DNA of 64,000 nucleotides from Planctomycetota bacterium. Its GTDB lineage: Bacteria > Planctomycetota > Phycisphaerae > UBA1845 > PWPN01. This document shows, one piece after another, positions 1 to 64,000 of this stretch. The stretch covers positions 124,001 through 188,000 of the forward strand of contig JAKLEZ010000005.1 in the NCBI GenBank assembly GCA_022711465.1, given 5' to 3'. The position numbers and the translations under genes are program-made. The notes under the pieces are model-generated. The model searched no databases and had not been told where the DNA came from. It saw only the letters and a list, made by a program, of their open reading frames with translations. Within the stretch, counting starts at the first letter, position 1. Each line of letters opens with the position of its first letter.

Positions 1-1386
1 AACTCGGACCGCTTGCCGGTCAGCAAGTTCCACAACCTGACGCTGCGGCCCGATCCGCGGAAGTTTCCCCACGGAATGAAGTGGCTGGCGGATCGCATCC
101 GCGAGCTGGGTTTCCGCCCGGGTATCTGGACGGTTCCCTTCGGCACCGGTGACCGGGCATTCTACGACACCCACAAGAACTGGTTCCTGCACCATCCTGA
201 CGGACAACCCATGCATAACTGGTGCGGCTATTACGTGCTGGATCCCTCCCTGCCCGCCGTCCGCCAGCACATGGAAGATACCCACCGGATCATGTCCCAG
301 GAGTGGGGCTACGAGTACTTCAAGATCGACGGGATGTCCGGCCGCGGCCCGAGCTACTCCGCCCATTTCTATGAGCGTCCGGAGGTCCGGGCGGCCTTCC
401 GGGAATCCTGTGAGGGTCCTTTCCGCTTGTGCGTGGAGGCCCTGCGGCGGGGACTGGGACCGGATCGAATCTGGTTGGCCTGCCAGGGCCATTACACCGG
501 CCCCGAGGTCGGCCAGGCCGACGCCGCCCGCCTCGGCGCGGATATCGTCAGTCCCAACGAGCCGCCCCACTGGGCCAACTACCTGCATCAGGCTCAAACC
601 ACTCTGAACCAGCTTTTCGTTCACAACATCGTCTGGTACAACGACCCCGATACCCTCCTGGTCGGCGAGGCGGCCCCGCTGAATACGGCCCGCATCGCCG
701 CCACGGCGGTCGGCTTGCCGGGCCAGGTGATGTTCGCCGGCGACAAACTGGCCGACCTCCCCGCCGAGCGCATGCGCCTTTTGCAGCAGTGCTTGCCGGT
801 GTGCGATGTCCGGCCGCTGGATCTGTTCCCCCTGTTCGAGCTGCATCCGATCTGGGCGCTGAAGATCTCTCGGCCGTTCGGCACCTGGGACGTGGTATCG
901 CTCTTCAACTGGAAGGACGAGTCGGCCGAACTCCGGGTGAGATTTGACGAGCTCGGCCTGCCCGCGGACCGCCACCACCTGGTCTATGACTTCTGGGGCC
1001 AATCGTTCCTGGGGAGCTTCCGCGAGTCCCTCAGCATGCCGCTGGCCGGCCGGTCGAATGCCCTGCTGGCGGTGCATCCCGACACCGGCCGACCGCAATT
1101 CCTTTCGAGTGACCGGCATATCACCCAGGGCGGCGTCGAAGTGGAGCAGGTCGCCTGGGACGAGGTCCGGAGCACACTCTCCGGCCGCGTACGGCTGGTG
1201 GAGCACGTGCCTGCGCGCCTGACCTGCCTTGTGCCCCGGGGCTACGAGTTCGCCTCGGCCAAGGCCGGCGACGAGGTTGAGCTCAGGGCCGAACGCCAGC
1301 CGGATCGCACCCTGGTCGTCACCCTGGAGGCAGCGACTCCGAGCACGGCGACGTGGGAGATTGCCTGCACCCATCTGCAGCCGTAA
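1..1386 (+). CDS. Alpha-galactosidase-like glycoside hydrolase (clan GH-D), 5' truncated by window edge
   Basis: The reading frame is open from base 1, so the true start lies outside the window; the TTG at 13 is not a credible start. The visible part is the second half of a TIM barrel followed by a C-terminal beta domain. The strand-end motif GYEYFKIDG (Asp codon at 328-330) is where GH27/GH36 enzymes carry the catalytic nucleophile. Downstream come ADIVSPNEPPHW and a C-terminal segment with LFNWKDE typical of the C-terminal beta-sandwich of these enzymes. It probably hydrolyses terminal alpha-galactosides or a related alpha-glycoside, outside the cytoplasm, but the signal-peptide end is missing. 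It differs clearly from the GH36 set at 15183-26655, which use [HQ]DFN or YDYN motifs. Family placement is good, substrate is inferred. Confidence 0.75.
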   Translation, partial: NSDRLPVSKFHNLTLRPDPRKFPHGMKWLADRIRELGFRPGIWTVPFGTGDRAFYDTHKNWFLHHPDGQPMHNWCGYYVLDPSLPAVRQHMEDTHRIMSQEWGYEYFKIDGMSGRGPSYSAHFYERPEVRAAFRESCEGPFRLCVEALRRGLGPDRIWLACQGHYTGPEVGQADAARLGADIVSPNEPPHWANYLHQAQTTLNQLFVHNIVWYNDPDTLLVGEAAPLNTARIAATAVGLPGQVMFAGDKLADLPAERMRLLQQCLPVCDVRPLDLFPLFELHPIWALKISRPFGTWDVVSLFNWKDESAELRVRFDELGLPADRHHLVYDFWGQSFLGSFRESLSMPLAGRSNALLAVHPDTGRPQFLSSDRHITQGGVEVEQVAWDEVRSTLSGRVRLVEHVPARLTCLVPRGYEFASAKAGDEVELRAERQPDRTLVVTLEAATPSTATWEIACTHLQP

Positions 1387-1428
1387 GCCGGTCGGATGAT
1401 CCGGTGGCTGATGCGGTGGTCTCCTGGC

Positions 1429-2166
1429 TCAGAACCCGGGCTTCATCGCGGCGACTTCGTCGCGGATCTCGCGCAGAACCGCGACGTGCTGCGCGGACCA
1501 CCGGTTCGGTACCGCGGCGAGCTCGTGGAGATCGTCACCCAGCCCCGCGGTCCGCGAGTGACGAAGCCGGCCGAGGAGCGTCTCGCGAATGCGGTCCGGA
1601 TCGGCGATACCCTCGATCACCCCCCGATGTCCGCTCTGCGATCCGGGCTGGCTCGGATTACCCCCGCCGCCGGCCGTCTCGATGATCACGTCGGCGATGC
1701 CGTAGTACCGCTGCAGCGGCCCCTGCCGCACTTCGACATTCTGGATGTTCTCATAGGTGATGGTTACCTCCTGGATGACCCAGATGCCCCGCCGGATGCG
1801 AAGGCTGCGGTCGGTCATCACGTAACGGGTGGTGTCAAAGCGAAGGTGAAGGGCGATGTAGACCACGATGTCGGGCAGGACCGCAAGGGCGAAGGCCGGC
1901 ACCGCCAGCAAGAAGCCGGCCGGCGGATAGGCCACGGTGATCGCGACCCAGGCAATGAGAATGACGAGGTCCAAGGGCAGCAGCCCCAGCCAGAACCAGA
2001 ACTTCAGATAGCGCAGGAAATCCGGGGACGGCCCGAAAGACTCGATCGGGCCGCCGGCCTGGACTGGGAGCGTGGGCGGCTCGGCCGGGACGCGGAACCA
2101 CTCCACCAGCACCGCCCAGAGGCCGCGGTAGATCCAGGCACTCGCCCGCTGTGTCGCTTCGTTCAT
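1429..2166 (-). CDS. Bacterial PH (bPH2/YdbS-like) domain membrane protein
   Basis: A 245-residue protein with two adjacent hydrophobic segments (about residues 52-100) followed by a bPH2-type core: TDRSLRIRRGIWVIQEVTITYENIQNVEV, then a GIADVIIETAGG strand pair. This pattern of a membrane hairpin plus a small beta domain is that of the YdbS/YdbT family, whose exact function is unknown. The C-terminus ends in a predicted helix with EIRDEVAAM. The start codon overlaps the stop of the upstream gene by one base (TGATG), so the two are translationally coupled. The upstream partner belongs to the same family and ends in the same type of helix, which suggests a heteromeric membrane complex. Confidence 0.8.
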   Translation of the reverse strand: MNEATQRASAWIYRGLWAVLVEWFRVPAEPPTLPVQAGGPIESFGPSPDFLRYLKFWFWLGLLPLDLVILIAWVAITVAYPPAGFLLAVPAFALAVLPDIVVYIALHLRFDTTRYVMTDRSLRIRRGIWVIQEVTITYENIQNVEVRQGPLQRYYGIADVIIETAGGGGNPSQPGSQSGHRGVIEGIADPDRIRETLLGRLRHSRTAGLGDDLHELAAVPNRWSAQHVAVLREIRDEVAAMKPGF

Positions 2167-2690
2167 CAGTTCGTCTCGCGCTGGATTCGCAGCCGGCGCA
2201 ACTCGTCACGGATCTCGACCAACACCGCCAGGGCTTCATCCTTCGGTTCACCGGGGCCGGCCTCCGCGTGCCCCTCGGGAAGATCGCCTCTCGCCCCGCG
2301 CATCTGGGCGTAGAGGAAATCCCGTAACTGCTCGACCTCGCGGATGCCCTCGATGGCCATCTCCGCCCCCGCCGACCCGGAGGCCGTCTGGACCGAGATC
2401 GTCGCCAGACCCAGCCAGCGGTGCAGGATGTTCCGGGTGACGTGGATGTCCTGGATCCGGCGGTAGGTCAGATAGATCTCGCGACGGAAGAGAACACCCC
2501 AGGACATGGACACACCCTTGTCATCGAAGCGATAGCGCAAGGTGTGATACTTGCACAGCAGGACGGTCAGGGCGATGGGAAACCCCGGAAGCGTCAGGAT
2601 GGCAACGAGCACGTAGTAGGTCAGCAGCACCGGATCGGGACGGGTGATGGCCCGAGGGTCAAAGGCAGGCGGGCTTCGGTCATCGCTCAT
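2166..2690 (-). CDS. Bacterial PH (bPH2) domain membrane protein
   Basis: A 174-residue first gene of a two-gene unit. A hydrophobic stretch at about residues 22-45 is followed by the bPH2 core: YRFDDKGVSMSWGVLFRREIYLTYRRIQDIHV, then GLATISVQTASGSAGAEMAIEGI. It ends in a helix, LVEIRDELRRLR, matching the end of its downstream partner. YdbS/YdbT-type proteins usually occur as such pairs. The function is not established for the family; a membrane-associated scaffold or envelope-stress role is only an inference. Confidence 0.78.
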   Translation of the reverse strand: MSDDRSPPAFDPRAITRPDPVLLTYYVLVAILTLPGFPIALTVLLCKYHTLRYRFDDKGVSMSWGVLFRREIYLTYRRIQDIHVTRNILHRWLGLATISVQTASGSAGAEMAIEGIREVEQLRDFLYAQMRGARGDLPEGHAEAGPGEPKDEALAVLVEIRDELRRLRIQRETN

Positions 2691-2732
2691 CGCTATGGCT
2701 CCCGTATGAACCGGGGACGGTTCAGCGCGCGG

Positions 2733-4067
2733 CTAGGATGCCCTCCTGGTGGCCGGGTCCCAGGTGATCTTCTTGCCCCTGCGATAGGCGAGGTTGGCCA
2801 GGTGCGAGGGCAAGAGGGAACTGACCCCAAGCTGCACCGGGGCGTTGGGCCTGGCTCCAACCCGCAGGCAGTCGATCCAGTTGTGCTGGTGCTCGATGCC
2901 CGCGGCCGGTATGTGGACCTGGGGCTTGGCGCGCGAACCGTCGGCCCAGACCTTGACGTCGTTACCCCGAACCTCCATGGTCGCCTTGGTACCGTAGAGG
3001 ATGAAGCCGTCGCCGTCGAAACCGTTGGTGAAGTTGCCGATGAACTCCAGGCTGAACTCGCCGTAGTCGACCACCGCGTTGACCACGTCGGGGGTCTCCC
3101 AGTATTTGGTGGCATAGACGCTACCGTTGGCGACCGCGGACTTGGGCACCGGCTCGCCCATCAGCCAATGCACGTTGTCGATCACGTGCACGCCGACATC
3201 GGTCACCAGCCCGCCGGCATAGTCCCAGTACCACCGCCAGGCGGTATAGCGCAGGGCTTCGAACGGCACCTTGTGCTTGCAGGGCTGCTGGAATTGGTCC
3301 CAATCGATCTTGGCGGTCGCGTAGTCGAGCTGTCCCACGGTTCGGGCGGCGGTCGCCTGGGGTGTGAACGGATCCTCGCCGGCGATGTAGTTGCGGCAAT
3401 CGAAAGCCCGGATGTGGCTGACCTTGCCGAGCAGGCCGTTGTCGATGAGCTTCTTGGCCTCGGCGTAGTGGCCCTGGCTGCGACGCTGGGTGCCGATCTG
3501 GATGACCAGGGCAGGGTTGTCCTCCGCCGCGGCGAGCATGGCGAAGCCCAGGTCGATGGTGAAGCTGAAGGGCTTCTCCTGATAGATGTGCTTGCCTGCC
3601 TGGCAGGCGGCGATGAACGGCCTGGCGTGCCAGTGGTCCGGGGTGGCAATGACCACGGCGTCGATGTCCTTGCGATCCAGCAGCTTGCGGTAGTCGCCAT
3701 AGCGGTCGATCTGGACGGCGGCATGGCCCTTTCGGGCCATTGTCTCGGTGAGGACCTTGGTGGTGTAGTCCATGCGGAACTCGGCCACGTCGGCCAGGGC
3801 CACGCAGATCACGTTGTCCTTCTGGCAACACAGGTTGGTGTCGTGGGTACCCTGCCCACCGCTGCCGATCAGTCCGAGGCGGATCTGGTCGTTGGCTCCG
3901 ATCCTGCGAGCGGCGGCCGACGCGGTGCGGGTCTCGGTCGTCTTCCGTCCGGGCATGCTGCAGCCGCCGAGGGCGGCGCCCAGGACGGCCGCTCCGGTGG
4001 CCGCCTTACCGGACGAGGCCAGTAATTCGCGACGGGAGCACGTCTTCTCCGACTGCTTCAGGGCCAT
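2733..4067 (-). CDS. Tat-exported Gfo/Idh/MocA family oxidoreductase, probable lipoprotein
   Basis: A 444-residue protein. I chose the ATG at 4067 because GAGAGG precedes it by about seven bases; the frame remains open upstream to 4184. The N-terminus has a twin-arginine motif (SRRELL) and then LGAALGGC, a plausible lipobox, so it is probably exported folded with NAD(P) and anchored. The Rossmann motif is GLIGSGGQGTHD and the signature lysine lies in QEKPFSF. The C-terminal half has the usual VDVGVHVIDNVHWLMG stretch of substrate-domain residues. Members oxidise or reduce sugars and inositols; some exported members act as NAD-dependent glycosidases (GH109 and relatives). The substrate is not predictable here. 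It is divergent from the receiver protein downstream. Confidence 0.88.
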   Translation of the reverse strand: MALKQSEKTCSRRELLASSGKAATGAAVLGAALGGCSMPGRKTTETRTASAAARRIGANDQIRLGLIGSGGQGTHDTNLCCQKDNVICVALADVAEFRMDYTTKVLTETMARKGHAAVQIDRYGDYRKLLDRKDIDAVVIATPDHWHARPFIAACQAGKHIYQEKPFSFTIDLGFAMLAAAEDNPALVIQIGTQRRSQGHYAEAKKLIDNGLLGKVSHIRAFDCRNYIAGEDPFTPQATAARTVGQLDYATAKIDWDQFQQPCKHKVPFEALRYTAWRWYWDYAGGLVTDVGVHVIDNVHWLMGEPVPKSAVANGSVYATKYWETPDVVNAVVDYGEFSLEFIGNFTNGFDGDGFILYGTKATMEVRGNDVKVWADGSRAKPQVHIPAAGIEHQHNWIDCLRVGARPNAPVQLGVSSLLPSHLANLAYRRGKKITWDPATRRAS

Positions 4068-4208
4068 GGTGATACCTCTCATTCCGAAGAGGACGGGCTC
4101 CGGGACCGGCGTCGATGCGGTGGAACAGGTCGGGAGGACGGTTCCTTGCACGTGCCTGTGAACAGGAGCCCAAAAAAGAACCACAATTGCTTAAGTACGG
4201 GGTCGGCA

Positions 4209-4228
4209 TGTACGAAACATAGGGTACA
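4209..4228. promoter_or_regulatory. Inverted repeat TGTAC-N10-GTACA, candidate operator
   Basis: Perfect 5-bp arms are separated by ten bases, in the divergent region between the oxidoreductase at 4067 (minus) and the receiver protein at 4348 (plus). On the minus strand a TTGACC hexamer (complement of 4243-4248) lies just upstream, with a weak TACCCT-like -10 overlapping the repeat, so a repressor bound here could block the oxidoreductase promoter. The regulator is unknown and arms this short can occur by chance. Confidence 0.25.
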
Positions 4229-4347
4229 TCCCCCGGCATTGTGCGGTCAAGCGTCCCGGGGGCCTTCCTCGGCCACATGTCGAGGCAGGACAGAGGATAT
4301 CGAGGCGGAACAGACCGGAACAGTGGCTCGATCGGGGGTCTCGATCC

Positions 4348-4932
4348 ATGGCTCGCGATTTGGCGTCGCTGGCGGAGGAGTACTCCGCCCATCTCAGTAG
4401 CGCTTGCTTGTGCCATCTGCATCACGGCACGGATCTCCCTTGCGATTGCACGATGCCCGACCACCGATTGGAAGTCGGGGGCCAAACCGGGTGGTCCCTG
4501 GAGCAAGTGGAAGGTGTGGACCGTCCGTGTGGCAAGGACCGGCTCAGGCTGATGGTCATCGACGACTGTGCGTTGATCCGGAGCATCACCCAGCGGATCG
4601 CCCAGCGGCTGGGTTTCGACACGCTTCCCATCCACGACGGCGCTTCGGCGCTCAAAGCCCTGGGGCAGTACCGGCCCGATTTTGTCGCTCTTGATCTGGA
4701 GATGCCGGGGATGGACGGGCTGACGTGCCTGCAAGCGATTCGGGCGGCTCAACCGGAAACGCTGGTCGTCATCTTCTCGGACACCCTGGACGAATCGAGT
4801 CGGAAGCTCTGCATGGATCTGGGAGCCGCGGACTGCATCAGCAAGCCGTTCACGGTATCCGAGTTGGAGAGCCATTTTCATCGTCTGCGAACAATGCGGG
4901 CAGACCGCGACGAGATCATCCCGCCTACGTGA
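4348..4932 (+). CDS. Single-domain response regulator (receiver domain) with unusual N-terminal extension
   Basis: The C-terminal 125 residues form a CheY-like receiver: LRLMVIDDCALIR (acidic pair), the phosphoacceptor Asp in FVALDLEMPGMDG, a switch Ser/Thr region (VVIFSDT), and the conserved Lys in ISKPF. No output domain follows, so it would act by protein-protein contact. No kinase is adjacent. The start is uncertain. ATG at 4348 gives a 67-residue N-terminal extension with a Cys/His-rich patch (CLCHLHH...PCDC). GTG at 4507 or 4516, or ATG at 4552, would give a bare receiver. The extension has no recognised domain and may not be translated. Confidence 0.72.
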   Translation: MARDLASLAEEYSAHLSSACLCHLHHGTDLPCDCTMPDHRLEVGGQTGWSLEQVEGVDRPCGKDRLRLMVIDDCALIRSITQRIAQRLGFDTLPIHDGASALKALGQYRPDFVALDLEMPGMDGLTCLQAIRAAQPETLVVIFSDTLDESSRKLCMDLGAADCISKPFTVSELESHFHRLRTMRADRDEIIPPT

Positions 4933-5073
4933 TTGAGTCCGGCTGCTAGCTGGTGCGTGTCGTTCACCCACATCTCTCTGTCGTCCCAAGCCGGCACGCA
5001 CCAGCTTATCCGCCTCGCCCGCCCGTTTGCCCCGCCATTGACGCCTGAGGGACTCTCCGCCACGATATCCGGC

Positions 5074-6645
5074 ATGAGAAACGCGACACTTCTGGGCTTC
5101 CTGAGCGGGCTTGCGGTTGTTGGCACGGTTCAAGGCGCCGACCCGGCTCGGTCGCGGCCCAACATCATCGTCATCATGGCCGACGACATGGGTTTCTCGG
5201 ACCTGGGCTGTTACGGCTCGGAGATTGCCACGCCGCATCTGGATCGGCTGGCCTCCGGCGGTCTGCGGTTCACGCAGTTCTACAACACGGCCCGCTGTTG
5301 TCCGACCCGAGCCTCGCTGCTGACCGGGCTGTATCCGCACCAGGCGGGTGTGGGCCACATGGTGGACGATCGGGGAGCGCCGGCGTATCAGGGTTACCTG
5401 AACGATCGATGCGTGACCCTTGGAGAGGTGTTGCGTCAGAGCGGCTACCGGACGCTGATGGCGGGCAAATGGCACGTGGGCGAGCGTCGTCCGCACTGGC
5501 CGGTGGATCGCGGCTTTGACCGCTACTACGGTCTGGTCAGCGGCGGGAGCAACTACTTCCGGCTGGATCCAAACCGGATCATGGCCCGCGACGATCAGCC
5601 CTGCAAGCCGGAGGGGGAGCGGTTCTACGTAACCGACGCCTTCACCGACGCGGCCATTTCGTTTCTCGAGCAGGAGCGTTCGTCCGGCAAGCCGTTCTTC
5701 CTGTACCTGGCCTACACCTCGCCGCACTGGCCGCTGCACGCCTGGCCGGAGGACATTGCCAAGTACCGTGGCCGGTACATGATTGGCTGGGATGCTTTGC
5801 GGCAGAAGCGACTGGCGCGGATGGTGGAGTTGGGGATAGTCGATCCGCGCTGGGGTCTGACGCCGCGTGGCCAGAAGGCCCCGGCCTGGGCGGAGGTTGA
5901 GGACAAGGAAGCCCGCGACCTGAAGATGGCCGTCTATGCCGCCCAGATTGACCGAATGGACCAGAACATTGGGCGGGTGCTGGCCAAGGTTCGCGAGTTG
6001 GGCGTGGAGCGGAACACGCTGATCCTGTTCCTGGCGGACAACGGCGGGTGTGCGGAGGAGATCGACCGGGGCACGCCGGGGGTTCCACCGGGTGGCAAGG
6101 ACTCGTTTTTGAGTTACGGGCTGCCTTGGGCGAACGCGAGCAACACGCCGTTCCGGCTGTACAAGCACTGGGTGCATGAAGGTGGGATTTCGACGCCGCT
6201 GATTGTCTTCTGGCCGGAGGTTATCCGCAAGGGTGGCGGGCTCACCGACCAGGTTGGGCATCTGGTTGACCTGATGGCCACCTGTGTGGAGGTGGCCGGA
6301 GGGGTTTATCCGGCGACCCACCGGGGGCACGAGATCACCCCGCTGGAGGGCAAGAGTCTTGTGCCCATCCTGGAGGGCAGGCCCCGTGAGGGTCACGCGG
6401 CGCTCTACTGGGAGCACGAGGGCAACCGGGCGGTGCGGCAGGGCGACTGGAAGCTGGTTTCGCGGCATCCCGGCGGCTGGGAGCTGTACGACATGAAGGC
6501 TGACCGGACGGAACTGAACAACCTGGCCGCGTCCCATCCGGACAAGGTCAAGGAGTTGTCGGAGCTGTACGCCGGCTGGGCCAAGCGGGTTGGGGTGCTG
6601 ACGCCGCAGGAGCTCGGTGAGATCAAGAAGAAGAAGCAGAGCTGA
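5074..6645 (+). CDS. Secreted sulfatase (formylglycine-dependent, S1 family)
   Basis: A 523-residue protein from the ATG at 5074, which begins a good signal peptide (LLGFLSGLAVVGTVQGA); the open frame upstream to 4933 has no such feature. RPNIIVIMADDMG supplies the calcium-binding Asp pair. The sulfatase signature CxPxR is present as C75-C-P-T-R79, so Cys75 should be converted to formylglycine. The second signature appears as AGKWHVGE and the late metal site as LADNGG. It removes sulfate esters from polysaccharides or glycoconjugates in the periplasm or outside. The closest relatives are arylsulfatase-A-like. No maturase (FGE or anSME) is encoded in this window. The next gene begins eight bases after the stop. 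Confidence 0.93.
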   Translation: MRNATLLGFLSGLAVVGTVQGADPARSRPNIIVIMADDMGFSDLGCYGSEIATPHLDRLASGGLRFTQFYNTARCCPTRASLLTGLYPHQAGVGHMVDDRGAPAYQGYLNDRCVTLGEVLRQSGYRTLMAGKWHVGERRPHWPVDRGFDRYYGLVSGGSNYFRLDPNRIMARDDQPCKPEGERFYVTDAFTDAAISFLEQERSSGKPFFLYLAYTSPHWPLHAWPEDIAKYRGRYMIGWDALRQKRLARMVELGIVDPRWGLTPRGQKAPAWAEVEDKEARDLKMAVYAAQIDRMDQNIGRVLAKVRELGVERNTLILFLADNGGCAEEIDRGTPGVPPGGKDSFLSYGLPWANASNTPFRLYKHWVHEGGISTPLIVFWPEVIRKGGGLTDQVGHLVDLMATCVEVAGGVYPATHRGHEITPLEGKSLVPILEGRPREGHAALYWEHEGNRAVRQGDWKLVSRHPGGWELYDMKADRTELNNLAASHPDKVKELSELYAGWAKRVGVLTPQELGEIKKKKQS

Positions 6646-6653
6646 GGTCGTCC

Positions 6654-7493
6654 ATGGCGTTGCCCGCGATCTCCGACGATCTGTTCTGCCCGGCCTGCGG
6701 GTACATGCTCCGCGGGCTGACCGAGTATCGCTGTCCGGAGTGCGGGCGTCCGTTCGATCCGGCGAAGATGGTGCCCGAGCCGATCCCCTGGGCGAAGCGG
6801 AACCAGCTGGGCCGGATTTGCGCATACCTCCAAACACTATTCATAACCACCTTTAGCATTTATAGACTGGCTGAGCAGGTCCGGCGACCGGTGAGCTACG
6901 GCGACGCTCAGCTCTTCCGGTGGGTGACGGTTGTCGTTGCCTATGCCCCTTGCGTCCTGATGATCCTCGCCTTTCGTCCCTCGAGCGGTTCGCGTCTGCT
7001 GTTTCGCGGCCTGTATTCCGGGCCACCGACGATGGATCCCTGGACGGTGACGAGCGTGTTTGCGGCCACGCTGCTGGCCTTGGTGGTAGCCACGGGCGTG
7101 CCGAGCTACTTCTTTCATCCGCGATGGCTGGACATTGAGCGGCAGAATCGGGGCATTGCGATCAGCACGTACGCCTGTGGTCCGCTGGGCTGGACGCCCC
7201 TGGCTTGCGTTCTCGGTTATGTCATTGCGGCATTGGTGGCCATGACCGGGGCGGCGGGGCTGGAGGATTCCGCGCGGGTTGCGGTGGCGAGTCTGCTCGT
7301 TGTTGAGCTCCTGTGGTGGTGGTTTGGCCTGGTTTACCTTTCGAGGCGTGCGACCGGGCGAGGTGCCGCTGGGGTATTCGTGGTGGCGCTGGCCGGGCCG
7401 CTGGTCTGGCTTCTGGCCGTCGGCCTGACGCTGGTAGCGGTCAGGTTTCTGGTTGTGTTCCCGGTGCTGATCTACCACAGCCTACGAGGATGA
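6654..7493 (+). CDS. Zinc-ribbon multi-pass membrane protein (planctomycete type)
   Basis: A 279-residue protein. The N-terminus is a zinc ribbon, C12xxC15 and C27xxC30, in the pattern FCPACGYMLRGL...CPECGRPFDP, a leader seen on many planctomycete membrane proteins of unknown role. About five hydrophobic segments follow (roughly residues 85-105, 125-150, 175-195, 205-230 and 240-275). It starts eight bases after the sulfatase stop and is probably cotranscribed with it. Its 3' end overlaps the convergent gene at 7482 by 12 bp. No catalytic residues are recognised. Confidence 0.75.
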   Translation: MALPAISDDLFCPACGYMLRGLTEYRCPECGRPFDPAKMVPEPIPWAKRNQLGRICAYLQTLFITTFSIYRLAEQVRRPVSYGDAQLFRWVTVVVAYAPCVLMILAFRPSSGSRLLFRGLYSGPPTMDPWTVTSVFAATLLALVVATGVPSYFFHPRWLDIERQNRGIAISTYACGPLGWTPLACVLGYVIAALVAMTGAAGLEDSARVAVASLLVVELLWWWFGLVYLSRRATGRGAAGVFVVALAGPLVWLLAVGLTLVAVRFLVVFPVLIYHSLRG

Positions 7494-8906
7494 CTTCGCT
7501 CCTTGGGAGGCGGATTCCCGGCCCGCCGACGGGCCGTTGAGGTAGAGGGTTGTCTTCGCGTGCGGATCCGGCCCGGCGAAGTAGACCCGGGGCACCGATC
7601 CCTCCTTTTGATAGTATAAAACACTATCAGACTCTAGAAGTGGACTCGTCGGCAGGCAAGGCAGGTAGTCGGGGACCAGGGCTTGAAGGCTTGCCGGCCG
7701 CTCATCATGGTCCAGCTCATACATTCGGATGGCCAGGGCGGCAGCGGCCAGTCGCGCCCGGGCCAGTTGGTAGAAGCAGGTGCGATGCAGATCGCGGGAA
7801 AACAGCACCGAGCCGCCGCCGAAGCCGTAGGCGGTCGGGCCCTGTCCCGGTCGCGGTGCAGTTTCCGACCCGGGCGTGACCTGGGAGAAGTACGTCGCCT
7901 TGGCACCAGTGATCAAGCCGCGATCGAATTGCCGCAGTCTCCTGCACGTCTCAATGACGAGCATCGGACGAACCATGGACAAGTACGCCCGTTCCAGCTG
8001 GCCGACCGGCGGTGCGGCCAGCTGAAAACTCACGGTCCGGTCTTTTCCGCTGCTGAGCCTGCGCTCGGTATCGAAATGGAGGGCTCTTTCGGCGTAGACT
8101 CCCCAGAGGAAGGCCTCCCGAACCGGGCGTTCATCGAGGAGCCGGTTGATGAGTTGTTGGCCGTGCTGTCGCGACGCGTGTCGAGTCGAAGAGGCTGTTT
8201 CGGATTGAGGCCGGGAGAAGCGCAGGGTGGGGCTGAGATTTTCGATCGCGGTGGTCACGGAATCGATGGTGCCGAGTTGAAGCCAAGCCGCCGAGAGGGT
8301 GCGGTAGTGGGCGACGTGGGCCGCGAGACTGAGGGCGTCCTCCAGCGACCGGATGGTTTCGAGGTCGTCGCCCTGGAGATGGGCCACATAAGCGGCGGTG
8401 ACGATGCAATCGCTCAGCTGGTGGAAGTCGGCTGAGGGAGAGGCGCGGTTCAAGGATGGGCCGGGGGACCCCCAATCCACATTGGGGAGTGCTCCGGCCT
8501 GACGGACCCAGGAACGGGCCGCGGTGGAGGCGGTCATGAGCTGATTGAGTTCCCGGAGATGCCGGGGGACATCGGCCTTGTATCGGCCCAAGGACTTGAG
8601 GAGTCGGGTTTGCCCCTGGTTAAGGACCAATGCCTGCGTGGCCTTGACCAGGAGTGGAGCCGCGTTCCGATCCTGGGGCACGGGCGGCAGGAGGAAGTCT
8701 TCTGGGAAGAGCGGCTCGCCGGCGGCTTTGATGCGGGCGACTTCGGTCTCGTAGATGTGCCCCGCCTTGGCGCTCCACCACCAACGGGCGGCGGCCACGG
8801 CGAGGATGATCAAGCCGGCGGTAACGGTGATGCGTCGGAGCCACCAGAATCGTGTGGGGATGGGCTTGACGAGGATGCCGGCGTGGACGGGGGGTTCGGA
8901 GGGCAT
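7482..8906 (-). CDS. Hypothetical single-pass membrane protein
   Basis: A 474-residue protein with a short cytoplasmic N-terminus, one transmembrane helix at about residues 28-46 (ITVTAGLIILAVAAARWWW), then a largely helical extracytoplasmic part. Features include FPEDFLLPPVPQDRNAAPLLVKA near the membrane and a C-terminal region with ELDHDERPASLQALVPDYL, a pattern I know from planctomycete hypothetical proteins of this build. No enzyme motif is evident. The segment encoding residues near DSVLYYQKEG (about 7600-7630) is locally AT-rich compared with the rest of the gene. Confidence 0.7.
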   Translation of the reverse strand: MPSEPPVHAGILVKPIPTRFWWLRRITVTAGLIILAVAAARWWWSAKAGHIYETEVARIKAAGEPLFPEDFLLPPVPQDRNAAPLLVKATQALVLNQGQTRLLKSLGRYKADVPRHLRELNQLMTASTAARSWVRQAGALPNVDWGSPGPSLNRASPSADFHQLSDCIVTAAYVAHLQGDDLETIRSLEDALSLAAHVAHYRTLSAAWLQLGTIDSVTTAIENLSPTLRFSRPQSETASSTRHASRQHGQQLINRLLDERPVREAFLWGVYAERALHFDTERRLSSGKDRTVSFQLAAPPVGQLERAYLSMVRPMLVIETCRRLRQFDRGLITGAKATYFSQVTPGSETAPRPGQGPTAYGFGGGSVLFSRDLHRTCFYQLARARLAAAALAIRMYELDHDERPASLQALVPDYLPCLPTSPLLESDSVLYYQKEGSVPRVYFAGPDPHAKTTLYLNGPSAGRESASQGAKSSS

Positions 8907-9399
8907 GGTATCAGTTTACCCTTTACGGTGGCACATGGACAACGTCTGGCGAAGCCGGTTTTCTTCCAGGGGATCTGATCATGTCATGTGCCGCGGATGG
9001 TTTCCGGCGTCAAACGAAGCCAACGATTGGCGGAGGGGAACCGCGTTTTTGGGGCTGCCAGAGGGGTTACTGCCATTGATCCGGCACAATGGCGGGCGCC
9101 AAACGAACCCATTGGGGGAGCGTTTCGTGTTCACCGGAAGCCCCGGAGGGGAGTAGGGCCGGCGGATCTGAGGATGTCAAAGAACGGGACCCGCGGTCGG
9201 GGAGCGGTTGGTCTGCGGTCGAGGCAGTGCAGACCTCCGGTGATGAAGAACACGACCGGTGTTCCGGGAGTGGGCGGTGGAAGTGAACGGTCTGCGATCA
9301 GCGGTTGGCGGGCGGATCGCGGAGATGCGGAGTGTTCTCATGGAAGGCTGCTGGATTGGTCTGAGGATGCTGGTGACTGCTGGGCGAGCGAGGATCGGG
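8907..9399. other. 493-bp intergenic region, two small hairpins
   Basis: No convincing coding sequence is seen on either strand. The right part lies downstream of the GH2 gene (minus strand). Two inverted repeats occur here: GCCAA-N3-TTGGC at 9019-9031, followed on the minus strand by TTCGTTTG, and CCATTG-N8-CAATGG at 9073-9092. They may contribute to 3'-end formation of the long glycosidase operon, but neither has a real T tract. The left end holds the upstream region of the gene starting at 8906, with a TTGTCC-N17-GTAAAC arrangement on the minus strand. Confidence 0.4.
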
Positions 9400-12300
9400 T
9401 CAGTAGCCCAGGGACTTCAGGTAGGAGTCGAAGTCGGGTGGTACGGGGGCGATCGGTTTGTCGGCATCGCGGGCGGCGTAGCGGAGCATATTGCGCAGCA
9501 GGCGTTCGGCGGTGGGATCCTGGCCGAGGGCCTGGCGGACGCGGAGGGCGTTGAGGATGAAGCGGCCCTGGCCGAGCTTGTAGACGGTGAGCATCAGTTC
9601 GGCGCAGTTGTATCCCATTCCGGTCCGGAAGGCTCCGGCCACGGCCTCGTCGGGCGTATCCTGGCCGGCGTATCTGAGGTCAGGGATGATCTCGCGGTAG
9701 AAGACGTAGTCCATCAGGCCGGTTGGGAGGCCGTCGAAGATCGGGTGGTGCTTCGCCCACTCGTCGCGGATGTAGACCTGAGGGAAGCGGTACTCGCTGA
9801 CCAAGCCGATTGAGCCCTTGTTGGCCAAAGGGAGCCAGCCGAGCGGATTCTCTTTTTTCTCAAACACGTCCAGCGTCAGGAACACGGCCGCAGAGCCGGC
9901 GGCTATTCTCTCGACCAGTTCGTGCCACGCCTGGGCATCGCCGCTGCCGCCGGGCACAGCGGGCACGAGGATGACTTCTCGCCCGGCCGGTTTGCCGGGG
10001 GCAAACGGACGCGTCTCGATGCCGTGGTCTCTGAGCCATTGGGTGAGTTCCGGGTCCTTGCCCCAGAGTGTGATCGTGGTTTTGACGGTGGGCATGTCGT
10101 GCGGATCGGTGACGTAGAACTCGACGGACTCGCCGGTGGCCGGGCCGCCCTTCAGGAGTCTGGCGACGAACCGGCACTTGCCTGACGGAGCGTCCACGGG
10201 CAATTCCTCGGAGAAGACCGGGATTGCATAGGGTGGTTCGACGTTGCCGGTCATAGCGGGGATCCTAACGGTGATTTCGCGTTCGATGAGGCGTTGCTCG
10301 GTGGGGCCCAGGACCTGGAGCAGGGCCGGGTAGTCGCCCGGCTTAAGCACGTCTTCGTTGGAGAGGACGGCCTCGAGCTTCACCTTGCGGCCGCGATAGA
10401 CACTGACGGGTTCGGTGAAAAGGCACCAGCGCAGGGGGGCGAAGACGTCGCACATGGCGTCGAAGGTTCCGGGTTTATGTTCGCGGAAGGCGGTGATCAC
10501 GCCCTCGGAGTAGGCCTCGGCGGTGTCATGGGTACCGGTCAGGTTGTAGCCGACGATGGCCGGATTGGAGCGCAGGGCGTTGATGCCGATTCTGCGGAGG
10601 CCGGCCATCTTGGCGAGGCACTTATCGAAGAAATCTTCCGGGCTTGGGAAGGCCTCTGCGAGTTTCCACCGATCCCAGTCGGCCATGAACCTAGCGAGCA
10701 TTTCCTGGTAGTTTTTGGCACCGGGGTAGGATTCCTCGCCAAGCGCCTCGTAATGGCGGAGCATTCTCGGGAAGTGCGTTCCGCTGCCCATGCCGTATTC
10801 GGCGAGCAGGAGGGGGCGGTCGATGTAGGCCACGGTTCGGAGTCGTTCGATCTCGAGTCTCCGGTGCGGTGATCTCGGATAGGTGTGCAGGTCGCCCAGC
10901 ACGTTTTCCCACTCATCAGAGCCGGGGTTGCTGATGCCTCCGATGTTGGGGGTGTTAAGGATTTCGCACTTAGGAAAGGCGGCGAAGGTGGTGGTGTCGG
11001 GCGTCTGCCCGGGTGCGAGTGAGCCGTAGCACCATGGGCCATTGGGGTTATGGGCGTTTGAGAAATCGGCGGCCAGATCGAATCGGGCGCCACCGGACGA
11101 CTGGATCGTTGCGTGGACTTCGGTGGTATCGGTCCAGGGTGCGAGCCCGGCCGCATCGGGGGCATAGCCGCCACCCCAGCCGACGACGAAGTCGATGGTA
11201 TCGCCGGCGGCGAGGTTGAGCGTGGCGGAGTAATCGCAACAATCGCCCCAGCCGCGGACATTGATGAAACCCGCATAGATTGGTTTGCCCGCATGGAGCA
11301 CGTGGACGTCGGTGGTTGAGAAGCTCCCTGTTCCTCTGAATCGGGCGGAGAGGGCGTGATCGCCGGCCGCGGGCGCGGTCCAGCGGGCGACGCTGTACTC
11401 CCCTTTGGTGCCGGGATTCAGGGACACGGACTTCGCCGGCCAGAGCGGGACGTGATAGATTGCGTAGGGCTTGGCGTTGAAGAGGACGTTAGGTTGCGTT
11501 TCTTGGGCGGGTTTCCAGAGCTCCAGGCCGTTGAGGTAGGCGGATACCGCGTCGAAGCGCCCGCTGCCCAGCATGACCAGGCGGGTCTCATCGAGCGCCC
11601 GCAGGAGGGGCAGAGCCTTGACGGCCTGGCGGAAGACGGGTCCCTCGCCGGTTTCGTTGAGGAGTCCCCAGATCACGATGGAGGGGTGGTTCCGGTCGCG
11701 GCGGGCCATGGCGGCGACCTGCCGATCGAAGCGTTCGGCCATATTGGGGGAATCATGGAGCATCCACGAGCTGGGGTTTTCCTCGTAGACCAGGAGGCCG
11801 ATCTCGTCGGCCATGTGGAGCTGGTTGCGCAGGGCTACCCGGCCGATGAACCGGACCATATTGAATCCCATGGCCTTGCAGCTGACCAGTTCGCTGCGGA
11901 GCGGGCCCGGATCGCGCGGGAGGCAGTGTCCGACCGGCGTTTCGGCGGCGGTGTGCGAGGAGCGAAGGAAGATCCGCCGGCCGTTAAGGCGGAAGAAGCC
12001 GTTGTCGAACCTGAAATCCCTGAAGCCGCAGCGGGTCGAGGACTCATTGAACACGGGGGAATCCGGTGTTGTCACTCGGACGGTAACGCGGTAGAGGATA
12101 GGATCGTTCAGATCCCAGAGCCGCGGGTTGCGGACCTGGAGCTGGCCATCGATGAGCGTGTCACCGGAGGGCGTTTCACGGGAGATCGTGATGGCGTCGA
12201 GCGTTTCGCCGCTGGTGGCGGGGGAAACGGTGAATTCGAGGTTGCACTTTCGGGCGTTTGTCGCGGTGTTGCGGAGGTTGGCCTGGGCGCGGATTTTTCC

Positions 12301-12942
12301 GGTTTTGGGATCGGTTCGGACGAAGAGATCCTCGACGCGGACCGCCGGTGTGAGCAGCAATTCGACGCTGTCCATGATTCCGCCGGTCTGGGTGAAGGCC
12401 GCGCCGCCATGCGGCGTCTGACGAAACGTGAAGCCCTCGATCGGCGTATCGCCGGGGAGCAGGACGCGAACGGCGAGGCGATTGCCTGATCCAGGCTTGA
12501 CCGCGGCGGTCACGTCGAAGGTGAATGGCATCATGGCACCCTGGTGGGAGCCGACGCGGGTTCCGTTGACCCAGACGTCGGCCAGGTAGTCCACATCCCA
12601 GAAGCGAAGCAGGTAGCGGCCATCGGGGCACGGATTGGCTGGTATCTGGACATCGCGCCAGTACCAGAAGACGCCGCAGTAGCCCGGGAAGGTGTCGCCG
12701 ATGAACCAGGGGATCCTGGCGGGCCTGGCTTCGGGGCGAGGCTGCTGCCACCATTTCTCGGCGACGCCGATATTCGTCGGATCGACGGCAAGTTGCCAGC
12801 CGTCGCCGTCGAGCGAGATGACCTGACTGGCGATCGGCGTTGTGCCGAAGGCAGAGGTGGTCAGGACGAGCCCCGAAGCCATGGTTATTGACAGCCGCAC
12901 AAGAAGGTCCTTTCGTTGAGATTGAAGTCGGCAGTGGTTCAT
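9400..12942 (-). CDS. GH2 beta-galactosidase-like enzyme with module inserted in the barrel and a GATase-like C-terminus
   Basis: A 1180-residue exported protein. The ATG at 12942 overlaps the preceding stop as ATGA and begins a signal peptide (SITMASGLVLTTSAFG); the frame upstream of it is antisense-like noise over the next gene. The order is a GH2 jelly roll (about 40-200, with FWDVDYLADVWVNG), an Ig-like domain (200-310) and the TIM barrel from about 315. The acid/base is E430 in VIWGLLNE and the nucleophile is E715 in LLLAEYG. Between them, at about 495-665, sits a beta-rich module (WTAPAAGDHALSARF...DTIDFVVGWGGGYAPD) that looks carbohydrate-binding. The C-terminal 230 residues resemble the class I glutamine-amidotransferase-like domain seen on other beta-galactosidases. 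It is the last gene of the operon. The substrate, galactoside or related, is inferred. Confidence 0.88.
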   Translation of the reverse strand: MNHCRLQSQRKDLLVRLSITMASGLVLTTSAFGTTPIASQVISLDGDGWQLAVDPTNIGVAEKWWQQPRPEARPARIPWFIGDTFPGYCGVFWYWRDVQIPANPCPDGRYLLRFWDVDYLADVWVNGTRVGSHQGAMMPFTFDVTAAVKPGSGNRLAVRVLLPGDTPIEGFTFRQTPHGGAAFTQTGGIMDSVELLLTPAVRVEDLFVRTDPKTGKIRAQANLRNTATNARKCNLEFTVSPATSGETLDAITISRETPSGDTLIDGQLQVRNPRLWDLNDPILYRVTVRVTTPDSPVFNESSTRCGFRDFRFDNGFFRLNGRRIFLRSSHTAAETPVGHCLPRDPGPLRSELVSCKAMGFNMVRFIGRVALRNQLHMADEIGLLVYEENPSSWMLHDSPNMAERFDRQVAAMARRDRNHPSIVIWGLLNETGEGPVFRQAVKALPLLRALDETRLVMLGSGRFDAVSAYLNGLELWKPAQETQPNVLFNAKPYAIYHVPLWPAKSVSLNPGTKGEYSVARWTAPAAGDHALSARFRGTGSFSTTDVHVLHAGKPIYAGFINVRGWGDCCDYSATLNLAAGDTIDFVVGWGGGYAPDAAGLAPWTDTTEVHATIQSSGGARFDLAADFSNAHNPNGPWCYGSLAPGQTPDTTTFAAFPKCEILNTPNIGGISNPGSDEWENVLGDLHTYPRSPHRRLEIERLRTVAYIDRPLLLAEYGMGSGTHFPRMLRHYEALGEESYPGAKNYQEMLARFMADWDRWKLAEAFPSPEDFFDKCLAKMAGLRRIGINALRSNPAIVGYNLTGTHDTAEAYSEGVITAFREHKPGTFDAMCDVFAPLRWCLFTEPVSVYRGRKVKLEAVLSNEDVLKPGDYPALLQVLGPTEQRLIEREITVRIPAMTGNVEPPYAIPVFSEELPVDAPSGKCRFVARLLKGGPATGESVEFYVTDPHDMPTVKTTITLWGKDPELTQWLRDHGIETRPFAPGKPAGREVILVPAVPGGSGDAQAWHELVERIAAGSAAVFLTLDVFEKKENPLGWLPLANKGSIGLVSEYRFPQVYIRDEWAKHHPIFDGLPTGLMDYVFYREIIPDLRYAGQDTPDEAVAGAFRTGMGYNCAELMLTVYKLGQGRFILNALRVRQALGQDPTAERLLRNMLRYAARDADKPIAPVPPDFDSYLKSLGY

Positions 12943-13460
12943 TCTGGAGAGGTCCCGGTGGAAGGTGATTGAGGAGCAGGTGTCACGATGACCTTCATTT
13001 TCTGCGCGATCGGTTTGCCGTCGGCCTCGCATCGTGCGGTGACGATGTGGATACCGGCGGGGGTGAAACGATGAGACAACTCGGCATAGGAGGGGTAGTC
13101 TGTCACCTTGGTGCCGTCGTCGAACTCGATGGTGATCGGGCTGCTGTCGCCGCCCTGGAACCAGAATCGGAAGTTGACCGGCTGGTTGGGCCGGACGTTC
13201 TCGGTGGGCGAGCAGGTCATGAAGATGTGGGGCATGTCTTTTTCGGGGTTCAGCTTCGAGTAGACCTTGATCTGGCAGAAGTCCACATCTTCGTTGCCCT
13301 GGCTGAAGGACTGGTTGAGGTCGAGTTCGACGATCTGTCGCGAGGAATACGGCCGGATGAGGCGGTTGAGATCGATGCCCGATTCCTTTGCGCGAAGAGG
13401 GGCGGCGGCGGTGGTGATCAGCGACAGGGTCAGGAGCAAGGTATGGCATGTTGGGTGCAT
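12939..13460 (-). CDS. Small secreted PKD-like protein
   Basis: A 173-residue protein from the ATG at 13460 (GAGAGG eight bases upstream), starting with the signal peptide MHPTCHTLLLTLSLITTAAA. The second half reads as a PKD-type beta sandwich: RPNQPVNFRFWFQGGDSSP, then IEFDDGTKVTDYPSYAELSH and GIHIVTARCEADG. The first half (IDLNRLIRPYSSRQIVELDL) has no recognised domain. The stop overlaps the start of the GH2 gene by four bases (ATGA), so production of the two is coupled and this may be an accessory or substrate-contact subunit. No catalytic motif is seen. Confidence 0.72.
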   Translation of the reverse strand: MHPTCHTLLLTLSLITTAAAPLRAKESGIDLNRLIRPYSSRQIVELDLNQSFSQGNEDVDFCQIKVYSKLNPEKDMPHIFMTCSPTENVRPNQPVNFRFWFQGGDSSPITIEFDDGTKVTDYPSYAELSHRFTPAGIHIVTARCEADGKPIAQKMKVIVTPAPQSPSTGTSPE

Positions 13461-13497
13461 GGCTCGTCCTCTCACGGGGTTTCGGCCCGGTATGGCG

Positions 13498-15165
13498 TCA
13501 GGGTCCGGTCTTGATGAGGCCGCTGACGACGCGGTGGGCCTGCTCCGCGGCGAACAGGTTCTTTTCAACCAGGAGTCTGGCGGCCGCCGAGGCCACTGAA
13601 GTTCTGTCGCGGGCGTTGCGGTTGGCCCAGTCTGAGAGCAAGGCCATCTGGTCGCCGCGGACGAAGTTCCATGCGAAGCCTTGTTTCTTGTCGCGGTCGA
13701 AGACGTAGTGATGCATCTTCCACCAGCCGGCCAGGGCGGCTGTTCCGTCGGCCACGCGGCGGGCGCAGTCGTGGTCGTCGCGGGCGGGTCCGTCGATGGC
13801 GGTCAGCAGGCCGATTCGGGCGGTCGTATGAGCCGCGAGGATGTCGAGGTAACGTTGGGGTCCGCCGGGAATAAAGCGGGCCGCTTCGCCGGTAAGGGTG
13901 GCGGCGCGGAGGCGATCCGGGAGGTTTCTGGGCAGGCGATCGAGAGGCAGGGCAAGGCACTGCCATGCCGGGAGCAGGAGGTCGGCGGGTCCGCCGAGGA
14001 GCTGGGCGAAATCGCGGAGCACCTCTTCGTCGCCGCGATCCAGGTAAGCCGGATCCCAGGCGCCGCGGGCGAAGAGGTAGATATTGGGGAGGACCATGAT
14101 CGGTTGTTGGGCGTTGCCCATGACGCCGGCGGCTTTGGATGCCAGGTGCATCTCCTCCTTAAGGATTCGGCGTATGGCGTCGAGCTGAAGTGTGGCGGCC
14201 GGAGGCGAAGGTTCGAATTCGATGGCTTCGTAGCACAGGATCATGGAGCGGTCGATGAGGTCGAGTTGTTCGGCGAGGGCGACGTTGGTCCGGCCATTGC
14301 CCCAGCCCTGGCCGTGGCTGCGGCCGGGGATCATGTGCCAGGGTTCGGGCAGACGCTGTTTGAGGAGGGTCATGGTGGCCCTGGAGAATGGGGCGAGATC
14401 GCCCTGCCAGAGGGGGAGCTTCCTTCCCCACCCGGCCCAGATCCAGGGAATCACCATCTGGTGTGGCGGATCGATGCCGTAGGCGTCCAGTGTCCGGCGG
14501 TCTGCCTGGAAGACGCGAAGGAAGTCCTCGGGGCTGGCGTCGGGGTAACCGCCGGGGTCGCCGTCAATCGTCACGTAGGCGTCCGCGTTGTTGACGACGC
14601 GGAGCATGGACCGGCGATGGGCCAAGAACGGATCGACCTCCTTGGGTCTATTCAGGTGGACGGTCTGGTAGGTTCGGAAGGGATTGCGGTCGGCGAAGGG
14701 TTGAGTGGCGATCTCGGGTGGCGAGGTGAGATTTGGTGTCAAGACCAGCCAGCAGCGGAGCCCCCGGGTGCGGGCGTCGGCAATGATGTCGCGGACGTTC
14801 CTGAGCGAGGCTGCGTCCTCGGCGCTGATCGGGGCGGGGATGGCTTCGATCTGGGGCCAGTACATGACGGTATCGAAGCCCAGGCGGCGCAGCAGCTCGA
14901 ACATGCTGCTGAAATCGGCTCGCGACCAGGCGTGGGGTGCGAAGGGGTGATCGAAGGCCCACCCGCAGTGCAGATAGAAGCCGCGGTGTTTGAATGCCGG
15001 CCGGCCGGGGAACGGGGCGGGCACGGCGGGTGGAGCGGCCAGTGGGGAGAGAAGCTCGACGGGCGGGCGTATCGGCTCGACTTGGGCTGATGCGGTCGCG
15101 GGACGAATGGCCCCCGCTCCGAGCAGCATGGTCACCAGCGATATGGGGATCCGGGCCTTCAGCAT
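13498..15165 (-). CDS. Secreted TIM-barrel-like hypothetical protein
   Basis: A 555-residue protein from the ATG at 15165, preceded by GGAGG at a good distance; the signal peptide is MLKARIPISLVTMLLGAGAI. The body reads like a glycosidase-type (beta/alpha) barrel: FKHRGFYLHCGWAFDHPFAP, LRRLGFDTVMYWPQIEAIPAP, RGLRCWLVLTPN, IPWIWAGWG, SMILCYEAIEFEP. This resembles the fold of GH20/GH84-like or putative-glycosidase families, but I cannot assign one and see no definite acid/base pair. It lies 17 bp downstream of a GH36 gene and 37 bp upstream of the PKD-like gene, so it belongs to the operon. Confidence 0.7.
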   Translation of the reverse strand: MLKARIPISLVTMLLGAGAIRPATASAQVEPIRPPVELLSPLAAPPAVPAPFPGRPAFKHRGFYLHCGWAFDHPFAPHAWSRADFSSMFELLRRLGFDTVMYWPQIEAIPAPISAEDAASLRNVRDIIADARTRGLRCWLVLTPNLTSPPEIATQPFADRNPFRTYQTVHLNRPKEVDPFLAHRRSMLRVVNNADAYVTIDGDPGGYPDASPEDFLRVFQADRRTLDAYGIDPPHQMVIPWIWAGWGRKLPLWQGDLAPFSRATMTLLKQRLPEPWHMIPGRSHGQGWGNGRTNVALAEQLDLIDRSMILCYEAIEFEPSPPAATLQLDAIRRILKEEMHLASKAAGVMGNAQQPIMVLPNIYLFARGAWDPAYLDRGDEEVLRDFAQLLGGPADLLLPAWQCLALPLDRLPRNLPDRLRAATLTGEAARFIPGGPQRYLDILAAHTTARIGLLTAIDGPARDDHDCARRVADGTAALAGWWKMHHYVFDRDKKQGFAWNFVRGDQMALLSDWANRNARDRTSVASAAARLLVEKNLFAAEQAHRVVSGLIKTGP

Positions 15166-15182
15166 GGCGAGTTCCTCCACCT

Positions 15183-17267
15183 TTACCGAACCTGTCGATA
15201 CACGAGGAGTGCGGCCGCAGGACGCTCGGCCAGAGTCACGCGGAGGCCTTCGCCGATCAGCTTGGCGCCGGCCGCCCTCTCCGTGCCGCCGGTATCGAGG
15301 TTCTCCACAATGTAATCTGTCTCCGGGGCGAGTCCGTTCAACTGGAATGTCCGTGTGTCGTCGTTGGCCTGGGCGCGCCGGAAGGCCTGAACGACGCCCT
15401 GGCCCTCTTCGGGCCGGTGATACTGCCAAGCGATCCATTCAGTGCCCGCCGAGCTGTAGGGTGTCAACGGGTAGTAATCGCCGTCAAGGATGTGGGTGCG
15501 GACACTGCGCCACTGATCGAGCAGCTTGCGGTGGAGATCGTAGTTGGCCTTCGGGGTGAGGTCCCAGCAGGAAGTGAAGCTGGGCCCCATCTGGCTGCGG
15601 AAGATGTAGGGCAGGTCCTTGGGGTCGGAGTGCATGATGCCGGTGCCCCAGAAGGGAATCCAGTCGGCGAATCCGTAGGTCTGGCACTGCTGGCCGACGG
15701 GCTCGCCCCAGGTATCGCTTCGCAGCAGGGGCACAGAACGGCGCAGCGTTTCCACGTCGTTCCGCCGGCCCCCGGAGGCGCAGTTGTCGATGGGCATTTG
15801 GGGATGCCGCCGGATCAGCTCGTCGTAGTAGGCGAGGAATCCGGTGACGTACTTGATTTCGGTGACGCCTTGGCGGTCGGGTGGGTCGTTGGCCCGCCAG
15901 AAGATCAGCGGCTCGATGTTGAAGTCATGGCGGTAGTAGTCGATCCCCTGCTCGCGGAGGACTCGGTCGGTATTGTCCGTGACCCACTTGAGGGCCTCGG
16001 GGTTGCCCAGATTGAGGACGGTACGATTCTTGAGGGGCATGCCCTGGTTGATCTCGGCCTCGTGGCCGGGGGGAGCTTTGAGCAGCCACTCGGGGTGATT
16101 CTCGACGATCCAGTTGCCTGGGCCGGGGTAGTAGTGTTCCGGCTCGAACCAGGCGATGAGCTTGATGTTGTTCTGATGGAGGTGGTTGCTGAGCGATTTG
16201 AGCCCCCTGGGGAACCTGACCGGATCGGGGTCATAGCGAGCGTTGTAGACATAGGTTTTGTCATCCAGGGCGAACCAGGACAGATCGCACCACCAGTAGT
16301 CGTAGGCGATATTCTCTTCCTGGTAGCGTTGGATCCAGGCCCGCTGGTTCTCTTCGGTGGTGCCGAAATAGCCGAACTGGTTGGCGTTGCAGACGTTCAG
16401 CTGAGGCGGCGGCCGCTTGCCGCCGGGGCGTGGGGAGTTATGGGTGTTCATCCAGCGGCGCCAGAGGTTCTGGGAGCGTCGATGGTTGCTCTTCCAGGGT
16501 TCGAGGACGATGAGTGGCGAGCGCAGCTCCTCGCCGGGCAGGAGCTTGAAGCGAGTGATTTCCTGGCCGGCGGTCAGGTGCAGCGATTCGCCGCGGTCGC
16601 GGGTGAAGGAGGCAGACCACTGGCCGGGCCAGCCGATGGCAATGATACATCCACCTTCCGGTGATTGGATGTTGAAGTAGGGGAATTCGGTGCTGCACGG
16701 CCGGCCGCCGTTGGGGGTGAAGCGTTTGGCCTGCCCGGGGGCGAGGGTGATGGGATCCGGCTTGTAGATATCCGCCCCGCCGTCGCCGACGGTGCGATGG
16801 ACGATGAACTCTCCTGCCGATCCTCGCTTGATGGTCAGGTCGAGGGCCATGACTTCCGAGATCAGGGGCGTGTCGTCCTGGCCGGCGTTCTTGAAGTACA
16901 ATGTCCACTCGACCATTGGGAAATCGGCGTAATTGACGACGACACACCGGACGCTGAGGTTGGTCTTGGGGTCGGTCCAGGTCAGGGTCTGCCGTGTTCG
17001 GGCATCGTCGAGTTTGCGGGTTTCGACCTTCTTCGGCCACGCGGCCAGGAACTCTGCGGAAGGCTGCCCGCCGTAGTTGAAGGAGAACGGCAGCCGGGAT
17101 GCGGAGGCCGAGAAGTACTGGCTGGTCCATTGGCTCTTTGGCCGCATCTCGTCGGAGGTGGGGGGTTGGGGCGTCTGGCCAAGGGTGGTCCCGGACGCCG
17201 CCGCGACCCACAGGGGGAGGCACACAGCGATCCCTTTTCGAGTGAGCGGATTCGTCATTCCCATCAT
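15183..17267 (-). CDS. GH36 alpha-galactosidase, secreted
   Basis: A 694-residue protein. I chose the ATG at 17267, the first of three close Met codons, because AAAGGA lies six bases upstream. It has a signal peptide, then an N-terminal beta supersandwich (FPMVEWTLYFKNAG, FPYFNI, IGWPGQWSASF), the catalytic barrel (LIAWFEPE) and a C-terminal beta domain. The nucleophile is D448 in YYRHDFNIEP; the NCASGGRRND motif follows, and the acid/base is D518 in LLRSDTW. The 70-residue spacing is identical in the three sister enzymes. It would release terminal alpha-galactose, or a related alpha-sugar, from oligo- or polysaccharides outside the cytoplasm. It is closest to the genes at 22088 and 24652. 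Confidence 0.92.
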   Translation of the reverse strand: MMGMTNPLTRKGIAVCLPLWVAAASGTTLGQTPQPPTSDEMRPKSQWTSQYFSASASRLPFSFNYGGQPSAEFLAAWPKKVETRKLDDARTRQTLTWTDPKTNLSVRCVVVNYADFPMVEWTLYFKNAGQDDTPLISEVMALDLTIKRGSAGEFIVHRTVGDGGADIYKPDPITLAPGQAKRFTPNGGRPCSTEFPYFNIQSPEGGCIIAIGWPGQWSASFTRDRGESLHLTAGQEITRFKLLPGEELRSPLIVLEPWKSNHRRSQNLWRRWMNTHNSPRPGGKRPPPQLNVCNANQFGYFGTTEENQRAWIQRYQEENIAYDYWWCDLSWFALDDKTYVYNARYDPDPVRFPRGLKSLSNHLHQNNIKLIAWFEPEHYYPGPGNWIVENHPEWLLKAPPGHEAEINQGMPLKNRTVLNLGNPEALKWVTDNTDRVLREQGIDYYRHDFNIEPLIFWRANDPPDRQGVTEIKYVTGFLAYYDELIRRHPQMPIDNCASGGRRNDVETLRRSVPLLRSDTWGEPVGQQCQTYGFADWIPFWGTGIMHSDPKDLPYIFRSQMGPSFTSCWDLTPKANYDLHRKLLDQWRSVRTHILDGDYYPLTPYSSAGTEWIAWQYHRPEEGQGVVQAFRRAQANDDTRTFQLNGLAPETDYIVENLDTGGTERAAGAKLIGEGLRVTLAERPAAALLVYRQVR

Positions 17268-17337
17268 TTCTGGTCCTTTCGACTCACGCATCATCAGCCG
17301 CAACGGTTTGGAAGGCAATTCTGGTTCGCGTTGCCGG

Positions 17338-19806
17338 CTACTGGCGACGGAATCGCAGGACTTCGGATTCACCGCGGCCGAGGGGAATCGTCAGCCCGGC
17401 CAGCAATTCACGGCCGGCGAGGTCGCGCACGTGACTGCCGTCCGTGTGGCTGAGCTTGTACATTCTGTCCGGTTCGATGCCGCAGAGCCGCACCTCCACC
17501 GACGCGTAGGCTGATTCTTGTGGCCGCAGGACCACGAGGAAGCCCTCGCCGGTCGCCGGGTTGTTGAATTGCCATCCGACCCACTGGGTGAGGTCGAAGG
17601 TCTGAGGGAGGAGCGGGTAGTAGTCTCTGTTGAGCAGATGGCGCACGGTCTTGTAGGCAGCGATTGCCTGGCGCACGCGATTGCGGGCCGGGGGGTCCAG
17701 TCGGGTCCAATCACAGGCGAAGCCCAGGGGCCCGGCGAAGAGGCTGTGCAGATCGAAGCGATTCGCTGGAGATGAGGCTGGGAGATTGGTGTTCAGCAAG
17801 ACGCCGGGCAGGAATCGGTTGCCGCCGGTCTCTTGCGAGCGAGCCGCGGTCAAGTTGCCTGTCTCATCGCTTTTCCAGTAGGTGTGGGCTCGGCGCATCG
17901 TCTCGAGGTCGATTCGCCGGCCGCCGCTGGAACAGCTCTCGATGAGCAGATCGGGGTACCTGGTGCGGAGGCGATCGAACAGCTCGTACTCGCCTTCCAG
18001 GTAACGAATCTGGGTGAGGCCCCGTGTTTCGGGCTGGTCGGTGCGGTCCCAGCCGGGCAGCGGATCGAAGTTGTAGTCATAGCGAATCCATCGGACGTGG
18101 CCTTCGTCGATGAAGCCGCACATCATCTGAAAGAGCCACTCGCGGGCTTCGGCGATTTCCAGCTTGACGCGGTTGCCGTCCACCCAGTCGGGATGCTCGC
18201 GGCAGAGCCGGGTGCCGGGCTCGGCGCGGGCGGGTTCGAACCACAGCCCGAGCTTCATGCCCTTATCGGCGACGTACTTGCCGATCGGGGCCAAGCCGTT
18301 GGGGAACTTGGCTCGATCCAGGATCCAGTTACCGACGCCGCCGGGAAAACCGCCTTCGAACCAGCCCGAGTCGATGCAGAAGTACTCCAGTCCGAGGTCA
18401 GCGGCGGCATCGACCTGGCGCTTGAGCATCTCCTCACTGACCGCGTTTTCGAAGGTGAACCAGTGATTCCACGAGACCGGCGGCAGCGGCTTCTTGTTGA
18501 CCAAGGGGGCGACGTAGTGGTCGTAAAGGAGGCGTCGCAAGGCGTTGGAACCGGTCAACGGATCGCCTTGATACAGGCCCAGGAGCACACTTGGTGAGGA
18601 GGTTTTCTCACCGGCCGGCAGGGCCAGACTCATGTTCGGCATTTCGATCGTGACTCTCGCGCCGTGGGCCGCATCGGGACGGAAATCTGCCTGCCACTGT
18701 CCCGACCAGCCGATGCCGACGAAGAGACCGGTCTGGGCGAGGCCATGGTGAAGCTGAAAGAAGGGCAGGTCTTTCGCCGAGGATCGGCCGCCTGCGGCTG
18801 ACAGGGTGACAGGCGACGCGAGGTTCGTTTCTGAAATCAGGAACGCCGGGGCCTCGCCGAGAGGCACGAAGGGACCCGTCAGGCCTCCGGTGCTATGGAT
18901 CAGCTGGAAGGAGCGGGCTTCGGAGAGCTGCAGATCGAGGGCGTAGACGCTCGTCAGCGGTTTGGACTTTGTCTTGCCGCGGTTCTCGAAGAACCAGCGG
19001 AACTCCAGCGCGTGGTGGTCCTTGAACACCTCGGCGCGCCAGGTGGCCGCCATGCCGGTCGGCGATTCCAGCCAGGTGATCTCATGGATACGGCTGCGCT
19101 GTGTTTCCGCCGGCGGCTTGGGGGTTCGGGCCCAGTTCTTGAGCAAGACTCGCGAGGACTGGCCGCCGTAGGCAAACGACGCGGGGGGAGCATCGGCACG
19201 AAGGGCTCTTACAACGGTGACGACGGTGCTCAACTGCAGGGTTTTGCCACTGGCATCGATCAGACGGGCGTCGCCCCAATCGCCCTGGTCGTAGGAAATC
19301 CCATCGCCGGCGTCGGTGACGATCAGTTCCAGTTGCCGGACGTCAGCCAGGGACACTTCGATGTGCCGCGGCGGCTGGCCGTATCGGCAGACGGGTGTTC
19401 GAGCCAGCTCGCGGTCGTCACCCTTAACCACGAACACGGCGCTGGCCTTGTCGCGCCCGCGCGACGTGTCGTCGTTGTTGTCGATGCCCACGTCGGCGGC
19501 GAATGTCTGCATCGGCGATTCGATCTGGAAAACGGCTCGACCGTTGGCGTGAGCCCCGAGGCCGTCCTTGTAGGTTGTTTCACCGATTCGCAGTGGCGTA
19601 TGCGTATGGCAGGAGGCGCCAACCGTCAATGTGCCGTAATCCTGAACGGCACTGACCATCCGCGCAGGCAGCGGCAGGTCGGTCTGCTCCGACGGCAAGC
19701 CGATGCTCGACAGGAAGCGGTTGAAGTCGACTGCTTCATCGGCCAAGGCGGGCGCGTGATGTCCTGCAAGACCCACCAAGAAGACGGCGATCACACGAGT
19801 CATCAT
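17338..19806 (-). CDS. NPCBM-GH36 alpha-galactosidase, secreted
   Basis: An 822-residue protein. The start is ATG 19806 (GGGAG upstream, signal peptide VIAVFLVGLAGHHAPALA). Residues about 50-195 form an NPCBM domain (TYKDGLGAHANGRAVFQI...GDGISYDQGDWGDARL), a putative carbohydrate-binding module common on such enzymes. A GH36 sandwich and barrel follow. The nucleophile is D577 in RWIRYDYNFDP, the conserved SCSSGGRRID follows, and the acid/base is D647 in YWKSDETGN, again 70 residues apart. The barrel and C-terminus are more distant from the other copies (FCIDSGWF, WFEPARAEP), nearer to the classical microbial alpha-galactosidases. It is followed after 70 bp by the next GH36 gene. Confidence 0.92.
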   Translation of the reverse strand: MMTRVIAVFLVGLAGHHAPALADEAVDFNRFLSSIGLPSEQTDLPLPARMVSAVQDYGTLTVGASCHTHTPLRIGETTYKDGLGAHANGRAVFQIESPMQTFAADVGIDNNDDTSRGRDKASAVFVVKGDDRELARTPVCRYGQPPRHIEVSLADVRQLELIVTDAGDGISYDQGDWGDARLIDASGKTLQLSTVVTVVRALRADAPPASFAYGGQSSRVLLKNWARTPKPPAETQRSRIHEITWLESPTGMAATWRAEVFKDHHALEFRWFFENRGKTKSKPLTSVYALDLQLSEARSFQLIHSTGGLTGPFVPLGEAPAFLISETNLASPVTLSAAGGRSSAKDLPFFQLHHGLAQTGLFVGIGWSGQWQADFRPDAAHGARVTIEMPNMSLALPAGEKTSSPSVLLGLYQGDPLTGSNALRRLLYDHYVAPLVNKKPLPPVSWNHWFTFENAVSEEMLKRQVDAAADLGLEYFCIDSGWFEGGFPGGVGNWILDRAKFPNGLAPIGKYVADKGMKLGLWFEPARAEPGTRLCREHPDWVDGNRVKLEIAEAREWLFQMMCGFIDEGHVRWIRYDYNFDPLPGWDRTDQPETRGLTQIRYLEGEYELFDRLRTRYPDLLIESCSSGGRRIDLETMRRAHTYWKSDETGNLTAARSQETGGNRFLPGVLLNTNLPASSPANRFDLHSLFAGPLGFACDWTRLDPPARNRVRQAIAAYKTVRHLLNRDYYPLLPQTFDLTQWVGWQFNNPATGEGFLVVLRPQESAYASVEVRLCGIEPDRMYKLSHTDGSHVRDLAGRELLAGLTIPLGRGESEVLRFRRQ

Positions 19807-19836
19807 ATGCAGCTCCCTTTCGAACGCACTCGACAA

Positions 19837-22029
19837 TCACCGACGCCCGCGCAGCTTCAGCAGGAGGTGCCCCCTCGCCGGAATTGACACGTTCACGATC
19901 ACCTCGTTGCCATCGCGCTGGGCGGGGGCCCCATCGACGTCGATGGGGCCGGCGGGCAGGCCGATTTCATCCGGCCGGAATTGGATGCTGCGATCCACCG
20001 GTTTGTCATCGAGATTGAAGGCATTGACGACCGCTTCGCCGAGATCGGGCAATGTGTGGACGTGGACCATCTCGTCGAGGCCGTAGAAGGCGCCCCGGGT
20101 GTAGAATCGTTTGAGAGGCTTGTAGATCTGCATGGCCTTCTTCTGGGCTTCCCAGACCGGGCCGCCGGCCTTACCGCCGACGCCGAGGTGGCGGCAGGTA
20201 CTGGCGAACCACCAGAGGACCAAGGCGTTTTCGTTGTCGGGCTTGAGGCTGACGTGGAGGTAGAGCGGGATACTGTAGGCCAGGTTGTAGTAATACAGGC
20301 TGACGGCCCGACGCGAGAGGAGATCGTCCATTGAGTTCCACATGAACTCGTGGCCCCAGAGGCAGTCGAAGGAGTGGGGCCGGGCATAGCCGTAGTACGA
20401 AGGCGTGTAGTGGATACCGCTGGGGCCGGTGATGAAGTCGTGCATTTCGATGAGCACGTTGGGGTACTTGGCTTTGACTCGCCGGGTGAGCTCGAGGAGG
20501 GCCCGGGCGTGGTCTTCGCGGGTCGAGGGGACCTGGTGGCCGTGGGTCTTGTCGTAACAGGGGCCGGAGAACTGGTTGCTGTCGAACATGAGGAAGGCGA
20601 CGCCGTTCCTGCAGACCTCGAGGAGACGCTGCTCCTTGGTGTCCAGGAAGGCCGGGGAGGAGAGGCACAGCAGGAAGTGGGCGGGCTTTCCGTCCTTGTC
20701 GAGGACCCGGGCGTTGGGGGCACACACGTTGGGGTCGCCGTAGGTCGGCGGCACACCGGCGAGCGAGCACCACAGGGAGACCGCTTTGAGGCCGTAGTTC
20801 TCGCGGACCATTCTGACGAACGAGGCCATTGGCCCAAGGCGATCCGCGTCCCAGATCTGCTCGCTGGATCCGACATCCCAGCCGGGATCGAGGTAGAGCG
20901 ACTCGCAGCCCAACTCGCTGGCTTTGGCCGCCTCGCCTTTCATCAGATCGAGGCTGTAGAACTGGGCGAGGAGCTTCTTGGTCTGCTGCTTGAATTCCGG
21001 TCCGAAGACCTCTGCCGGGGGGTGGTTTTTCAGTCGTTGGTCACAGAGCTCACAGGCCTTGAAGTAGTATTCGTTGTCGTAGAGCTCGTTCCAGTGGATG
21101 GGCGGGTTGTAGTCGCTGGGTGTGCGACAGCCCTTGGCTTCGAGGTATCCGCGATAGGCATAGAAGGCGTGCTTCCAGTCACCGATGACGGCCTGGAGTC
21201 GGGTTTCGCCGAAGCGGCAGGACTTGCCCGGTTCCAGGCGGGCGGCGGATTCGGGATGTCCGTGTTTCCACAGGCCGGCGCCGCCGAATCGCAGGACTGT
21301 GTTGGTGCCGCGTTTTTCCGGTTCCATCAACGACCATTCCATGGAATCGGGGTTGTATTTGGCGAGGAGGAAGCTGGCCGGGCCGTGGCTCCACACCCAG
21401 CCCTCGGCGCCCCAGATGGGCGTGGGCGTGGGTGGTTCGGCCCAGCCGCCGTAGGTGATGCCGTGCTCGGCCACCTCGCGCAAGGGGAACTCCTGCATCT
21501 GGCCGTTGGTTTCGCGTCGGTAGGGGATGGGGCAGAAGCGGATCTCGGCGTCGGGCGACCAGGTTTTGCCCGAGCGGAGGAGTTTAGCGAAGCCGCACTT
21601 GAAGTCGGCCGTGGCCACCGGGTTGTCGGTGGCATTGCCGATCGTGAGGTTCTCGAGGATCACGCCGGGCTGGTTGGCGGGTGCGGTGAAGGCCTGCTCG
21701 ATCTGGAGTGGGCCGAGTCGGCCCTTGAGCGTGACGGACTGGCTGCCGTCGTCGGATCTCGAGATGTCGGGGCTGCCGCTCGGGGTCGGGAACGCACCGC
21801 CGGGCCAGGAGTAGTCCCGGTCGGCATAGACGATGCCGTTTTGCACGTTGCGGAGCGAGCGCGGGTTGAGGCCGGGCCTGGTTTCGACGGTAAGCTCCAA
21901 TGGGCCGTTGGTGAGCACCGCTCGTCCTTGACCGGCATCCCAGGTGACGGTGGGTTCGGCGAGAGCCGGTACGGCCGAGGTGAACACCAGCAGCAGCACC
22001 GTTCTACAGCAGAGCGATGAAGGCGTCAT
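19837..22029 (-). CDS. Divergent GH36-like (clan GH-D) glycosidase, secreted
   Basis: A 730-residue protein from ATG 22029, preceded by GAGGAG; the signal peptide is TVLLLVFTSAVPALA. The N-terminal part is a beta sandwich (about 25-290). The barrel follows: CESLYLDPGWDVG, LKAVSLWCSLAG, then GVAFLMFDSNQFSG with a candidate nucleophile at D483. VLIEMHDFITGP and WGHEFMWNSMDD follow. It lacks the CxSGGRRxD motif of the other copies and has no obvious RSD acid/base, so its chemistry or substrate probably differs. The C-terminus ends in a typical small beta domain (VNVSIPARGHLLLKL). I place it near GH36 by layout; another GH-D family or a new subfamily is possible. Confidence 0.8.
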   Translation of the reverse strand: MTPSSLCCRTVLLLVFTSAVPALAEPTVTWDAGQGRAVLTNGPLELTVETRPGLNPRSLRNVQNGIVYADRDYSWPGGAFPTPSGSPDISRSDDGSQSVTLKGRLGPLQIEQAFTAPANQPGVILENLTIGNATDNPVATADFKCGFAKLLRSGKTWSPDAEIRFCPIPYRRETNGQMQEFPLREVAEHGITYGGWAEPPTPTPIWGAEGWVWSHGPASFLLAKYNPDSMEWSLMEPEKRGTNTVLRFGGAGLWKHGHPESAARLEPGKSCRFGETRLQAVIGDWKHAFYAYRGYLEAKGCRTPSDYNPPIHWNELYDNEYYFKACELCDQRLKNHPPAEVFGPEFKQQTKKLLAQFYSLDLMKGEAAKASELGCESLYLDPGWDVGSSEQIWDADRLGPMASFVRMVRENYGLKAVSLWCSLAGVPPTYGDPNVCAPNARVLDKDGKPAHFLLCLSSPAFLDTKEQRLLEVCRNGVAFLMFDSNQFSGPCYDKTHGHQVPSTREDHARALLELTRRVKAKYPNVLIEMHDFITGPSGIHYTPSYYGYARPHSFDCLWGHEFMWNSMDDLLSRRAVSLYYYNLAYSIPLYLHVSLKPDNENALVLWWFASTCRHLGVGGKAGGPVWEAQKKAMQIYKPLKRFYTRGAFYGLDEMVHVHTLPDLGEAVVNAFNLDDKPVDRSIQFRPDEIGLPAGPIDVDGAPAQRDGNEVIVNVSIPARGHLLLKLRGRR

Positions 22030-22087
22030 TGTTTCTCCTCATATCGCCATTGAGGTCACGGGGAGTCCCGCAATGTGCTCGCGGGCC

Positions 22088-24616
22088 TCAGGGCTGGCGA
22101 CGATAGGTGAACAGCAGCGCCGTCTGCGGGTTCGCCGCGGTCACTTTCAATCCGGTTTCGAGCAACTCGTTGCCCTTGATTTCGTGCGGTTCGCCGCCGT
22201 CGATGTTCTGGAACACATAGCGGGCCTCAGGATCGAGTCCACGGAGCTTAAGGGCGATGGACGAATCCGGGCACGTTTTCCTGCGGAAGGCATGCACGAC
22301 GCCCTCGCCGGCGTCGGGCAGATCGAACTGGTACGCGGCCCACACGTTGGCGTCCTTGCTATAGGGCATCAGCGGCCAGTAGTCGCCGAGATAGCACTTC
22401 TGGACCTGTTTGACCTGCCTGCGGATCTTGCGGGTCAGATTGTAATCCCAATCTGGTTTCCGGGTATCGATGCCGATGCCGACGATTGGCCCCATCATGA
22501 CGCTGCGAGCCCAATACAGATCGATGTGCTCGAACCCGGAGCCGTGATAGGGCATCCAGAAACTGATGCCGTGGATGTGGTTCTGCTGGCTGAGCACGTC
22601 ATAATTGGGATTTTTGGGGTCGCCGGCGTAATCGCTTCGCAGGATGGGCACGGCCCGGCGAAGCGTTTCGAGATCGTTGCGCCGGCCTCCGGACGCGCAC
22701 GAGTCGATCCACAGTTTCGGATGCCGCTTGGTCAACTCGTCCCAGAAGGCCAGATAGCCCTCGACGTGCCGGATCTCCTCGATGCCCTGCCGATCCTCGG
22801 CGTCGGCGCCTCGCCAGTACAGTAGCGGGTCGATATTGAAGTCCTGCCGGTAGAAGTCGATGCCCTCGGAGGTGAGGAGTTGATCGACGCGATCGGTGAT
22901 CCACTGGCGGAAGTACGGATCGCCGATCTTCATCAGTCCTCCGCCGGTGCCGCCGTAACACCATCCGGGGTGGTTTTGGGTCAGCCAGGTTCCGGCGGCC
23001 GCCCGTTCGGGCTCGAACCAGACGATCTGTTTGACGCCGTGGGCATGATGCCAGTCGCTGGCCTGCCGGAGGCCCTTGGGCCAACGGGTCTTGTCCACTT
23101 CCCAGGTGCCGACGTTCCACCAGCCGTCGCCGCAGGGATACCAGCCGGCGTCCTGGTTCCAGTAGTCAGGAAGCAGGTCTTGGGTGGCGTAGCTCTCGAA
23201 GAACTGCAGTTCGGTGGCGGCGTCGGTCTTGAGGCCGGGATAGGAGTTGCCCGTGCACCCGTAGATGAACGGCTGGAGTACCTTGCCGTTTCGCCGGGGC
23301 ACGTTGCATTCCATCATCCACGACCGCCAGACGTTCTGCGATCGAATCCAATCGCCCTTATAGAACTGCAAGACGGCCATGGGGCTGCGGACTTCCTCGC
23401 CGGGGTGCAAGCGGAAGGAGGTCGCCTCCTGGCCGCCGGTGACGCGGAGGCTCTTGCCGTGGTCTCGGGTGAACTGTGCGGCCCACTGGCCGGACCAGCC
23501 GATGACCGCGATGACGCCGCTGTTGCTGCCTGTCTCGATGTTGAAATAGGGCAGATGCGTGTTGGTCGGCCGGCCGCCGGCGGTGCTGACGCGTTGGGCG
23601 GCTTTCGGCCCCAGCCGGACTTGGAGTGGCTCGTAATCGTTGGGCTGACAGGGGCTACCCACGGAGTAGTGCAGCAGGAACTCGCCGTCCTCGCCTCGCT
23701 CGAAGCGTGAATCGAGTGGCAGGATACCTTCGATGATCGGCGTGTCGGCCGTGCCGGTGTTCTTGAAGGCAAGCGTCCATTCGACGGTCGGGAAATCGGT
23801 GTATTCTGTGACGCTGTGGCGCACGACCAGACCGGTCTTCGGATCGGTGTAGGTACGGACGCGGGTGGTTTTCCGAGGATCCGAAGTGTTGCGATCTTCG
23901 CTGAAGGTCCAAGTGGGCAGCAGCTGGTCGGAATGCTGATGGCCGTAGGTGAAGGAGAAGGGCGGCACGGTACCGAGACGTTCGGCGGTCAGAGCGTCAT
24001 GCAGGGGAAGATTGGCGATATCGACTTCCTTGCCGTCGGCCAGTGTGACCTTGGGGTTGCCCCAGACGCCCTGGTCGCTGCTGAGACCGTCGCCGGCGCA
24101 TCCCACCGAGAGGATGAACTCCCGGGCCCCGTGCAGATCGGCAGTGAGGGGCTTGCCCGCTTCGCCGCGGTGCATGACCGGCGACGAGACAAGCCGCTTT
24201 TCGCCGACGTCGACGGAGAAGATGACGCTGCCGCCCTGCGAGGCGGGGTTGGTGAGAATGCCGACCACAGCCGCGAAGGATCTGGCCGGTCCGGGCAGAC
24301 GTACTCGCACGCGGCCGGGGGCGTGGCAGAAGAGGCCGTGTTCGAACTTCTGGTCGGTGATCTGCATAGGCAGCGTAGGAAGCTGGTTGCAGAAGGTCGG
24401 GCCCAGGCTGGTCCAGGCGGTCAAATCGGGCTCGGACGGCCTTGCTGATTCAGGCGCCGACGCAAGTCCGGAGGATTGGGCGGGGAGGTGGGCGCGTACC
24501 CAAGCATCGCGCTGGGCCATTTCCTCGGCGGCGGGCCGCAAAGCCCATGCCTGGGAACCACAGACGCCTGCGACACACAGGAGCGCAGCGATTCTCGAGG
24601 AACGAAGAGCCAACAT
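22088..24616 (-). CDS. NPCBM-GH36 alpha-galactosidase, secreted
   Basis: An 842-residue protein from ATG 24616 with AAGGAGG seven bases upstream; signal peptide IAALLCVAGVCGSQAWA. NPCBM-like domain at about residues 65-205 (KFEHGLFCHAPGRVRVRL...GDGLSSDQGVWGNPKV). The core is the sandwich (FPTVEWTLAFKNTG, LPYFNI, VIGWSGQW) and a barrel with DAGWYP and IVWFEPER. The nucleophile is D592 in DFYRQDFNIDP, then SCASGGRRND, and the acid/base is D662 in ILRSDYAG. The core and the C-terminal domain (LRGLDPEARYVFQNIDGGEP) align closely with the next gene, which lacks the NPCBM, so the pair probably arose by tandem duplication with module gain or loss. Confidence 0.93.
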   Translation of the reverse strand: MLALRSSRIAALLCVAGVCGSQAWALRPAAEEMAQRDAWVRAHLPAQSSGLASAPESARPSEPDLTAWTSLGPTFCNQLPTLPMQITDQKFEHGLFCHAPGRVRVRLPGPARSFAAVVGILTNPASQGGSVIFSVDVGEKRLVSSPVMHRGEAGKPLTADLHGAREFILSVGCAGDGLSSDQGVWGNPKVTLADGKEVDIANLPLHDALTAERLGTVPPFSFTYGHQHSDQLLPTWTFSEDRNTSDPRKTTRVRTYTDPKTGLVVRHSVTEYTDFPTVEWTLAFKNTGTADTPIIEGILPLDSRFERGEDGEFLLHYSVGSPCQPNDYEPLQVRLGPKAAQRVSTAGGRPTNTHLPYFNIETGSNSGVIAVIGWSGQWAAQFTRDHGKSLRVTGGQEATSFRLHPGEEVRSPMAVLQFYKGDWIRSQNVWRSWMMECNVPRRNGKVLQPFIYGCTGNSYPGLKTDAATELQFFESYATQDLLPDYWNQDAGWYPCGDGWWNVGTWEVDKTRWPKGLRQASDWHHAHGVKQIVWFEPERAAAGTWLTQNHPGWCYGGTGGGLMKIGDPYFRQWITDRVDQLLTSEGIDFYRQDFNIDPLLYWRGADAEDRQGIEEIRHVEGYLAFWDELTKRHPKLWIDSCASGGRRNDLETLRRAVPILRSDYAGDPKNPNYDVLSQQNHIHGISFWMPYHGSGFEHIDLYWARSVMMGPIVGIGIDTRKPDWDYNLTRKIRRQVKQVQKCYLGDYWPLMPYSKDANVWAAYQFDLPDAGEGVVHAFRRKTCPDSSIALKLRGLDPEARYVFQNIDGGEPHEIKGNELLETGLKVTAANPQTALLFTYRRQP

Positions 24617-24651
24617 GTCGAGCCTCCTTCAGGAAATGCGAAACCCCCTGG

Positions 24652-26655
24652 TCACGGTTGACGTTGGTAGCTGTAGATCAGGGCTGCCGGCTGAGCGGAG
24701 GCGGTGACCTTCAGGCCGGTTTCGAGCAGGTCCTTGCCCGGCATCTGTTGCGGTTCGCCGCCGTCGAAGTTGGTGAGTAGGTAGCGCCCCTGGGGATCGA
24801 GTCCGCGGAGTTTGAGCGTGGTTGATGGTTCCGGGCATGCCTCTCTGCGGAACGCCTGCACGACCCCCCCGCCGGAGTCGGGCTTATCGAACTGCCAGGC
24901 GATCCACGCGGTCTTCTCGAGGCTGTACGCCGTGAGGGGGTAGAAGTCGGCCAGCAGGTACGGCTCGACCTTGCGGAACTCGGCGATCATCTTGTGGAGG
25001 AGGGCGTAGTCGAGGTCGGTCTTGCGGGTATCCCACCCGACGCGTGACGCGGGGAAGATGCAGCTTCGGAACCAGTATGGATCGCTGGTTCCCTGCCCGG
25101 ACCCGTGGTACGGGATCCACAGCGAGAGGCCGTAGGTTTGGCACTGCTGGGTGATCGTATCGCCGAACGCGTCGCTTCGCAGGAGGGGTACGCTTCGTCG
25201 GAGGGTTTCGAGATCGTTGCGTCGGCCGCCGCTTGCGCAGGAGTCCAGCCAGAGCTTGGGATGACGGCGGAGCAACTCGTCCCAGAAGGCCAGGTAGCCG
25301 ACGACGTGCTTGATCTCGGTGACGCCCTGGCGGTCCTCGGAATCGTTGCCGCGCCAGAAGCCGAGCGGATCGATGTTGAAGTCCTGGCGATAGACATCGA
25401 CGCCCTGGCTGACGATGAGGCTATCGATGCGTTCGAGGACCCACTTCCAGGTCTCGGGTCTGCCGAGGTTGACGAGCCCCCCGCCTTTGCCGCCGAGTAC
25501 CCAGTCGGGATGGTTCTCGACCAGCCAAGTTCCCGCCCACGCCCGTTCGGGCTCGAACCAGAGCACGAACTGCATGCCGTTGGTCCGGGCGTGATCGGAG
25601 ACTTCCCGTATGCCCTTAGGGAACCGCGTCTTGTCGACTTCCCAAGTGCCGGTGGTTTCGAACCAGTTGCCTTTGCCGGGGTACCAGCCGGCGTCGATGA
25701 AGTAGAAATCCAGGTCGATTTTTTCGCGGATGTAGCCGTTGAGTACCGCGAGCTCGCTGGCCGCGTCGGGGTGGAGATCGACGCTCCAGCAGGCGCCGTA
25801 GTGAGTTGGGACGAGTTTGCCGTCCGGTCGGGGGATATTGTGGGCCACCATCCAGTTGCGCCAGAGGTTTTGTCCGCGCATCCAGTCGCCCTCGTAGAAT
25901 TGGAGGACGACGAGGGGCGAGCGCAGCTGTTCGCCGGGCTGGAGTTTGAAGTGGGTCAGTTCCTGACCCGCGCGGATCCGCAGAGCGGTTTGGCCCTGGC
26001 GATCGAACTGAGCGAGCCACTGGCCCGGCCAGCCGACGGCCACCATGAAGCCGCCGCCCGGTGTGGCGACATTCCAGAACGGGAACTGGCCGTTGGTGGG
26101 CCGGCCGCCGCCTGGAGCCATGCGTTTGGTGAAGCCGGGCCCCATGGTTTCGGCGTAGGGCTGGTAGCTGTCGGCCGCACAGGTATCGCCCTTGATCGAA
26201 TGAAGGGTGAACTCGCCGTTGCCGGGGCGAATGAAGCTGGTGTCAAGAGCCTGGATGCTCTCCAGGATGGGGGTGTCGGCGGGGCCGGTGTTTTTGAAGG
26301 TCAGGACCCACTCGATGACTGGGAAGTCGCGGTACTCGACGGTTCGGCAGGTGAGCACCAATCCTGTGGCCGCGTCGGTGTAGGTGATGGTGCGTTCGGT
26401 TTTGGCGTCGTCGAGTATGGTGGAGCGACGTTCGGTTTTCCAGGACTTGATGCACTCGGCGGAGGGCTTGCCGGCACAGATGAAGGAAAACGGGGGCTCG
26501 GCCGATGGAGTCTTGTCTCCGTCGCCGAAGTGGGCAACGGACCACTGGCGAGCGTGGGCGAGTTCGCCAGGGGTGACGTTGACCGCCCAACAGGGCGGCG
26601 GCGCAGCCACGAGAAGTGCAATCGACGCCAGAACCGCTGCTCGATGGGTGTGCAT
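24652..26655 (-). CDS. GH36 alpha-galactosidase, secreted; first gene of the operon
   Basis: A 667-residue protein. ATG 26655 is preceded by GAAAGGA and starts the signal peptide AAVLASIALLVAAPPPCWA; the frame continues upstream but without signal features. Sandwich (FPVIEWVLTFKNTG, FPFWNV, VGWPGQW), barrel (FIDAGWYPGKG, FVLWFEPER), nucleophile D425 in VYRQDFNIDP, SCASGGRRND, acid/base D495 in LLRSDAFG. The C-terminal domain LRGLDPQGRYLLTNFDGGEP is near-identical in pattern to that of the next gene. As the promoter-proximal gene it sets the start of the minus-strand unit that ends at 9400. It is predicted to be exocellular or periplasmic. Confidence 0.93.
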   Translation of the reverse strand: MHTHRAAVLASIALLVAAPPPCWAVNVTPGELAHARQWSVAHFGDGDKTPSAEPPFSFICAGKPSAECIKSWKTERRSTILDDAKTERTITYTDAATGLVLTCRTVEYRDFPVIEWVLTFKNTGPADTPILESIQALDTSFIRPGNGEFTLHSIKGDTCAADSYQPYAETMGPGFTKRMAPGGGRPTNGQFPFWNVATPGGGFMVAVGWPGQWLAQFDRQGQTALRIRAGQELTHFKLQPGEQLRSPLVVLQFYEGDWMRGQNLWRNWMVAHNIPRPDGKLVPTHYGACWSVDLHPDAASELAVLNGYIREKIDLDFYFIDAGWYPGKGNWFETTGTWEVDKTRFPKGIREVSDHARTNGMQFVLWFEPERAWAGTWLVENHPDWVLGGKGGGLVNLGRPETWKWVLERIDSLIVSQGVDVYRQDFNIDPLGFWRGNDSEDRQGVTEIKHVVGYLAFWDELLRRHPKLWLDSCASGGRRNDLETLRRSVPLLRSDAFGDTITQQCQTYGLSLWIPYHGSGQGTSDPYWFRSCIFPASRVGWDTRKTDLDYALLHKMIAEFRKVEPYLLADFYPLTAYSLEKTAWIAWQFDKPDSGGGVVQAFRREACPEPSTTLKLRGLDPQGRYLLTNFDGGEPQQMPGKDLLETGLKVTASAQPAALIYSYQRQP

Positions 26656-26994
26656 GACCTGGTTCCTTTCCGTGGCTTGCGTGCGGGGTTCGCCGAAGCA
26701 GCCGGCCGAGGCCTCGGCGAACGGTGGCCGTTGTGTTCCCAAGCCCCTGGACATCGGGGCCGGCGGCCCCAATCCGGGCAGGGATAGACATCAGTCATCT
26801 TACAACTTATAGCCACCGAGTCGATGGACGGACGCACAGTCCGGCCGTTTTCTCGGACGCCTGCGAAGAAGGAAGCCGCCGCGGCCTTGTCGACCGGAAG
26901 TAACAAACAGGCACAACTTCATAATAATCAATATGTTATAGACATCGAGGGCGACGAATGGTCCGGTATCGTCTGGTCTTCTTTGCGGGGAGCG
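26656..26994 (-). promoter_or_regulatory. Leader/promoter region of the glycosidase operon, AT-rich patches
   Basis: No gene is seen. Read on the minus strand there are two AT-rich patches in otherwise GC-rich DNA. The first is at about 26900-26943 (TATAACATATTGATTATTA and neighbours). The second is at 26792-26811 (CTATAAGTTGTAAGATGACT), where TATAAG (complement of 26806-26811) could be a -10 box. Both contain AAGTTGT. Placing a TTGT-containing element just after a -10 resembles the GntR promoter at 36741-36758. A promoter in this interval is likely because the operon starts here; its exact position is a guess. Confidence 0.4.
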
Positions 26995-27421
26995 GATGGG
27001 GGCTGCACAGACGATCATAGAAACCGTTCCACCAGGGAAACGTCGTGTTTCCCGATTTGATCCACGAGGTATCCTTGATTGCGCAGGGGGCGTTGAGGTT
27101 GAGGAGCAGGTCCGACTCGATAAGTTTCTCGGGCTGGTCGGCAATCAGGACTGCTCGCCAAGGCGAATCGTGGGGCAGGGTGGCCCGCACTGCGACCTGG
27201 GGTTCTTGCGGCAACGGGGAAAGGCGACTGACCAGTGCCGCACCGGTGCCGGCCCGCCGGGCCAGGTACATTCCGGCGTAATCGGTGAGATTGGCCTCGG
27301 TGACAGCGGCCCATGCGGTCCCTGGCACCTCGACCAAGAGTGGAAGGCCCAGCAGCCAATCGGCGGGCAACCATTCCGAATCCGAGCCCCACAAGAAGGA
27401 CTCCCGAAGAGAGGAAAACAC
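26995..27421 (-). pseudogene. GH97 glycoside hydrolase remnant
   Basis: Translation of the minus strand from 27421 gives a stretch matching the middle of GH97 enzymes: GTAWAAVTEANLTDYAGMYL (the ITEADL-type calcium-binding Glu region), then SPWRAVLIADQPEKLIESDL and LNAPCAIKDTSWIKSGNT followed by PWWNG. Resemblance ends near 27010. The reading frame runs on to a stop at 26936 with unrelated sequence. The N-terminal 150 or more residues and the whole catalytic barrel with its catalytic glutamates are absent, so this cannot be an active enzyme. It abuts the rsmA stop (27446) directly. GH97 includes alpha-galactosidases and alpha-glucosidases, consistent with the neighbouring operon having once been larger. 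Confidence 0.72.
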
Positions 27422-27445
27422 GGTGCATGGATCATTCTCCGCGTA

Positions 27446-28318
27446 CTAATCTTGCGTCGCGCAGAAACGGGCCAGGGCGACCCACTGGGCGACCTGGATA
27501 CACTCCGGGCGAAGCGACAGGTTCCACCGGCCATCCTGCTCAGCACGGGTGAGCTGCCGCTCGTTGAGCAGATTTCGCAGGCTCCAGCGGAGCATCTTGC
27601 GGCGATGGTTGAAGCAGCCGTGGACCAGCCGGTTCAGTTGGTTCTGGACCGCCGGGGAGATGGGCGCATCCTCACGGCGGTCGATCCGCAGCATGGCCGA
27701 GTCGACCTCCGGCACCGGCCAGAAGGCCTCGGGGGGCACGTTCGCCACCCGCTCGGTCGTGGCCAAGGCTTGGGTCATGACACTGAGCGGCCCGTAGTCC
27801 TTGGTGTGGGGGGCGGCCAAGAAGCGGTCGGCGACTTCGGCCTGGACGGTGAAACAGAGGGGCGAGACTGGATCGTGGCCCAGCAGGAGATTGATGATCA
27901 GTGGTGTGGCGACCTGGTACGGCAGATTGGCGACCAAGGCGATTCTCCCGCCGAGGACCTGCTGTCTGGCGGCGAGTTCCCTGCACACGGCCGGTGCGAT
28001 GCGGTTTTTGCTCTCGAGGACGTCGGTATGGATCAGGGTGAAGCGTTCGCCTGGACCGATCACTTCGCGGCAGACCGCCTGGAGGGTGTTGTCGATTTCG
28101 ACGGCGACCACATGGCCCGCGACGGCCAGGAGTTCCTGGGTCAGTGATCCGGTTCCCGGGCCGACCTCGAGTACCACGTCGTCGGAGCGGATGCCGGCCG
28201 CTACCACGAGCTTGCGGATGAGGTTTCCGTCGATGAGGAAGTGCTGGCCGAACCGTTTAAGCGGCCGGATGCCTGCTGTGGTCAGGAGGGTCTGGATCTG
28301 GTGTTTGGTCTGGGCCAC
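27446..28318 (-). CDS. rsmA: 16S rRNA dimethyladenosine transferase RsmA/KsgA
   Basis: A 290-residue protein. It dimethylates two adjacent adenosines in the 3' terminal hairpin of 16S rRNA using S-adenosylmethionine, a late step of small-subunit assembly in the cytoplasm. Visible motifs are KRFGQHFLID near the N-terminus, motif I VLEVGPGTGSLT, the acidic ribose site VVAVEID, motif IV VANLPYQVATPLI (NLPY), and the C-terminal CFNHRRKMLRWSL. The length is usual for the family. It is the only clear housekeeping gene in the window; its neighbours are carbohydrate-related, so it probably marks the edge of an inserted or expanded accessory region. Confidence 0.97.
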   Translation of the reverse strand: MAQTKHQIQTLLTTAGIRPLKRFGQHFLIDGNLIRKLVVAAGIRSDDVVLEVGPGTGSLTQELLAVAGHVVAVEIDNTLQAVCREVIGPGERFTLIHTDVLESKNRIAPAVCRELAARQQVLGGRIALVANLPYQVATPLIINLLLGHDPVSPLCFTVQAEVADRFLAAPHTKDYGPLSVMTQALATTERVANVPPEAFWPVPEVDSAMLRIDRREDAPISPAVQNQLNRLVHGCFNHRRKMLRWSLRNLLNERQLTRAEQDGRWNLSLRPECIQVAQWVALARFCATQD

Positions 28319-28443
28319 GGGGCCACAGGCTACGATGGTTTCGATGGAGGGACAAGCGATGACCCGGCCAGCCCGGCGGCCTCGCTCATCCAGCCTGCCA
28401 CGCGGTAGGTGTTGCCCGTGCCGGTGTGTTAGCAGCTCGTTGC

Positions 28444-28460
28444 GGGTGGGTAAGCCACCC
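28444..28460. terminator. Hairpin GGGTGG-N5-CCACCC just after the oxidoreductase stop
   Basis: A perfect 6-bp GC stem with a five-base loop begins three bases past the stop codon (28463-28465) of the minus-strand oxidoreductase gene. No T run follows on the minus strand, so it is at best a weak or factor-assisted terminator or an mRNA 3' stabiliser. Confidence 0.3.
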
Positions 28461-28462
28461 GG

Positions 28463-29620
28463 TCACAGATCCGCGGTCGAACCGAGGTCCTTCCAGGTGA
28501 CGACCGAGGGCTCGTAGACGTTTTTCTTGGCGTTGACCATGGCCATGCGGGCCATGATGCACATCAGGCTGCAGACCCGGCCGGTCTCGACGTTGGCGTT
28601 GGGTAGCCGCTTGGCGTCGGTCTTGATGTTGAGTACGAAGTCGGCCAGTTCCTCGGGTGTGCCCCGATCCCAGGCCTTGCCGCTGGCCTCGCCGAGGTCC
28701 TTGTTCTTCTCGTCCCGTCCCCAGTATTTACCTGCATTCAGGTCTACTGCGCCCTTTTCGCCGAACACGGTAAGGACTTCGGCGTCGTACTTGCCGGGCA
28801 GCAGCCAGAGGTGGGTATAGGAGAAGAGGGTGCCGTCGGCCCACTGGAAGGTCGTCGAGGAGTGGGTCTCGGAGAAGGATGGCGTCTTGTCCTTCTGGTT
28901 GGAGGCCATGGCGACGCACCGGACCGGGGCGATGTCCTTCATGGCCCAGGCCATGACGTCGGTATGGTGGCTGGCCTGTTCGATGAAGCGGCCGCCGTCG
29001 CAGTCTGAGGGGGCCTCCGACGGGTCACTGGACCAATGCCAGCCGCCCTGCATGAAGGTGACCTTACCGAGGAGGCCGTTATGGATTTCCTTCATGCACT
29101 TGAGGTAGGTCGGGTGGCAGCGGCGCTGGGTACCGATCTGGTAGAACTTGCCCTTCTCCTTCCAGGCCTTGCGAGCGGCGTGAGTGAGGGCGTCGCAGGC
29201 GGGCACGTCCTTGTCCATTGGCTTTTCGGCGAAGCAATGATAGCCGGCCTCGAGGACGGGGATGGCGACCTCGGCGTGCTTGCAGATCTGGGTGATGCAC
29301 ATGACGCCGTCGATCTTCTCCTTCTCGAACATTTTGCGGAAGTCGAGATAGCCGTTGGGGTTGTCGCGTTTCCAGAAAGCCTTGGCCTTTTCCATGCGTT
29401 CGGGGATCAGGTCGCAGACGCCGACGACCTTAGCGTCGGGCACGCTGTTCATCATGTGCTGCATGAGTCCGCTGCTTCGGCCGCCGCACCCGATCCAGCC
29501 GAGCTGGACTTTCTCGTTGGCCGGGAACCCGCGGGCGACTCCGCCGGAGGACAGGGCCGTGATTGTGGCGGCGGCGGCGGAACTGCGAACGAACTGGCGA
29601 CGTGTGAGCTTCAGAGCCAT
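28463..29620 (-). CDS. Tat-exported Gfo/Idh/MocA family oxidoreductase
   Basis: A 385-residue protein from ATG 29620, with AAGGAGG upstream; I prefer it to the frame start at 29659. The N-terminus MALKLTRRQFVRSSAAAATI is a twin-arginine signal. Rossmann motif GWIGCGGRSSGL, then VVGVCDLIPERMEKAK, and the signature Lys in FAEKPMDKDV. The C-terminal domain carries GTQRRCHPTYLKCMKEI and IEQASHHTDVMAWAM. It belongs to the NAD-binding exported group so abundant in planctomycetes. The redox or glycosidase-type reaction and substrate are unknown. It is only about 26% GFO-like in pattern to the one at 2733 by eye and is not a recent duplicate. It lies upstream of a hairpin and rsmA. Confidence 0.9.
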   Translation of the reverse strand: MALKLTRRQFVRSSAAAATITALSSGGVARGFPANEKVQLGWIGCGGRSSGLMQHMMNSVPDAKVVGVCDLIPERMEKAKAFWKRDNPNGYLDFRKMFEKEKIDGVMCITQICKHAEVAIPVLEAGYHCFAEKPMDKDVPACDALTHAARKAWKEKGKFYQIGTQRRCHPTYLKCMKEIHNGLLGKVTFMQGGWHWSSDPSEAPSDCDGGRFIEQASHHTDVMAWAMKDIAPVRCVAMASNQKDKTPSFSETHSSTTFQWADGTLFSYTHLWLLPGKYDAEVLTVFGEKGAVDLNAGKYWGRDEKNKDLGEASGKAWDRGTPEELADFVLNIKTDAKRLPNANVETGRVCSLMCIMARMAMVNAKKNVYEPSVVTWKDLGSTADL

Positions 29621-30016
29621 CGAAGACCTCCTTCTGACGAAAAGGCAAGGACGAGCCACAACGGACTTCGTACAACGAACGGACCCATGGTAACCGGGCG
29701 GGGCGAAGGCGACAAGCGGTCCGTGCCTTGACGGGCGAGCAGGGTGCGGATCTCGTCAGCCGTCTCAATGCCGCCGATCTCGAGCGGATTGCCGGTCGAC
29801 TTTGGCCGTTATCCGAGAACTGAGTATGTGCGGACCATAAACCACCGGAAGGGAGGACGGTCACCACCCGAGTGATTGACGAGACCAGGGGTGCGCAGAT
29901 CCACCGAATGGACCGAATGCAGAAGGGAGTAATGAACAAGAGGAACGGGTTGTCCCTCTCACTGTCGGCGGCCGTCGTCACGAGGAGTGGCCATTTGAGA
30001 TCCGGGGTACTCCAGT
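29621..30016. other. Intergenic region without a recognised gene
   Basis: About 400 bases between the oxidoreductase start and the end of the next minus-strand gene. Open frames exist but none has a credible start, ribosome site or recognised motif. A minus-strand translation gives an FSDNGQS stretch around 29800-29820 that faintly recalls a sialidase Asp box; this is too little to call a gene remnant. Promoter signals for the oxidoreductase are expected here but I cannot place them. Confidence 0.35.
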
Positions 30017-31168
30017 TCACGGACGATCTCTCAAGGCCGCGACGAGGTAGGCGAGGCCGCAGAGTTCGCTGTCCGAGGGCTCGCCCTGACCGGCTCGATA
30101 GCGAGCGTAGGCCAGGAGTCGGTCGCGGACCTCGGGGCTGTGGCGGGCGAGGCGGCCCCAACTGAAGGGGGCGTAAGCATAGGTGTTTGTCTTGCCCTTG
30201 CCGCTCAAAGTGTCAGAGACGGTAGTCGGGGCGACCATCACCCGAGTCAGAAAAGTCCGGGCGACGCGATCGACGTCGGCCTTCTGGAAGACGATTCTGC
30301 GCTCGTAGCAGAGGGTGAGGAAGTCGGCGTTGATGGCTGCGTGGGAGACGTCTTCGAAGGCCGTGCCCGGGCCGTCCAAGCCGGGCCAGTAGGCCCACTC
30401 GCAGGCCCCATCGGCCCCGACCCGCAGACGGTTCTTCATGAAGCGGGCCAGCCGGCCTGCTCGTTCGGTGTACTGTTTCTCGGCGGTGAGCTGGGCCAGG
30501 CGGATCCAGACCCGGGCCGGGGCGTTCTGCTGGTTGAGCGGCAACGGCTTATCGAGGAACAGGCCGAAGAGGTAGCTTTCGTCGGGCCCGGGGCCTTCGC
30601 GGTACTCGTCGTCGTGGACGGCCGCGCTTTCGGCCGCGGCGCCGGCGAACCGGTCGGCGTCCCCGGCGAATCGTTGGTGCAGCCGGGCGTCGGCCCGGAC
30701 GGCGACCGCGAAGTGGGCCATGGGCTCGGCGATCATGCCGGTGTGTACCGCCCACGCGTTTCGCCGGCCCTTGCTATACCTGGTGGAACTCCAGGCCGGC
30801 ACCACCCGTTTGCGCAGTTCGTCGGTCAGGTTGCGGTGATCATCGCGGGCGGCCAGGACGTGATCGCCGAGGCGAATGAACAGGTCTGCGTACTTGGGAT
30901 CGCCGGTGGCCTGGAGCATCTGGGCGAGGGCATTGAGCTGGTAGCTCAACCCCCAGGCGATTCCGCCGGCGTCGTTGTTGGCCGGCCGGGCAACGGCGGC
31001 GTCGACCCGGCTGGTGACCCAGGCATCGAAACGATGGACGAGCCATTCCCGATCCGGGGAGGAGGTGCTGGCAGGCCGGGTGTAGGCGGTCGCGGGAGCC
31101 GTCTGGCCGCAGAGTGCAGTTCCGGACATGGAAAGGGCCGACACGAGTACGGGCAGGAGCAGATTCAC
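30017..31168 (-). CDS. Secreted alpha-helical (toroid-like) protein of unknown function
   Basis: A 383-residue protein with a GTG start at 31168, preceded by GGAAGGAT; the nearby ATG runs into a stop at once. Signal peptide LLLPVLVSALSMSGTALC. The mature part is rich in helices with regularly spaced aromatic and His residues: GIAWGLSYQLNALAQMLQ, AWAVHTGMIAEPMAHFAVAV, EWAYWPGLDGPGTAFEDVSHAAIN. This resembles (alpha/alpha)6 barrels of the glucuronyl epimerase or unsaturated glucuronyl hydrolase kind, without a definite family match. The gene ends at 30017 with no coupled partner, and 39 bp separate its start from the esterase stop upstream. Confidence 0.68.
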   Translation of the reverse strand: MNLLLPVLVSALSMSGTALCGQTAPATAYTRPASTSSPDREWLVHRFDAWVTSRVDAAVARPANNDAGGIAWGLSYQLNALAQMLQATGDPKYADLFIRLGDHVLAARDDHRNLTDELRKRVVPAWSSTRYSKGRRNAWAVHTGMIAEPMAHFAVAVRADARLHQRFAGDADRFAGAAAESAAVHDDEYREGPGPDESYLFGLFLDKPLPLNQQNAPARVWIRLAQLTAEKQYTERAGRLARFMKNRLRVGADGACEWAYWPGLDGPGTAFEDVSHAAINADFLTLCYERRIVFQKADVDRVARTFLTRVMVAPTTVSDTLSGKGKTNTYAYAPFSWGRLARHSPEVRDRLLAYARYRAGQGEPSDSELCGLAYLVAALRDRP

Positions 31169-31207
31169 GGTATCATCCTTCCTTCAACGATTCTGAGGGT
31201 TATGCCG

Positions 31208-33361
31208 TCATTTCCGTTCGTTGATTGGCTTGGGGATCGACGCCAACTCGCGATCCAGCCATGCGTAGATCTCTTTCAGCGTCTCCGGCGCGATTCCGTG
31301 CTTGCCGGGCTTAAGCACGTTGGTCAGCCGCTCACCCTGGTCATGGAGCTTCCAGGATGCCCGGGCCGCCTCGCCCGCCTGGTATGCACTGACCGACTCG
31401 GTGAAGATCTCATCGTTGAGGGTGTTGTGCAGGTAGAGGGCCCGGGGAGCGACGAGTCCGATGACATGGTCCCAATCCCAATGAGGCTGGCGACCTTGAA
31501 GGAAGACAGGGCGGAGCGTCGGCATGTAGCTGAACCAATGATCGCGCGCCCAGCGGAGGGGCTCCTTGTCGGCCTTGAAGGTCGCGAATCCGCAACTGGC
31601 CACGGTAGCTCTGACCTCCGGGCTGAATGCCGCGAGCATCAAGGCTTCTTCTGCTCCGAGCGAATGGCCGATGGCGCCGAGGCGTGCGGGATCGACTTGT
31701 CGGGTCTCGCGGAGCACCTGCAGCCCCTGCCGGGCGTCGAACAGCATCTTGCCCATAGCCGACTGCGTTCCGTGCCGAAGGTAATGTCCGCGGGTATCGA
31801 ACGGGCCGTACTTGTCCACGCGTTCGCCAGCGGTGATGGAATCGGGCGACAAGGTGACGTATCCGCGCTCGGCCAGATCCGAGCCGAACGCGAGGGTTGG
31901 TGAGCCCTCGAGGCCGACCGATTCGCGTTTTCCCTGTTTCACCGTTTGATGCAGGACGAGCACGCCCGGTTCTGGGCTGGCCGCCTGCCGCGGGATGCAC
32001 AGATAGGCCCTGATCCGGTCGCCGCCGTCGCCGTGGTACTCGATCAACCGGCGTTCGTACCTAGGGAGGTGTTCAACGGCGAGGGTCTCAAGGTGCAGAG
32101 AGGTCTGATCCTCGACGGGCTGCCCGAGCGTTCGCATAATGACGCGTTGGACCAGCTCACGTTTCTGTTTCCAGGTTTTCAGGTCCGCGGGGACCGGATG
32201 CAGGTCGCCGACGGGGAAGAACCGCTCTTGGAGCCAGCGATAGGCCTGCGATCGCCCGTGGGGCGGGAAGCTATGGGCTCCGTCGAAGGTCTTCCATGCC
32301 AGCTCGTTGCCGGCGCCGTACAAGCGATAGGCGGTGCGGACATCCCTGAGGACCGCATCGAGGTTGTCGGTATGGGGGAAGATCGTGTCCTGGGTGGCGT
32401 ACCAAACGAACAGCGGCCGTGGGGCCATGAGGGCGAGGATCTGAGGCCAATCGAAGGGGATGCTGGCCACGTCGGGGAGATAGGTGCCCAGTTGGGGGAT
32501 GAGAGGGGTGAGGTGCGACCAACGTTCGGGCGTCGGGTCGGCTCGCAGGGTGGTGAAGCCGCAGCTGGCGATGACCAGGGAGATGCGTGGCTCGAACGCC
32601 CCGGCGAAGATCGCGCCGTAGGCCCCGTGCGAATGGCCGATGCAACCGATTTGAAGCCGATCCACGCGGTCGAGCGTTTCGAGGTAATCGACCACGCGGG
32701 AGAGGTCCCAGATCATCTTGCTCATGAAAGACCACCGGGGATGACGGCGGTAGAAAGCGAGGCTGTCGTGATAGGGTTGCGAGCCTGGGGGGATGCGTTC
32801 GCCGAAGCCGATTGCATCCGGGGCGATGCACACGAAGCCACGGCGAACCAGTTCGAGGCCGAAAGCCAGGTCCGGGCTGCCCCTCATGCCGCACGGCTCC
32901 TCCTTGCCCTGGGCGACGGTCTGATGCAGACAGATCATGGCCGGCCGTGGGACGTCGGAAGTGTTCTTCGGCAGGAGGAGGTAGGCGGGAATCCAATCAT
33001 CCTGCTCGCTGCGGATGCGGACGTGTCGGCGCAGGTGATCGGGGAGTGTCTCTTCGCCGAGCAGGTCGACCACGGGCGGCTCGGGCCGAAGGCCGGTGGA
33101 TTCGCCCATGATGTGCTGAAGGGTGCGACTGATGAGGGTCCGCTTCTGCTCCCAGGCCTTGATTTCGTCGATGGCCGTGCTTGTCTGGCCGCGGATCGAA
33201 AGCACGGGGACCAGTTCCCTGCTTCCCGCCTGGTCGCTGGTGACATCCGGCCTGGTCCAGGTGGTGATCTCCTTCCACTTCTGCCAGTCATGACCCGGCC
33301 AAGCGTGGGCGTTGACTGTTGTCATGAGCGCGATGATGTAGCAGCGGTAATGGACGGTCAT
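31208..33361 (-). CDS. Secreted tandem alpha/beta-hydrolase (acetyl-xylan-esterase-like), two complete domains
   Basis: A 717-residue protein from ATG 33361 with a signal peptide ending near NAHA (about residue 20). It contains two homologous alpha/beta-hydrolase domains. The first (about 65-385) has the nucleophile S244 in CIGHSHGAYGA, with D325 in YATQDTIFP and H363 in GAHSFPPHG. The second (about 395-705) has S567 in AIGHSLGAEEA, with D650 in TLNDEIF and H688 in GKHGI. Both carry the same block order (CLHQTVAQGK / VLHQTVKQGK; IAPDAIGFGERI / LSPDSITAGERV). Both triads look intact. The family includes acetyl-xylan esterases and related carbohydrate esterases. A deacylating role on a plant or algal polysaccharide is inferred from context. 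Confidence 0.85.
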   Translation of the reverse strand: MTVHYRCYIIALMTTVNAHAWPGHDWQKWKEITTWTRPDVTSDQAGSRELVPVLSIRGQTSTAIDEIKAWEQKRTLISRTLQHIMGESTGLRPEPPVVDLLGEETLPDHLRRHVRIRSEQDDWIPAYLLLPKNTSDVPRPAMICLHQTVAQGKEEPCGMRGSPDLAFGLELVRRGFVCIAPDAIGFGERIPPGSQPYHDSLAFYRRHPRWSFMSKMIWDLSRVVDYLETLDRVDRLQIGCIGHSHGAYGAIFAGAFEPRISLVIASCGFTTLRADPTPERWSHLTPLIPQLGTYLPDVASIPFDWPQILALMAPRPLFVWYATQDTIFPHTDNLDAVLRDVRTAYRLYGAGNELAWKTFDGAHSFPPHGRSQAYRWLQERFFPVGDLHPVPADLKTWKQKRELVQRVIMRTLGQPVEDQTSLHLETLAVEHLPRYERRLIEYHGDGGDRIRAYLCIPRQAASPEPGVLVLHQTVKQGKRESVGLEGSPTLAFGSDLAERGYVTLSPDSITAGERVDKYGPFDTRGHYLRHGTQSAMGKMLFDARQGLQVLRETRQVDPARLGAIGHSLGAEEALMLAAFSPEVRATVASCGFATFKADKEPLRWARDHWFSYMPTLRPVFLQGRQPHWDWDHVIGLVAPRALYLHNTLNDEIFTESVSAYQAGEAARASWKLHDQGERLTNVLKPGKHGIAPETLKEIYAWLDRELASIPKPINERK

Positions 33362-33591
33362 GGGTGATCGCCCCCTGTTTGTCGGTCCTTGGGCCGGCAT
33401 CGGCCGGCGACAGCCGCTCTGCGCTGGGATGGGGCAGGCGATGGACTCGCCGCCGGCCGTCGGGTGAACCTGTGCGCGAGGGCGGAGGTCGTGCGTGCAG
33501 TCTAGCACCCGGGCGGCTGGCGGCCAAACCGTTCGTGCTCGGGCGAATACCCGTTGTTTCGGCTTGGCGTTGCTGCTACCGTAGAGGCGCC

Positions 33592-34995
33592 ATGACATTG
33601 CGTCATCGCCTGTTGCTGGTTTATCTGATTGTGGTGTTGCTGAGTGCGGCCACGGTGGGCGTGGCCGTTTTCGAACTCGAGGCTGCCCGGCGGATCTACG
33701 GAGCATTGCAGCCGCTCGGGGATATTGCCCTGGGCGCCCAGAAGCTTCAGTCCGTTCTTCCTCGAGGGGGAGAGCCGCTGACCGACGCGGTCGGCGGGGA
33801 CTTCGAGAACCTGCTGGCCAATCAGAACATCAAGCTGAGCGAAGTGGCCGACTACCGCAACGTGGACGACCTCCGGCAGGCTCTGATCACGCTGAGTCTT
33901 CGATTCCAGAGGTGGCGGAGTGCTGCTGCGGAGGATGCGGCCGAGCAAGCTCCGGGCGTTCGCGGGGCGTTGCTGATGTACTCGCAGCTGGTTGACGAGA
34001 ACCTGCTCCGGCTGCAGGGTGAAGCGAGCCTGCAGGAGCTGCGTAAGCAGATTCTGCTCAGCGTTGTGGTGGTGCTGACCGTTTTGCACGTGGCGGTGAT
34101 TGCGGGGCTGATCAAGCGGTGGCTGCTCCGCCCGATGGAGCGGCTGGGTCGCCAGGTTGAGGCTTTGGCGCGGGACGAATCGCCCCGGGAGCCGCTGCTG
34201 AGCTCGCCGCGGGAGATGGCCGCCCTGGCCGAGGCCTTGGATCGCGCCCACCGCTCGCTGAGGGCCATGCGGCAGCAGCTGATCGACTCCGAGCGGTTGA
34301 CGACCATCGGGCAGTTTGCCACCCAGCTGGCTCACAATCTGCGCAACCCGCTGGCCAGCATCCGGGCGACGGCGCAGCTGACGGCGCGGCACCAGAAGGA
34401 CGTACCTGAGACCCGGCAGAGGATGGAGGAATTGATTGCCTCGGTAGACCGGATGAATCATTGGATTGCCGGGCTGATGGAGGTGGCCAAGGAGCGTCCG
34501 ACGCCTGCCCAGCACATGAACGTTGTGCCGACCCTCGAGCGGGTTCGGGATGCCCTGGCTGCGGAGGTGGCTGCCAAGGAGCTCAAGTTGACCGTGGCAG
34601 CGCCGGAGGAGGGTTTGGCGTGCATTCACGATCCGGCCACGCTGGAGCAGGCCCTGGTGGCGATGGTGACGAACGCGATTGAAGCGTCGCCGCTGGGCGA
34701 GGCGATCGAGGTTCGTGCCGAACGGGTGGGGTCGTCGCCGGACGGGCAGAAGTGCCGAATCACGGTTCGGGATCACGGCTGTGGTCTGCCGGTCGACGCC
34801 CCGGAGCGGATCTTCGAGTTCTCCTACTCGACCAAGCAGCGGGGGATGGGGCTGGGCCTGGGTCTGGCCCGACAGGCCCTGCAGCGTCAAGGGGGTTCGG
34901 CCCATGCGGAGAACAACCCCGAGGGCGGGGCGAGTGTGTACGTGGAATTGCCCATGATCGGGAATGGAGATACAAAGGGAGGAAGTGGAAGGTGA
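33592..34995 (+). CDS. Membrane sensor histidine kinase
   Basis: A 467-residue protein from ATG 33592 (AGAGG upstream); the longer frame from 33364 runs antisense over the esterase leader. Transmembrane helices at about 6-28 and 152-175 enclose a roughly 120-residue periplasmic sensor of no recognised fold. HAMP follows at about 172-225, then the H-box with H248 in QLAHNLRNPLASI, N-box NAIEASPLGE, G1 RDHGCGLP and G2 GMGLGLGLA. The H-box and catalytic domain are of the NtrB-like type, matching the NtrC-type regulator encoded 146 bp downstream. The signal is unknown. It is transcribed divergently from the esterase gene, so the pair may control it. Confidence 0.92.
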   Translation: MTLRHRLLLVYLIVVLLSAATVGVAVFELEAARRIYGALQPLGDIALGAQKLQSVLPRGGEPLTDAVGGDFENLLANQNIKLSEVADYRNVDDLRQALITLSLRFQRWRSAAAEDAAEQAPGVRGALLMYSQLVDENLLRLQGEASLQELRKQILLSVVVVLTVLHVAVIAGLIKRWLLRPMERLGRQVEALARDESPREPLLSSPREMAALAEALDRAHRSLRAMRQQLIDSERLTTIGQFATQLAHNLRNPLASIRATAQLTARHQKDVPETRQRMEELIASVDRMNHWIAGLMEVAKERPTPAQHMNVVPTLERVRDALAAEVAAKELKLTVAAPEEGLACIHDPATLEQALVAMVTNAIEASPLGEAIEVRAERVGSSPDGQKCRITVRDHGCGLPVDAPERIFEFSYSTKQRGMGLGLGLARQALQRQGGSAHAENNPEGGASVYVELPMIGNGDTKGGSGR

Positions 34996-35141
34996 GAGGC
35001 GAGAAGTGAGGTCGAAGGCAATCGGGCTTCGCCGCTTCTGAGGTGTTCCGTTTCCAGGCTCCGGCGAGCTTCTCACCGGGGTGGTGTTTTCTGACCAGCT
35101 GACGTTTCGACGGATGATCTCGGCTTTCGGTGTTGCAGCCT

Positions 35142-36545
35142 ATGCCCCGTGTGCTTGTGGTTGAGGACGAACAGAGTCTGGCCCGGGCCATGAGCGATGC
35201 TCTGGCGGAGGCCGGGCACGAGGTTCAAGCCGTTTATCTGGGCGAGAAAGTCCTGGGCGAAGTCCGGGCGTTTGAGCCGCAGGTCATGCTCCTCGACGTA
35301 CGTCTGGGCGGCGTGAATGGGCTGGACCTGCTGGATCAGATCAAGCGGGCGTCGCCGGACATTGAGGTCGTGGTGGTGACGGCTTACGGCAGCGTCGAAG
35401 TGGCCGTCGACGCGATGAAGCGCGGGGCGTCGGAGTTTCTGACCAAGCCGGTGGATCTGGACGTTCTGACCGTCACGGTGGACAAGCTCTGGTCGACCTC
35501 GCAGGCACGGCGACGGCTGGAGCAGTTCCGCGTCGCCCAAGACGGTCGGCTGCGCAGCGTGCAGTTCATCGGCGGCTGCCAGCCGATCGCGGCGATTCGC
35601 GAGCAGATTGCCCGTCTGGCGGGCCGGTCCGCGGCCGCGGCGAGCGGTGGCATGCCCACGATTCTGCTCACCGGGGAGACCGGTTCCGGCAAGGATCTGC
35701 TGGCGACCTACATTCACGCGGCCATGCCGCACCGCACGGGTCCGTTTGTCGGGCTCAACTGCAGTGCTGTCCCGACCGAGCTATTCGAGTCGGAGCTTTT
35801 CGGCCATCAGCGAGGCTCATTCAGTGGGGCCACCGTGGACAAGCCGGGCATGTTCGAGACGGCGGACGGGGGCACGCTCTTGTTGGACGAGATCAGCGAC
35901 CTGCCGCTGAACCTGCAGCCCAAGCTGCTGCGAGCCCTGGAGACGCGTACCATTCGGCGGATCGGCGACACGCGGGACCGGCCGTTCGATCTGTTGCTCA
36001 TTGCCGCGACCAACCGTGGTCTGCCCGAGCTCGTGGCCACCGGGCGATTTCGGGAGGACCTTTACTATCGGCTTCGGGTGATCTCGATCGAGCTGCCTCC
36101 TCTACGGCAGCGTGGTGATGACGTGCTCCTGCTGGCCGATCATTTTCTGGCCCAGCTTCGGGCCAAGTACGGGATGGTCAACCTGGCGCTTTCGGAGGCC
36201 GCCCGGCAGGCCCTTCGCGGCCACGACTGGCCGGGCAACGTCCGCGAGCTTCAGCATGCGCTGGAGAGTGCCGCCCTGAGCATCGGCGGCTCGACGATCG
36301 AGGCGGCCGATCTACCTCGTCCGGCCTTGGCCGATCCCATCCGGCGGGCGGAGCGAGCCATTGACGCCGATCGCCCCATCGATCTCGAGCAGCTGGAGAA
36401 GTCCTTGATCGAACGTGCGTTGCGGCGTACGGGCTTCAACGTATCCGCCGCGGCCAGGCTGCTTTCCATCGGGCGGGAAGCGATGCGTTATCGGATGGTC
36501 AAGTACGGTCTGTCGACGGAGACTTCCCAGGCCGACGAAGACTGA
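35142..36545 (+). CDS. NtrC-family sigma54-type response regulator with altered GAFTGA loop
   Basis: A 467-residue protein from ATG 35142; an in-frame GTG at 35130 is an alternative. Receiver domain at 1-120 with VVEDE, the phosphoacceptor D52 in MLLDVRLGG and K102 in FLTKPVD. AAA+ domain at about 142-375: Walker A GETGSGKD (178-185), Walker B LLLDE (246-250), and the sigma54-contact loop reads GSFSGA (225-230) instead of GAFTGA. Sensor region AATNRGLPELVATGRFREDLYYRL and WPGNVREL follow. A Fis-type HTH ends the protein (GFNVSAAARLLSIGREAMRYRM). It is the likely partner of the kinase just upstream. Altered loop residues raise doubt about sigma54 activation. Confidence 0.92.
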   Translation: MPRVLVVEDEQSLARAMSDALAEAGHEVQAVYLGEKVLGEVRAFEPQVMLLDVRLGGVNGLDLLDQIKRASPDIEVVVVTAYGSVEVAVDAMKRGASEFLTKPVDLDVLTVTVDKLWSTSQARRRLEQFRVAQDGRLRSVQFIGGCQPIAAIREQIARLAGRSAAAASGGMPTILLTGETGSGKDLLATYIHAAMPHRTGPFVGLNCSAVPTELFESELFGHQRGSFSGATVDKPGMFETADGGTLLLDEISDLPLNLQPKLLRALETRTIRRIGDTRDRPFDLLLIAATNRGLPELVATGRFREDLYYRLRVISIELPPLRQRGDDVLLLADHFLAQLRAKYGMVNLALSEAARQALRGHDWPGNVRELQHALESAALSIGGSTIEAADLPRPALADPIRRAERAIDADRPIDLEQLEKSLIERALRRTGFNVSAAARLLSIGREAMRYRMVKYGLSTETSQADED

Positions 36546-36718
36546 GCCTGGCGTCGGATCCCGGATGTTCGACCGCCATGCTCGCCCGGTGCCCCCGCCC
36601 AGCGATCCTGAGCAAGCGTTTTGTCGCGTTCTCGGCACTGCTTCGCGAAGAGCCGGAACCTGCTGAGACGGGGCGGGTGGCCGGCGGGGTGTGGTTTTCG
36701 AGGTGCGGGTCGGGGGTC

Positions 36719-36746
36719 TTGACCGCGGGGCGAGTGTGGATAATAT
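36719..36746 (+). promoter_or_regulatory. Candidate sigma70 promoter of the GntR-led operon
   Basis: TTGACC (36719-36724) and TAATAT (36741-36746) are separated by 16 bases, 49 bp upstream of the GTG start of the regulator. The AT-rich -10 region stands out in GC-rich surroundings. The palindrome at 36747-36758 follows directly, which places it over the expected transcription start. Confidence 0.5.
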
Positions 36747-36758
36747 ATTGTGCACGAT
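36747..36758. promoter_or_regulatory. Palindromic operator candidate ATTGTGCACGAT
   Basis: The 12-mer is symmetrical except at the third position pair (AT-N-GTGCAC-N-AT). The GT-NN-AC core matches the type of operator bound by FCD-class GntR regulators such as UxuR/ExuR. It lies just downstream of the -10 box of the operon headed by exactly such a regulator, so autorepression is a reasonable inference. No second copy was found in the window. Confidence 0.5.
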
Positions 36759-36794
36759 TTCTGTCCAGGTCTCGGACGCTTCTGAGGGCGAACC

Positions 36795-37457
36795 GTGGTC
36801 ACCCGACCGATCCGGCGTGTCAATTTCGTGGACGAGGCGTATGCGGCCATTCGCCGGCTGATTGTCAGCGGCGAGTTTCCGCCGGGGGCCCAGCTCAAGA
36901 TTGACGCTCTCGCCCGCATTCTGGGGGTGAGCAACTCTCCGATCCGGGAGGCCCTGCGGCGGCTGGAAAACGAGCGCTGGGTGCAGACGATTCCCTATCG
37001 TGGGGCTTTTGTGCGGGCCCTGGATGAAGTGGAGCTGGTCGAGCTGTACGAGCTTCGGGAGTTCATCGAGACCTCGGCGTTGCGTAAAGCCATGCCCCGC
37101 CCCGCGGGGGCGCATCTCAAGGCCCTCGGGGAGGCCCAGCGGAGGATTCGAGCTGCCTTGCGGGGCAAGGATCTCGCCGCGTACCTGGCGGCCGATACCC
37201 GGTTTCACCGGATCATCGTGGAGATGGCCGGCAACCGCCGGCTGAGCGAGCTGTTCGCGACCCTAATCGAGCAAGGGAAGTGCTTCATGCTGGGCCGGAC
37301 GCAGCGAGCGATAGCCAGATACCGCGACGGCCGCGACCAGCACGCGGAGATGGTGGAGGCGATCGCCGGGGGTGACACCGCGAAGGCGCTTGGACTGCTC
37401 CAGCGGCATTTGCGTATCACTTTGGAGCAGGTCCGGCGTTTGGCGAGCCGGGAGTGA
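36795..37457 (+). CDS. GntR-family transcriptional regulator, FCD (FadR-like) subfamily
   Basis: A 220-residue protein. The GTG start at 36795 has GAGG seven bases upstream. Winged HTH at about 8-75: AYAAIRRLIVSGEFPPGAQL, IDALARILGVSNSPIREALRRLE and an RGAFV wing. The FCD ligand domain (about 80-215) shows the helical pattern ELREFIETSALRKA, AADTRFHRIIVEMAGN and DQHAEMVEAIAGGD, with the Asp/His residues that bind metal and a carboxylate-type ligand in this subfamily. Members sense sugar acids, lactate, amino acids and similar. It is the first gene of the unit running to 47952; its stop overlaps the frame of the next gene. It probably represses the unit until the substrate is present. Confidence 0.93.
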   Translation: MVTRPIRRVNFVDEAYAAIRRLIVSGEFPPGAQLKIDALARILGVSNSPIREALRRLENERWVQTIPYRGAFVRALDEVELVELYELREFIETSALRKAMPRPAGAHLKALGEAQRRIRAALRGKDLAAYLAADTRFHRIIVEMAGNRRLSELFATLIEQGKCFMLGRTQRAIARYRDGRDQHAEMVEAIAGGDTAKALGLLQRHLRITLEQVRRLASRE

Positions 37458-37468
37458 GGGTTGTGCGC

Positions 37469-39373
37469 ATGCGTCGGACGAGAGTGGCCGAACACGTCGT
37501 GCTGGCCCTTGGAGGGTTGGGGCTGGGCGCGGCCGGCTGCGCCGGGCTGGCAGGCCCGTTGGCGGGGCTGAGTGCCGGCCAGGATGATCGCGGCCCCTGG
37601 TGGATGCGCCAGACAGCGATGAGCCGTGATGGTTCGCTGGACCTTCGGAGCAAGCCGTGGTGGCCACGAGCGATGCAGCTCGGCGTCGGCGAGCGGTTCA
37701 TGATCGAGGAGAACGGGCTGGCCGGCGGGAACATGCTGGTTCGGCGGGAGCGGATCAGGAACCGCAGCAAGGAGGTTGAGGCTCTTGTCTGGGTCATTGA
37801 CGATGACACCGACGGCAGCCTTCGAACCGGCGGGGATGAGGATTCGGACTGCTACGTGGCCGACTACGGTTGCGACGGTGTTCCGGATCGCATGGTGGAC
37901 TACATCGACGACGACGGGGACGGCACCGCGGACGAAATGGACATCCGCTACTATGCCGGCGGGCGGCTCGACTACTGCTGGTTCGCCAGGGACTTTGACG
38001 GTGACGGGTGCATGTGGAGTGTGCGCGGCTACGAGTATGGCGGTCCGAGCTTCTTCGAAGCGGACCCATACGGCGACAACATGATCTACATGAACAAGTT
38101 CAATCCGGTGGAGGGCACCTGGTCGCCGATCTCGGAGTGTCCGTTCGCCTTCTACGATACCGACGGTGACGGCTACAGTGAAGTGGTTGTCCGGTTCAGC
38201 GCCGTGCCGCTGGGTTACGATCCCGGCGTTCATCCGGACTACGCGAACAATCAGTTTTCCGGCTCGTGGGATCCGGGGATGGCCCGGATGGGCGTGGTGA
38301 ACATCCGCTACAGCTTTGACATCGACAACCTCAGCGGGAAGGAGACGCCGCTGCACTACGACTGCGGATTCAATCTGGTCGGGGCGGTGCCGTACGAGTT
38401 TGCGGGGATGTGGCAGGTCAACTCGAGACGTCGCCCGCCGCAGGCGACGTGCGTGGTTCCGTATGATCAGGTCCGCTCGGTGAGCGATCGCTATGCCGCC
38501 CGGGAGACGGGTTTCAGCTGGCATGAGCAGCACGACGACACGATCGCGATCGGCTACGGAGAGCGGCAGAAGGACGACTGGCGATGGGAGGGTGTCTTCT
38601 GGATCTGGGAGCGGCGGTTCATGGAGAACACCGGCGGGCCCTGCCAGCGGTGGAACGTGCGTCGGGAATGGAGCAGCAGGCCCAGCAACCGCCGGGCGTT
38701 GTATTACAGCGGAGTCGACGGGCGGATTCACCTGTTCGGAGCCGAGGAGGGTTGGATTCAGCGGGGGCATTTTGCGGGACTGGGCAATCTGGGTGAGATC
38801 CGGATGTACGACACTGACGGGAATGGTTACTTCGACCGGTGGGAGGTGTACGACGGGCAGGGCCCTGTGCCGGTGCGGGTTTCGACGGTGGGCGACGAGA
38901 AGGTTCGACGCGTGCCGTTTGACGAGCAGTGGTTGCGGCGTTTCTACCTGGAGGAGGTGGTTCCGCAGGCGACGGCGGGCAGTGTCATGCTGCTCGAGGC
39001 GATGGGCGAGGTTCACCCTTGGGCCATGCCGGCCGGGCTGGCCGACGCGACCCGTGGTGGGCCACCTGGGTTCCGGCGTTACGCCCTCGATGTAGCGTGC
39101 GAGCTGCACTACCAGTCTCTGCGACGGTCGTTGAGTGTGGTGGCCGGCCGGGTCTTGGCCGGTGCGAGGATGGACGATCTGCGATCCCTGAAGCCGGACC
39201 AGCGGGCGGCGACGGCGAACTCGCAGACTGGCTGGCAACTGGTGCGGTCGCTGGAGAGGCTGGATGCGGCCTGGGGGCGAGGCGATCTGGCGAGCGTGAA
39301 GGCGGCGATCGCCGAGCTGAAGCGTTCACCGCTGCTGGGCCGGACGGAGGCGGGCGGCAAGGCGGAGCAATGA
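37469..39373 (+). CDS. Exported lipoprotein with DxDxDG calcium-binding-like repeats
   Basis: A 634-residue protein. I chose ATG 37469 (GAGGG upstream); a GTG at 37454 overlapping the GntR stop is possible. Signal peptide with lipobox LGLGAAGC (Cys at about residue 23). Residues about 85-400 hold several EF-hand-loop or TSP3-like Asp-rich motifs: VIDDDTDGS, DYIDDDGDGTADEMD, ARDFDGDGC, FYDTDGDGYSE, MYDTDGNGYFDRWE. No family is recognised, but this part is homologous to the N-terminal half of the protein at 43571 (shared pattern DSDxYxAD...DGxxD...DY.D.D.D, then VVxRxSxxx...IRYSFDxDxxSG and RLHL/RIHLFGAEEGW-type block). It is likely anchored at the outer or inner membrane facing the substrate. 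Function unknown. Confidence 0.78.
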   Translation: MRRTRVAEHVVLALGGLGLGAAGCAGLAGPLAGLSAGQDDRGPWWMRQTAMSRDGSLDLRSKPWWPRAMQLGVGERFMIEENGLAGGNMLVRRERIRNRSKEVEALVWVIDDDTDGSLRTGGDEDSDCYVADYGCDGVPDRMVDYIDDDGDGTADEMDIRYYAGGRLDYCWFARDFDGDGCMWSVRGYEYGGPSFFEADPYGDNMIYMNKFNPVEGTWSPISECPFAFYDTDGDGYSEVVVRFSAVPLGYDPGVHPDYANNQFSGSWDPGMARMGVVNIRYSFDIDNLSGKETPLHYDCGFNLVGAVPYEFAGMWQVNSRRRPPQATCVVPYDQVRSVSDRYAARETGFSWHEQHDDTIAIGYGERQKDDWRWEGVFWIWERRFMENTGGPCQRWNVRREWSSRPSNRRALYYSGVDGRIHLFGAEEGWIQRGHFAGLGNLGEIRMYDTDGNGYFDRWEVYDGQGPVPVRVSTVGDEKVRRVPFDEQWLRRFYLEEVVPQATAGSVMLLEAMGEVHPWAMPAGLADATRGGPPGFRRYALDVACELHYQSLRRSLSVVAGRVLAGARMDDLRSLKPDQRAATANSQTGWQLVRSLERLDAAWGRGDLASVKAAIAELKRSPLLGRTEAGGKAEQ

Positions 39374-39424
39374 TCTCGCGCCCGGCGCGAACGGCCGACG
39401 GGGGACACGAAAGGCGGTAGGTTG

Positions 39425-41119
39425 ATGCTGCTGGCGGCGGGCGAGTCGAGTCATCTGGCCGGGCCGGACTACTTCATCCTGGTCGGGTACTTTGTGATCA
39501 TGCTCGGGGTTGGGGCGTACTTCTGGGGGTACATGAAGGGCATGTCGGACTACTTCTCGGGGCGTCATCAGATTCCCTGGTGGCTCTCGGGGGTGTCGTT
39601 CTACATGACGAGCTTCAGTGCGTTTCTCTTTGTGGCCTATTCGGAGCTTGCCTTTCGCAAAGGTCTGGTGGCGGTGACCGTGGGTTGGGCGGTGGTTCCG
39701 GCGGTGCTGATCGGCGTGATCGTTGTGTCCGGCCGCTGGCGGCGTGCTCGGATCAACAGTCCTGCCGAGTATCTGGAGGAGCGTTTTGGTCTTGGCCTGC
39801 GCCAGACGTTCGCCTGGGCCAACGTTATCGTTCGCATGATCGATGACGGTTTGAAGGTTTACGCGACGGGCCTGTTTCTGTCCAAGAGCGTGGGGCTCGG
39901 TCTGGGGGAGAGCATCGCCTGCACCGGTTTGATCACGCTGGCGTACACGTTCATGGGCGGACTGTGGGCGGTGGCGGTGACCGACTTTGTGCAATTCGTG
40001 GTCATGCTGGCGGGGGCGGCGGTCTTGCTGCCCATGGCCCTGGTCCGGGTGGGATGGCTCGGCGGCCTGGTGGACCATGCTCCGCCGGGCTTTTTCAGTC
40101 TGACCGCGGGGCCCGATCACAGCTGGTGGTTTCTCGGCGGGTGGTTCCTGCTGCTGGTCTGCAACTACAATACAAGTTTTGGCCTGGTGCAGCGGTACTA
40201 CTGTGTGCGCGACGAGAGAGAGGCTCGGAAGGTCGGGTATCTGGTGGCGGTTCTCTGCCTGGTGGGCACGCCGATCTACTTCATTCCGGCGATGTGTGCC
40301 CGGCAGTTCATGCCCGATGCGGTTCCGGGGAGTATCTACGCGGCCCTGTGCGTGGAACTGCTTCCGGTCGGCCTGCTGGGTCTGGTTGTGGCGGCGATGT
40401 TTTCGGCGACGATGTCCACGCTGAGCGGCGACTACAACGTGGTGGCCGCGGTTCTGACCAACGACGTTTACCACAGGCTGATCGACCGCCAAGCGTCGGA
40501 GCGGCGGCTAGTCACGGTGGGGCGGGCCTGTACGCTGGTCGTCGGCCTGGTGCCGATCGCGATCGGGCTGTGCATCGCGTATCTCATCGGCAACGACCTC
40601 CTTTTCAGTTGGATGGTCAAGCTGTTCAGCGTGGCGTCTCCGCCGATTGCGATTCCCATGCTGGCCGGGATTCTCTGGCGGCGGTGTTCGAATGCCGGAG
40701 CCCTGGCGGGTTTTCTCGGCGGTCTAGGCGTGGGGCTGGGTCTGTTCTTCTGCGGTCTGAAAGACTACCAGATCGCGGCGGCCACCACGGCCGCGACGCT
40801 CATCGAGATGGTGGTGGTGAGCCTGCTGGTGACTCCCGGCGAGCCGGAGCTGCGAGGACGTGAAGGCGTGTTTCGCAGGCTTGATGCGGCGGTTTCTCGG
40901 GAGGAACTGGCTGCAGAGAGGGGTGGCCCTTCGCCGTTTCGCATTGTCGGCCTGTCGACGATCGCGATCGCGCTCATGCTGCTGCTGGTCATGCCGTTTG
41001 TGCCGTGGAGCTCCGGCTCGATCGTCAACCTGGCGATTGCCATCGGTCTTTTCGTACCGGGCGTCATCTGGATGAGGCAATCGGGCCTTGAATTGAAGGA
41101 AGCGGGGCGAGAATCATGA
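39425..41119 (+). CDS. Sodium:solute symporter (SSS family)
   Basis: A 564-residue protein from ATG 39425 (AAAGGCGG upstream). It has about thirteen hydrophobic helices. Characteristic stretches include MSDYFSGRHQIPWWLSGVSFYMTSFSAF, INSPAEYLEERFG, GGLWAVAVTDFVQFVVMLAG, and ATMSTLSGDYNVVAAVLTNDVY, the last a sodium-site segment of the family. Members import sugars, sugar acids, inositols, nucleosides or amino acids with sodium. As the only transporter of the operon it should define the imported substrate, which cannot be told from sequence alone. It ends in an ATGA overlap with the dehydrogenase gene. Confidence 0.93.
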   Translation: MLLAAGESSHLAGPDYFILVGYFVIMLGVGAYFWGYMKGMSDYFSGRHQIPWWLSGVSFYMTSFSAFLFVAYSELAFRKGLVAVTVGWAVVPAVLIGVIVVSGRWRRARINSPAEYLEERFGLGLRQTFAWANVIVRMIDDGLKVYATGLFLSKSVGLGLGESIACTGLITLAYTFMGGLWAVAVTDFVQFVVMLAGAAVLLPMALVRVGWLGGLVDHAPPGFFSLTAGPDHSWWFLGGWFLLLVCNYNTSFGLVQRYYCVRDEREARKVGYLVAVLCLVGTPIYFIPAMCARQFMPDAVPGSIYAALCVELLPVGLLGLVVAAMFSATMSTLSGDYNVVAAVLTNDVYHRLIDRQASERRLVTVGRACTLVVGLVPIAIGLCIAYLIGNDLLFSWMVKLFSVASPPIAIPMLAGILWRRCSNAGALAGFLGGLGVGLGLFFCGLKDYQIAAATTAATLIEMVVVSLLVTPGEPELRGREGVFRRLDAAVSREELAAERGGPSPFRIVGLSTIAIALMLLLVMPFVPWSSGSIVNLAIAIGLFVPGVIWMRQSGLELKEAGRES

Positions 41120-42144
41120 GTGACATCGGAATTGGCGTTGTCGGGTCGGGTTTCATGGGGCGCACGTACTCGGAGACCCTCTCCAAGTACTGTACCCGCG
41201 GCCGCCTCAAGGCCGTGGCGGCAGGGTCGCGGGCCGGGCAACTGGCCGAGGACTACGCCATGGACCTGGAGCCGTCGTTCGAAGCCCTCATCGCCCGCCA
41301 GGACATTGACGCGGTGTTCATCGCCACGCCGCATCATGTCCATGCCGAGCAGGCGATTGCCGCGGCCGGGGCCGGCAAGCACGTGCTGATCGAGAAGCCG
41401 ATGGCTTGTACGGTTGCCGAGTGCGACGCGATCCTGGACGCCTGCCGCAAGAACAACGTTCACAGTTCGATCGCCTTCACGCAGCGGATGCGGATCTGCA
41501 ACATGCGGGCCAAGCGGATCATTGCGGACGACCGGATCGGCGGGATCCAGCAGATCGCCTCGACCCAACTGAACGGCGGCGGGGTGGGCACGCTCCCCAA
41601 GTGGCAGAGCGAGGTCGAGAACCTGGGCACGCTGTTCGGGCATGGCATCCACAATTTCGACTCTATCCGCTGGCTGACTGGTCAGGAGATCAAGACGGTC
41701 TACGCCAAGTGCGGCAGTTTCGAGCCCGGGCTCAAGGTTGAGGGCACGTCCATGGTGGTCATGTCCATGAGTGGTGGCGCCTTTGCCAGCCTGTGGAGTT
41801 CGTTCCAGATGCCCCGGCCCTCGTTCCCGAGGGCCCAATTTGCGGCCCGCATCGTTGGCGAACGGGGTCTGATCGACCTTGACGCCTATGGTGAGCTGCG
41901 TCTGTCCGTGGGCGGCGGGCCGTGGGAGGTGGTCGAGACCCAGGCTCCGATCGACTGGCAGGGCAAGGGCTTTCTGGATCCGGTCCGGCTGGAGAGCTAC
42001 ACCCGCCAATGCCAGGACTTCATCGACGCGTGCATTGGGAATCGCCCTCCTTTGGTGACCGGCTGGGACGGGCGGCAGGCGGTGGCGGCAGCGTTGGCGG
42101 CGTACGAATCCGCGAGGAGCGGCAAGGAAGTCGTGTTAGCGTAG
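41116..42144 (+). CDS. Cytoplasmic Gfo/Idh/MocA family dehydrogenase
   Basis: A 342-residue protein that overlaps the symporter stop as ATGA. There is no signal sequence, unlike the two other Gfo/Idh proteins of this window, so it acts in the cytoplasm. Rossmann motif GIGVVGSGFMGRTYS, then VFIATPHHVHAEQA, the signature Lys in LIEKPMACTVAE, and GHGIHNFDSIRWL in the substrate domain. It most likely oxidises a hydroxyl of the imported compound to a ketone with NAD(P), as the first intracellular step. Inositol dehydrogenase- or sugar-dehydrogenase-like activity is the default guess. The next gene follows after 126 bp. Confidence 0.92.
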   Translation: MSDIGIGVVGSGFMGRTYSETLSKYCTRGRLKAVAAGSRAGQLAEDYAMDLEPSFEALIARQDIDAVFIATPHHVHAEQAIAAAGAGKHVLIEKPMACTVAECDAILDACRKNNVHSSIAFTQRMRICNMRAKRIIADDRIGGIQQIASTQLNGGGVGTLPKWQSEVENLGTLFGHGIHNFDSIRWLTGQEIKTVYAKCGSFEPGLKVEGTSMVVMSMSGGAFASLWSSFQMPRPSFPRAQFAARIVGERGLIDLDAYGELRLSVGGGPWEVVETQAPIDWQGKGFLDPVRLESYTRQCQDFIDACIGNRPPLVTGWDGRQAVAAALAAYESARSGKEVVLA

Positions 42145-42270
42145 AGGGAGGTGCGGACGGAGGGGTGCTGCCCTGACATGGCGTGTGACCTGGGGAGATT
42201 TGACCGGCGAGACGCCGGCGTCCCCGCGGTTGTGCCGGGCGGCCCTTTGGCTCCGGGTTTGGAGTGGGGC

Positions 42271-43569
42271 ATGCGTTTCGATCATTCACGGGCGCTCTAC
42301 GAGCGGGCCTGCCGGACCTGTCCGGGGGGCATTCACAGCAACGTGCGGGCCCATTGGGCGCCGCAGCCGATGTACTACGATCACGGCCGGGGGGCGCACG
42401 TCTGGGACGCGGACGGCAACGAGTTCATCGACTATGTTCTGGCCCGCGGGCCGCTGCTGCTGGGTCATTCGCCCGCCGGCGTGCTGGAGGCGGTCAGGAA
42501 GCAGCTTGATCGTGGTCTGATGTACGCCGGTCAGCATGTTCTGGAGATCGAAGCCGCGGAGAAGTTCTGCTCGATGGTGCCCTGCGCGGAGATGGTCCGG
42601 TTCAGCAACTCCGGCAGCGAGGCGGTGCAGGGTGCGATGCGGCTGGCGCGCGGCGTGACCGGCCGGCGGAAGGTTCTGCGTTTCGAGGGCCACTACCACG
42701 GCTGGTTCGACAACGAGATGTGGAGTACCGCCCCGGCGCTCGATGCCGCCGGCCCGCGTGAATCGCCCCGGGCGACACCCGCCAGCAAGGGCCAGGTGGC
42801 CAGCGACGCCGAGAACCTCGTGGTGCGGCCCTGGAACGATCTTCGCCTGGTGGAGGCGGCCTTCGACCGGCACCGAGGCGAGATCGCCGCGATTTTGACC
42901 GAGCCGATCATGTGCAATTGCGGCGGCATCATGCCTGAACCGGGCTTTCTCGAAGGTCTGCGCGAGCTGTGTACGAGAGACGGCGCCCTGCTGATCTTCG
43001 ATGAGGTCATCACCGGCTTCCGGGTCAGCCTTGGAGGGGCTCAACAGCATTTTGGCGTTATCCCGGACGTGGCGACCTTTGCCAAGGGCATGGCCGGCGG
43101 TTTTCCGGTCAGCGCCGTCGCGGGCAAGCGGGAGTACCTGGGTGCTTTCGGTGACCTGTCGATCAGTCACGCGGGGACCTACAACGGCAACGCGCCCTGC
43201 ATGGCGGCCACGTTGGCGGCGTTGACCATGCTGGGGGCTGACAAGGGTGCCCTGCTCCAACACGCCCACGACATGGGCCACGAGCTTATGCGTGGCATTG
43301 AGCAGCTCGCCCGGAAGGCCGGCAAGGACGTCCATGTGCGGGGGGTTCCGACGGCGTTCTTCGTCTCCTTCAATGATCGCGAGCGGATCATCGACTATCG
43401 CACCTCGCTGGGCCGGGACCGCGAAGCCTACGCTCGATTCTGGCTGGCCCTGCAGGAGCGTGGGGTTCGCACCCTACCGGAGGGGCTGTGGTTTGTTTCC
43501 ACCGCCCACACGCAGGAGGACGTTGACCGGACTCTCCGGGCGGTGGCCGAGGCGGTCGAGGAGGCGTGA
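42271..43569 (+). CDS. Class III aminotransferase, glutamate-1-semialdehyde aminomutase-like
   Basis: A 432-residue protein from ATG 42271 (GGAG upstream); the frame is open back to 42151 without a better start. PLP-binding residues are visible: SNSGSEAVQGAMRLAR, GHYHGWFDN, the cofactor Asp D244 in LLIFDEVITGF, and the Schiff-base lysine K272 in TFAKGMAGGFPVSAVAG. The overall pattern is that of the HemL-like branch. Many members outside heme biosynthesis transaminate or aminomutate other small keto compounds. Its place between a dehydrogenase and hydrolase-fold proteins suggests a catabolic or modifying step on an amino-bearing or keto intermediate rather than tetrapyrrole synthesis. Confidence 0.9.
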   Translation: MRFDHSRALYERACRTCPGGIHSNVRAHWAPQPMYYDHGRGAHVWDADGNEFIDYVLARGPLLLGHSPAGVLEAVRKQLDRGLMYAGQHVLEIEAAEKFCSMVPCAEMVRFSNSGSEAVQGAMRLARGVTGRRKVLRFEGHYHGWFDNEMWSTAPALDAAGPRESPRATPASKGQVASDAENLVVRPWNDLRLVEAAFDRHRGEIAAILTEPIMCNCGGIMPEPGFLEGLRELCTRDGALLIFDEVITGFRVSLGGAQQHFGVIPDVATFAKGMAGGFPVSAVAGKREYLGAFGDLSISHAGTYNGNAPCMAATLAALTMLGADKGALLQHAHDMGHELMRGIEQLARKAGKDVHVRGVPTAFFVSFNDRERIIDYRTSLGRDREAYARFWLALQERGVRTLPEGLWFVSTAHTQEDVDRTLRAVAEAVEEA

Positions 43570-43570
43570 G

Positions 43571-46471
43571 ATGGGAAGCGTGGTCAGCAGTCAGCGATGG
43601 GCGGTCAACCGGAGATGGTCCGGGGTTGGCCTGCCGACGGTTCTGGTTCTGGTCGGGCTGTCCGGTGCGGTCGCCGTGGCTCAAGATGCCCGGCAGCAGC
43701 TTCTCGAGCGCGTGTTTGGCGACCGGGTCAAGTTCGACCCGGCGATTATCGTCCAAGTCAGGGCCCTGCCGGCCGGGCAGCGGCTGCTCCTCGACAGCAA
43801 TGGTGACGGCAAGAAGGATGAAGCCTGGTTCATCGACACTGACGTTCGGCATTCGGTCCAGCTCCGGCCGCTCCTGGTTCGGGCGATCGACGAGGACGGG
43901 GATCTGGACCGGGACGGCAGGCCGGATCTGGACAGTGATCTTTATATTGCCGACTGGCGGGCGGACGGCAGGGTTGACGTGGCCCTCGACTACCAAGACA
44001 ACGACGCCGACAACGACGTCGACGAGACGGCCTTCTACTTCTACATGCCCGACCACCCGTACTTCGGCAGAGACGTGCTTCGCGTCTGGTGGGGCAGCGA
44101 CGACGGCGACGACAACCTGCTCTGGTACGATCAGGACTACACGTACTACCAGGATCGCTGCCAGTATCGTTGCCATTTCAGCGGCGACGAGTCGTTTGTG
44201 GCCTTTGGCCTGACGGCGGGCAGCAGTCACTGGACCTCGGCTTTCGAGAATCCCTTCCTGTTCTATGATCCGGATGGCGACCGGTGCAGCGAGGTCGTCT
44301 TGCGGATTGAGGGCGTCGACGACCAGATCCGAGCGATCCGTTACAGCTTCGATGCCGACGACGACGCCTCCGGCCGGCGAACGCATGACTACGACTTCTC
44401 CATCACCGCCGTGGCCGAGAAGGACAAACCGGTCAAGCTCTCCGGCGCGGTCACGGCGAGCATGAACCTGCGCGGCATTCCCACCCAGGGCTGGCTCAAG
44501 CGGGAGGCTGCCCAGCCGCTTGTCGTCCGCACCTCGTGGCACAAGGCCTGCTTGACCTGGGACGAGGTAAACGCCAACACCGAGGAGAACGTGGCCAGGG
44601 ACCCGCATGAGCGCTGGGAGGGAATCATCGCCCACTCGTCCAAGGACTTCCCGCAGATTGGCGGGCCACCCTGCAGCGTTCTCAACAAGCGCAACGAGAT
44701 TGCTCTGCGGCCTGCCAGCCCCATGCGGCTCTACCGCCACCCGGCGGATCACCGGTTGCACCTCAAGGGCGCGAACCAAGGCTGGCTGGAGGTCGATTTC
44801 GATTTCGACGGCAAGGTGGACGCCAGGTACACGTGGCTCGACAAGAACGGGGATGGCATCTTCGACCAGCGTCAGCTCGATCTCGACGCGGATGGTACCG
44901 CGGAGTTTCTGTGGCCAATGCCGGCTGAGGGTGTCCTCGAGATTGAACCGGGTTTCCGCACGATCGTCGACGCCTACCAGCCGGAGCTGGATCGGGTCCT
45001 GGGTGACAGCCAGACGTTCATTGACGCAGCCAAAGGTCTGCGTTCCAGGACTTCTGCCAAGGCCGACCCGGCGGAGACGTTCTTCCTCCGGGAGCTGGAA
45101 TCCTGGATGTCGGAGGCCGGTTTGGGGGCCTCCATCCGCAAGAGTCCTGGCGGCGCCCGTTTCTACGTCGATCTGGTGCGCGACCGTTTGCTGCTGGCCC
45201 TCAGGGGTGACTTCGGACATGACCCGCGGTGGGCCGACCTGGAGCAGGCCTATGCCGCCGGCGACTACCGGAAGGCGGCGGCGCTTATCTCCCGGCTTTG
45301 TCCCGAGCCCGGGGAGATCGCCCGCTCCGCGATGCCCGGGGCATTTCGCGCGGACTTGCGGTTCGGACCTTACGCCGGGCGTATTCCAATCCGGATCGAC
45401 AACACCGGCGGTCGGCCGCGGCTGAACTGGCCGGTGGCGATCCCGGTCAAGCACATCAAGGCGGTGGCGAAGGACTTCATCACCGCTTGCGCGGTGGTGG
45501 CGCCCGATCGGTGGCTCGACTGGCGCGAGATTCCACACCAGGTGGACACCATTGACCCATCGGTCGGCGACGAGATGAGTTTCCTGGTCGACGTTCCGGG
45601 GGATACGGCGGTGACGTACTACGTCTACTACAGCGGGTCCGGCGGTCCCGGACGCACGTTCCCGCGGCGGACGGGCACGGCCGAGGACTGGGTTCCACCG
45701 AACATCGGCTGGGAAAACACCCGCGTCGCATATCGTTCCTATTGGGGCCAATTCGACTTCTTCGGCAAGAAGATCGACCGGCTCATCTACGACCATCTGG
45801 GGAGCAAGAGTTACCACGGCGAGGTCGAGTGGGGCATCGATGCCCTGCACGTGGGCGAGGCATCCGGCATCGGCGGCCTGGCGCTGTATCAGGGCGACAG
45901 GGATTTCCTGGTGCAGAACCCGGCCGGCAAAGGCACGGTGAGATTCGTCAAGAGACAGCTGGTCCAGGGTCCGGTCCGAGCCGCGGTCGAGGTTGTCGCG
46001 ACGAACGTGTTGCCGGAGCAGCCGGACCTGGCGGTGCGGCTTCTTTCGGTCATCTATGCTGAACGGCAGGAGAGCGAGATCCAGGTGTCCCTTTCCCGGC
46101 CCGGCGCGGGTGTGCGTCTGGGGCCCGGCTTGGTGAAGCTCCCCCGGGAGCGGGTCTTTGCCGATCGGGCGACCGGCTGCATGGGCGCGTGGGGTGTGCA
46201 GCAGGAGGTGATCGGGGAGATCGGCATGGCGATCATCGTGCCACCCGGCCAAGTGCATGATTACCTGGACCTGCCCGCCGAGCGCCGGCTTTGCTGCCGC
46301 CTGGTTGAGGACCGCAAGCTGACCTACTGGATCTGGGGTGACTGGCGCCGGGGTCGGCAGCACCCGATCGCCCCGACGATCGACGACTGGCGAGCGGAGG
46401 TGAGGGAACTGGCCATGCTGCTGCATCATCCGCCGCGGATTGAGATCGGGGAGCTCGAGGAAGTACCATGA
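43571..46471 (+). CDS. Large exported protein: DxDxDG-repeat domain plus DUF4861-like C-terminal domain
   Basis: A 966-residue protein that starts one base after the aminotransferase stop (ATG 43571), with signal peptide GLPTVLVLVGLSGAVAVAQ. The N-terminal 480 residues are Asp-rich with calcium-loop-like motifs (LDSNGDGKKDE, DEDGDLDRDGRPDLDSD, DNDADNDVDE, FYDPDGDRCSE, WLDKNGDGIFDQRQLDLDADG) and are homologous to the lipoprotein at 37469. The C-terminal 320 residues (WENTRVAYRSYWGQFDFFGKK...GKKIDRLIYDHL, DALHVGEASGIGGLALYQ) resemble DUF4861, a beta-rich domain found near polysaccharide-degradation genes. No catalytic residues can be named. It is probably a surface or periplasmic binding or processing protein for the substrate of this operon. 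Confidence 0.8.
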   Translation: MGSVVSSQRWAVNRRWSGVGLPTVLVLVGLSGAVAVAQDARQQLLERVFGDRVKFDPAIIVQVRALPAGQRLLLDSNGDGKKDEAWFIDTDVRHSVQLRPLLVRAIDEDGDLDRDGRPDLDSDLYIADWRADGRVDVALDYQDNDADNDVDETAFYFYMPDHPYFGRDVLRVWWGSDDGDDNLLWYDQDYTYYQDRCQYRCHFSGDESFVAFGLTAGSSHWTSAFENPFLFYDPDGDRCSEVVLRIEGVDDQIRAIRYSFDADDDASGRRTHDYDFSITAVAEKDKPVKLSGAVTASMNLRGIPTQGWLKREAAQPLVVRTSWHKACLTWDEVNANTEENVARDPHERWEGIIAHSSKDFPQIGGPPCSVLNKRNEIALRPASPMRLYRHPADHRLHLKGANQGWLEVDFDFDGKVDARYTWLDKNGDGIFDQRQLDLDADGTAEFLWPMPAEGVLEIEPGFRTIVDAYQPELDRVLGDSQTFIDAAKGLRSRTSAKADPAETFFLRELESWMSEAGLGASIRKSPGGARFYVDLVRDRLLLALRGDFGHDPRWADLEQAYAAGDYRKAAALISRLCPEPGEIARSAMPGAFRADLRFGPYAGRIPIRIDNTGGRPRLNWPVAIPVKHIKAVAKDFITACAVVAPDRWLDWREIPHQVDTIDPSVGDEMSFLVDVPGDTAVTYYVYYSGSGGPGRTFPRRTGTAEDWVPPNIGWENTRVAYRSYWGQFDFFGKKIDRLIYDHLGSKSYHGEVEWGIDALHVGEASGIGGLALYQGDRDFLVQNPAGKGTVRFVKRQLVQGPVRAAVEVVATNVLPEQPDLAVRLLSVIYAERQESEIQVSLSRPGAGVRLGPGLVKLPRERVFADRATGCMGAWGVQQEVIGEIGMAIIVPPGQVHDYLDLPAERRLCCRLVEDRKLTYWIWGDWRRGRQHPIAPTIDDWRAEVRELAMLLHHPPRIEIGELEEVP

Positions 46472-47199
46472 TCATCGACGGTCACGTCCACATCGGGCCC
46501 GCGCAGTTCCTTCAGATCGACGCGGACGCGCCGACGCTGATCGACATCGCCGACAGGGTCGGCATTGACCTGTTGTTCGTGACCCATGTTACGGCCCTGT
46601 TCTACGACATGCGTGAGGGCAACGACGCGCTGGGAAGCGAACTGACGCGTTACGGTGACCGCCTGCTTGGTTACGTGACCATTCCGAACCATCGGCTGGG
46701 CCGGACGGCCTGCGACGAGATTCGCCGGTGCGTGGAGATCTACGGCATGCGTGGGGTGAAGATGTACTCACATCCCGAATCGCCGATCACGGAGGCGAGT
46801 TCGACCGCGATCCTGGCCACGGCGGCCGAGCTCAAGCTGCCGGTGCTCGGGCATTTCACGCCGAGTGAATGCGACGTGCTCATGGCCCGCGTGCCCGAGG
46901 TCCGCATCATCATGGCGCACATGGCTGGTCAGCCATACGCGTTCGGCAACTGGCACCTGGCGGTCGAGGTGGCGGGCCGTCATCCGAACCTGTACCTGGA
47001 CACGGGTACATCTCAGATCGACAGCGGCATGCTGGAACACGCTGTCGAAGTGCTGGGTCCGGAGCGGATTCTATTCGGCACGGACACGCCGCTGCTGGAT
47101 CCCTGGGTTCAGCGGGCCAAGGTGGAGGGTGCCGAATTTGAACCGGGGGCCAAGTTGCTCATTCTCGGCGGGAACATGGCCCGGTTGCTGGGGCTTTGA
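46468..47199 (+). CDS. Amidohydrolase-fold enzyme (COG2159-like), metal site intact
   Basis: A 243-residue protein whose ATG overlaps the preceding stop (ATGA). TIM-barrel metal-dependent hydrolase: the first-strand HxH is H6-V-H8 in MIIDGHVHIG, a further His in LPVLGHFTPSE, another in IIMAHMAGQ, and the last-strand Asp D206 in ILFGTDTPLLD. Family members hydrolyse lactones or decarboxylate or hydrate carboxylated rings. The short length (others are 280-330) suggests a minimal barrel. The next gene begins four bases on and encodes a homologue that has lost these metal ligands, so the two may form a heteromer. Confidence 0.88.
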   Translation: MIIDGHVHIGPAQFLQIDADAPTLIDIADRVGIDLLFVTHVTALFYDMREGNDALGSELTRYGDRLLGYVTIPNHRLGRTACDEIRRCVEIYGMRGVKMYSHPESPITEASSTAILATAAELKLPVLGHFTPSECDVLMARVPEVRIIMAHMAGQPYAFGNWHLAVEVAGRHPNLYLDTGTSQIDSGMLEHAVEVLGPERILFGTDTPLLDPWVQRAKVEGAEFEPGAKLLILGGNMARLLGL

Positions 47200-47202
47200 A
47201 TC

Positions 47203-47952
47203 ATGCGTATTGACGTCAACGCGTTTTTCGGTCACTGGCCTTACTGGCCGCTCCCGGCGACCGGCGGGGACGACCTGCTGAGGCTCATGGACTGTTGCCT
47301 GATCGATCGGGCCGCGGTCACTTCCCTGCGCGGGCTGTTCGGCGACTGGCCGACCGCGAACGGCGAGGCGCTGGCCCTGGCACGGGCCCATCCCGATCGG
47401 CTAGTGCCGGTCGCGTGTCTCAGCCCGATGAACGGCGGCGGCGGGAAGATGCTACGACGCCTGGTGGAGGAAGGCTTCAAGGCCTGCCGCCTCTATCCCC
47501 TGTTGCTGCAGGGTTACAGTTTGCGTAGTCCCTTTGCCGACGAGCTGGCCGCGACCGCTGGCGAGTGCGGGATTCCGGTGATCGTCCCCACGCGTCCGAT
47601 GATGAACTTCCGTTTCCCGGTGCTGCCGATCGGCGATGTGGCCGACCTGGCCGACCGACACCCGGGCACCGCGTTCATTCTGAGCGGGCCGAACTACCTG
47701 TCCGAGTTTCGCACCGCGGTCGAGGTCATCGCAAGCCACGTCAACATCAGCATTGAGACATCCTGCATGCAGGGCTTCCAGGCCATCGCTCGGATGGCCG
47801 AGGCGGTAGGTGCGGAACGTGTGCTTTTTGGCACCGGATCGCTCTTGCAGTATCCGGCCTGCGGGCGAGCCAAGCTGGACCATGCCGACATCACCCCGGG
47901 GCAAAGAGCCCTGATCGGCGCGCAGAACGCCGAGCGCGTGCTCCGGCTGTAG
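47203..47952 (+). CDS. Amidohydrolase-fold pseudoenzyme, metal ligands lost
   Basis: A 249-residue homologue of the preceding protein with the same block order. At each metal position the ligand is gone: MRIDVNAFFGHWP replaces D-x-H-x-H (H6 to N6, H8 to F8), IPVIVPTRPMM replaces the GHFTP segment, FILSGPNYLSE replaces the AHMAGQ segment, and VLFGTGSLL replaces FGTD (Gly212 for Asp206). Both have exactly 37 residues after this point. The frame is intact and codon use is normal, so this is a conserved non-hydrolytic paralogue and not a dying gene. It is likely a partner subunit or regulator of its neighbour. It is the last gene of the unit. Confidence 0.85.
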   Translation: MRIDVNAFFGHWPYWPLPATGGDDLLRLMDCCLIDRAAVTSLRGLFGDWPTANGEALALARAHPDRLVPVACLSPMNGGGGKMLRRLVEEGFKACRLYPLLLQGYSLRSPFADELAATAGECGIPVIVPTRPMMNFRFPVLPIGDVADLADRHPGTAFILSGPNYLSEFRTAVEVIASHVNISIETSCMQGFQAIARMAEAVGAERVLFGTGSLLQYPACGRAKLDHADITPGQRALIGAQNAERVLRL

Positions 47953-48078
47953 GACCCGGCACCGCGGCCCGCGGGCGCCGCCGAGGCCGAGCCGGATGCG
48001 ACGCCGCCGGGTGGGGGGGACGGCCCGCAGACCCACCCGCCTGGCTGAGCCGGGGTGGAGGACCGCATGACCTGGCCG

Positions 48079-48397
48079 TTCCGACATGTCGCGATTCGGC
48101 TATTTAATTGCGCAAAAACGCCGTAGCCTCCCAGGGTCGGAACCGGTTAAGATAGGGGTGCGTTCGGTGTTCCGGAGGAGGAAACTGGTTGGAGGGGGAG
48201 GGGCACCGACCAGAGGTGGACTGCACTGGGTCTCTGACGGTGCACGACTTCGAATCGGCCGGCCTGAGGTTGACCGTGGGCCGGGACCCGAGGTGCCCAT
48301 CGCGGGGACCCGGTGTTGCACAAGCTGATCCGCGGACCGAAGCAGCGATCCGCACACCAAGTCGGACGACGGCGAGCCACCGTCGTCCGGCTTTTTT
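48079..48397 (+). ncRNA. Candidate structured RNA of unknown class in a 672-bp intergenic region
   Basis: Between the operon end (47952) and the next gene (48625) I find no coding sequence. A possible promoter (TTCCGA 48079-48084, 16 bases, TATTTA 48101-48106) is followed by about 250 bases with many helices: AACCGGTT/AACTGGTT enclosing TTCGG/CCGGA, GGGCACC/GGTGCCC enclosing TGCAC/GTGCA and CCGGCC/GGCCGG, GGTGT/ACACC and GCGGA/TCCGC. A strong terminator ends it at 48397. The organisation of promoter, structure and terminator fits an independent small RNA. It lacks the conserved cores of RNase P RNA, tmRNA and SRP RNA that I can recognise. 6S RNA cannot be excluded. Confidence 0.4.
48361..48397 (+). 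terminator. Strong intrinsic terminator
   Basis: A 12-bp stem (10 perfect pairs CGGACGACGG/CCGTCGTCCG plus U-G and G-C below) with a 7-base loop CGAGCCA is followed by a run of six T. It is over 400 bases past the last upstream stop codon, which argues that it ends a separate non-coding transcript or a very long 3' leader. Confidence 0.85.
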
Positions 48398-48586
48398 GAT
48401 GGTCGCGGAAGCAGGGTGCCGCTCGGCATCATTCTCTTTGGGACCCAGTCCGGGAGGAGGAGCTTCACGCCCCGCAAGTCGTTATCTACGTCCCAGGATC
48501 ACCGCAGGCGGCCGGGTCGGGTGGCCCCCGGATTTGGTCCCGGTTTTTGTGTCACCTTTCGAGCTCACGGTGCGTAGTCAGGGGTG

Positions 48587-48605
48587 AAGGTGTTTGGGGC
48601 ACCTT
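48587..48605 (+). promoter_or_regulatory. Small hairpin upstream of the ribosome-binding site
   Basis: AAGGTG-N7-CACCTT forms a 6-bp stem eight bases before the AAGGAG ribosome site of the gene at 48625. It could tune translation. It may equally be chance. Confidence 0.25.
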
Positions 48606-48624
48606 GAGTCATAAGGAGAAACTG

Positions 48625-49608
48625 ATGCGAAACCGAACGTTAGCAGTGGCGTTGATGGGGTGGACGGTGGTCATGAGCCTGGCGGTGCCCGGGCTGGCGG
48701 GCCCGGGTCAGGCGGAACGGGTAGCCGCCTCGGCCCAATGGGTGGCCCACATGGACGCGGAGGGCTTCCTGGCCTCGAAGGTGGGGGCATTCGTTTTGGA
48801 GCAGATCAAGAAGCCTGAGATTGCGGCCGGTTTGGCTGTGTTGAAGAACGTGTCCGGCCTGGACCTGACCAAGGATCTGAAAGCCATCACCCTGTACGGT
48901 GTGGGTGCGGGCGAGGAGAACGGCGTGGCTCTGATCGAGGGGAGCTTCGAGCGTGAGAAGCTGTTGACTCTGCTGCGGACCAACCCGACGCTTCGGGAGA
49001 TCAAGGTGAGCGAGTTGGACGCCTACCAGTGGACGGACGAGCCCAAGGGAGACAAGCCTGGGGCCGTGCGGTTCGGGCTGTTCTTCCGGGATGACCTCAT
49101 CGTGGTGGCCGGCAGTCAGAACATGCTTGAACAAGCCGTAGCGGTATTGCAGAATAAACAGGATAGCATGGCCCAGGTGGTGATTCCGCCGTCGATCAAG
49201 CCGTCGGTGGGAGCGTACCTGTTCGTTTATCTGGCCGAGTTGCCCAGGATGCCCGACGACCAGAAGGCCGTCGAGTTGCTGAGCAAATTTGTCTCGGGGC
49301 GGTTCGAGATCGGCGAAACCGAGCGCGATTTTTTCTCGCGGCTCACGCTGCTGACCAAGGACGCCCAGACCGCGTCCAACCTGTCGAAGATGGCGGACGG
49401 CGTATTGGGATTCCTCGATCTGGTCAAGGACCTGCGTGAGAACGGCAAGCCGTTGATTCCCGCCGAGGCGGCCGGTGTTCTCAAGGACTTGAAGGTATCG
49501 GCCCATGAGGCCTCGGTGGAGGCATCGCTGGTTGCCCCCCGGCAGAACGTCGTGGATCTGCTGAAGTGGGTGATGGCCCAGGCGGCGGCCAAGCCAGGCG
49601 CTTCTTGA
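48625..49608 (+). CDS. Secreted hypothetical protein (planctomycete type)
   Basis: A 327-residue protein from ATG 48625 with an excellent AAGGAG site. Signal peptide LAVALMGWTVVMSLAVPGLA. The mature part has repeats of alternating strands and helices, with VAHMDAEGFLASKVGAFVLEQIKK, DLTKDLKAITLYGVGAGEENGVALIEGSF, FGLFFRDDLIVVAGSQNMLEQAVAVLQ and YLFVYLAELP. This DUF3352-like layout is common in planctomycete exported proteins, of unknown function. It ends 15 bp before the sigma factor gene, so it is probably the first gene of that unit and may be linked to the signal the sigma/anti-sigma pair senses. Confidence 0.72.
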   Translation: MRNRTLAVALMGWTVVMSLAVPGLAGPGQAERVAASAQWVAHMDAEGFLASKVGAFVLEQIKKPEIAAGLAVLKNVSGLDLTKDLKAITLYGVGAGEENGVALIEGSFEREKLLTLLRTNPTLREIKVSELDAYQWTDEPKGDKPGAVRFGLFFRDDLIVVAGSQNMLEQAVAVLQNKQDSMAQVVIPPSIKPSVGAYLFVYLAELPRMPDDQKAVELLSKFVSGRFEIGETERDFFSRLTLLTKDAQTASNLSKMADGVLGFLDLVKDLRENGKPLIPAEAAGVLKDLKVSAHEASVEASLVAPRQNVVDLLKWVMAQAAAKPGAS

Positions 49609-49623
49609 TGCCAGGAGAAGCCG

Positions 49624-50226
49624 GTGGACTTGATCGGCAGCGACATGTCCTTCCATTCACAGGAAGAGCTCCTCTGTCAGGCGCAGAGGGGCTCTTCCGC
49701 CGCCTTTGGCGTGCTTGGTCAGCGGTACCGGCCGCTGCTCATGCGCGTCCTGGCCCGCCGGCCGGTTCCCGGCCACGAGACCGAGGACCTGGTGCAGGAC
49801 ACGCTGGCCTCGGCCTATGCCGCGATCGGTTCCTACGATCCCAGCCGTCCCTTCGCCGCCTGGCTGACCACGATCGCCCTGCATGTGGCCGCCAACCATC
49901 GCCGGCGCCGGCGAGAGGACCCGGTCGAGCACGTCGAGCGGGCCGACCCGTCGCCCGAGCCGGTGGATGTGCTGGCCCGGCAGCAGGAAGGCCACAGCCT
50001 CTGGATCGCCGTCCGGGAGGCATTGCCCGCACGCCAGTACGAGGCGATCCAGCTTCGCTATGTGCAGGAACTGAGTGTCCGGGACATTGCTTCACGGATG
50101 GGGATCACGACGATTCACGTGAAGGTCCTGCTGTATCGCGCTCGGCGGAGGCTGTTGAGTCTGAAGTCGTTCTGCCGGGTTTTCGGCTGGACCGTGATCG
50201 GCACGCACGAGGGAGGCGAGTCATGA
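49624..50226 (+). CDS. ECF RNA polymerase sigma factor
   Basis: A 200-residue protein. The GTG start at 49624 is preceded by AGGAG; ATG 49645 is an alternative. Region 2 is visible at FGVLGQRYRPLLMRVLARR, HETEDLVQDTLASAYAAIGSYD and FAAWLTTIALHVAANHRRRR; region 4 at ALPARQYEAIQLRYVQELSVRDIASRMGITTIHVKVLLYRARRRL. It lacks the long extensions of some planctomycete ECF groups. It overlaps the anti-sigma gene by four bases (ATGA), so the two are made together and released on a signal. Confidence 0.93.
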   Translation: MDLIGSDMSFHSQEELLCQAQRGSSAAFGVLGQRYRPLLMRVLARRPVPGHETEDLVQDTLASAYAAIGSYDPSRPFAAWLTTIALHVAANHRRRRREDPVEHVERADPSPEPVDVLARQQEGHSLWIAVREALPARQYEAIQLRYVQELSVRDIASRMGITTIHVKVLLYRARRRLLSLKSFCRVFGWTVIGTHEGGES

Positions 50227-50762
50227 TCTGCCTTTACTACCGATGGCGAATCTCCACGGCTCTGGACAGCGATGATCGATCGGCTCGCCTGCCCGAGCGG
50301 CACCTGCGGCGCTGTCCCGCCTGCCGTGATTTTCTGGAGCGTGGTCTTCAGCTGGGGGAAGCGTTGCGCGAAGAGCCGGTTTCGGCCAGTCTGGGCATTG
50401 CGGGCAGCGGCGGGAGCCGCCCGATTCAGCGGGCCTGGCGGCCGGTCACCGCGGGGCTGGCCGCGGCCGCCTGCATCGCCCTCGCGGTCTTGCTGCCCAC
50501 GGTCTGGCGTTCCGCGTCGTCACCCCCTGCCGCGAATAGCGACGGGAGTTCTGTCCAGATCTCGATTCCGGCGCTGCCGCCTCTCTCGGCCGACCGCCTC
50601 CTCGCCCAGGTGCGTGAACCGGTGAGATCCCTGACTCTTCCGGCCGGAGGACCGCTCATGCGGGAGATCGAGCGAACTCAGAACCAGGTCGCAGCCGTTG
50701 GCCGCGACATGGTGGCCTGCCTGCCGAGGGCTTTCGTTCCACGGCTAAGGATCACGGACTGA
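50223..50762 (+). CDS. Zinc-finger anti-sigma factor
   Basis: A 179-residue protein beginning with MICLYYRWRI in ATGA overlap with the sigma gene. The ZAS motif HxxxCxxC is present as H27-L-R-R-C31-P-A-C34, the zinc-binding clamp that holds the ECF sigma factor. A transmembrane helix lies at about residues 78-98 (VTAGLAAAACIALAVLLP), followed by a short extracytoplasmic tail with no known domain. The signal that frees the sigma factor should act through this tail. Confidence 0.82.
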   Translation: MICLYYRWRISTALDSDDRSARLPERHLRRCPACRDFLERGLQLGEALREEPVSASLGIAGSGGSRPIQRAWRPVTAGLAAAACIALAVLLPTVWRSASSPPAANSDGSSVQISIPALPPLSADRLLAQVREPVRSLTLPAGGPLMREIERTQNQVAAVGRDMVACLPRAFVPRLRITD

Positions 50763-50805
50763 CCGGGGGGCTGCCAGGCTGCGTCTTCGGCCCGGTCTGG
50801 GCCAG

Positions 50806-51837
50806 TCAGAGGGCCGGGCAGGTCCATCCATCGGTTGCCAGTTGAATGGTCTGGGGGGCATTGCCCTCGAACCGGTTATTCACGAAGGCAAGCAGCATGC
50901 GACTCTCGGCGACGCAGGCCTCGATGAGGTCTCGCAGCGCGTCACGGCCTTCGGGATACGGATCCTGGATGCGGTCGTAGGGGGCGAAGCTCTCCACGGC
51001 CTGCTGATACGCACGGCCGGGGCGAAGGAGGAGGCGAGCGACCACGTGCGGAGCGGTGAACACGCCGGGGATCTGCACTTGGTCGATCAGTGGAGGCATC
51101 TGGGTCCAACTGTTGAGGCAGTGGGCCGCGCCGTGGTCTCGGAGGCAGGCGAAGTAGCGTTCGCGGCCGGGCGATTCGAGGAACTCGCGGTTGCGCACCT
51201 CGACGGCGAACCGGTATCGATCCAGTGGCAGGCCAGCGAGCAGTCGGGCAAGGGCCTCGGCGAACTTGCCGGGGGCCCGCATGGGACCTCCGTGAAACGT
51301 GCCGAACTCGAAGATCAGCACACCGAGCCGGTCGCGGTATGGGTCCAGCCTGCTCAGCAGCTGGTCGCGGACCAGGGCGGGGTCCATGAAATGAGCGTTG
51401 ACCGTTCCCGCGCGTTTGCCGTAGCGAGGCAGGCGAGGGAAGCGTTCGACGGTCACCTCCTCGGGAACCTTGAGGCTGAACCGGAATTCCGGCGGGGCCT
51501 GGGCGAACAACTCCTTCCAGGACTGCTCGGTGGGGAACTGATAGAAGGCGAAATCGCCGCACACCGCCGGGAACACGGCCGCGTACTCGGCGAGGCACTC
51601 CTGGTTGAACTTCCGCTCAGAGAACTGCCCGCGGATCTGATACCGAGCGGGGTCGTAGATCTGGCCTTGCCAGCCGGGGTACTTCCAGCTCGACGTGCCC
51701 AGGTAGATCTTGCGTTCGGCCAGGCGGCGGAGCCGTTCGGCCAGGGCGGCGGCCACAGGGAATGGCCTCTCTGCGGGCGAGGCGTTTGCCGGCGGCCCCC
51801 AGTCAAAAGTCAGTTGGCGTTCCTCGCGAGCGGACAT
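50806..51837 (-). CDS. DUF72 family protein
   Basis: A 343-residue TIM-barrel protein of the DUF72/YecE family, whose biochemical role is not settled. Diagnostic blocks are KIYLGTSSWKYPGWQGQIY, FYQFPTEQSWKELFAQAPPEFRFSLKVPEEVT, VLIFEFGTFH, YRFAVEVRNREFLE and MLLAFVNNRFEGNAPQTI. It ends 44 bp before the anti-sigma gene end (convergent). Its start is seven bases from the end of the ResB-like gene, so the two minus-strand genes are probably cotranscribed. Confidence 0.9.
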   Translation of the reverse strand: MSAREERQLTFDWGPPANASPAERPFPVAAALAERLRRLAERKIYLGTSSWKYPGWQGQIYDPARYQIRGQFSERKFNQECLAEYAAVFPAVCGDFAFYQFPTEQSWKELFAQAPPEFRFSLKVPEEVTVERFPRLPRYGKRAGTVNAHFMDPALVRDQLLSRLDPYRDRLGVLIFEFGTFHGGPMRAPGKFAEALARLLAGLPLDRYRFAVEVRNREFLESPGRERYFACLRDHGAAHCLNSWTQMPPLIDQVQIPGVFTAPHVVARLLLRPGRAYQQAVESFAPYDRIQDPYPEGRDALRDLIEACVAESRMLLAFVNNRFEGNAPQTIQLATDGWTCPAL

Positions 51838-51843
51838 GATGCT

Positions 51844-53589
51844 TTATTGTACGACTGCGGTCCGGCGACGGTCGAGCGCCCGGGCCACTACGACCCAGAG
51901 CATTCCGGAGAGCATCGCGACATAGCCGAAGAAGACGATTGGCTGCCCAGGGTCCCACGACACGCTGAGGACGCTGGAGGACGGGCCGCCCTCGGCGAGG
52001 CGGTAGCTCGACTGGAACAACGTGTAGCTCCCGTGGCAGGCGGGGTTGTTCATGCTGATGACCTCGCCCTGTTCGCGACCGGAAGCGGGGTCGAGGAAGG
52101 TGACGTGGCTCTGAAACGACCGCGGCCGCTCGGTTCCGGGGTACTTGTCCATGCGAAACTGATCCAGCCTGAGGCTGAAACCCAGCGGGAGTGTCCGGTT
52201 GGCGTACTGCAGGAGGTAGCTGGTGCCTGCGACGTCGATCGGGCGAGCATCGAACTTCCGCAGCCAGAAGCGGTTGGTGCCTGCCGGGGTGGTCACGGCC
52301 AGTTTCAGGGCGGGCGTGGGGTCCTCGCCGGCGGCGTTCAGCGGCCCCACCTCCTGGCGTACCCGGGCATGGTCCAGGAAACGGCCGATCTCGAAGGTCA
52401 TGCCCGCGAATGGCGTCTTCACCGGCTTGCCTGGCGCGGCCTCGGCGATGGTCACCTGGCCATGCCTGTCGGTCAAGCGTACCGCGAGCTCATTCGACGG
52501 GCCGATCAACACCTCCATGGGCATCTTCGGAACCGTGTCGGCCGAGGCGACGAAGGTGAGCTTGAGGCGCTCGGCGGCGCTGGTGCCGTGCATAGATGGG
52601 AAATCCGGGAAACGGGCAAACGCCAGCCGCCTGGAAGAACCCTCGGCCCCGGAGACTTCGACCTCGATAGCCGGATTGACCGGCTGATCGGAAACGGAGC
52701 GGAGCTGCCGATCGGCGCCCACCACGGCGTGGGGTAGATAGCGAAGCACCTGGATCGAGAATCCCGTGTCACCCACGACGATCGGCTGGTCGGTGCACCG
52801 CTCGAGGGGGTATTCGTACCGCTTCTCGCCGACCTCGACCCTGACCGTTCCGTTCGAAGCCGGCCGGCTGGCGGGAGGCGGAGCGAGAAGGCGGGCGAAC
52901 TCCGCGGCATCGGCGATCCGTCGGGCCACCAGGCCGAAGGAGTTCATCTCGGACGGCTGATCGGCAAACACCCATCCGGTCAGCTTCTCCTGCTCCGCGC
53001 CCAGCGTGATCTCGAGCGCCGGTTGAGGCTGTTGACTGTCGTTGACCACTTCCCGGTGCTCGGTGCTATCGGGAGCATAGGCCTCGATCTGTACGCGGAG
53101 GTTACCGAGCACCAGCGGTGCCAAGGCCGGATCTGCGACCGCCCTCGACCGGTTGAAAACGACCGGATCGAGTTCCGCGGTTGTGTGTGCGTGACCTCCG
53201 GATTCCTCCAAGGTCAAGGCATCCTGCTGGAGGGCGAAGGCCCGCACGGTCTGGCCTTCGCGAATCTCGACCTGCCCGTCAATGCCAAAGCACTTGGTGA
53301 CCCAGGCCCCGACGAGAATGACGAGGATGGCCAGGTGGGTAATCACCGGCCCGGCTCGAGCCCGGTCCAGCGGAAGGCGGGCGAGCACGGCGGCGAGCAC
53401 ATTCAAGGCCAGAAGCAGCAGCAAGCCCTCGAACCACCAGGACTTGTAGAACATCAGGAGAGCCAGTGCCGTACCGTGGGTGGATTCATAGGCGGTGGCA
53501 CAAGCCATGGCCACGAGCACAAGGAGCAGGAGCACGGCCGCCAGCCAGGCGGATCCGATCGTCTTGAAGAGTGTCCGGGCCTGATTCAC
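51844..53589 (-). CDS. ResB/Ccs1-like cytochrome c biogenesis protein
   Basis: A 581-residue protein. The GTG at 53589 gives an N-terminus (MNQARTLFKTIGSAWLAAVL) that begins right at the first transmembrane helix; the open frame extends to 53697. There are about three helices near the N-terminus (15-35, 45-65, 75-95), a large extracytoplasmic beta-rich domain, and a final helix (VFFGYVAMLSGMLWVVVARAL). This is the ResB topology. ResB works with ResC/CcsA to deliver heme to apocytochromes c. No ResC gene is seen in the window, and the protein lacks the expected His-rich heme contact that I could identify, so a different partner or a remote ResC is needed. Confidence 0.82.
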   Translation of the reverse strand: MNQARTLFKTIGSAWLAAVLLLLVLVAMACATAYESTHGTALALLMFYKSWWFEGLLLLLALNVLAAVLARLPLDRARAGPVITHLAILVILVGAWVTKCFGIDGQVEIREGQTVRAFALQQDALTLEESGGHAHTTAELDPVVFNRSRAVADPALAPLVLGNLRVQIEAYAPDSTEHREVVNDSQQPQPALEITLGAEQEKLTGWVFADQPSEMNSFGLVARRIADAAEFARLLAPPPASRPASNGTVRVEVGEKRYEYPLERCTDQPIVVGDTGFSIQVLRYLPHAVVGADRQLRSVSDQPVNPAIEVEVSGAEGSSRRLAFARFPDFPSMHGTSAAERLKLTFVASADTVPKMPMEVLIGPSNELAVRLTDRHGQVTIAEAAPGKPVKTPFAGMTFEIGRFLDHARVRQEVGPLNAAGEDPTPALKLAVTTPAGTNRFWLRKFDARPIDVAGTSYLLQYANRTLPLGFSLRLDQFRMDKYPGTERPRSFQSHVTFLDPASGREQGEVISMNNPACHGSYTLFQSSYRLAEGGPSSSVLSVSWDPGQPIVFFGYVAMLSGMLWVVVARALDRRRTAVVQ

Positions 53590-53742
53590 GATCAGAGTGT
53601 ATACGCCGGCTCTGGTACAAGCCACTGGGGGCGAGGCGGCGGGCCATGACCGCTGAATGAGCAGGGGAAATGACCGGGGGGGGCTGCAAATCAGCAAGGA
53701 GGGTCAAGCGTGGGGCCGTGATTGCGCATAGAATCGTCTTTC

Positions 53743-54642
53743 ATGAGAGCGTGTACCCAGCAGGACTACCGGGCTCGAATACTTGCCGTGCTCCAGCACA
53801 TTCACGGGCACCTGGACCATGCCCTGTCGCTGGCCGAGCTTGCCCGGCTTGCCCACTTCTCCCCCTACCACTTCCACCGTGTTTTCCACGGAATGGTGGG
53901 CGAGTCGGTCATGGAGCTGGTTCGGCGTTTGCGGATGGAGCGGGCCGCCCATCGGCTCCGGCATGGCCATGATCCGGTCACGCACATCGCCTTTGAGGCG
54001 GGCTACGAGGCCCACGAGTCCTTCACCCGCGCTTTCCGGGCGATGTTCGGTGAATCGCCGTCCGCTTTTCGGGGCGGCGTCACACCTTTGGTGTGCAAGT
54101 GCGTGCCGTCAGGCGTCCATTATCAAGCCGATGGCCAGGTACAGGATTTCGTCACGATGGATACAGGAGGAACGACGATGGAAGTAGAGGTTCGAACACT
54201 GCCCCCGATGCACGTGGCCTACGTGCGGCATGTTGGTCCGTACACCACCTGCAAGGCTGCATGGGACAAGCTGTGCGGCTGGGCCGGTCCGCGCGGACTG
54301 CTGGGGCCGCAGACCCGATGCCTGGGCATCTGCTATGACGATCCTGAAGCGACCCCGCCGGATCAGATCCGCTACGACGCCTGTGTCACCGTGGATCCGA
54401 CGTGCCAGGGTGGGGGCGAGGTGGGCGTCCAGGACATCCCCGGCGGCGAATATGCCGTCGCCCTACACCGGGGCAGTTACTCCAATCTGCATCGCACCTG
54501 GAAGCAGTTTCTGGGGGAATGGCTGCCGGCCAGCGGGCGTGAGCTGGGTGACGCGCCGTCCTTTGAACTCTACTGCAACGATCCCCATACCACGCCGGAA
54601 CAGGATCTCCTCGTCGAGATCTACGTCCCGCTGGGTTCTTGA
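53743..54642 (+). CDS. AraC-type regulator fused to GyrI-like effector domain
   Basis: A 299-residue protein from ATG 53743. N-terminal double HTH of the AraC/XylS type at about residues 5-110: ILAVLQHIHGHLDHALSLAELARLAHFSPYHFHRVFHGM and AAHRLRHGHDPVTHIAFEAGYEAHESFTRAFRAMFG. The C-terminal 160 residues are a GyrI-like/BmrR effector-binding domain (VEVRTLPPMHVAYVRHVGPY, CLGICYDDPEATPPDQIRYDACV, IPGGEYAVALHRGSYSNLHRTW). Such proteins (Rob/SoxS relatives and others) bind small hydrophobic molecules and regulate drug or stress genes. It is transcribed divergently from the ResB-like gene. Confidence 0.92.
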   Translation: MRACTQQDYRARILAVLQHIHGHLDHALSLAELARLAHFSPYHFHRVFHGMVGESVMELVRRLRMERAAHRLRHGHDPVTHIAFEAGYEAHESFTRAFRAMFGESPSAFRGGVTPLVCKCVPSGVHYQADGQVQDFVTMDTGGTTMEVEVRTLPPMHVAYVRHVGPYTTCKAAWDKLCGWAGPRGLLGPQTRCLGICYDDPEATPPDQIRYDACVTVDPTCQGGGEVGVQDIPGGEYAVALHRGSYSNLHRTWKQFLGEWLPASGRELGDAPSFELYCNDPHTTPEQDLLVEIYVPLGS

Positions 54643-54699
54643 GCCGATGTCGCCTGGGAGCCTGTTTGTTCTGATCGAGATCCGGGAAGCCGACGGTTA

Positions 54700-55734
54700 T
54701 CAGGGCGGAAGGAATGAGTCGGTGTCGGATACGGGGACTTCGGTCCCGAGGTAAACGCCCCGACCGCTGCCGACGCCGTAGATGTCGTCGGAGTCCACGC
54801 CGATGCGGCGATCGGTGAAGAAGCCGCCGCCGCCGTCGGCGTAGACGGCGTTCTGCCCGGCCCCGGCTTCGTGGCAAGGTGAGTTGCCGCCCGGGTCGGC
54901 CAGTGGGCCGGCGACGCTCGAGGAAGCCGCGGGCCGAAGCGGGCTGTGGTCGGCGGCCAGGACCAGCCCTCGTGATCTCTTGCGGGTTTCTTCGACGCGC
55001 AGCCCGCTGGGCAGGTTCATGAACAGGAAGCTGTAGGTGACGTTGGCCGGATCGGCGAAATCCTCGCTCTGGCGAGCGATTTCCATGGGCATCGGCCGGC
55101 TCTCGCGGGACACCGGGCAGAGGAACACCCTCATCGTGGGGAGGTACTGGCCTCTGGTCAGACGGAAGATGTGCCGGCTATTGGGTGCCACCGGAGCTCC
55201 GGGGGGGGCGGCCGCAGGCGACCAGGCTGCACCGGGCACGTAGTTGGCATACGGCAGGTAGCCGTTGTTGGCCTGGGCATACTGGAGCCCGGCGGTGCAG
55301 ATGGTCTTCAGATTGCCGAAGCAGGCATAGCGCCGGGACGCGTCCTGGGCCTTCCGGTAGCCGGGCACAGCCACGGCGACGAAGAGGGCGATGCAGGCGG
55401 CGACGGCGAGCACATCGCGCCAGGAGGCGGAGAACCGGCTACCCACGGTGTGGCCGCCGGTGCTCATCGAGGCCGGAGTCTCCGCCCCGGCCAAGGGCAG
55501 GATCTTTGTCTGATGGTCGATGAATGCGAGGACCTTGTCGGCCAGGGCGGCGGGCGGCCGGGGTGCCGCGGAGCGATCGAGGAGGGCGAGCAGGTCGCGG
55601 AGGGCGCGGCTTCGGGCCGCCAGTTCGGGGGAGGACCGCAGCGCGGCCTGCAACCGATCAGCCTGGTCGCCCTCCAGATAACCGAGATGCCAATCCAGCA
55701 ACGTTGAATCGCTGAAGTCTTGTTGGTCCGCCAT
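54700..55734 (-). CDS. Anti-sigma-like protein fused to a prepilin-type H-X-DG domain
   Basis: A 344-residue protein. ATG 55734 overlaps the sigma stop by one base (TGATG). The N-terminus (about 1-70, DWHLGYLEGDQADRLQAAL, ELAARSRALRDLLALLDR) is a helical putative sigma-binding part without the HxxxCxxC motif. A transmembrane helix follows at about 108-126 (DVLAVAACIALFVAVAVPGY). The rest resembles the pseudopilin-like DUF1559 family: ACFGNLKTICTAGLQYAQANNGYLP, FLCPVSRES and the terminal HEAGAGQNAVYADG, an H-X11-DG variant. This fusion suggests the extracytoplasmic domain is the sensor part of the module. Confidence 0.8.
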   Translation of the reverse strand: MADQQDFSDSTLLDWHLGYLEGDQADRLQAALRSSPELAARSRALRDLLALLDRSAAPRPPAALADKVLAFIDHQTKILPLAGAETPASMSTGGHTVGSRFSASWRDVLAVAACIALFVAVAVPGYRKAQDASRRYACFGNLKTICTAGLQYAQANNGYLPYANYVPGAAWSPAAAPPGAPVAPNSRHIFRLTRGQYLPTMRVFLCPVSRESRPMPMEIARQSEDFADPANVTYSFLFMNLPSGLRVEETRKRSRGLVLAADHSPLRPAASSSVAGPLADPGGNSPCHEAGAGQNAVYADGGGGFFTDRRIGVDSDDIYGVGSGRGVYLGTEVPVSDTDSFLPP

Positions 55735-56336
55735 CACCGTACTTCCGACTCGTCCTCTGGCGCCTCGCGGTAGGCCTGTCCGAAGTGGCCGACGGCCGCG
55801 TGCAACCGGCTTTTCACCGTCCCGAGCGGGATTCCCAGCACATCCGCGATCTCCTTGTACGGAAACCGGTGGTAGTAGCTGAGGATCAGGACCTCGCGAA
55901 GGTGATCCGGCATGTCGGCCAGCACCTTCCGGACGCGGGCCTGGACCTCGGTCTGCTCCAGGTTGCTCGCCGGCGTCGGGGCGGTGTCGGCGAGGAAATC
56001 CAGGTACTTCTGTCCCTCGGCCTCGGAGGTGTCGAGCTGGGCATCCAGTGGCACCTCACCCCGCCGCCGCCGGCTTCTCAAGATATCGCGGGCCTTGTTC
56101 GCGGCGATGGTGTACAACCAGGGTCTGAATCGCCGCCCGAAGTCAAAGCCCTCCGCGGAACGATACACCTGCAGGAATGACTCCTGGACGAGGTCTTCGG
56201 CCAAAGCGTCATTGCCCGCAAAGCGTGCGAGGAACCGGTACAATTCCTCGCTGTGCCGTCGTACCAGCTGCTCGAAACGGCCAGGCTGCCCGGCGATATG
56301 CTCAGCCAGCAGTTCCTCGTCCGTCGGCACACTCAC
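55734..56336 (-). CDS. ECF RNA polymerase sigma factor
   Basis: A 200-residue protein from GTG 56336; TTG 56393 would add 19 residues. Region 2 reads FEQLVRRHSEELYRFLARFAGNDALAEDLVQESFLQVYRSA and FRPWLYTIAANKARDILRSRRRR; region 4 reads VLADMPDHLREVLILSYYHRFPYKEIADVLGIPLGTVKSRLHAAV. It has its own sigma70-type promoter (56421-56448) and is coupled to the anti-sigma-like gene behind it. It is of the SigW-like ECF type. Targets are unknown. Confidence 0.93.
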   Translation of the reverse strand: MSVPTDEELLAEHIAGQPGRFEQLVRRHSEELYRFLARFAGNDALAEDLVQESFLQVYRSAEGFDFGRRFRPWLYTIAANKARDILRSRRRRGEVPLDAQLDTSEAEGQKYLDFLADTAPTPASNLEQTEVQARVRKVLADMPDHLREVLILSYYHRFPYKEIADVLGIPLGTVKSRLHAAVGHFGQAYREAPEDESEVR

Positions 56337-56420
56337 CCGTTTTCCGCCGTCTGTTAGTACGACCCGCAGACTCTCGGGTTCGCTCCGTCGCAAACGCGAG
56401 AGGGCCGGCCCGCAGGGGCC

Positions 56421-56448
56421 ATAATAGCCGCCTGGGCGGTTACGTCAA
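56421..56448 (-). promoter_or_regulatory. Sigma70-type promoter of the ECF sigma gene
   Basis: On the minus strand TTGACG (complement of 56443-56448) is followed after 16 bases by TATTAT (complement of 56421-56426). Both hexamers match the consensus at five of six bases. Transcription would begin near 56414, giving a short leader to either candidate start codon. Confidence 0.6.
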
Positions 56449-56457
56449 ATCGTCGCT

Positions 56458-56519
56458 TGACACTCGCCACGTCTTAACCTTAGTCTGGAGCGTAACTTGG
56501 CGAACCGGCGCCCTATAAT
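56458..56519 (+). promoter_or_regulatory. Promoter region of the GAF-sigma54 activator gene
   Basis: Two candidate signals are present. TTGACA (56458-56463) is a perfect -35 with a weak TAGTCT -10 after 17 bases (56481-56486). A perfect TATAAT -10 at 56514-56519 has no good -35. They lie back-to-back with the sigma gene promoter on the other strand, forming a 70-base divergent control region. Confidence 0.5.
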
Positions 56520-56567
56520 GAGTCACTTGAGGACCGGTCGCGGCCCAGCGTGTCCATTGAGGTTGCC

Positions 56568-58070
56568 ATGTCGATCAAGGACCACGGACTGCCCAAGGAG
56601 ACGTTATCCGCCCTGGTTGAGGCCTCGGCGGCGATCAACGGCTCGCTGGACCTGGAAGAGACGCTTCAGGCCATCGCCCGGAACGCTGCAGCGGTCATGC
56701 AGGCCGAGGCCAGTTCGGTCCTGCTCCTGGACCCGCAACGACGCAAACTTGTCTTCCGGGCGGCGACCGGGGAGTTCGGCCAGCAGCTGATTGGGGAGGA
56801 GTTTGACGCCGATCTGGGCATTGCCGGCAAGGTTTCCAGTACCGGCAAGCCGTTGCTGGTCACCGACGTTCGCGAGGAGGAGTCGTTCTTCAGCGGGATC
56901 GACGAGAAGTCGACGTTCCGCACCCGCGGGGTGATGGCCGCCCCGATGGTCAAGAACGGGCAGGTTCTTGGTGTAGTCGAGGTTCTCAACCGGCTGGCCC
57001 AGGACAACTTCACCGCGAATGATCTGGAGCTGCTCCAGGTATTTGCGAACCTGGCCGCCAGCGGGGCGACCAACGCCCAGGCTCACGAACGGCTGAAGCT
57101 TGAGAACCGCGGGCTGCAGGCCGCGGCCTATCGGGGCACGAACATCATCGGTCAGTCGCCGGCCCTGCGGCAGATGCTCGAGCTGTGCGCCCGGGTCGCG
57201 GGCAGCAACGCCACCGTACTCATTCTTGGCGAGACGGGCACGGGCAAGGAGCTGCTCAGCCGCCACATTCACCTCAACTCGCCGCGGCGGGACAAGCCGT
57301 TCATTGCCATCAACTGCGCCGCCCTGCCGGAGACGCTGCTGGAGAGCGAGCTGTTCGGACACGAGAAGGGCGCGTTCACCGGAGCGATCGCCCAGAAGAT
57401 CGGACGCTTCGAGTTAGCCAACCGCGGAACCCTCTTTTTGGACGAAATTGGAGATATCAGCCACTCGACGCAGCTCAAGCTGCTCCGCGTCCTCCAGGAG
57501 CGGGAGTTCATCCGCGTCGGCGGGACCAAGACCGTTTCCTGCGACGTGCGGATCATCGCTGCGACCAACCGTGACCTGCAGAAGGCGATCAAAGACGGTG
57601 TCTTCCGGGAGGACTTCTACTACCGGTTGAATGTGTTTCCCATCAATAATCCCCCGCTCCGGGAACGGCGCGAGGACATCCCGATGTTGGTGGAGCACTT
57701 CACCCATTTGGCCGCCCGCCATCTGAATCTGCCGGCTCCGACCACGACCAGCGACGCGCTCGCCCAGCTCACCAGCTACAGCTGGCCGGGCAACATCCGC
57801 GAGTTGCAGAACGTCATTGAGCGGGCCGTGCTGCTCTGCGACGGCAAGGCGATTGACACGGCCCACCTGCCGCGCGAGATTGTCGGCGAGCAGGCCGACC
57901 AGCCGCCCGACAAGCAGGAATCGGGTCTCTGGGGCTACGAGAAGGCCCTGATCGTGCGTGCCCTCAAGGAGGCCGGCTGGAACCAGACCAAGGCCGCCAA
58001 GGCGCTGAACATTTCTCGCGACAACCTGCGTTATCGGATCAAGAAGTTCGAGATCGAGAAGCCGGATTGA
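56568..58070 (+). CDS. GAF-domain sigma54-dependent transcriptional activator
   Basis: A 500-residue protein from ATG 56568 (TTGAGG six bases upstream); GTG 56550 is possible. GAF domain at about 15-165 ([48 protein letters not shown]). AAA+ domain: Walker A GETGTGKE, intact sigma54-contact loop EKGAFTGA, Walker [22 protein letters not shown]. Fis-type HTH at the end ([22 protein letters not shown]). The small ligand read by the GAF domain is unknown; it has no receiver, so no phosphorylation is expected. The intact GAFTGA here contrasts with the altered loop of the regulator at 35142. It is convergent with the exoprotein gene. Confidence 0.94.
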
Positions 58071-58166
58071 GTCGACATCCGCCGGGCGGCGTCCAGGCCG
58101 GCGATCACGGGCCGCGAACCTGCGGTCGGCGCGGGGGCCCGATCCATGATTCACGTCTGCCCGCTC

Positions 58167-61100
58167 TCATTGCGGAGGGAGCGCGGAGAAAAGAGCGCCC
58201 ACGTGGGTGCGGACCCCGGCCAGATCCAGGAGATCGATCGCTCCGTCGGCATTCACATCGCCGCGGCAGCTCGCCGAGTCCAGCGACTGCGACTGCCGAT
58301 TGCGAACGAGCGTCAGGTCGAGGACATTGACCCTGGCATCGCCATTCACGTCGCCCGCAAGGACGCCGAAGTCAAGAACGTCGAGAACACCGCAGGCTGG
58401 GTCGCTCGCATCCCTGATCCCCGGGAAGGCCAGCTGCACGGCGCCGGTCGAGAGGCCTTCGCAGGTGATCGAAGCCGTTTGGCCTTCGACGGCCAGATCC
58501 GTGATCCGCGCCTGGGCGGCCCCCGGACCCGTGAGTACCACGCTGCTCGTGACCGGGGTGCCCACCGCCTGCACCGGCCTGGTCAGGTGAACGATCAACA
58601 GGGTTGGGCCGTCTCGCCGCGGTTCGATGGCCAGGGTCTGCCCGGACGACGTCGCCAGAAGATCGATGTCGAACTCCCCTGCCGAGCCGTGAACCTTGCG
58701 CGAAACCGGATGACGGCCGGGTGTACGATCGATGGTCGGCAATCCGTTGTCGCAGGATGCCGTGGTGAACGACCAGGTTGCGCTTTCGCGAGCGCCGCAG
58801 GCGCTGACGGCGACCGCTCGCCAACGATAGAGCGTCCCCTGAACCAGCGGGGCGATCGGCGGACAGGTCGAACCGACCACGTCCGGAGCCACCAGTGCCG
58901 GAGGTTCCCCGTCCCTCCAGAGATAGACATCATGACTCACGGAGCCGGCATCGTCCAGGCACAGCTTGATCGGGGCGGCCGCTCCGGCGAAGACGTCGGC
59001 CGGCATCTCGGCGAGCGGCGTGGCGAACCGGCCGCTCACCAGGCCCTCGATCGTTCCCGCGTTCCAGGCGATCGGATACGCGCGGTAGTCGAGACCATAG
59101 CCGACCAGGGTGTCGCCCCAGGCCACGCCGACGGCATAGAACCGTCCTGCCGCGAGGCGGTAGTCCAGCGTGCCGGACGAGTAGTAGGCTTCGCCCTGTC
59201 CCTCCGTCGGAACCGCGCGCTGCCAGGCGAGTCTGAACGGACCTTCGCGAGAAGAAGACTCGCCGATCAGGTAGTGCAAGTCGGCCGCGCCGGTGAAGGA
59301 AAGCTGCACGGCAATCTCATGGAGCAGTTGGTCGCTGGCGACGGCCACCACGTCTGCCAGGACGACCTCCCGATCCTGGTAGCTGATCCTGGCGCTGCCG
59401 ACCGCATGGCAGGTCTGATCCGGCGAGAGGCCGGTGTTCCAGGCCAGCGACGGAGCGAGGCTGACGCCGGTTGCCGAGTCCGGCGGATCGGGCTGCAGCG
59501 GGGCCTGGGGAAGCCGGCAGACGGACAGGTGGATCACGCGGTACTCGCTGAGTGCCGTGGCGGCGTCTGCAACCGCGATCGCGACCTGGTAGTCGTCAGG
59601 CTCGAGCTGGTTGGCACCGTCGGTGACACAGAGATCCACCGATGTGCTCTGGCCAGGCTCGAGCGAGCCGCCGGGCGGCAGCGCGGAAAGCCAAGCCGCG
59701 GATGCTGCGACTGACCACTGAACCGCGTCGGGCCCGGTGTTGGTGAGGGTGTATTGTCCGCAGGCGGGTGTGAAGGGCCCGCCCTCCGGTCCCTGAAAGG
59801 TCCATTCGTCGGCCGGGGCGATCTGCAGGTAGGCGGGCCCGCCGCTGCCGGTCATATGCACGCGTTGCCGGGGCTGGTCGAGGTCGTTTCCGGTGAGAAG
59901 GACATCGCATGCCTGCTCGCCCTGCCAGGCGGGCAGGAAAGCGACCCCGAGGTCGATGGACTCGCCTGGGGCAAGCTGAGCAGGAATCGACGGCGGCTCG
60001 GGCAACCGGAAGCCTGCGCAGGGATCAGGCATGGTGAACTCGACCTCCATGGAGAAGGCGGCCGCGGATGAGGGGTTGACCACGGCGGGAAGCTCGGGGC
60101 GTGGAACGAGCGTGTCCGTTCCGGTTTCGTGGCTCGCCAGTGGAAGCAAACCGCCCAGGGTGACCTGCCGCGCCGCCGCCAGGGGCAGGGGCAGGCCCAC
60201 CTGGACGCTGTCGAAGTAATGAGTGGCATCCTGCGTACCGGGCGGATCGCTGTAGGCCAGCAAGGCGATTTGACCCGGCCCGGTGATCGTCGGGTCACGC
60301 CCGGCCCAGGCGAGCTGGCCGTTGATATACACATCGATATCCGGCCCCACGAGGCTGACCACGACGTCGTTGGCCCCGGTGAGGATCTTCTGTGGGTTGA
60401 AGCTACTCCACGGTTGAAGGAAGGTGAACTCCTCGCCGACGACGCGGGCCACGTAGAACGAGCCCATGCCGCTCAAACCGACGAGATAGGCGGAGCCGGT
60501 GCCGGCCGCCCAGTTGAAGTTCTCGGAAGCGCGCAGGGCGAGGCCGGCGGCGACAAACGGGCTGCCAGTTCGCCACAAGGAGAGGCGAATTGACGCGTCC
60601 TGCCATGTCCGCCGGCCGTACGTCGCCTGCATGCGCGATCCCGAGGTTGTGGACAAGGCCCGCAGGGCGCCGGCCTGCACCGTCCACTGGTCGGGCTCCA
60701 CCGGCCGCCAGTCGTCCGCCAGGGGGTTCTCGAAATCCTCGGCCACGTCGGCGGCCGGAACCAGGGACAGACCGGTGAGGCTCAGCACCGCGGAGGCATG
60801 TTCGTTCCGGAGGGTGATGCGTTCGTGCCGAGGGCTGCCGACCGCAGCGTTTCCGAAGGGAATCGCGAGGTCGTCGGACGGCATCACCGAGTCGCCGACG
60901 GTCATGCTCGCGTGCTCCGGCGTCCGGAAGGACCAGACCGGCCCGGGTACACTCCCGGCCCTGTTGTGCGCCACTATCTGCCAGTAGTAAGTTGTGTCCA
61001 GTCCGAGAGACGGGGGCATGGGACATCGCGGATCCGGAACGTCCTTGCAGATGAGGTTGGCCGGCGGGTGGTCGGCGCCGAAGTAGACGTCGTAGGTGGT

Positions 61101-64000
61101 GGCGCAACCGCTGCGGCCGGCCGCGAATGCCAGGGCGTTGGCGAGGATCAAGCCGCCGTCGGTGTTCGACACCCAGAACTCCTCTTCCACCGTATCTGAC
61201 GGCGGGTGCAGTGCCAGGTCGACGCGCGGTGTTCCGTTGATCTCGCGCACCGTGATCAGCGGAGCTCCATCGCTCCAGTTGGCGACGAAGGACGCGCCCT
61301 CGACCAGGTAGGAAGACCAGATTCGGAAACTCCGATTACCGCCGTCGAACCGGGTTACGCCGCTCATCGTGGGATGGCCGGGCAGAAAGACGCGGTCGAG
61401 TGACTGTCGCGGCCCGTCGAGGATTGGCGGGAAGACGTTGTGACCCGGGTAGCTGATGCAGAAGTAGTCGTCCAGCAGGAACCGACCGGCAAGGGCGCTG
61501 AACGAACGCACGTTCACGTTGGCGAACACCGCCAGGACCACTCCCCCGCCGCCGTCCACGTAATCGGCCAGCCGGTCGCCCAGGGTGAAAGGATCGGCGA
61601 ACTGATCGTTGCTCCAGACAACCACCGCGTCGAACGCCTTCAGATCGGCAGGCGCGGGGGTCACCCGACCGGTGTTGATGATACCGATGTCGCTGAACCG
61701 ACCGGTGGCCATGATCTTGTCGCGGACATCCGTGAAGTGGGGATCGCTGACGTCGGCGGGGTAGGCGGCGGCGACGATCCCGCCGCGCAGCCGGCTGGTG
61801 TCCACGGCCTCGGCGGCCAGGAACGGCTCATCGACCGGCACGCCGGATGCTCCGTCGGCGGGAGCGGGATGAACCGCGGGCCTTGGCGGTCCGATGACGC
61901 GGATGGTGACGCGGGCCAGGTTCGAGTCGCCGCCTCCGGGAGCGACGCCGCCGTCGCCGGCCTGGTAGGCGAACTGATCGACGCCCTCGAATCCCGCGTC
62001 CGGGGTGTAGGTCAACCGTCCGGCGTCGTCGATGGTGCTGAGCCGACCATGGTCGGGGTTGGATACGACTCGGAAGAGGAGCTTCCCGGGTGGGGCCGGC
62101 CGGCCATCATCGTCCACGGGGAGCTCGATCTCCACCGGCACATGGAGCGTGGTCGCCGCCAGCACGTCATGGGCCGTGGGAGGCGACGTAGCCTGAACCG
62201 CGAGTTGGACCGCCCGCACCTGGACGAGGCCAGTGATCGCATTGAGGAACCGGACATCGGCCAGATACTCGATCACGCTCACCGGAAGACTGTCGGCATC
62301 TGCGGCAATGCAGAGCTCGACGTCCTGGGAGCCACCGGGCGGCAGCTCGCCGCGGTCGGGCGTGACCGACACCCAGGAGGCTCCGGACTCGGTCGACCAC
62401 GGCAGGCTCGCGGGCGGTTCGGAGACGTTGGTCAGCGTATAGGTGCGGCATGCCGGCGAGAACGGTCCTCCCGCCAGGCCGCGAGCAGCCAGGGGGCCGG
62501 CGGGTGTGATTCGCAGGGCGTCCGTCACGCAGGCTCCGGTGTCGTCCAACCGGCTCTCCAGGTAATCAACCGGTATGCCGCCGCCACGGGAGAGACCGAC
62601 CAGCGGATCGTTCGCGTTGATATCCAGCCAGGAAAGGCGAATCCGCCCGTCGCAGAACAGCTCGGCCTGGAACGTGCTGGATCCCCCGGTAGCGGCGTCG
62701 CGCACCTGTTCCCAGGTGACTGCGGCCCGGTCTACGAGCTGCTTGCAGCTGACGTGTCCGGCCTCGGCGGGTGTGAACCACTCGAAGAGGGCGGAGATCC
62801 TGGGCATGGCGAAGTGCCGGCCGAGGGTATCACCAGAGGTGTCATCCCACTGATCGAAGGTGATCGTACCCTCACTGTTCACGTAGAAAGCGCCGTACGA
62901 CGATCCGTAGAGAGACACCTGCCGGCCATCGCTCAAGGTCACCTCGGAGACGTTTCGAAGCCAGGCGCCGCCGGTCGGATCGACGGGCAATTCCACGATG
63001 GGCTGGGCGCAGACGGCGTAGTAGTCGATGGACCCGTCCGGCGTGAACAGGAGGCTCTTGTGGTTAAGCGTCCCGGTATCCAGGAGGAAGTGCCGGGTAT
63101 GGTAGTCCGGGGCATCGGGCGTCGCGAATGCCATGCAGGATCCCCCGGCATCCTCGCGGGTGAGATTGCCGGCCGCATCGGTGACCTCGACCAAGTACTC
63201 GTAGCGGGTCGCGGGCAGCAGCCCGCTCAGCACCAGCCTGTGGGTCCGGTCGGTCGCTGCGCCGACCGCCGTGCGATCCAGGGCACCGCAGGCAGAACCG
63301 AATCGCACCCGGGCGAAGGAAGGCTCATCGGTCGTGAAGGAGACCACAGCGCCCAGGGCGGTCAGCTCCTCGATCTTGAGGTCGGCAATCGCCGGGGCCA
63401 GGCAATCCACGGCCGCCGATGCTGCCGTCTGTGCGGGAAGTCCGGCACCGGCATCGGCGTCGTGATACGTCGCCGTCAGGGTATCGCCGTGAAGCACGAG
63501 CAGCTGATCGGGTGAGGGTGTGCTCGACAGCGCCGTGCTGCCGGCAAACGCGCCGGTATCCGACCCGACCTCGGTCAGGACCAGATCGCGGCCGGCCGGA
63601 TCGCTCGTGGAGGCGATTCGGACCGTGGTCGTATCCGAGACTGCCGGATCGGCGTTCAGATCGCAGTCGTTCACCGTGACGACCGCGGCGCGGTCGCAGC
63701 GGTACGCCTGGGCGCCGAGGGACACCGTTCCCGTCGCGGAGCAGCCCACCAGGCTGGGCGTCGCCACCAGGGAGTAACTCTGGGGACCGACGGGCACGGT
63801 ATAGCCGTGAATGCGGACCATCCACAAGCCCGGCTCGGGTGAGTCGACCACGACTTGCTCGAGGTTGTTCAGCCGATCCGGCTGGGACCGGACGGCCTCG
63901 CGTTCCGGGTGCAGGGGCTCGAGGGTCCAGGGATAGTGAATATCGGTGCCGGCCGGTCCGATGGCGACGACGTCCAGATCGTTGACCAGGGCGGGAATCG
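58167..64000 (-). CDS. Giant secreted multidomain protein, subtilase-like C-terminal part, with dockerin; 5' end outside window
   Basis: The frame is open to the right edge, so only the C-terminal 1944 residues or so are visible. The first 80 residues (LVNDLDVVAIGPAGTDIHYPW, RLNNLEQVVVDSPEPGLWMVRI) match the jelly-roll domain that follows the catalytic domain in S8 peptidases, so the active site is probably just outside the window. Then follow an FN3-like domain (about 63395-63134), BACON-like repeats near 62450-62230 and 59830-59500 (YTLTNVS..., YTLTNTGPDAVQW), a tandem Ig-like domain near 62150-61900, a ThuA/glutamine-amidotransferase-like segment (61800-61450) and a concanavalin-like domain near 60700-60200. 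A type I dockerin ends the protein (GDVNGDARVNVLDLTLVRNR, GDVNADGAIDLLDLAGVRTH). It is likely an extracellular protease or adhesin. Confidence 0.85.
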   Translation of the reverse strand, partial: IPALVNDLDVVAIGPAGTDIHYPWTLEPLHPEREAVRSQPDRLNNLEQVVVDSPEPGLWMVRIHGYTVPVGPQSYSLVATPSLVGCSATGTVSLGAQAYRCDRAAVVTVNDCDLNADPAVSDTTTVRIASTSDPAGRDLVLTEVGSDTGAFAGSTALSSTPSPDQLLVLHGDTLTATYHDADAGAGLPAQTAASAAVDCLAPAIADLKIEELTALGAVVSFTTDEPSFARVRFGSACGALDRTAVGAATDRTHRLVLSGLLPATRYEYLVEVTDAAGNLTREDAGGSCMAFATPDAPDYHTRHFLLDTGTLNHKSLLFTPDGSIDYYAVCAQPIVELPVDPTGGAWLRNVSEVTLSDGRQVSLYGSSYGAFYVNSEGTITFDQWDDTSGDTLGRHFAMPRISALFEWFTPAEAGHVSCKQLVDRAAVTWEQVRDAATGGSSTFQAELFCDGRIRLSWLDINANDPLVGLSRGGGIPVDYLESRLDDTGACVTDALRITPAGPLAARGLAGGPFSPACRTYTLTNVSEPPASLPWSTESGASWVSVTPDRGELPPGGSQDVELCIAADADSLPVSVIEYLADVRFLNAITGLVQVRAVQLAVQATSPPTAHDVLAATTLHVPVEIELPVDDDGRPAPPGKLLFRVVSNPDHGRLSTIDDAGRLTYTPDAGFEGVDQFAYQAGDGGVAPGGGDSNLARVTIRVIGPPRPAVHPAPADGASGVPVDEPFLAAEAVDTSRLRGGIVAAAYPADVSDPHFTDVRDKIMATGRFSDIGIINTGRVTPAPADLKAFDAVVVWSNDQFADPFTLGDRLADYVDGGGGVVLAVFANVNVRSFSALAGRFLLDDYFCISYPGHNVFPPILDGPRQSLDRVFLPGHPTMSGVTRFDGGNRSFRIWSSYLVEGASFVANWSDGAPLITVREINGTPRVDLALHPPSDTVEEEFWVSNTDGGLILANALAFAAGRSGCATTYDVYFGADHPPANLICKDVPDPRCPMPPSLGLDTTYYWQIVAHNRAGSVPGPVWSFRTPEHASMTVGDSVMPSDDLAIPFGNAAVGSPRHERITLRNEHASAVLSLTGLSLVPAADVAEDFENPLADDWRPVEPDQWTVQAGALRALSTTSGSRMQATYGRRTWQDASIRLSLWRTGSPFVAAGLALRASENFNWAAGTGSAYLVGLSGMGSFYVARVVGEEFTFLQPWSSFNPQKILTGANDVVVSLVGPDIDVYINGQLAWAGRDPTITGPGQIALLAYSDPPGTQDATHYFDSVQVGLPLPLAAARQVTLGGLLPLASHETGTDTLVPRPELPAVVNPSSAAAFSMEVEFTMPDPCAGFRLPEPPSIPAQLAPGESIDLGVAFLPAWQGEQACDVLLTGNDLDQPRQRVHMTGSGGPAYLQIAPADEWTFQGPEGGPFTPACGQYTLTNTGPDAVQWSVAASAAWLSALPPGGSLEPGQSTSVDLCVTDGANQLEPDDYQVAIAVADAATALSEYRVIHLSVCRLPQAPLQPDPPDSATGVSLAPSLAWNTGLSPDQTCHAVGSARISYQDREVVLADVVAVASDQLLHEIAVQLSFTGAADLHYLIGESSSREGPFRLAWQRAVPTEGQGEAYYSSGTLDYRLAAGRFYAVGVAWGDTLVGYGLDYRAYPIAWNAGTIEGLVSGRFATPLAEMPADVFAGAAAPIKLCLDDAGSVSHDVYLWRDGEPPALVAPDVVGSTCPPIAPLVQGTLYRWRAVAVSACGARESATWSFTTASCDNGLPTIDRTPGRHPVSRKVHGSAGEFDIDLLATSSGQTLAIEPRRDGPTLLIVHLTRPVQAVGTPVTSSVVLTGPGAAQARITDLAVEGQTASITCEGLSTGAVQLAFPGIRDASDPACGVLDVLDFGVLAGDVNGDARVNVLDLTLVRNRQSQSLDSASCRGDVNADGAIDLLDLAGVRTHVGALFSALPPQ

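Follow-up and report, generated by a model that had tools for sequence, protein, structure and literature searches.

The nearest described relatives of the amidohydrolase that concerns us here (AH1) are the COG2159/Amidohydro_2 hydrolases and decarboxylases, such as ACMSD, gamma-resorcylate decarboxylase, 3cjp and 3nur. AH1 matches them by profile and has the same metal ligands (HxH, H, H, D), but it is short (243 aa) and stands in a fixed pair with a homologue devoid of these ligands (AH2). We refer to members with an intact metal site as live and to ligand-less members as dead. A parallel exists in a different superfamily: paired RNase III subunits are reported as an active/pseudoenzyme heteromer that brings a competent and a degenerate homologue together (PMC9508840), and it is in this combination that they resemble AH1 and AH2. 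In the openly licensed literature we found no amidohydrolase pseudoenzymes or pairs of the AH1/AH2 kind, which is weak evidence of novelty; the live/dead amidohydrolase family is widespread and apparently undescribed.

Other genes of the locus have known counterparts too. For its PLP enzyme, the closest known systems are glutamate-1-semialdehyde aminomutase (GSAM, HemL) and transaminases resembling it, GntE among them. The enzyme has the class III PLP fold and catalytic lysine motif of GSAM and scores about 290 bits to solved GSAMs, but the C-terminal FE..F stretch of GSAM, which holds the substrate-gating glutamate, is absent from it and is not conserved in five orthologues. An exported protein of the locus, hereafter the fusion, resembles DUF4861/BT_3233-family polysaccharide utilisation proteins in its DUF4861 domain, but it scores far below the cut-off of the BT_3233 model (41.6 vs 320) and carries an extra N-terminal DxDxDG domain. 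Our search of the openly licensed literature returned no paper on DUF4861 or BT3233. Finally, among loci for 5-keto-4-deoxyuronate metabolism (KduI/KduD), the compared locus L022 joins a homologue of the DUF4861 fusion and a related SSS symporter to true KduI and KduD, whereas our unit has a Gfo/Idh dehydrogenase, a PLP aminotransferase and the amidohydrolase pair instead.

Organisation of the locus

The locus lies within a 64,000-nucleotide stretch of a Planctomycetota genome (the window). The first-pass annotation had described eight plus-strand genes with tight joins, and all eight open reading frames are indeed where they were claimed to be (Table 1). The symporter and dehydrogenase genes share an ATGA overlap (41116-41119), as do the fusion and AH1 genes (46468-46471); only 1 bp separates the HemL-like gene from the fusion and 3 bp separate AH1 from AH2. 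The widest of these spacings, 126 bp between the dehydrogenase and HemL-like genes, ends at the HemL-like start codon (ATG, 42271), the point from which all orthologues can be aligned. Across the unit, Pfam assigns FCD and GntR, SSF, GFO_IDH_MocA, Aminotran_3, DUF4861 and two Amidohydro_2 domains. Both the single promoter and the palindromic operator proposed earlier were found as sequence matches, and they overlap: a promoter-like TTGACC-16-TAATAT (36719-36746) and the imperfect palindrome GTGGATAATATATTGTGCAC (36736-36755), which occurs once in the window and is likely the GntR operator.

Table 1. Coordinates of the features of the unit and its left arm within the window.
Feature	Coordinates	Strand	Basis
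383-aa protein with N-terminal hydrophobic stretch (left arm)	30017..31168	-	homologues in L031 and L032
Duplicated alpha/beta-hydrolase, glucuronyl-esterase/dienelactone-hydrolase-like (left arm)	31208..33706	-	homologues in L033 and L032
Promoter-like site and overlapping palindrome, likely GntR operator	36719..36755	+	sequence matches only
FCD-type GntR regulator, local	36795..37457	+	Pfam; absent from syntenic loci
Exported DxDxDG protein 1 (VCBS1)	37454..39373	+	homologues in L028, L030 and L027
SSS-family sodium:solute symporter (SSS)	39422..41119	+	Pfam, NCBIfam, synteny
Gfo/Idh/MocA dehydrogenase (GFO)	41116..42144	+	Pfam; orthologues in L027, L028, L031 and L161
HemL-like class III PLP aminotransferase, not housekeeping GSAM (HemL)	42271..43569	+	Pfam, NCBIfam scores
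Exported fusion joining an N-terminal DxDxDG domain through a helical linker to C-terminal DUF4861	43571..46471	+	Pfam, model
Live amidohydrolase AH1, COG2159-like, H6/H8/H129/H151/D206	46468..47199	+	Pfam, alignment
Dead amidohydrolase AH2, none of the five ligands kept, paired with AH1	47203..47952	+	Pfam, alignment
Strong terminator-like hairpin, 14 pairs then T's, downstream of the unit	48359..48393	+	sequence

The regulator has both the GntR winged helix-turn-helix (65 bits) and the FCD domain (84 bits). Although it had been counted as part of the gene set, its gene is absent from all syntenic loci; related loci have other regulators: in L022 an IclR gene adjoins the fusion, and the L161 genes have a LacI gene as neighbour. 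The limits first given to the unit (36719-47952) proved too narrow, since a left arm whose genes have homologues beside DUF4861 fusions elsewhere reaches 30017. Between the two arms (about 33400-36545) lie a histidine kinase and an NtrC-type regulator; matches to sigma-54 sites for the latter are at chance level, with none upstream of the unit. The base composition of the region is close to that of the rest of the window and thus gives no sign of recent import from a donor of different GC content.

Conservation of gene order

Scanning the fusion protein against 84,980 species genomes yielded 28 loci, each of which was compared with the window proteins; most of the compared loci (L-numbers) come from metagenome-assembled genomes. 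In a Phycisphaerae assembly (L028), VCBS1-SSS-GFO-HemL-fusion-AH1-AH2 occur in the same order at 51-73% identity. Another planctomycete (L027) has the genes from VCBS1 to AH1 in this order, VCBS1 being represented by its C-terminal part only, the AH1 match ending at residue 192 and AH2 missing. SSS-GFO-HemL-fusion-AH1-AH2 are found in Omnitrophota (L031, 38-63% identity) and SSS-GFO-HemL-fusion in L047, and L030 has fusion-AH1-AH2-VCBS1 followed by a sulfatase. Shorter stretches remain in L033 (HemL-fusion) and L034 (GFO-fusion). These loci provide the conserved order across distant genomes that had been proposed as a check on the pathway idea. The cluster is real and conserved across several bacterial phyla, and such synteny over distant genomes argues that it is one functional unit.

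The unit is also rare. Among about 391 other Planctomycetota genomes sampled, close relatives of the dehydrogenase were found in one and close relatives of the HemL-like enzyme in four, where no amidohydrolase or close GFO genes stand beside them. Most fusion loci outside the core, in Hydrogenedentota and Bacteroidota, have no GFO, HemL or amidohydrolase gene nearby, which implies that the exported and intracellular halves can separate. The fusion loci L033 and L047 are without the amidohydrolase pair, and the same genomes carry a window-like pair elsewhere (L154 and L155, respectively; AH1 45% identical).

Exported proteins and the substrate class

The presence of two DxDxDG proteins was borne out by motif counts: each has five DxDxDG-like motifs against about 0.1 expected, a number reached by none of 2000 same-residue shuffles. 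Protein 1 belongs to no Pfam family and has homologues in L028 (57%), L030 (44%) and, in part, L027 (47%); its model (pLDDT 77.7) has no confident PDB fold match (best E 8e-3). The N-terminal DxDxDG domain of the fusion is likewise without a known family. The C-terminal part of the fusion (about 45395-46441) covers the DUF4861 model from end to end (PF16153, 1-380 of 380) at 109.1 bits versus a cut-off of 22.3. The AlphaFold model of the fusion (pLDDT 84.5) matches GH38 mannosidases (best E 2.7e-9) and the PL26 exo-rhamnogalacturonan lyase (1.5e-4) in Foldseek; the global TM scores are low, since the alignments cover no more than a part of the model. From the regions common to these matches, we read the DUF4861 part as having a fold similar to the beta-supersandwich of carbohydrate enzymes. 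Both DxDxDG proteins had been taken for capture proteins. Surface location and substrate capture are predictions for both, and given its DUF4861 fold the fusion is probably more than a capture protein.

The left arm probably adds two proteins to this group. The double alpha/beta-hydrolase shares 48% identity across 708 aa with the product of the L033 gene directly after HemL and the fusion, and 46% across 714 aa with that of the L032 gene directly before the fusion. Neither Pfam nor NCBIfam assigns a family to the 383-aa protein, which also lacks a PDB relative by sequence; its homologues occur near the fusion in L031 (35%) and in the same open reading frame as the DxDxDG domain and fusion in L032 (32%).

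The neighbourhoods of related loci narrow the substrate class. In Sedimentisphaerales (L022/L044) the fusion occurs with KduI (367 bits, cut-off 250) and KduD (359 bits, cut-off 338.85), and the L022 symporter beside them is 42% identical to that of the window. The reading frame of the L029 fusion continues into a GH67N/DUF4838 region that is alpha-glucuronidase-like. Sulfatases are present at L028, L030, L038 and L040. The L032/L035/L038 cluster has heparinase II/III-like proteins, and L027 and L040 have proteins of the 3-keto-disaccharide-hydrolase-like kind. These markers are scattered over different loci, with all of them present at no single one, and Pfam finds neither KduI nor KduD inside the unit. 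An MR_MLE protein adjacent to L031, considered as a sugar-acid dehydratase, scores as the MenC/acylamino-acid-racemase type and was dropped as evidence. Taken together, the KduI/KduD, sulfatase, GH67-like, heparinase-like and glucuronyl-esterase-like neighbours point to a uronic-acid-rich, probably sulfated, carbohydrate as the likely substrate.

The same neighbours leave a real, if minor, chance that the substrate is a component of a glycosaminoglycan-like polymer, either an amino sugar or an amino-uronic acid. The PLP enzyme would then remove its amine, and the amidohydrolase pair would remove an N-acyl group or split another C-N bond. Heparinase-like proteins, an SGSH_C-type sulfatase and KduI/KduD would be at home beside such a pathway, and it would give a purpose to both the amidohydrolase and the aminotransferase. 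However, neither a NagA- nor a NagB-type gene turned up nearby, and the closest matches of AH1 are COG2159 decarboxylases and uncharacterised amidohydrolases rather than NagA.

The live/dead amidohydrolase pair

The pairing of one intact amidohydrolase with one lacking every metal ligand was confirmed, and it extends far beyond this locus. Both proteins clearly belong to Amidohydro_2 (PF04909), AH1 with 100.9 bits and AH2 with 78 bits against a threshold of 26.4. The HxH, H, H and D ligands of AH1 are kept in the window copy and in three syntenic orthologues. AH2 has N/F/P/G/G where AH1 has H/H/H/H/D, thus none of the five, and the ligands are missing from all four syntenic copies; dead members elsewhere keep zero or one of the five.

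A search of Planctomycetota with an AH2 profile matched 64 of 392 genomes, from which 60 loci were taken, and the five ligand positions were read in these, in the window and in the four syntenic loci. The domains fell into 62 live, 55 dead and 5 intermediate. They formed 54 adjacent pairs, 50 of them live+dead and four live+intermediate, mostly 6-107 bp apart and in both gene orders. When 22 fusion-carrying genomes from several phyla were searched, 18 had matches and supplied 20 further loci (19 live+dead, one live+intermediate). The pooled set thus comprises 74 adjacent pairs from at least five phyla, of which 69 are live+dead and five combine a live with an intermediate, partly degraded, member; there is no live+live or dead+dead combination among these 74 pairs, which were gathered by the dead profile. 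As a control, a live profile was run on 89 genomes, and 12 of the 14 best live matches (145 bits or more) adjoin a dead or intermediate member.

Live and dead members have also diverged together. In a maximum-likelihood tree of 119 domains, with ligand columns removed and intermediates set aside, a single change between live and dead is needed, and the dead members group as one clade. A first tree of 104 domains has two such changes and a main dead clade with SH-aLRT 95, and the live and dead subfamilies in it mirror each other; both trees are quick ones without bootstrap. The live and dead distance matrices correlate at r = 0.756 for 50 pairs and r = 0.688 for 69 pairs, values matched in none of 2000 permutations, and 30 of the 50 pairs have the same nearest neighbour on both sides. 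At L094, a single genome has two pairs whose live members belong to different subfamilies and whose neighbours belong to the corresponding dead ones, and therefore species history alone does not explain the mirrored trees.

We think it probable that the pair represents an ancient, undescribed and obligate heteromeric family, present in at least five phyla. It would have arisen by one duplication and one loss of the metal site, with both subunits passed on jointly since then in many paralogous lineages, and would carry out the hydrolysis in a wide variety of catabolic clusters; in our unit it would act alongside a dehydrogenase and a PLP aminotransferase in a route for uronate-derived sugars. 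The physical complex between AH1 and AH2 that this entails is a prediction from their co-inheritance and co-divergence. An alternative that we consider unlikely, somewhat more so than the amino-sugar substrate, is that AH2 catalyses a step of its own by a different chemistry that needs no metal, the pair then performing two successive steps. The dead clade does have conserved positions of its own (D4, N53, P99 and N242, and the near-invariant G10, S187 and F209-G210), with a DxN motif where HxH was lost, and is thus under selection. Yet the letters at the ligand positions vary freely between dead subfamilies, and the one-live-one-dead rule and the mirrored trees fit a complex more simply.

Symporter, dehydrogenase and PLP enzyme

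The symporter belongs to the SSS family (SSF 142.9 bits) and lies just under the cut-off of TIGR00813 (181.3 vs 184). The dehydrogenase has both the N- and C-terminal domains of the Gfo/Idh/MocA family, with orthologues in L027 (68%), L028 (66%), L031 (63%) and L161 (62%). The HemL-like enzyme stays under all NCBIfam cut-offs, including those for GSAM (360 vs 527 for TIGR00713, 386 vs 398 for PRK00062), and the FE..F stretch is retained by another HemL of this genome, encoded at C23.

A comparison that bears on the amine chemistry is L161, a locus in the same genome as L029, which has the order SSS fragment-GFO-DegT aminotransferase-dead amidohydrolase-live amidohydrolase. That another PLP aminotransferase family occupies the HemL slot there is an argument for genuine PLP amine chemistry at this step of the predicted pathway. 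DegT genes also stand directly beside amidohydrolase pairs in L084, L093 and L094, and a HemL homologue does so in L089. The catalytic roles of both AH1 and the PLP enzyme are those predicted from family membership.

Could the substrate be an inositol-like cyclitol or aminocyclitol? The dehydrogenase would then produce an inosose, the PLP enzyme would interconvert inosose and inosamine, and the amidohydrolase pair would open the ring. IolG is the best NCBIfam match of the dehydrogenase, solved inositol dehydrogenases rank first in its profile search, inosamines are made by Gfo/Idh and DegT-type aminotransferases in aminocyclitol biosynthesis, and an L022 protein falls into the KduI/IolB Pfam family. 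We nevertheless find this distinctly improbable: the match to IolG, inositol 2-dehydrogenase, reaches 145.8 bits against a curated cut-off of 355, the L022 protein scores above the cut-off of the KduI model, that for 5-dehydro-4-deoxyglucuronate isomerase, and glycan-degrading neighbours would be unexpected with free inositols.

Proposed pathway and its implications

On balance, we lean towards a module in which exported processing, SSS uptake, a Gfo/Idh dehydrogenase, a PLP enzyme and a two-subunit amidohydrolase together serve the use of a uronic-acid-rich carbohydrate. The glycan would be processed or held outside the cytoplasm by the fusion, DxDxDG protein 1, the esterase-like hydrolase and the 383-aa protein, and the released small sugar or sugar acid would be imported with sodium by the symporter. 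The dehydrogenase would oxidise a ring hydroxyl to a ketone, at which position the PLP enzyme, HemL-like here and DegT-like in a relative, would add or remove an amino group. The product would then be hydrolysed by the two-subunit amidohydrolase, with the metal site contributed by AH1 and with AH2, lacking metal ligands, as its partner in a structural, allosteric or substrate-binding role. The unit may be under the local control of the GntR regulator. The order in which the substrate is oxidised, transaminated and opened, as the first-pass annotation had it, and the direction of the individual reactions are predictions within this scheme. That unrelated catabolic genes came to lie together here by chance, or only locally, is highly improbable and in its simple form already refuted by synteny. 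Planctomycetes do have many Gfo/Idh, sulfatase and SSS genes, and the fusion is absent from two nearby genomes of the same family, but seven genes keep their order in L028 and six in the Omnitrophota locus L031.

Catabolic operons of unknown substrate are common, and synteny across phyla combined with a narrowed substrate class makes this one directly testable. More weight falls on the amidohydrolase pair: at dozens of separate loci exactly one intact amidohydrolase stands next to one ligand-less homologue, and the family libraries used here label the two just Amidohydro_2. If the two do form a heteromer, the live gene assayed alone may show no activity, and catabolic steps in Planctomycetota, Omnitrophota, Hydrogenedentota, Latescibacterota and Armatimonadetes would become approachable by co-expression.

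Possible second regulator, neighbouring genes and a probable decayed copy of the unit

The histidine kinase and NtrC-type activator pair represents a possible second regulator of the eight-gene unit; no sigma-54 site was found upstream of the unit. To the left, the glycosidase-like genes perhaps belong to its carbohydrate region, and one of them is similar in sequence to the adjoining GH36/NPCBM gene. The syntenic planctomycete locus L027, which lacks the amidohydrolase AH2 and retains an AH1 homologue 75% identical up to residue 192 and divergent beyond, seems to carry the unit in decayed form.

Features of the window and of loci in other genomes
Feature	Location	Position	Strand	Remark
Histidine kinase and NtrC-type sigma-54 activator	window	33400-36545	plus	separate the unit's left and right arms
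Run of three large genes for exported glycosidase-like proteins	window	19837-26772	minus	one GH36/NPCBM, clear by Pfam
Gene similar to GH36/NPCBM neighbour	window	24652-26772		
AH1 homologue	L027	12799-13632		
DUF4861 fusion extended in frame by a GH67N/DUF4838 alpha-glucuronidase-like region	L029	3822-8879		
Four amidohydrolase genes in tandem	L094 (G546:C309)	389-3409		

Live/dead amidohydrolase pairs in other genomes

The wider HemL-like aminotransferase subfamily (44-49% identical) is found in other planctomycetes at loci L180-L183, and no amidohydrolase pairs were linked to its genes there. The L094 tandem comprises two whole live/dead pairs, adjoining and each from another subfamily. In the Armatimonadetes genome G620 (locus L053), the AH2-based dead profile had 27 matches, and this genome alone holds about 12 live/dead pairs. 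In the first tree, the degenerate partners of the L123, L127 and L135 pairs were placed within the live clade; their metal sites apparently underwent later, independent and partial losses.
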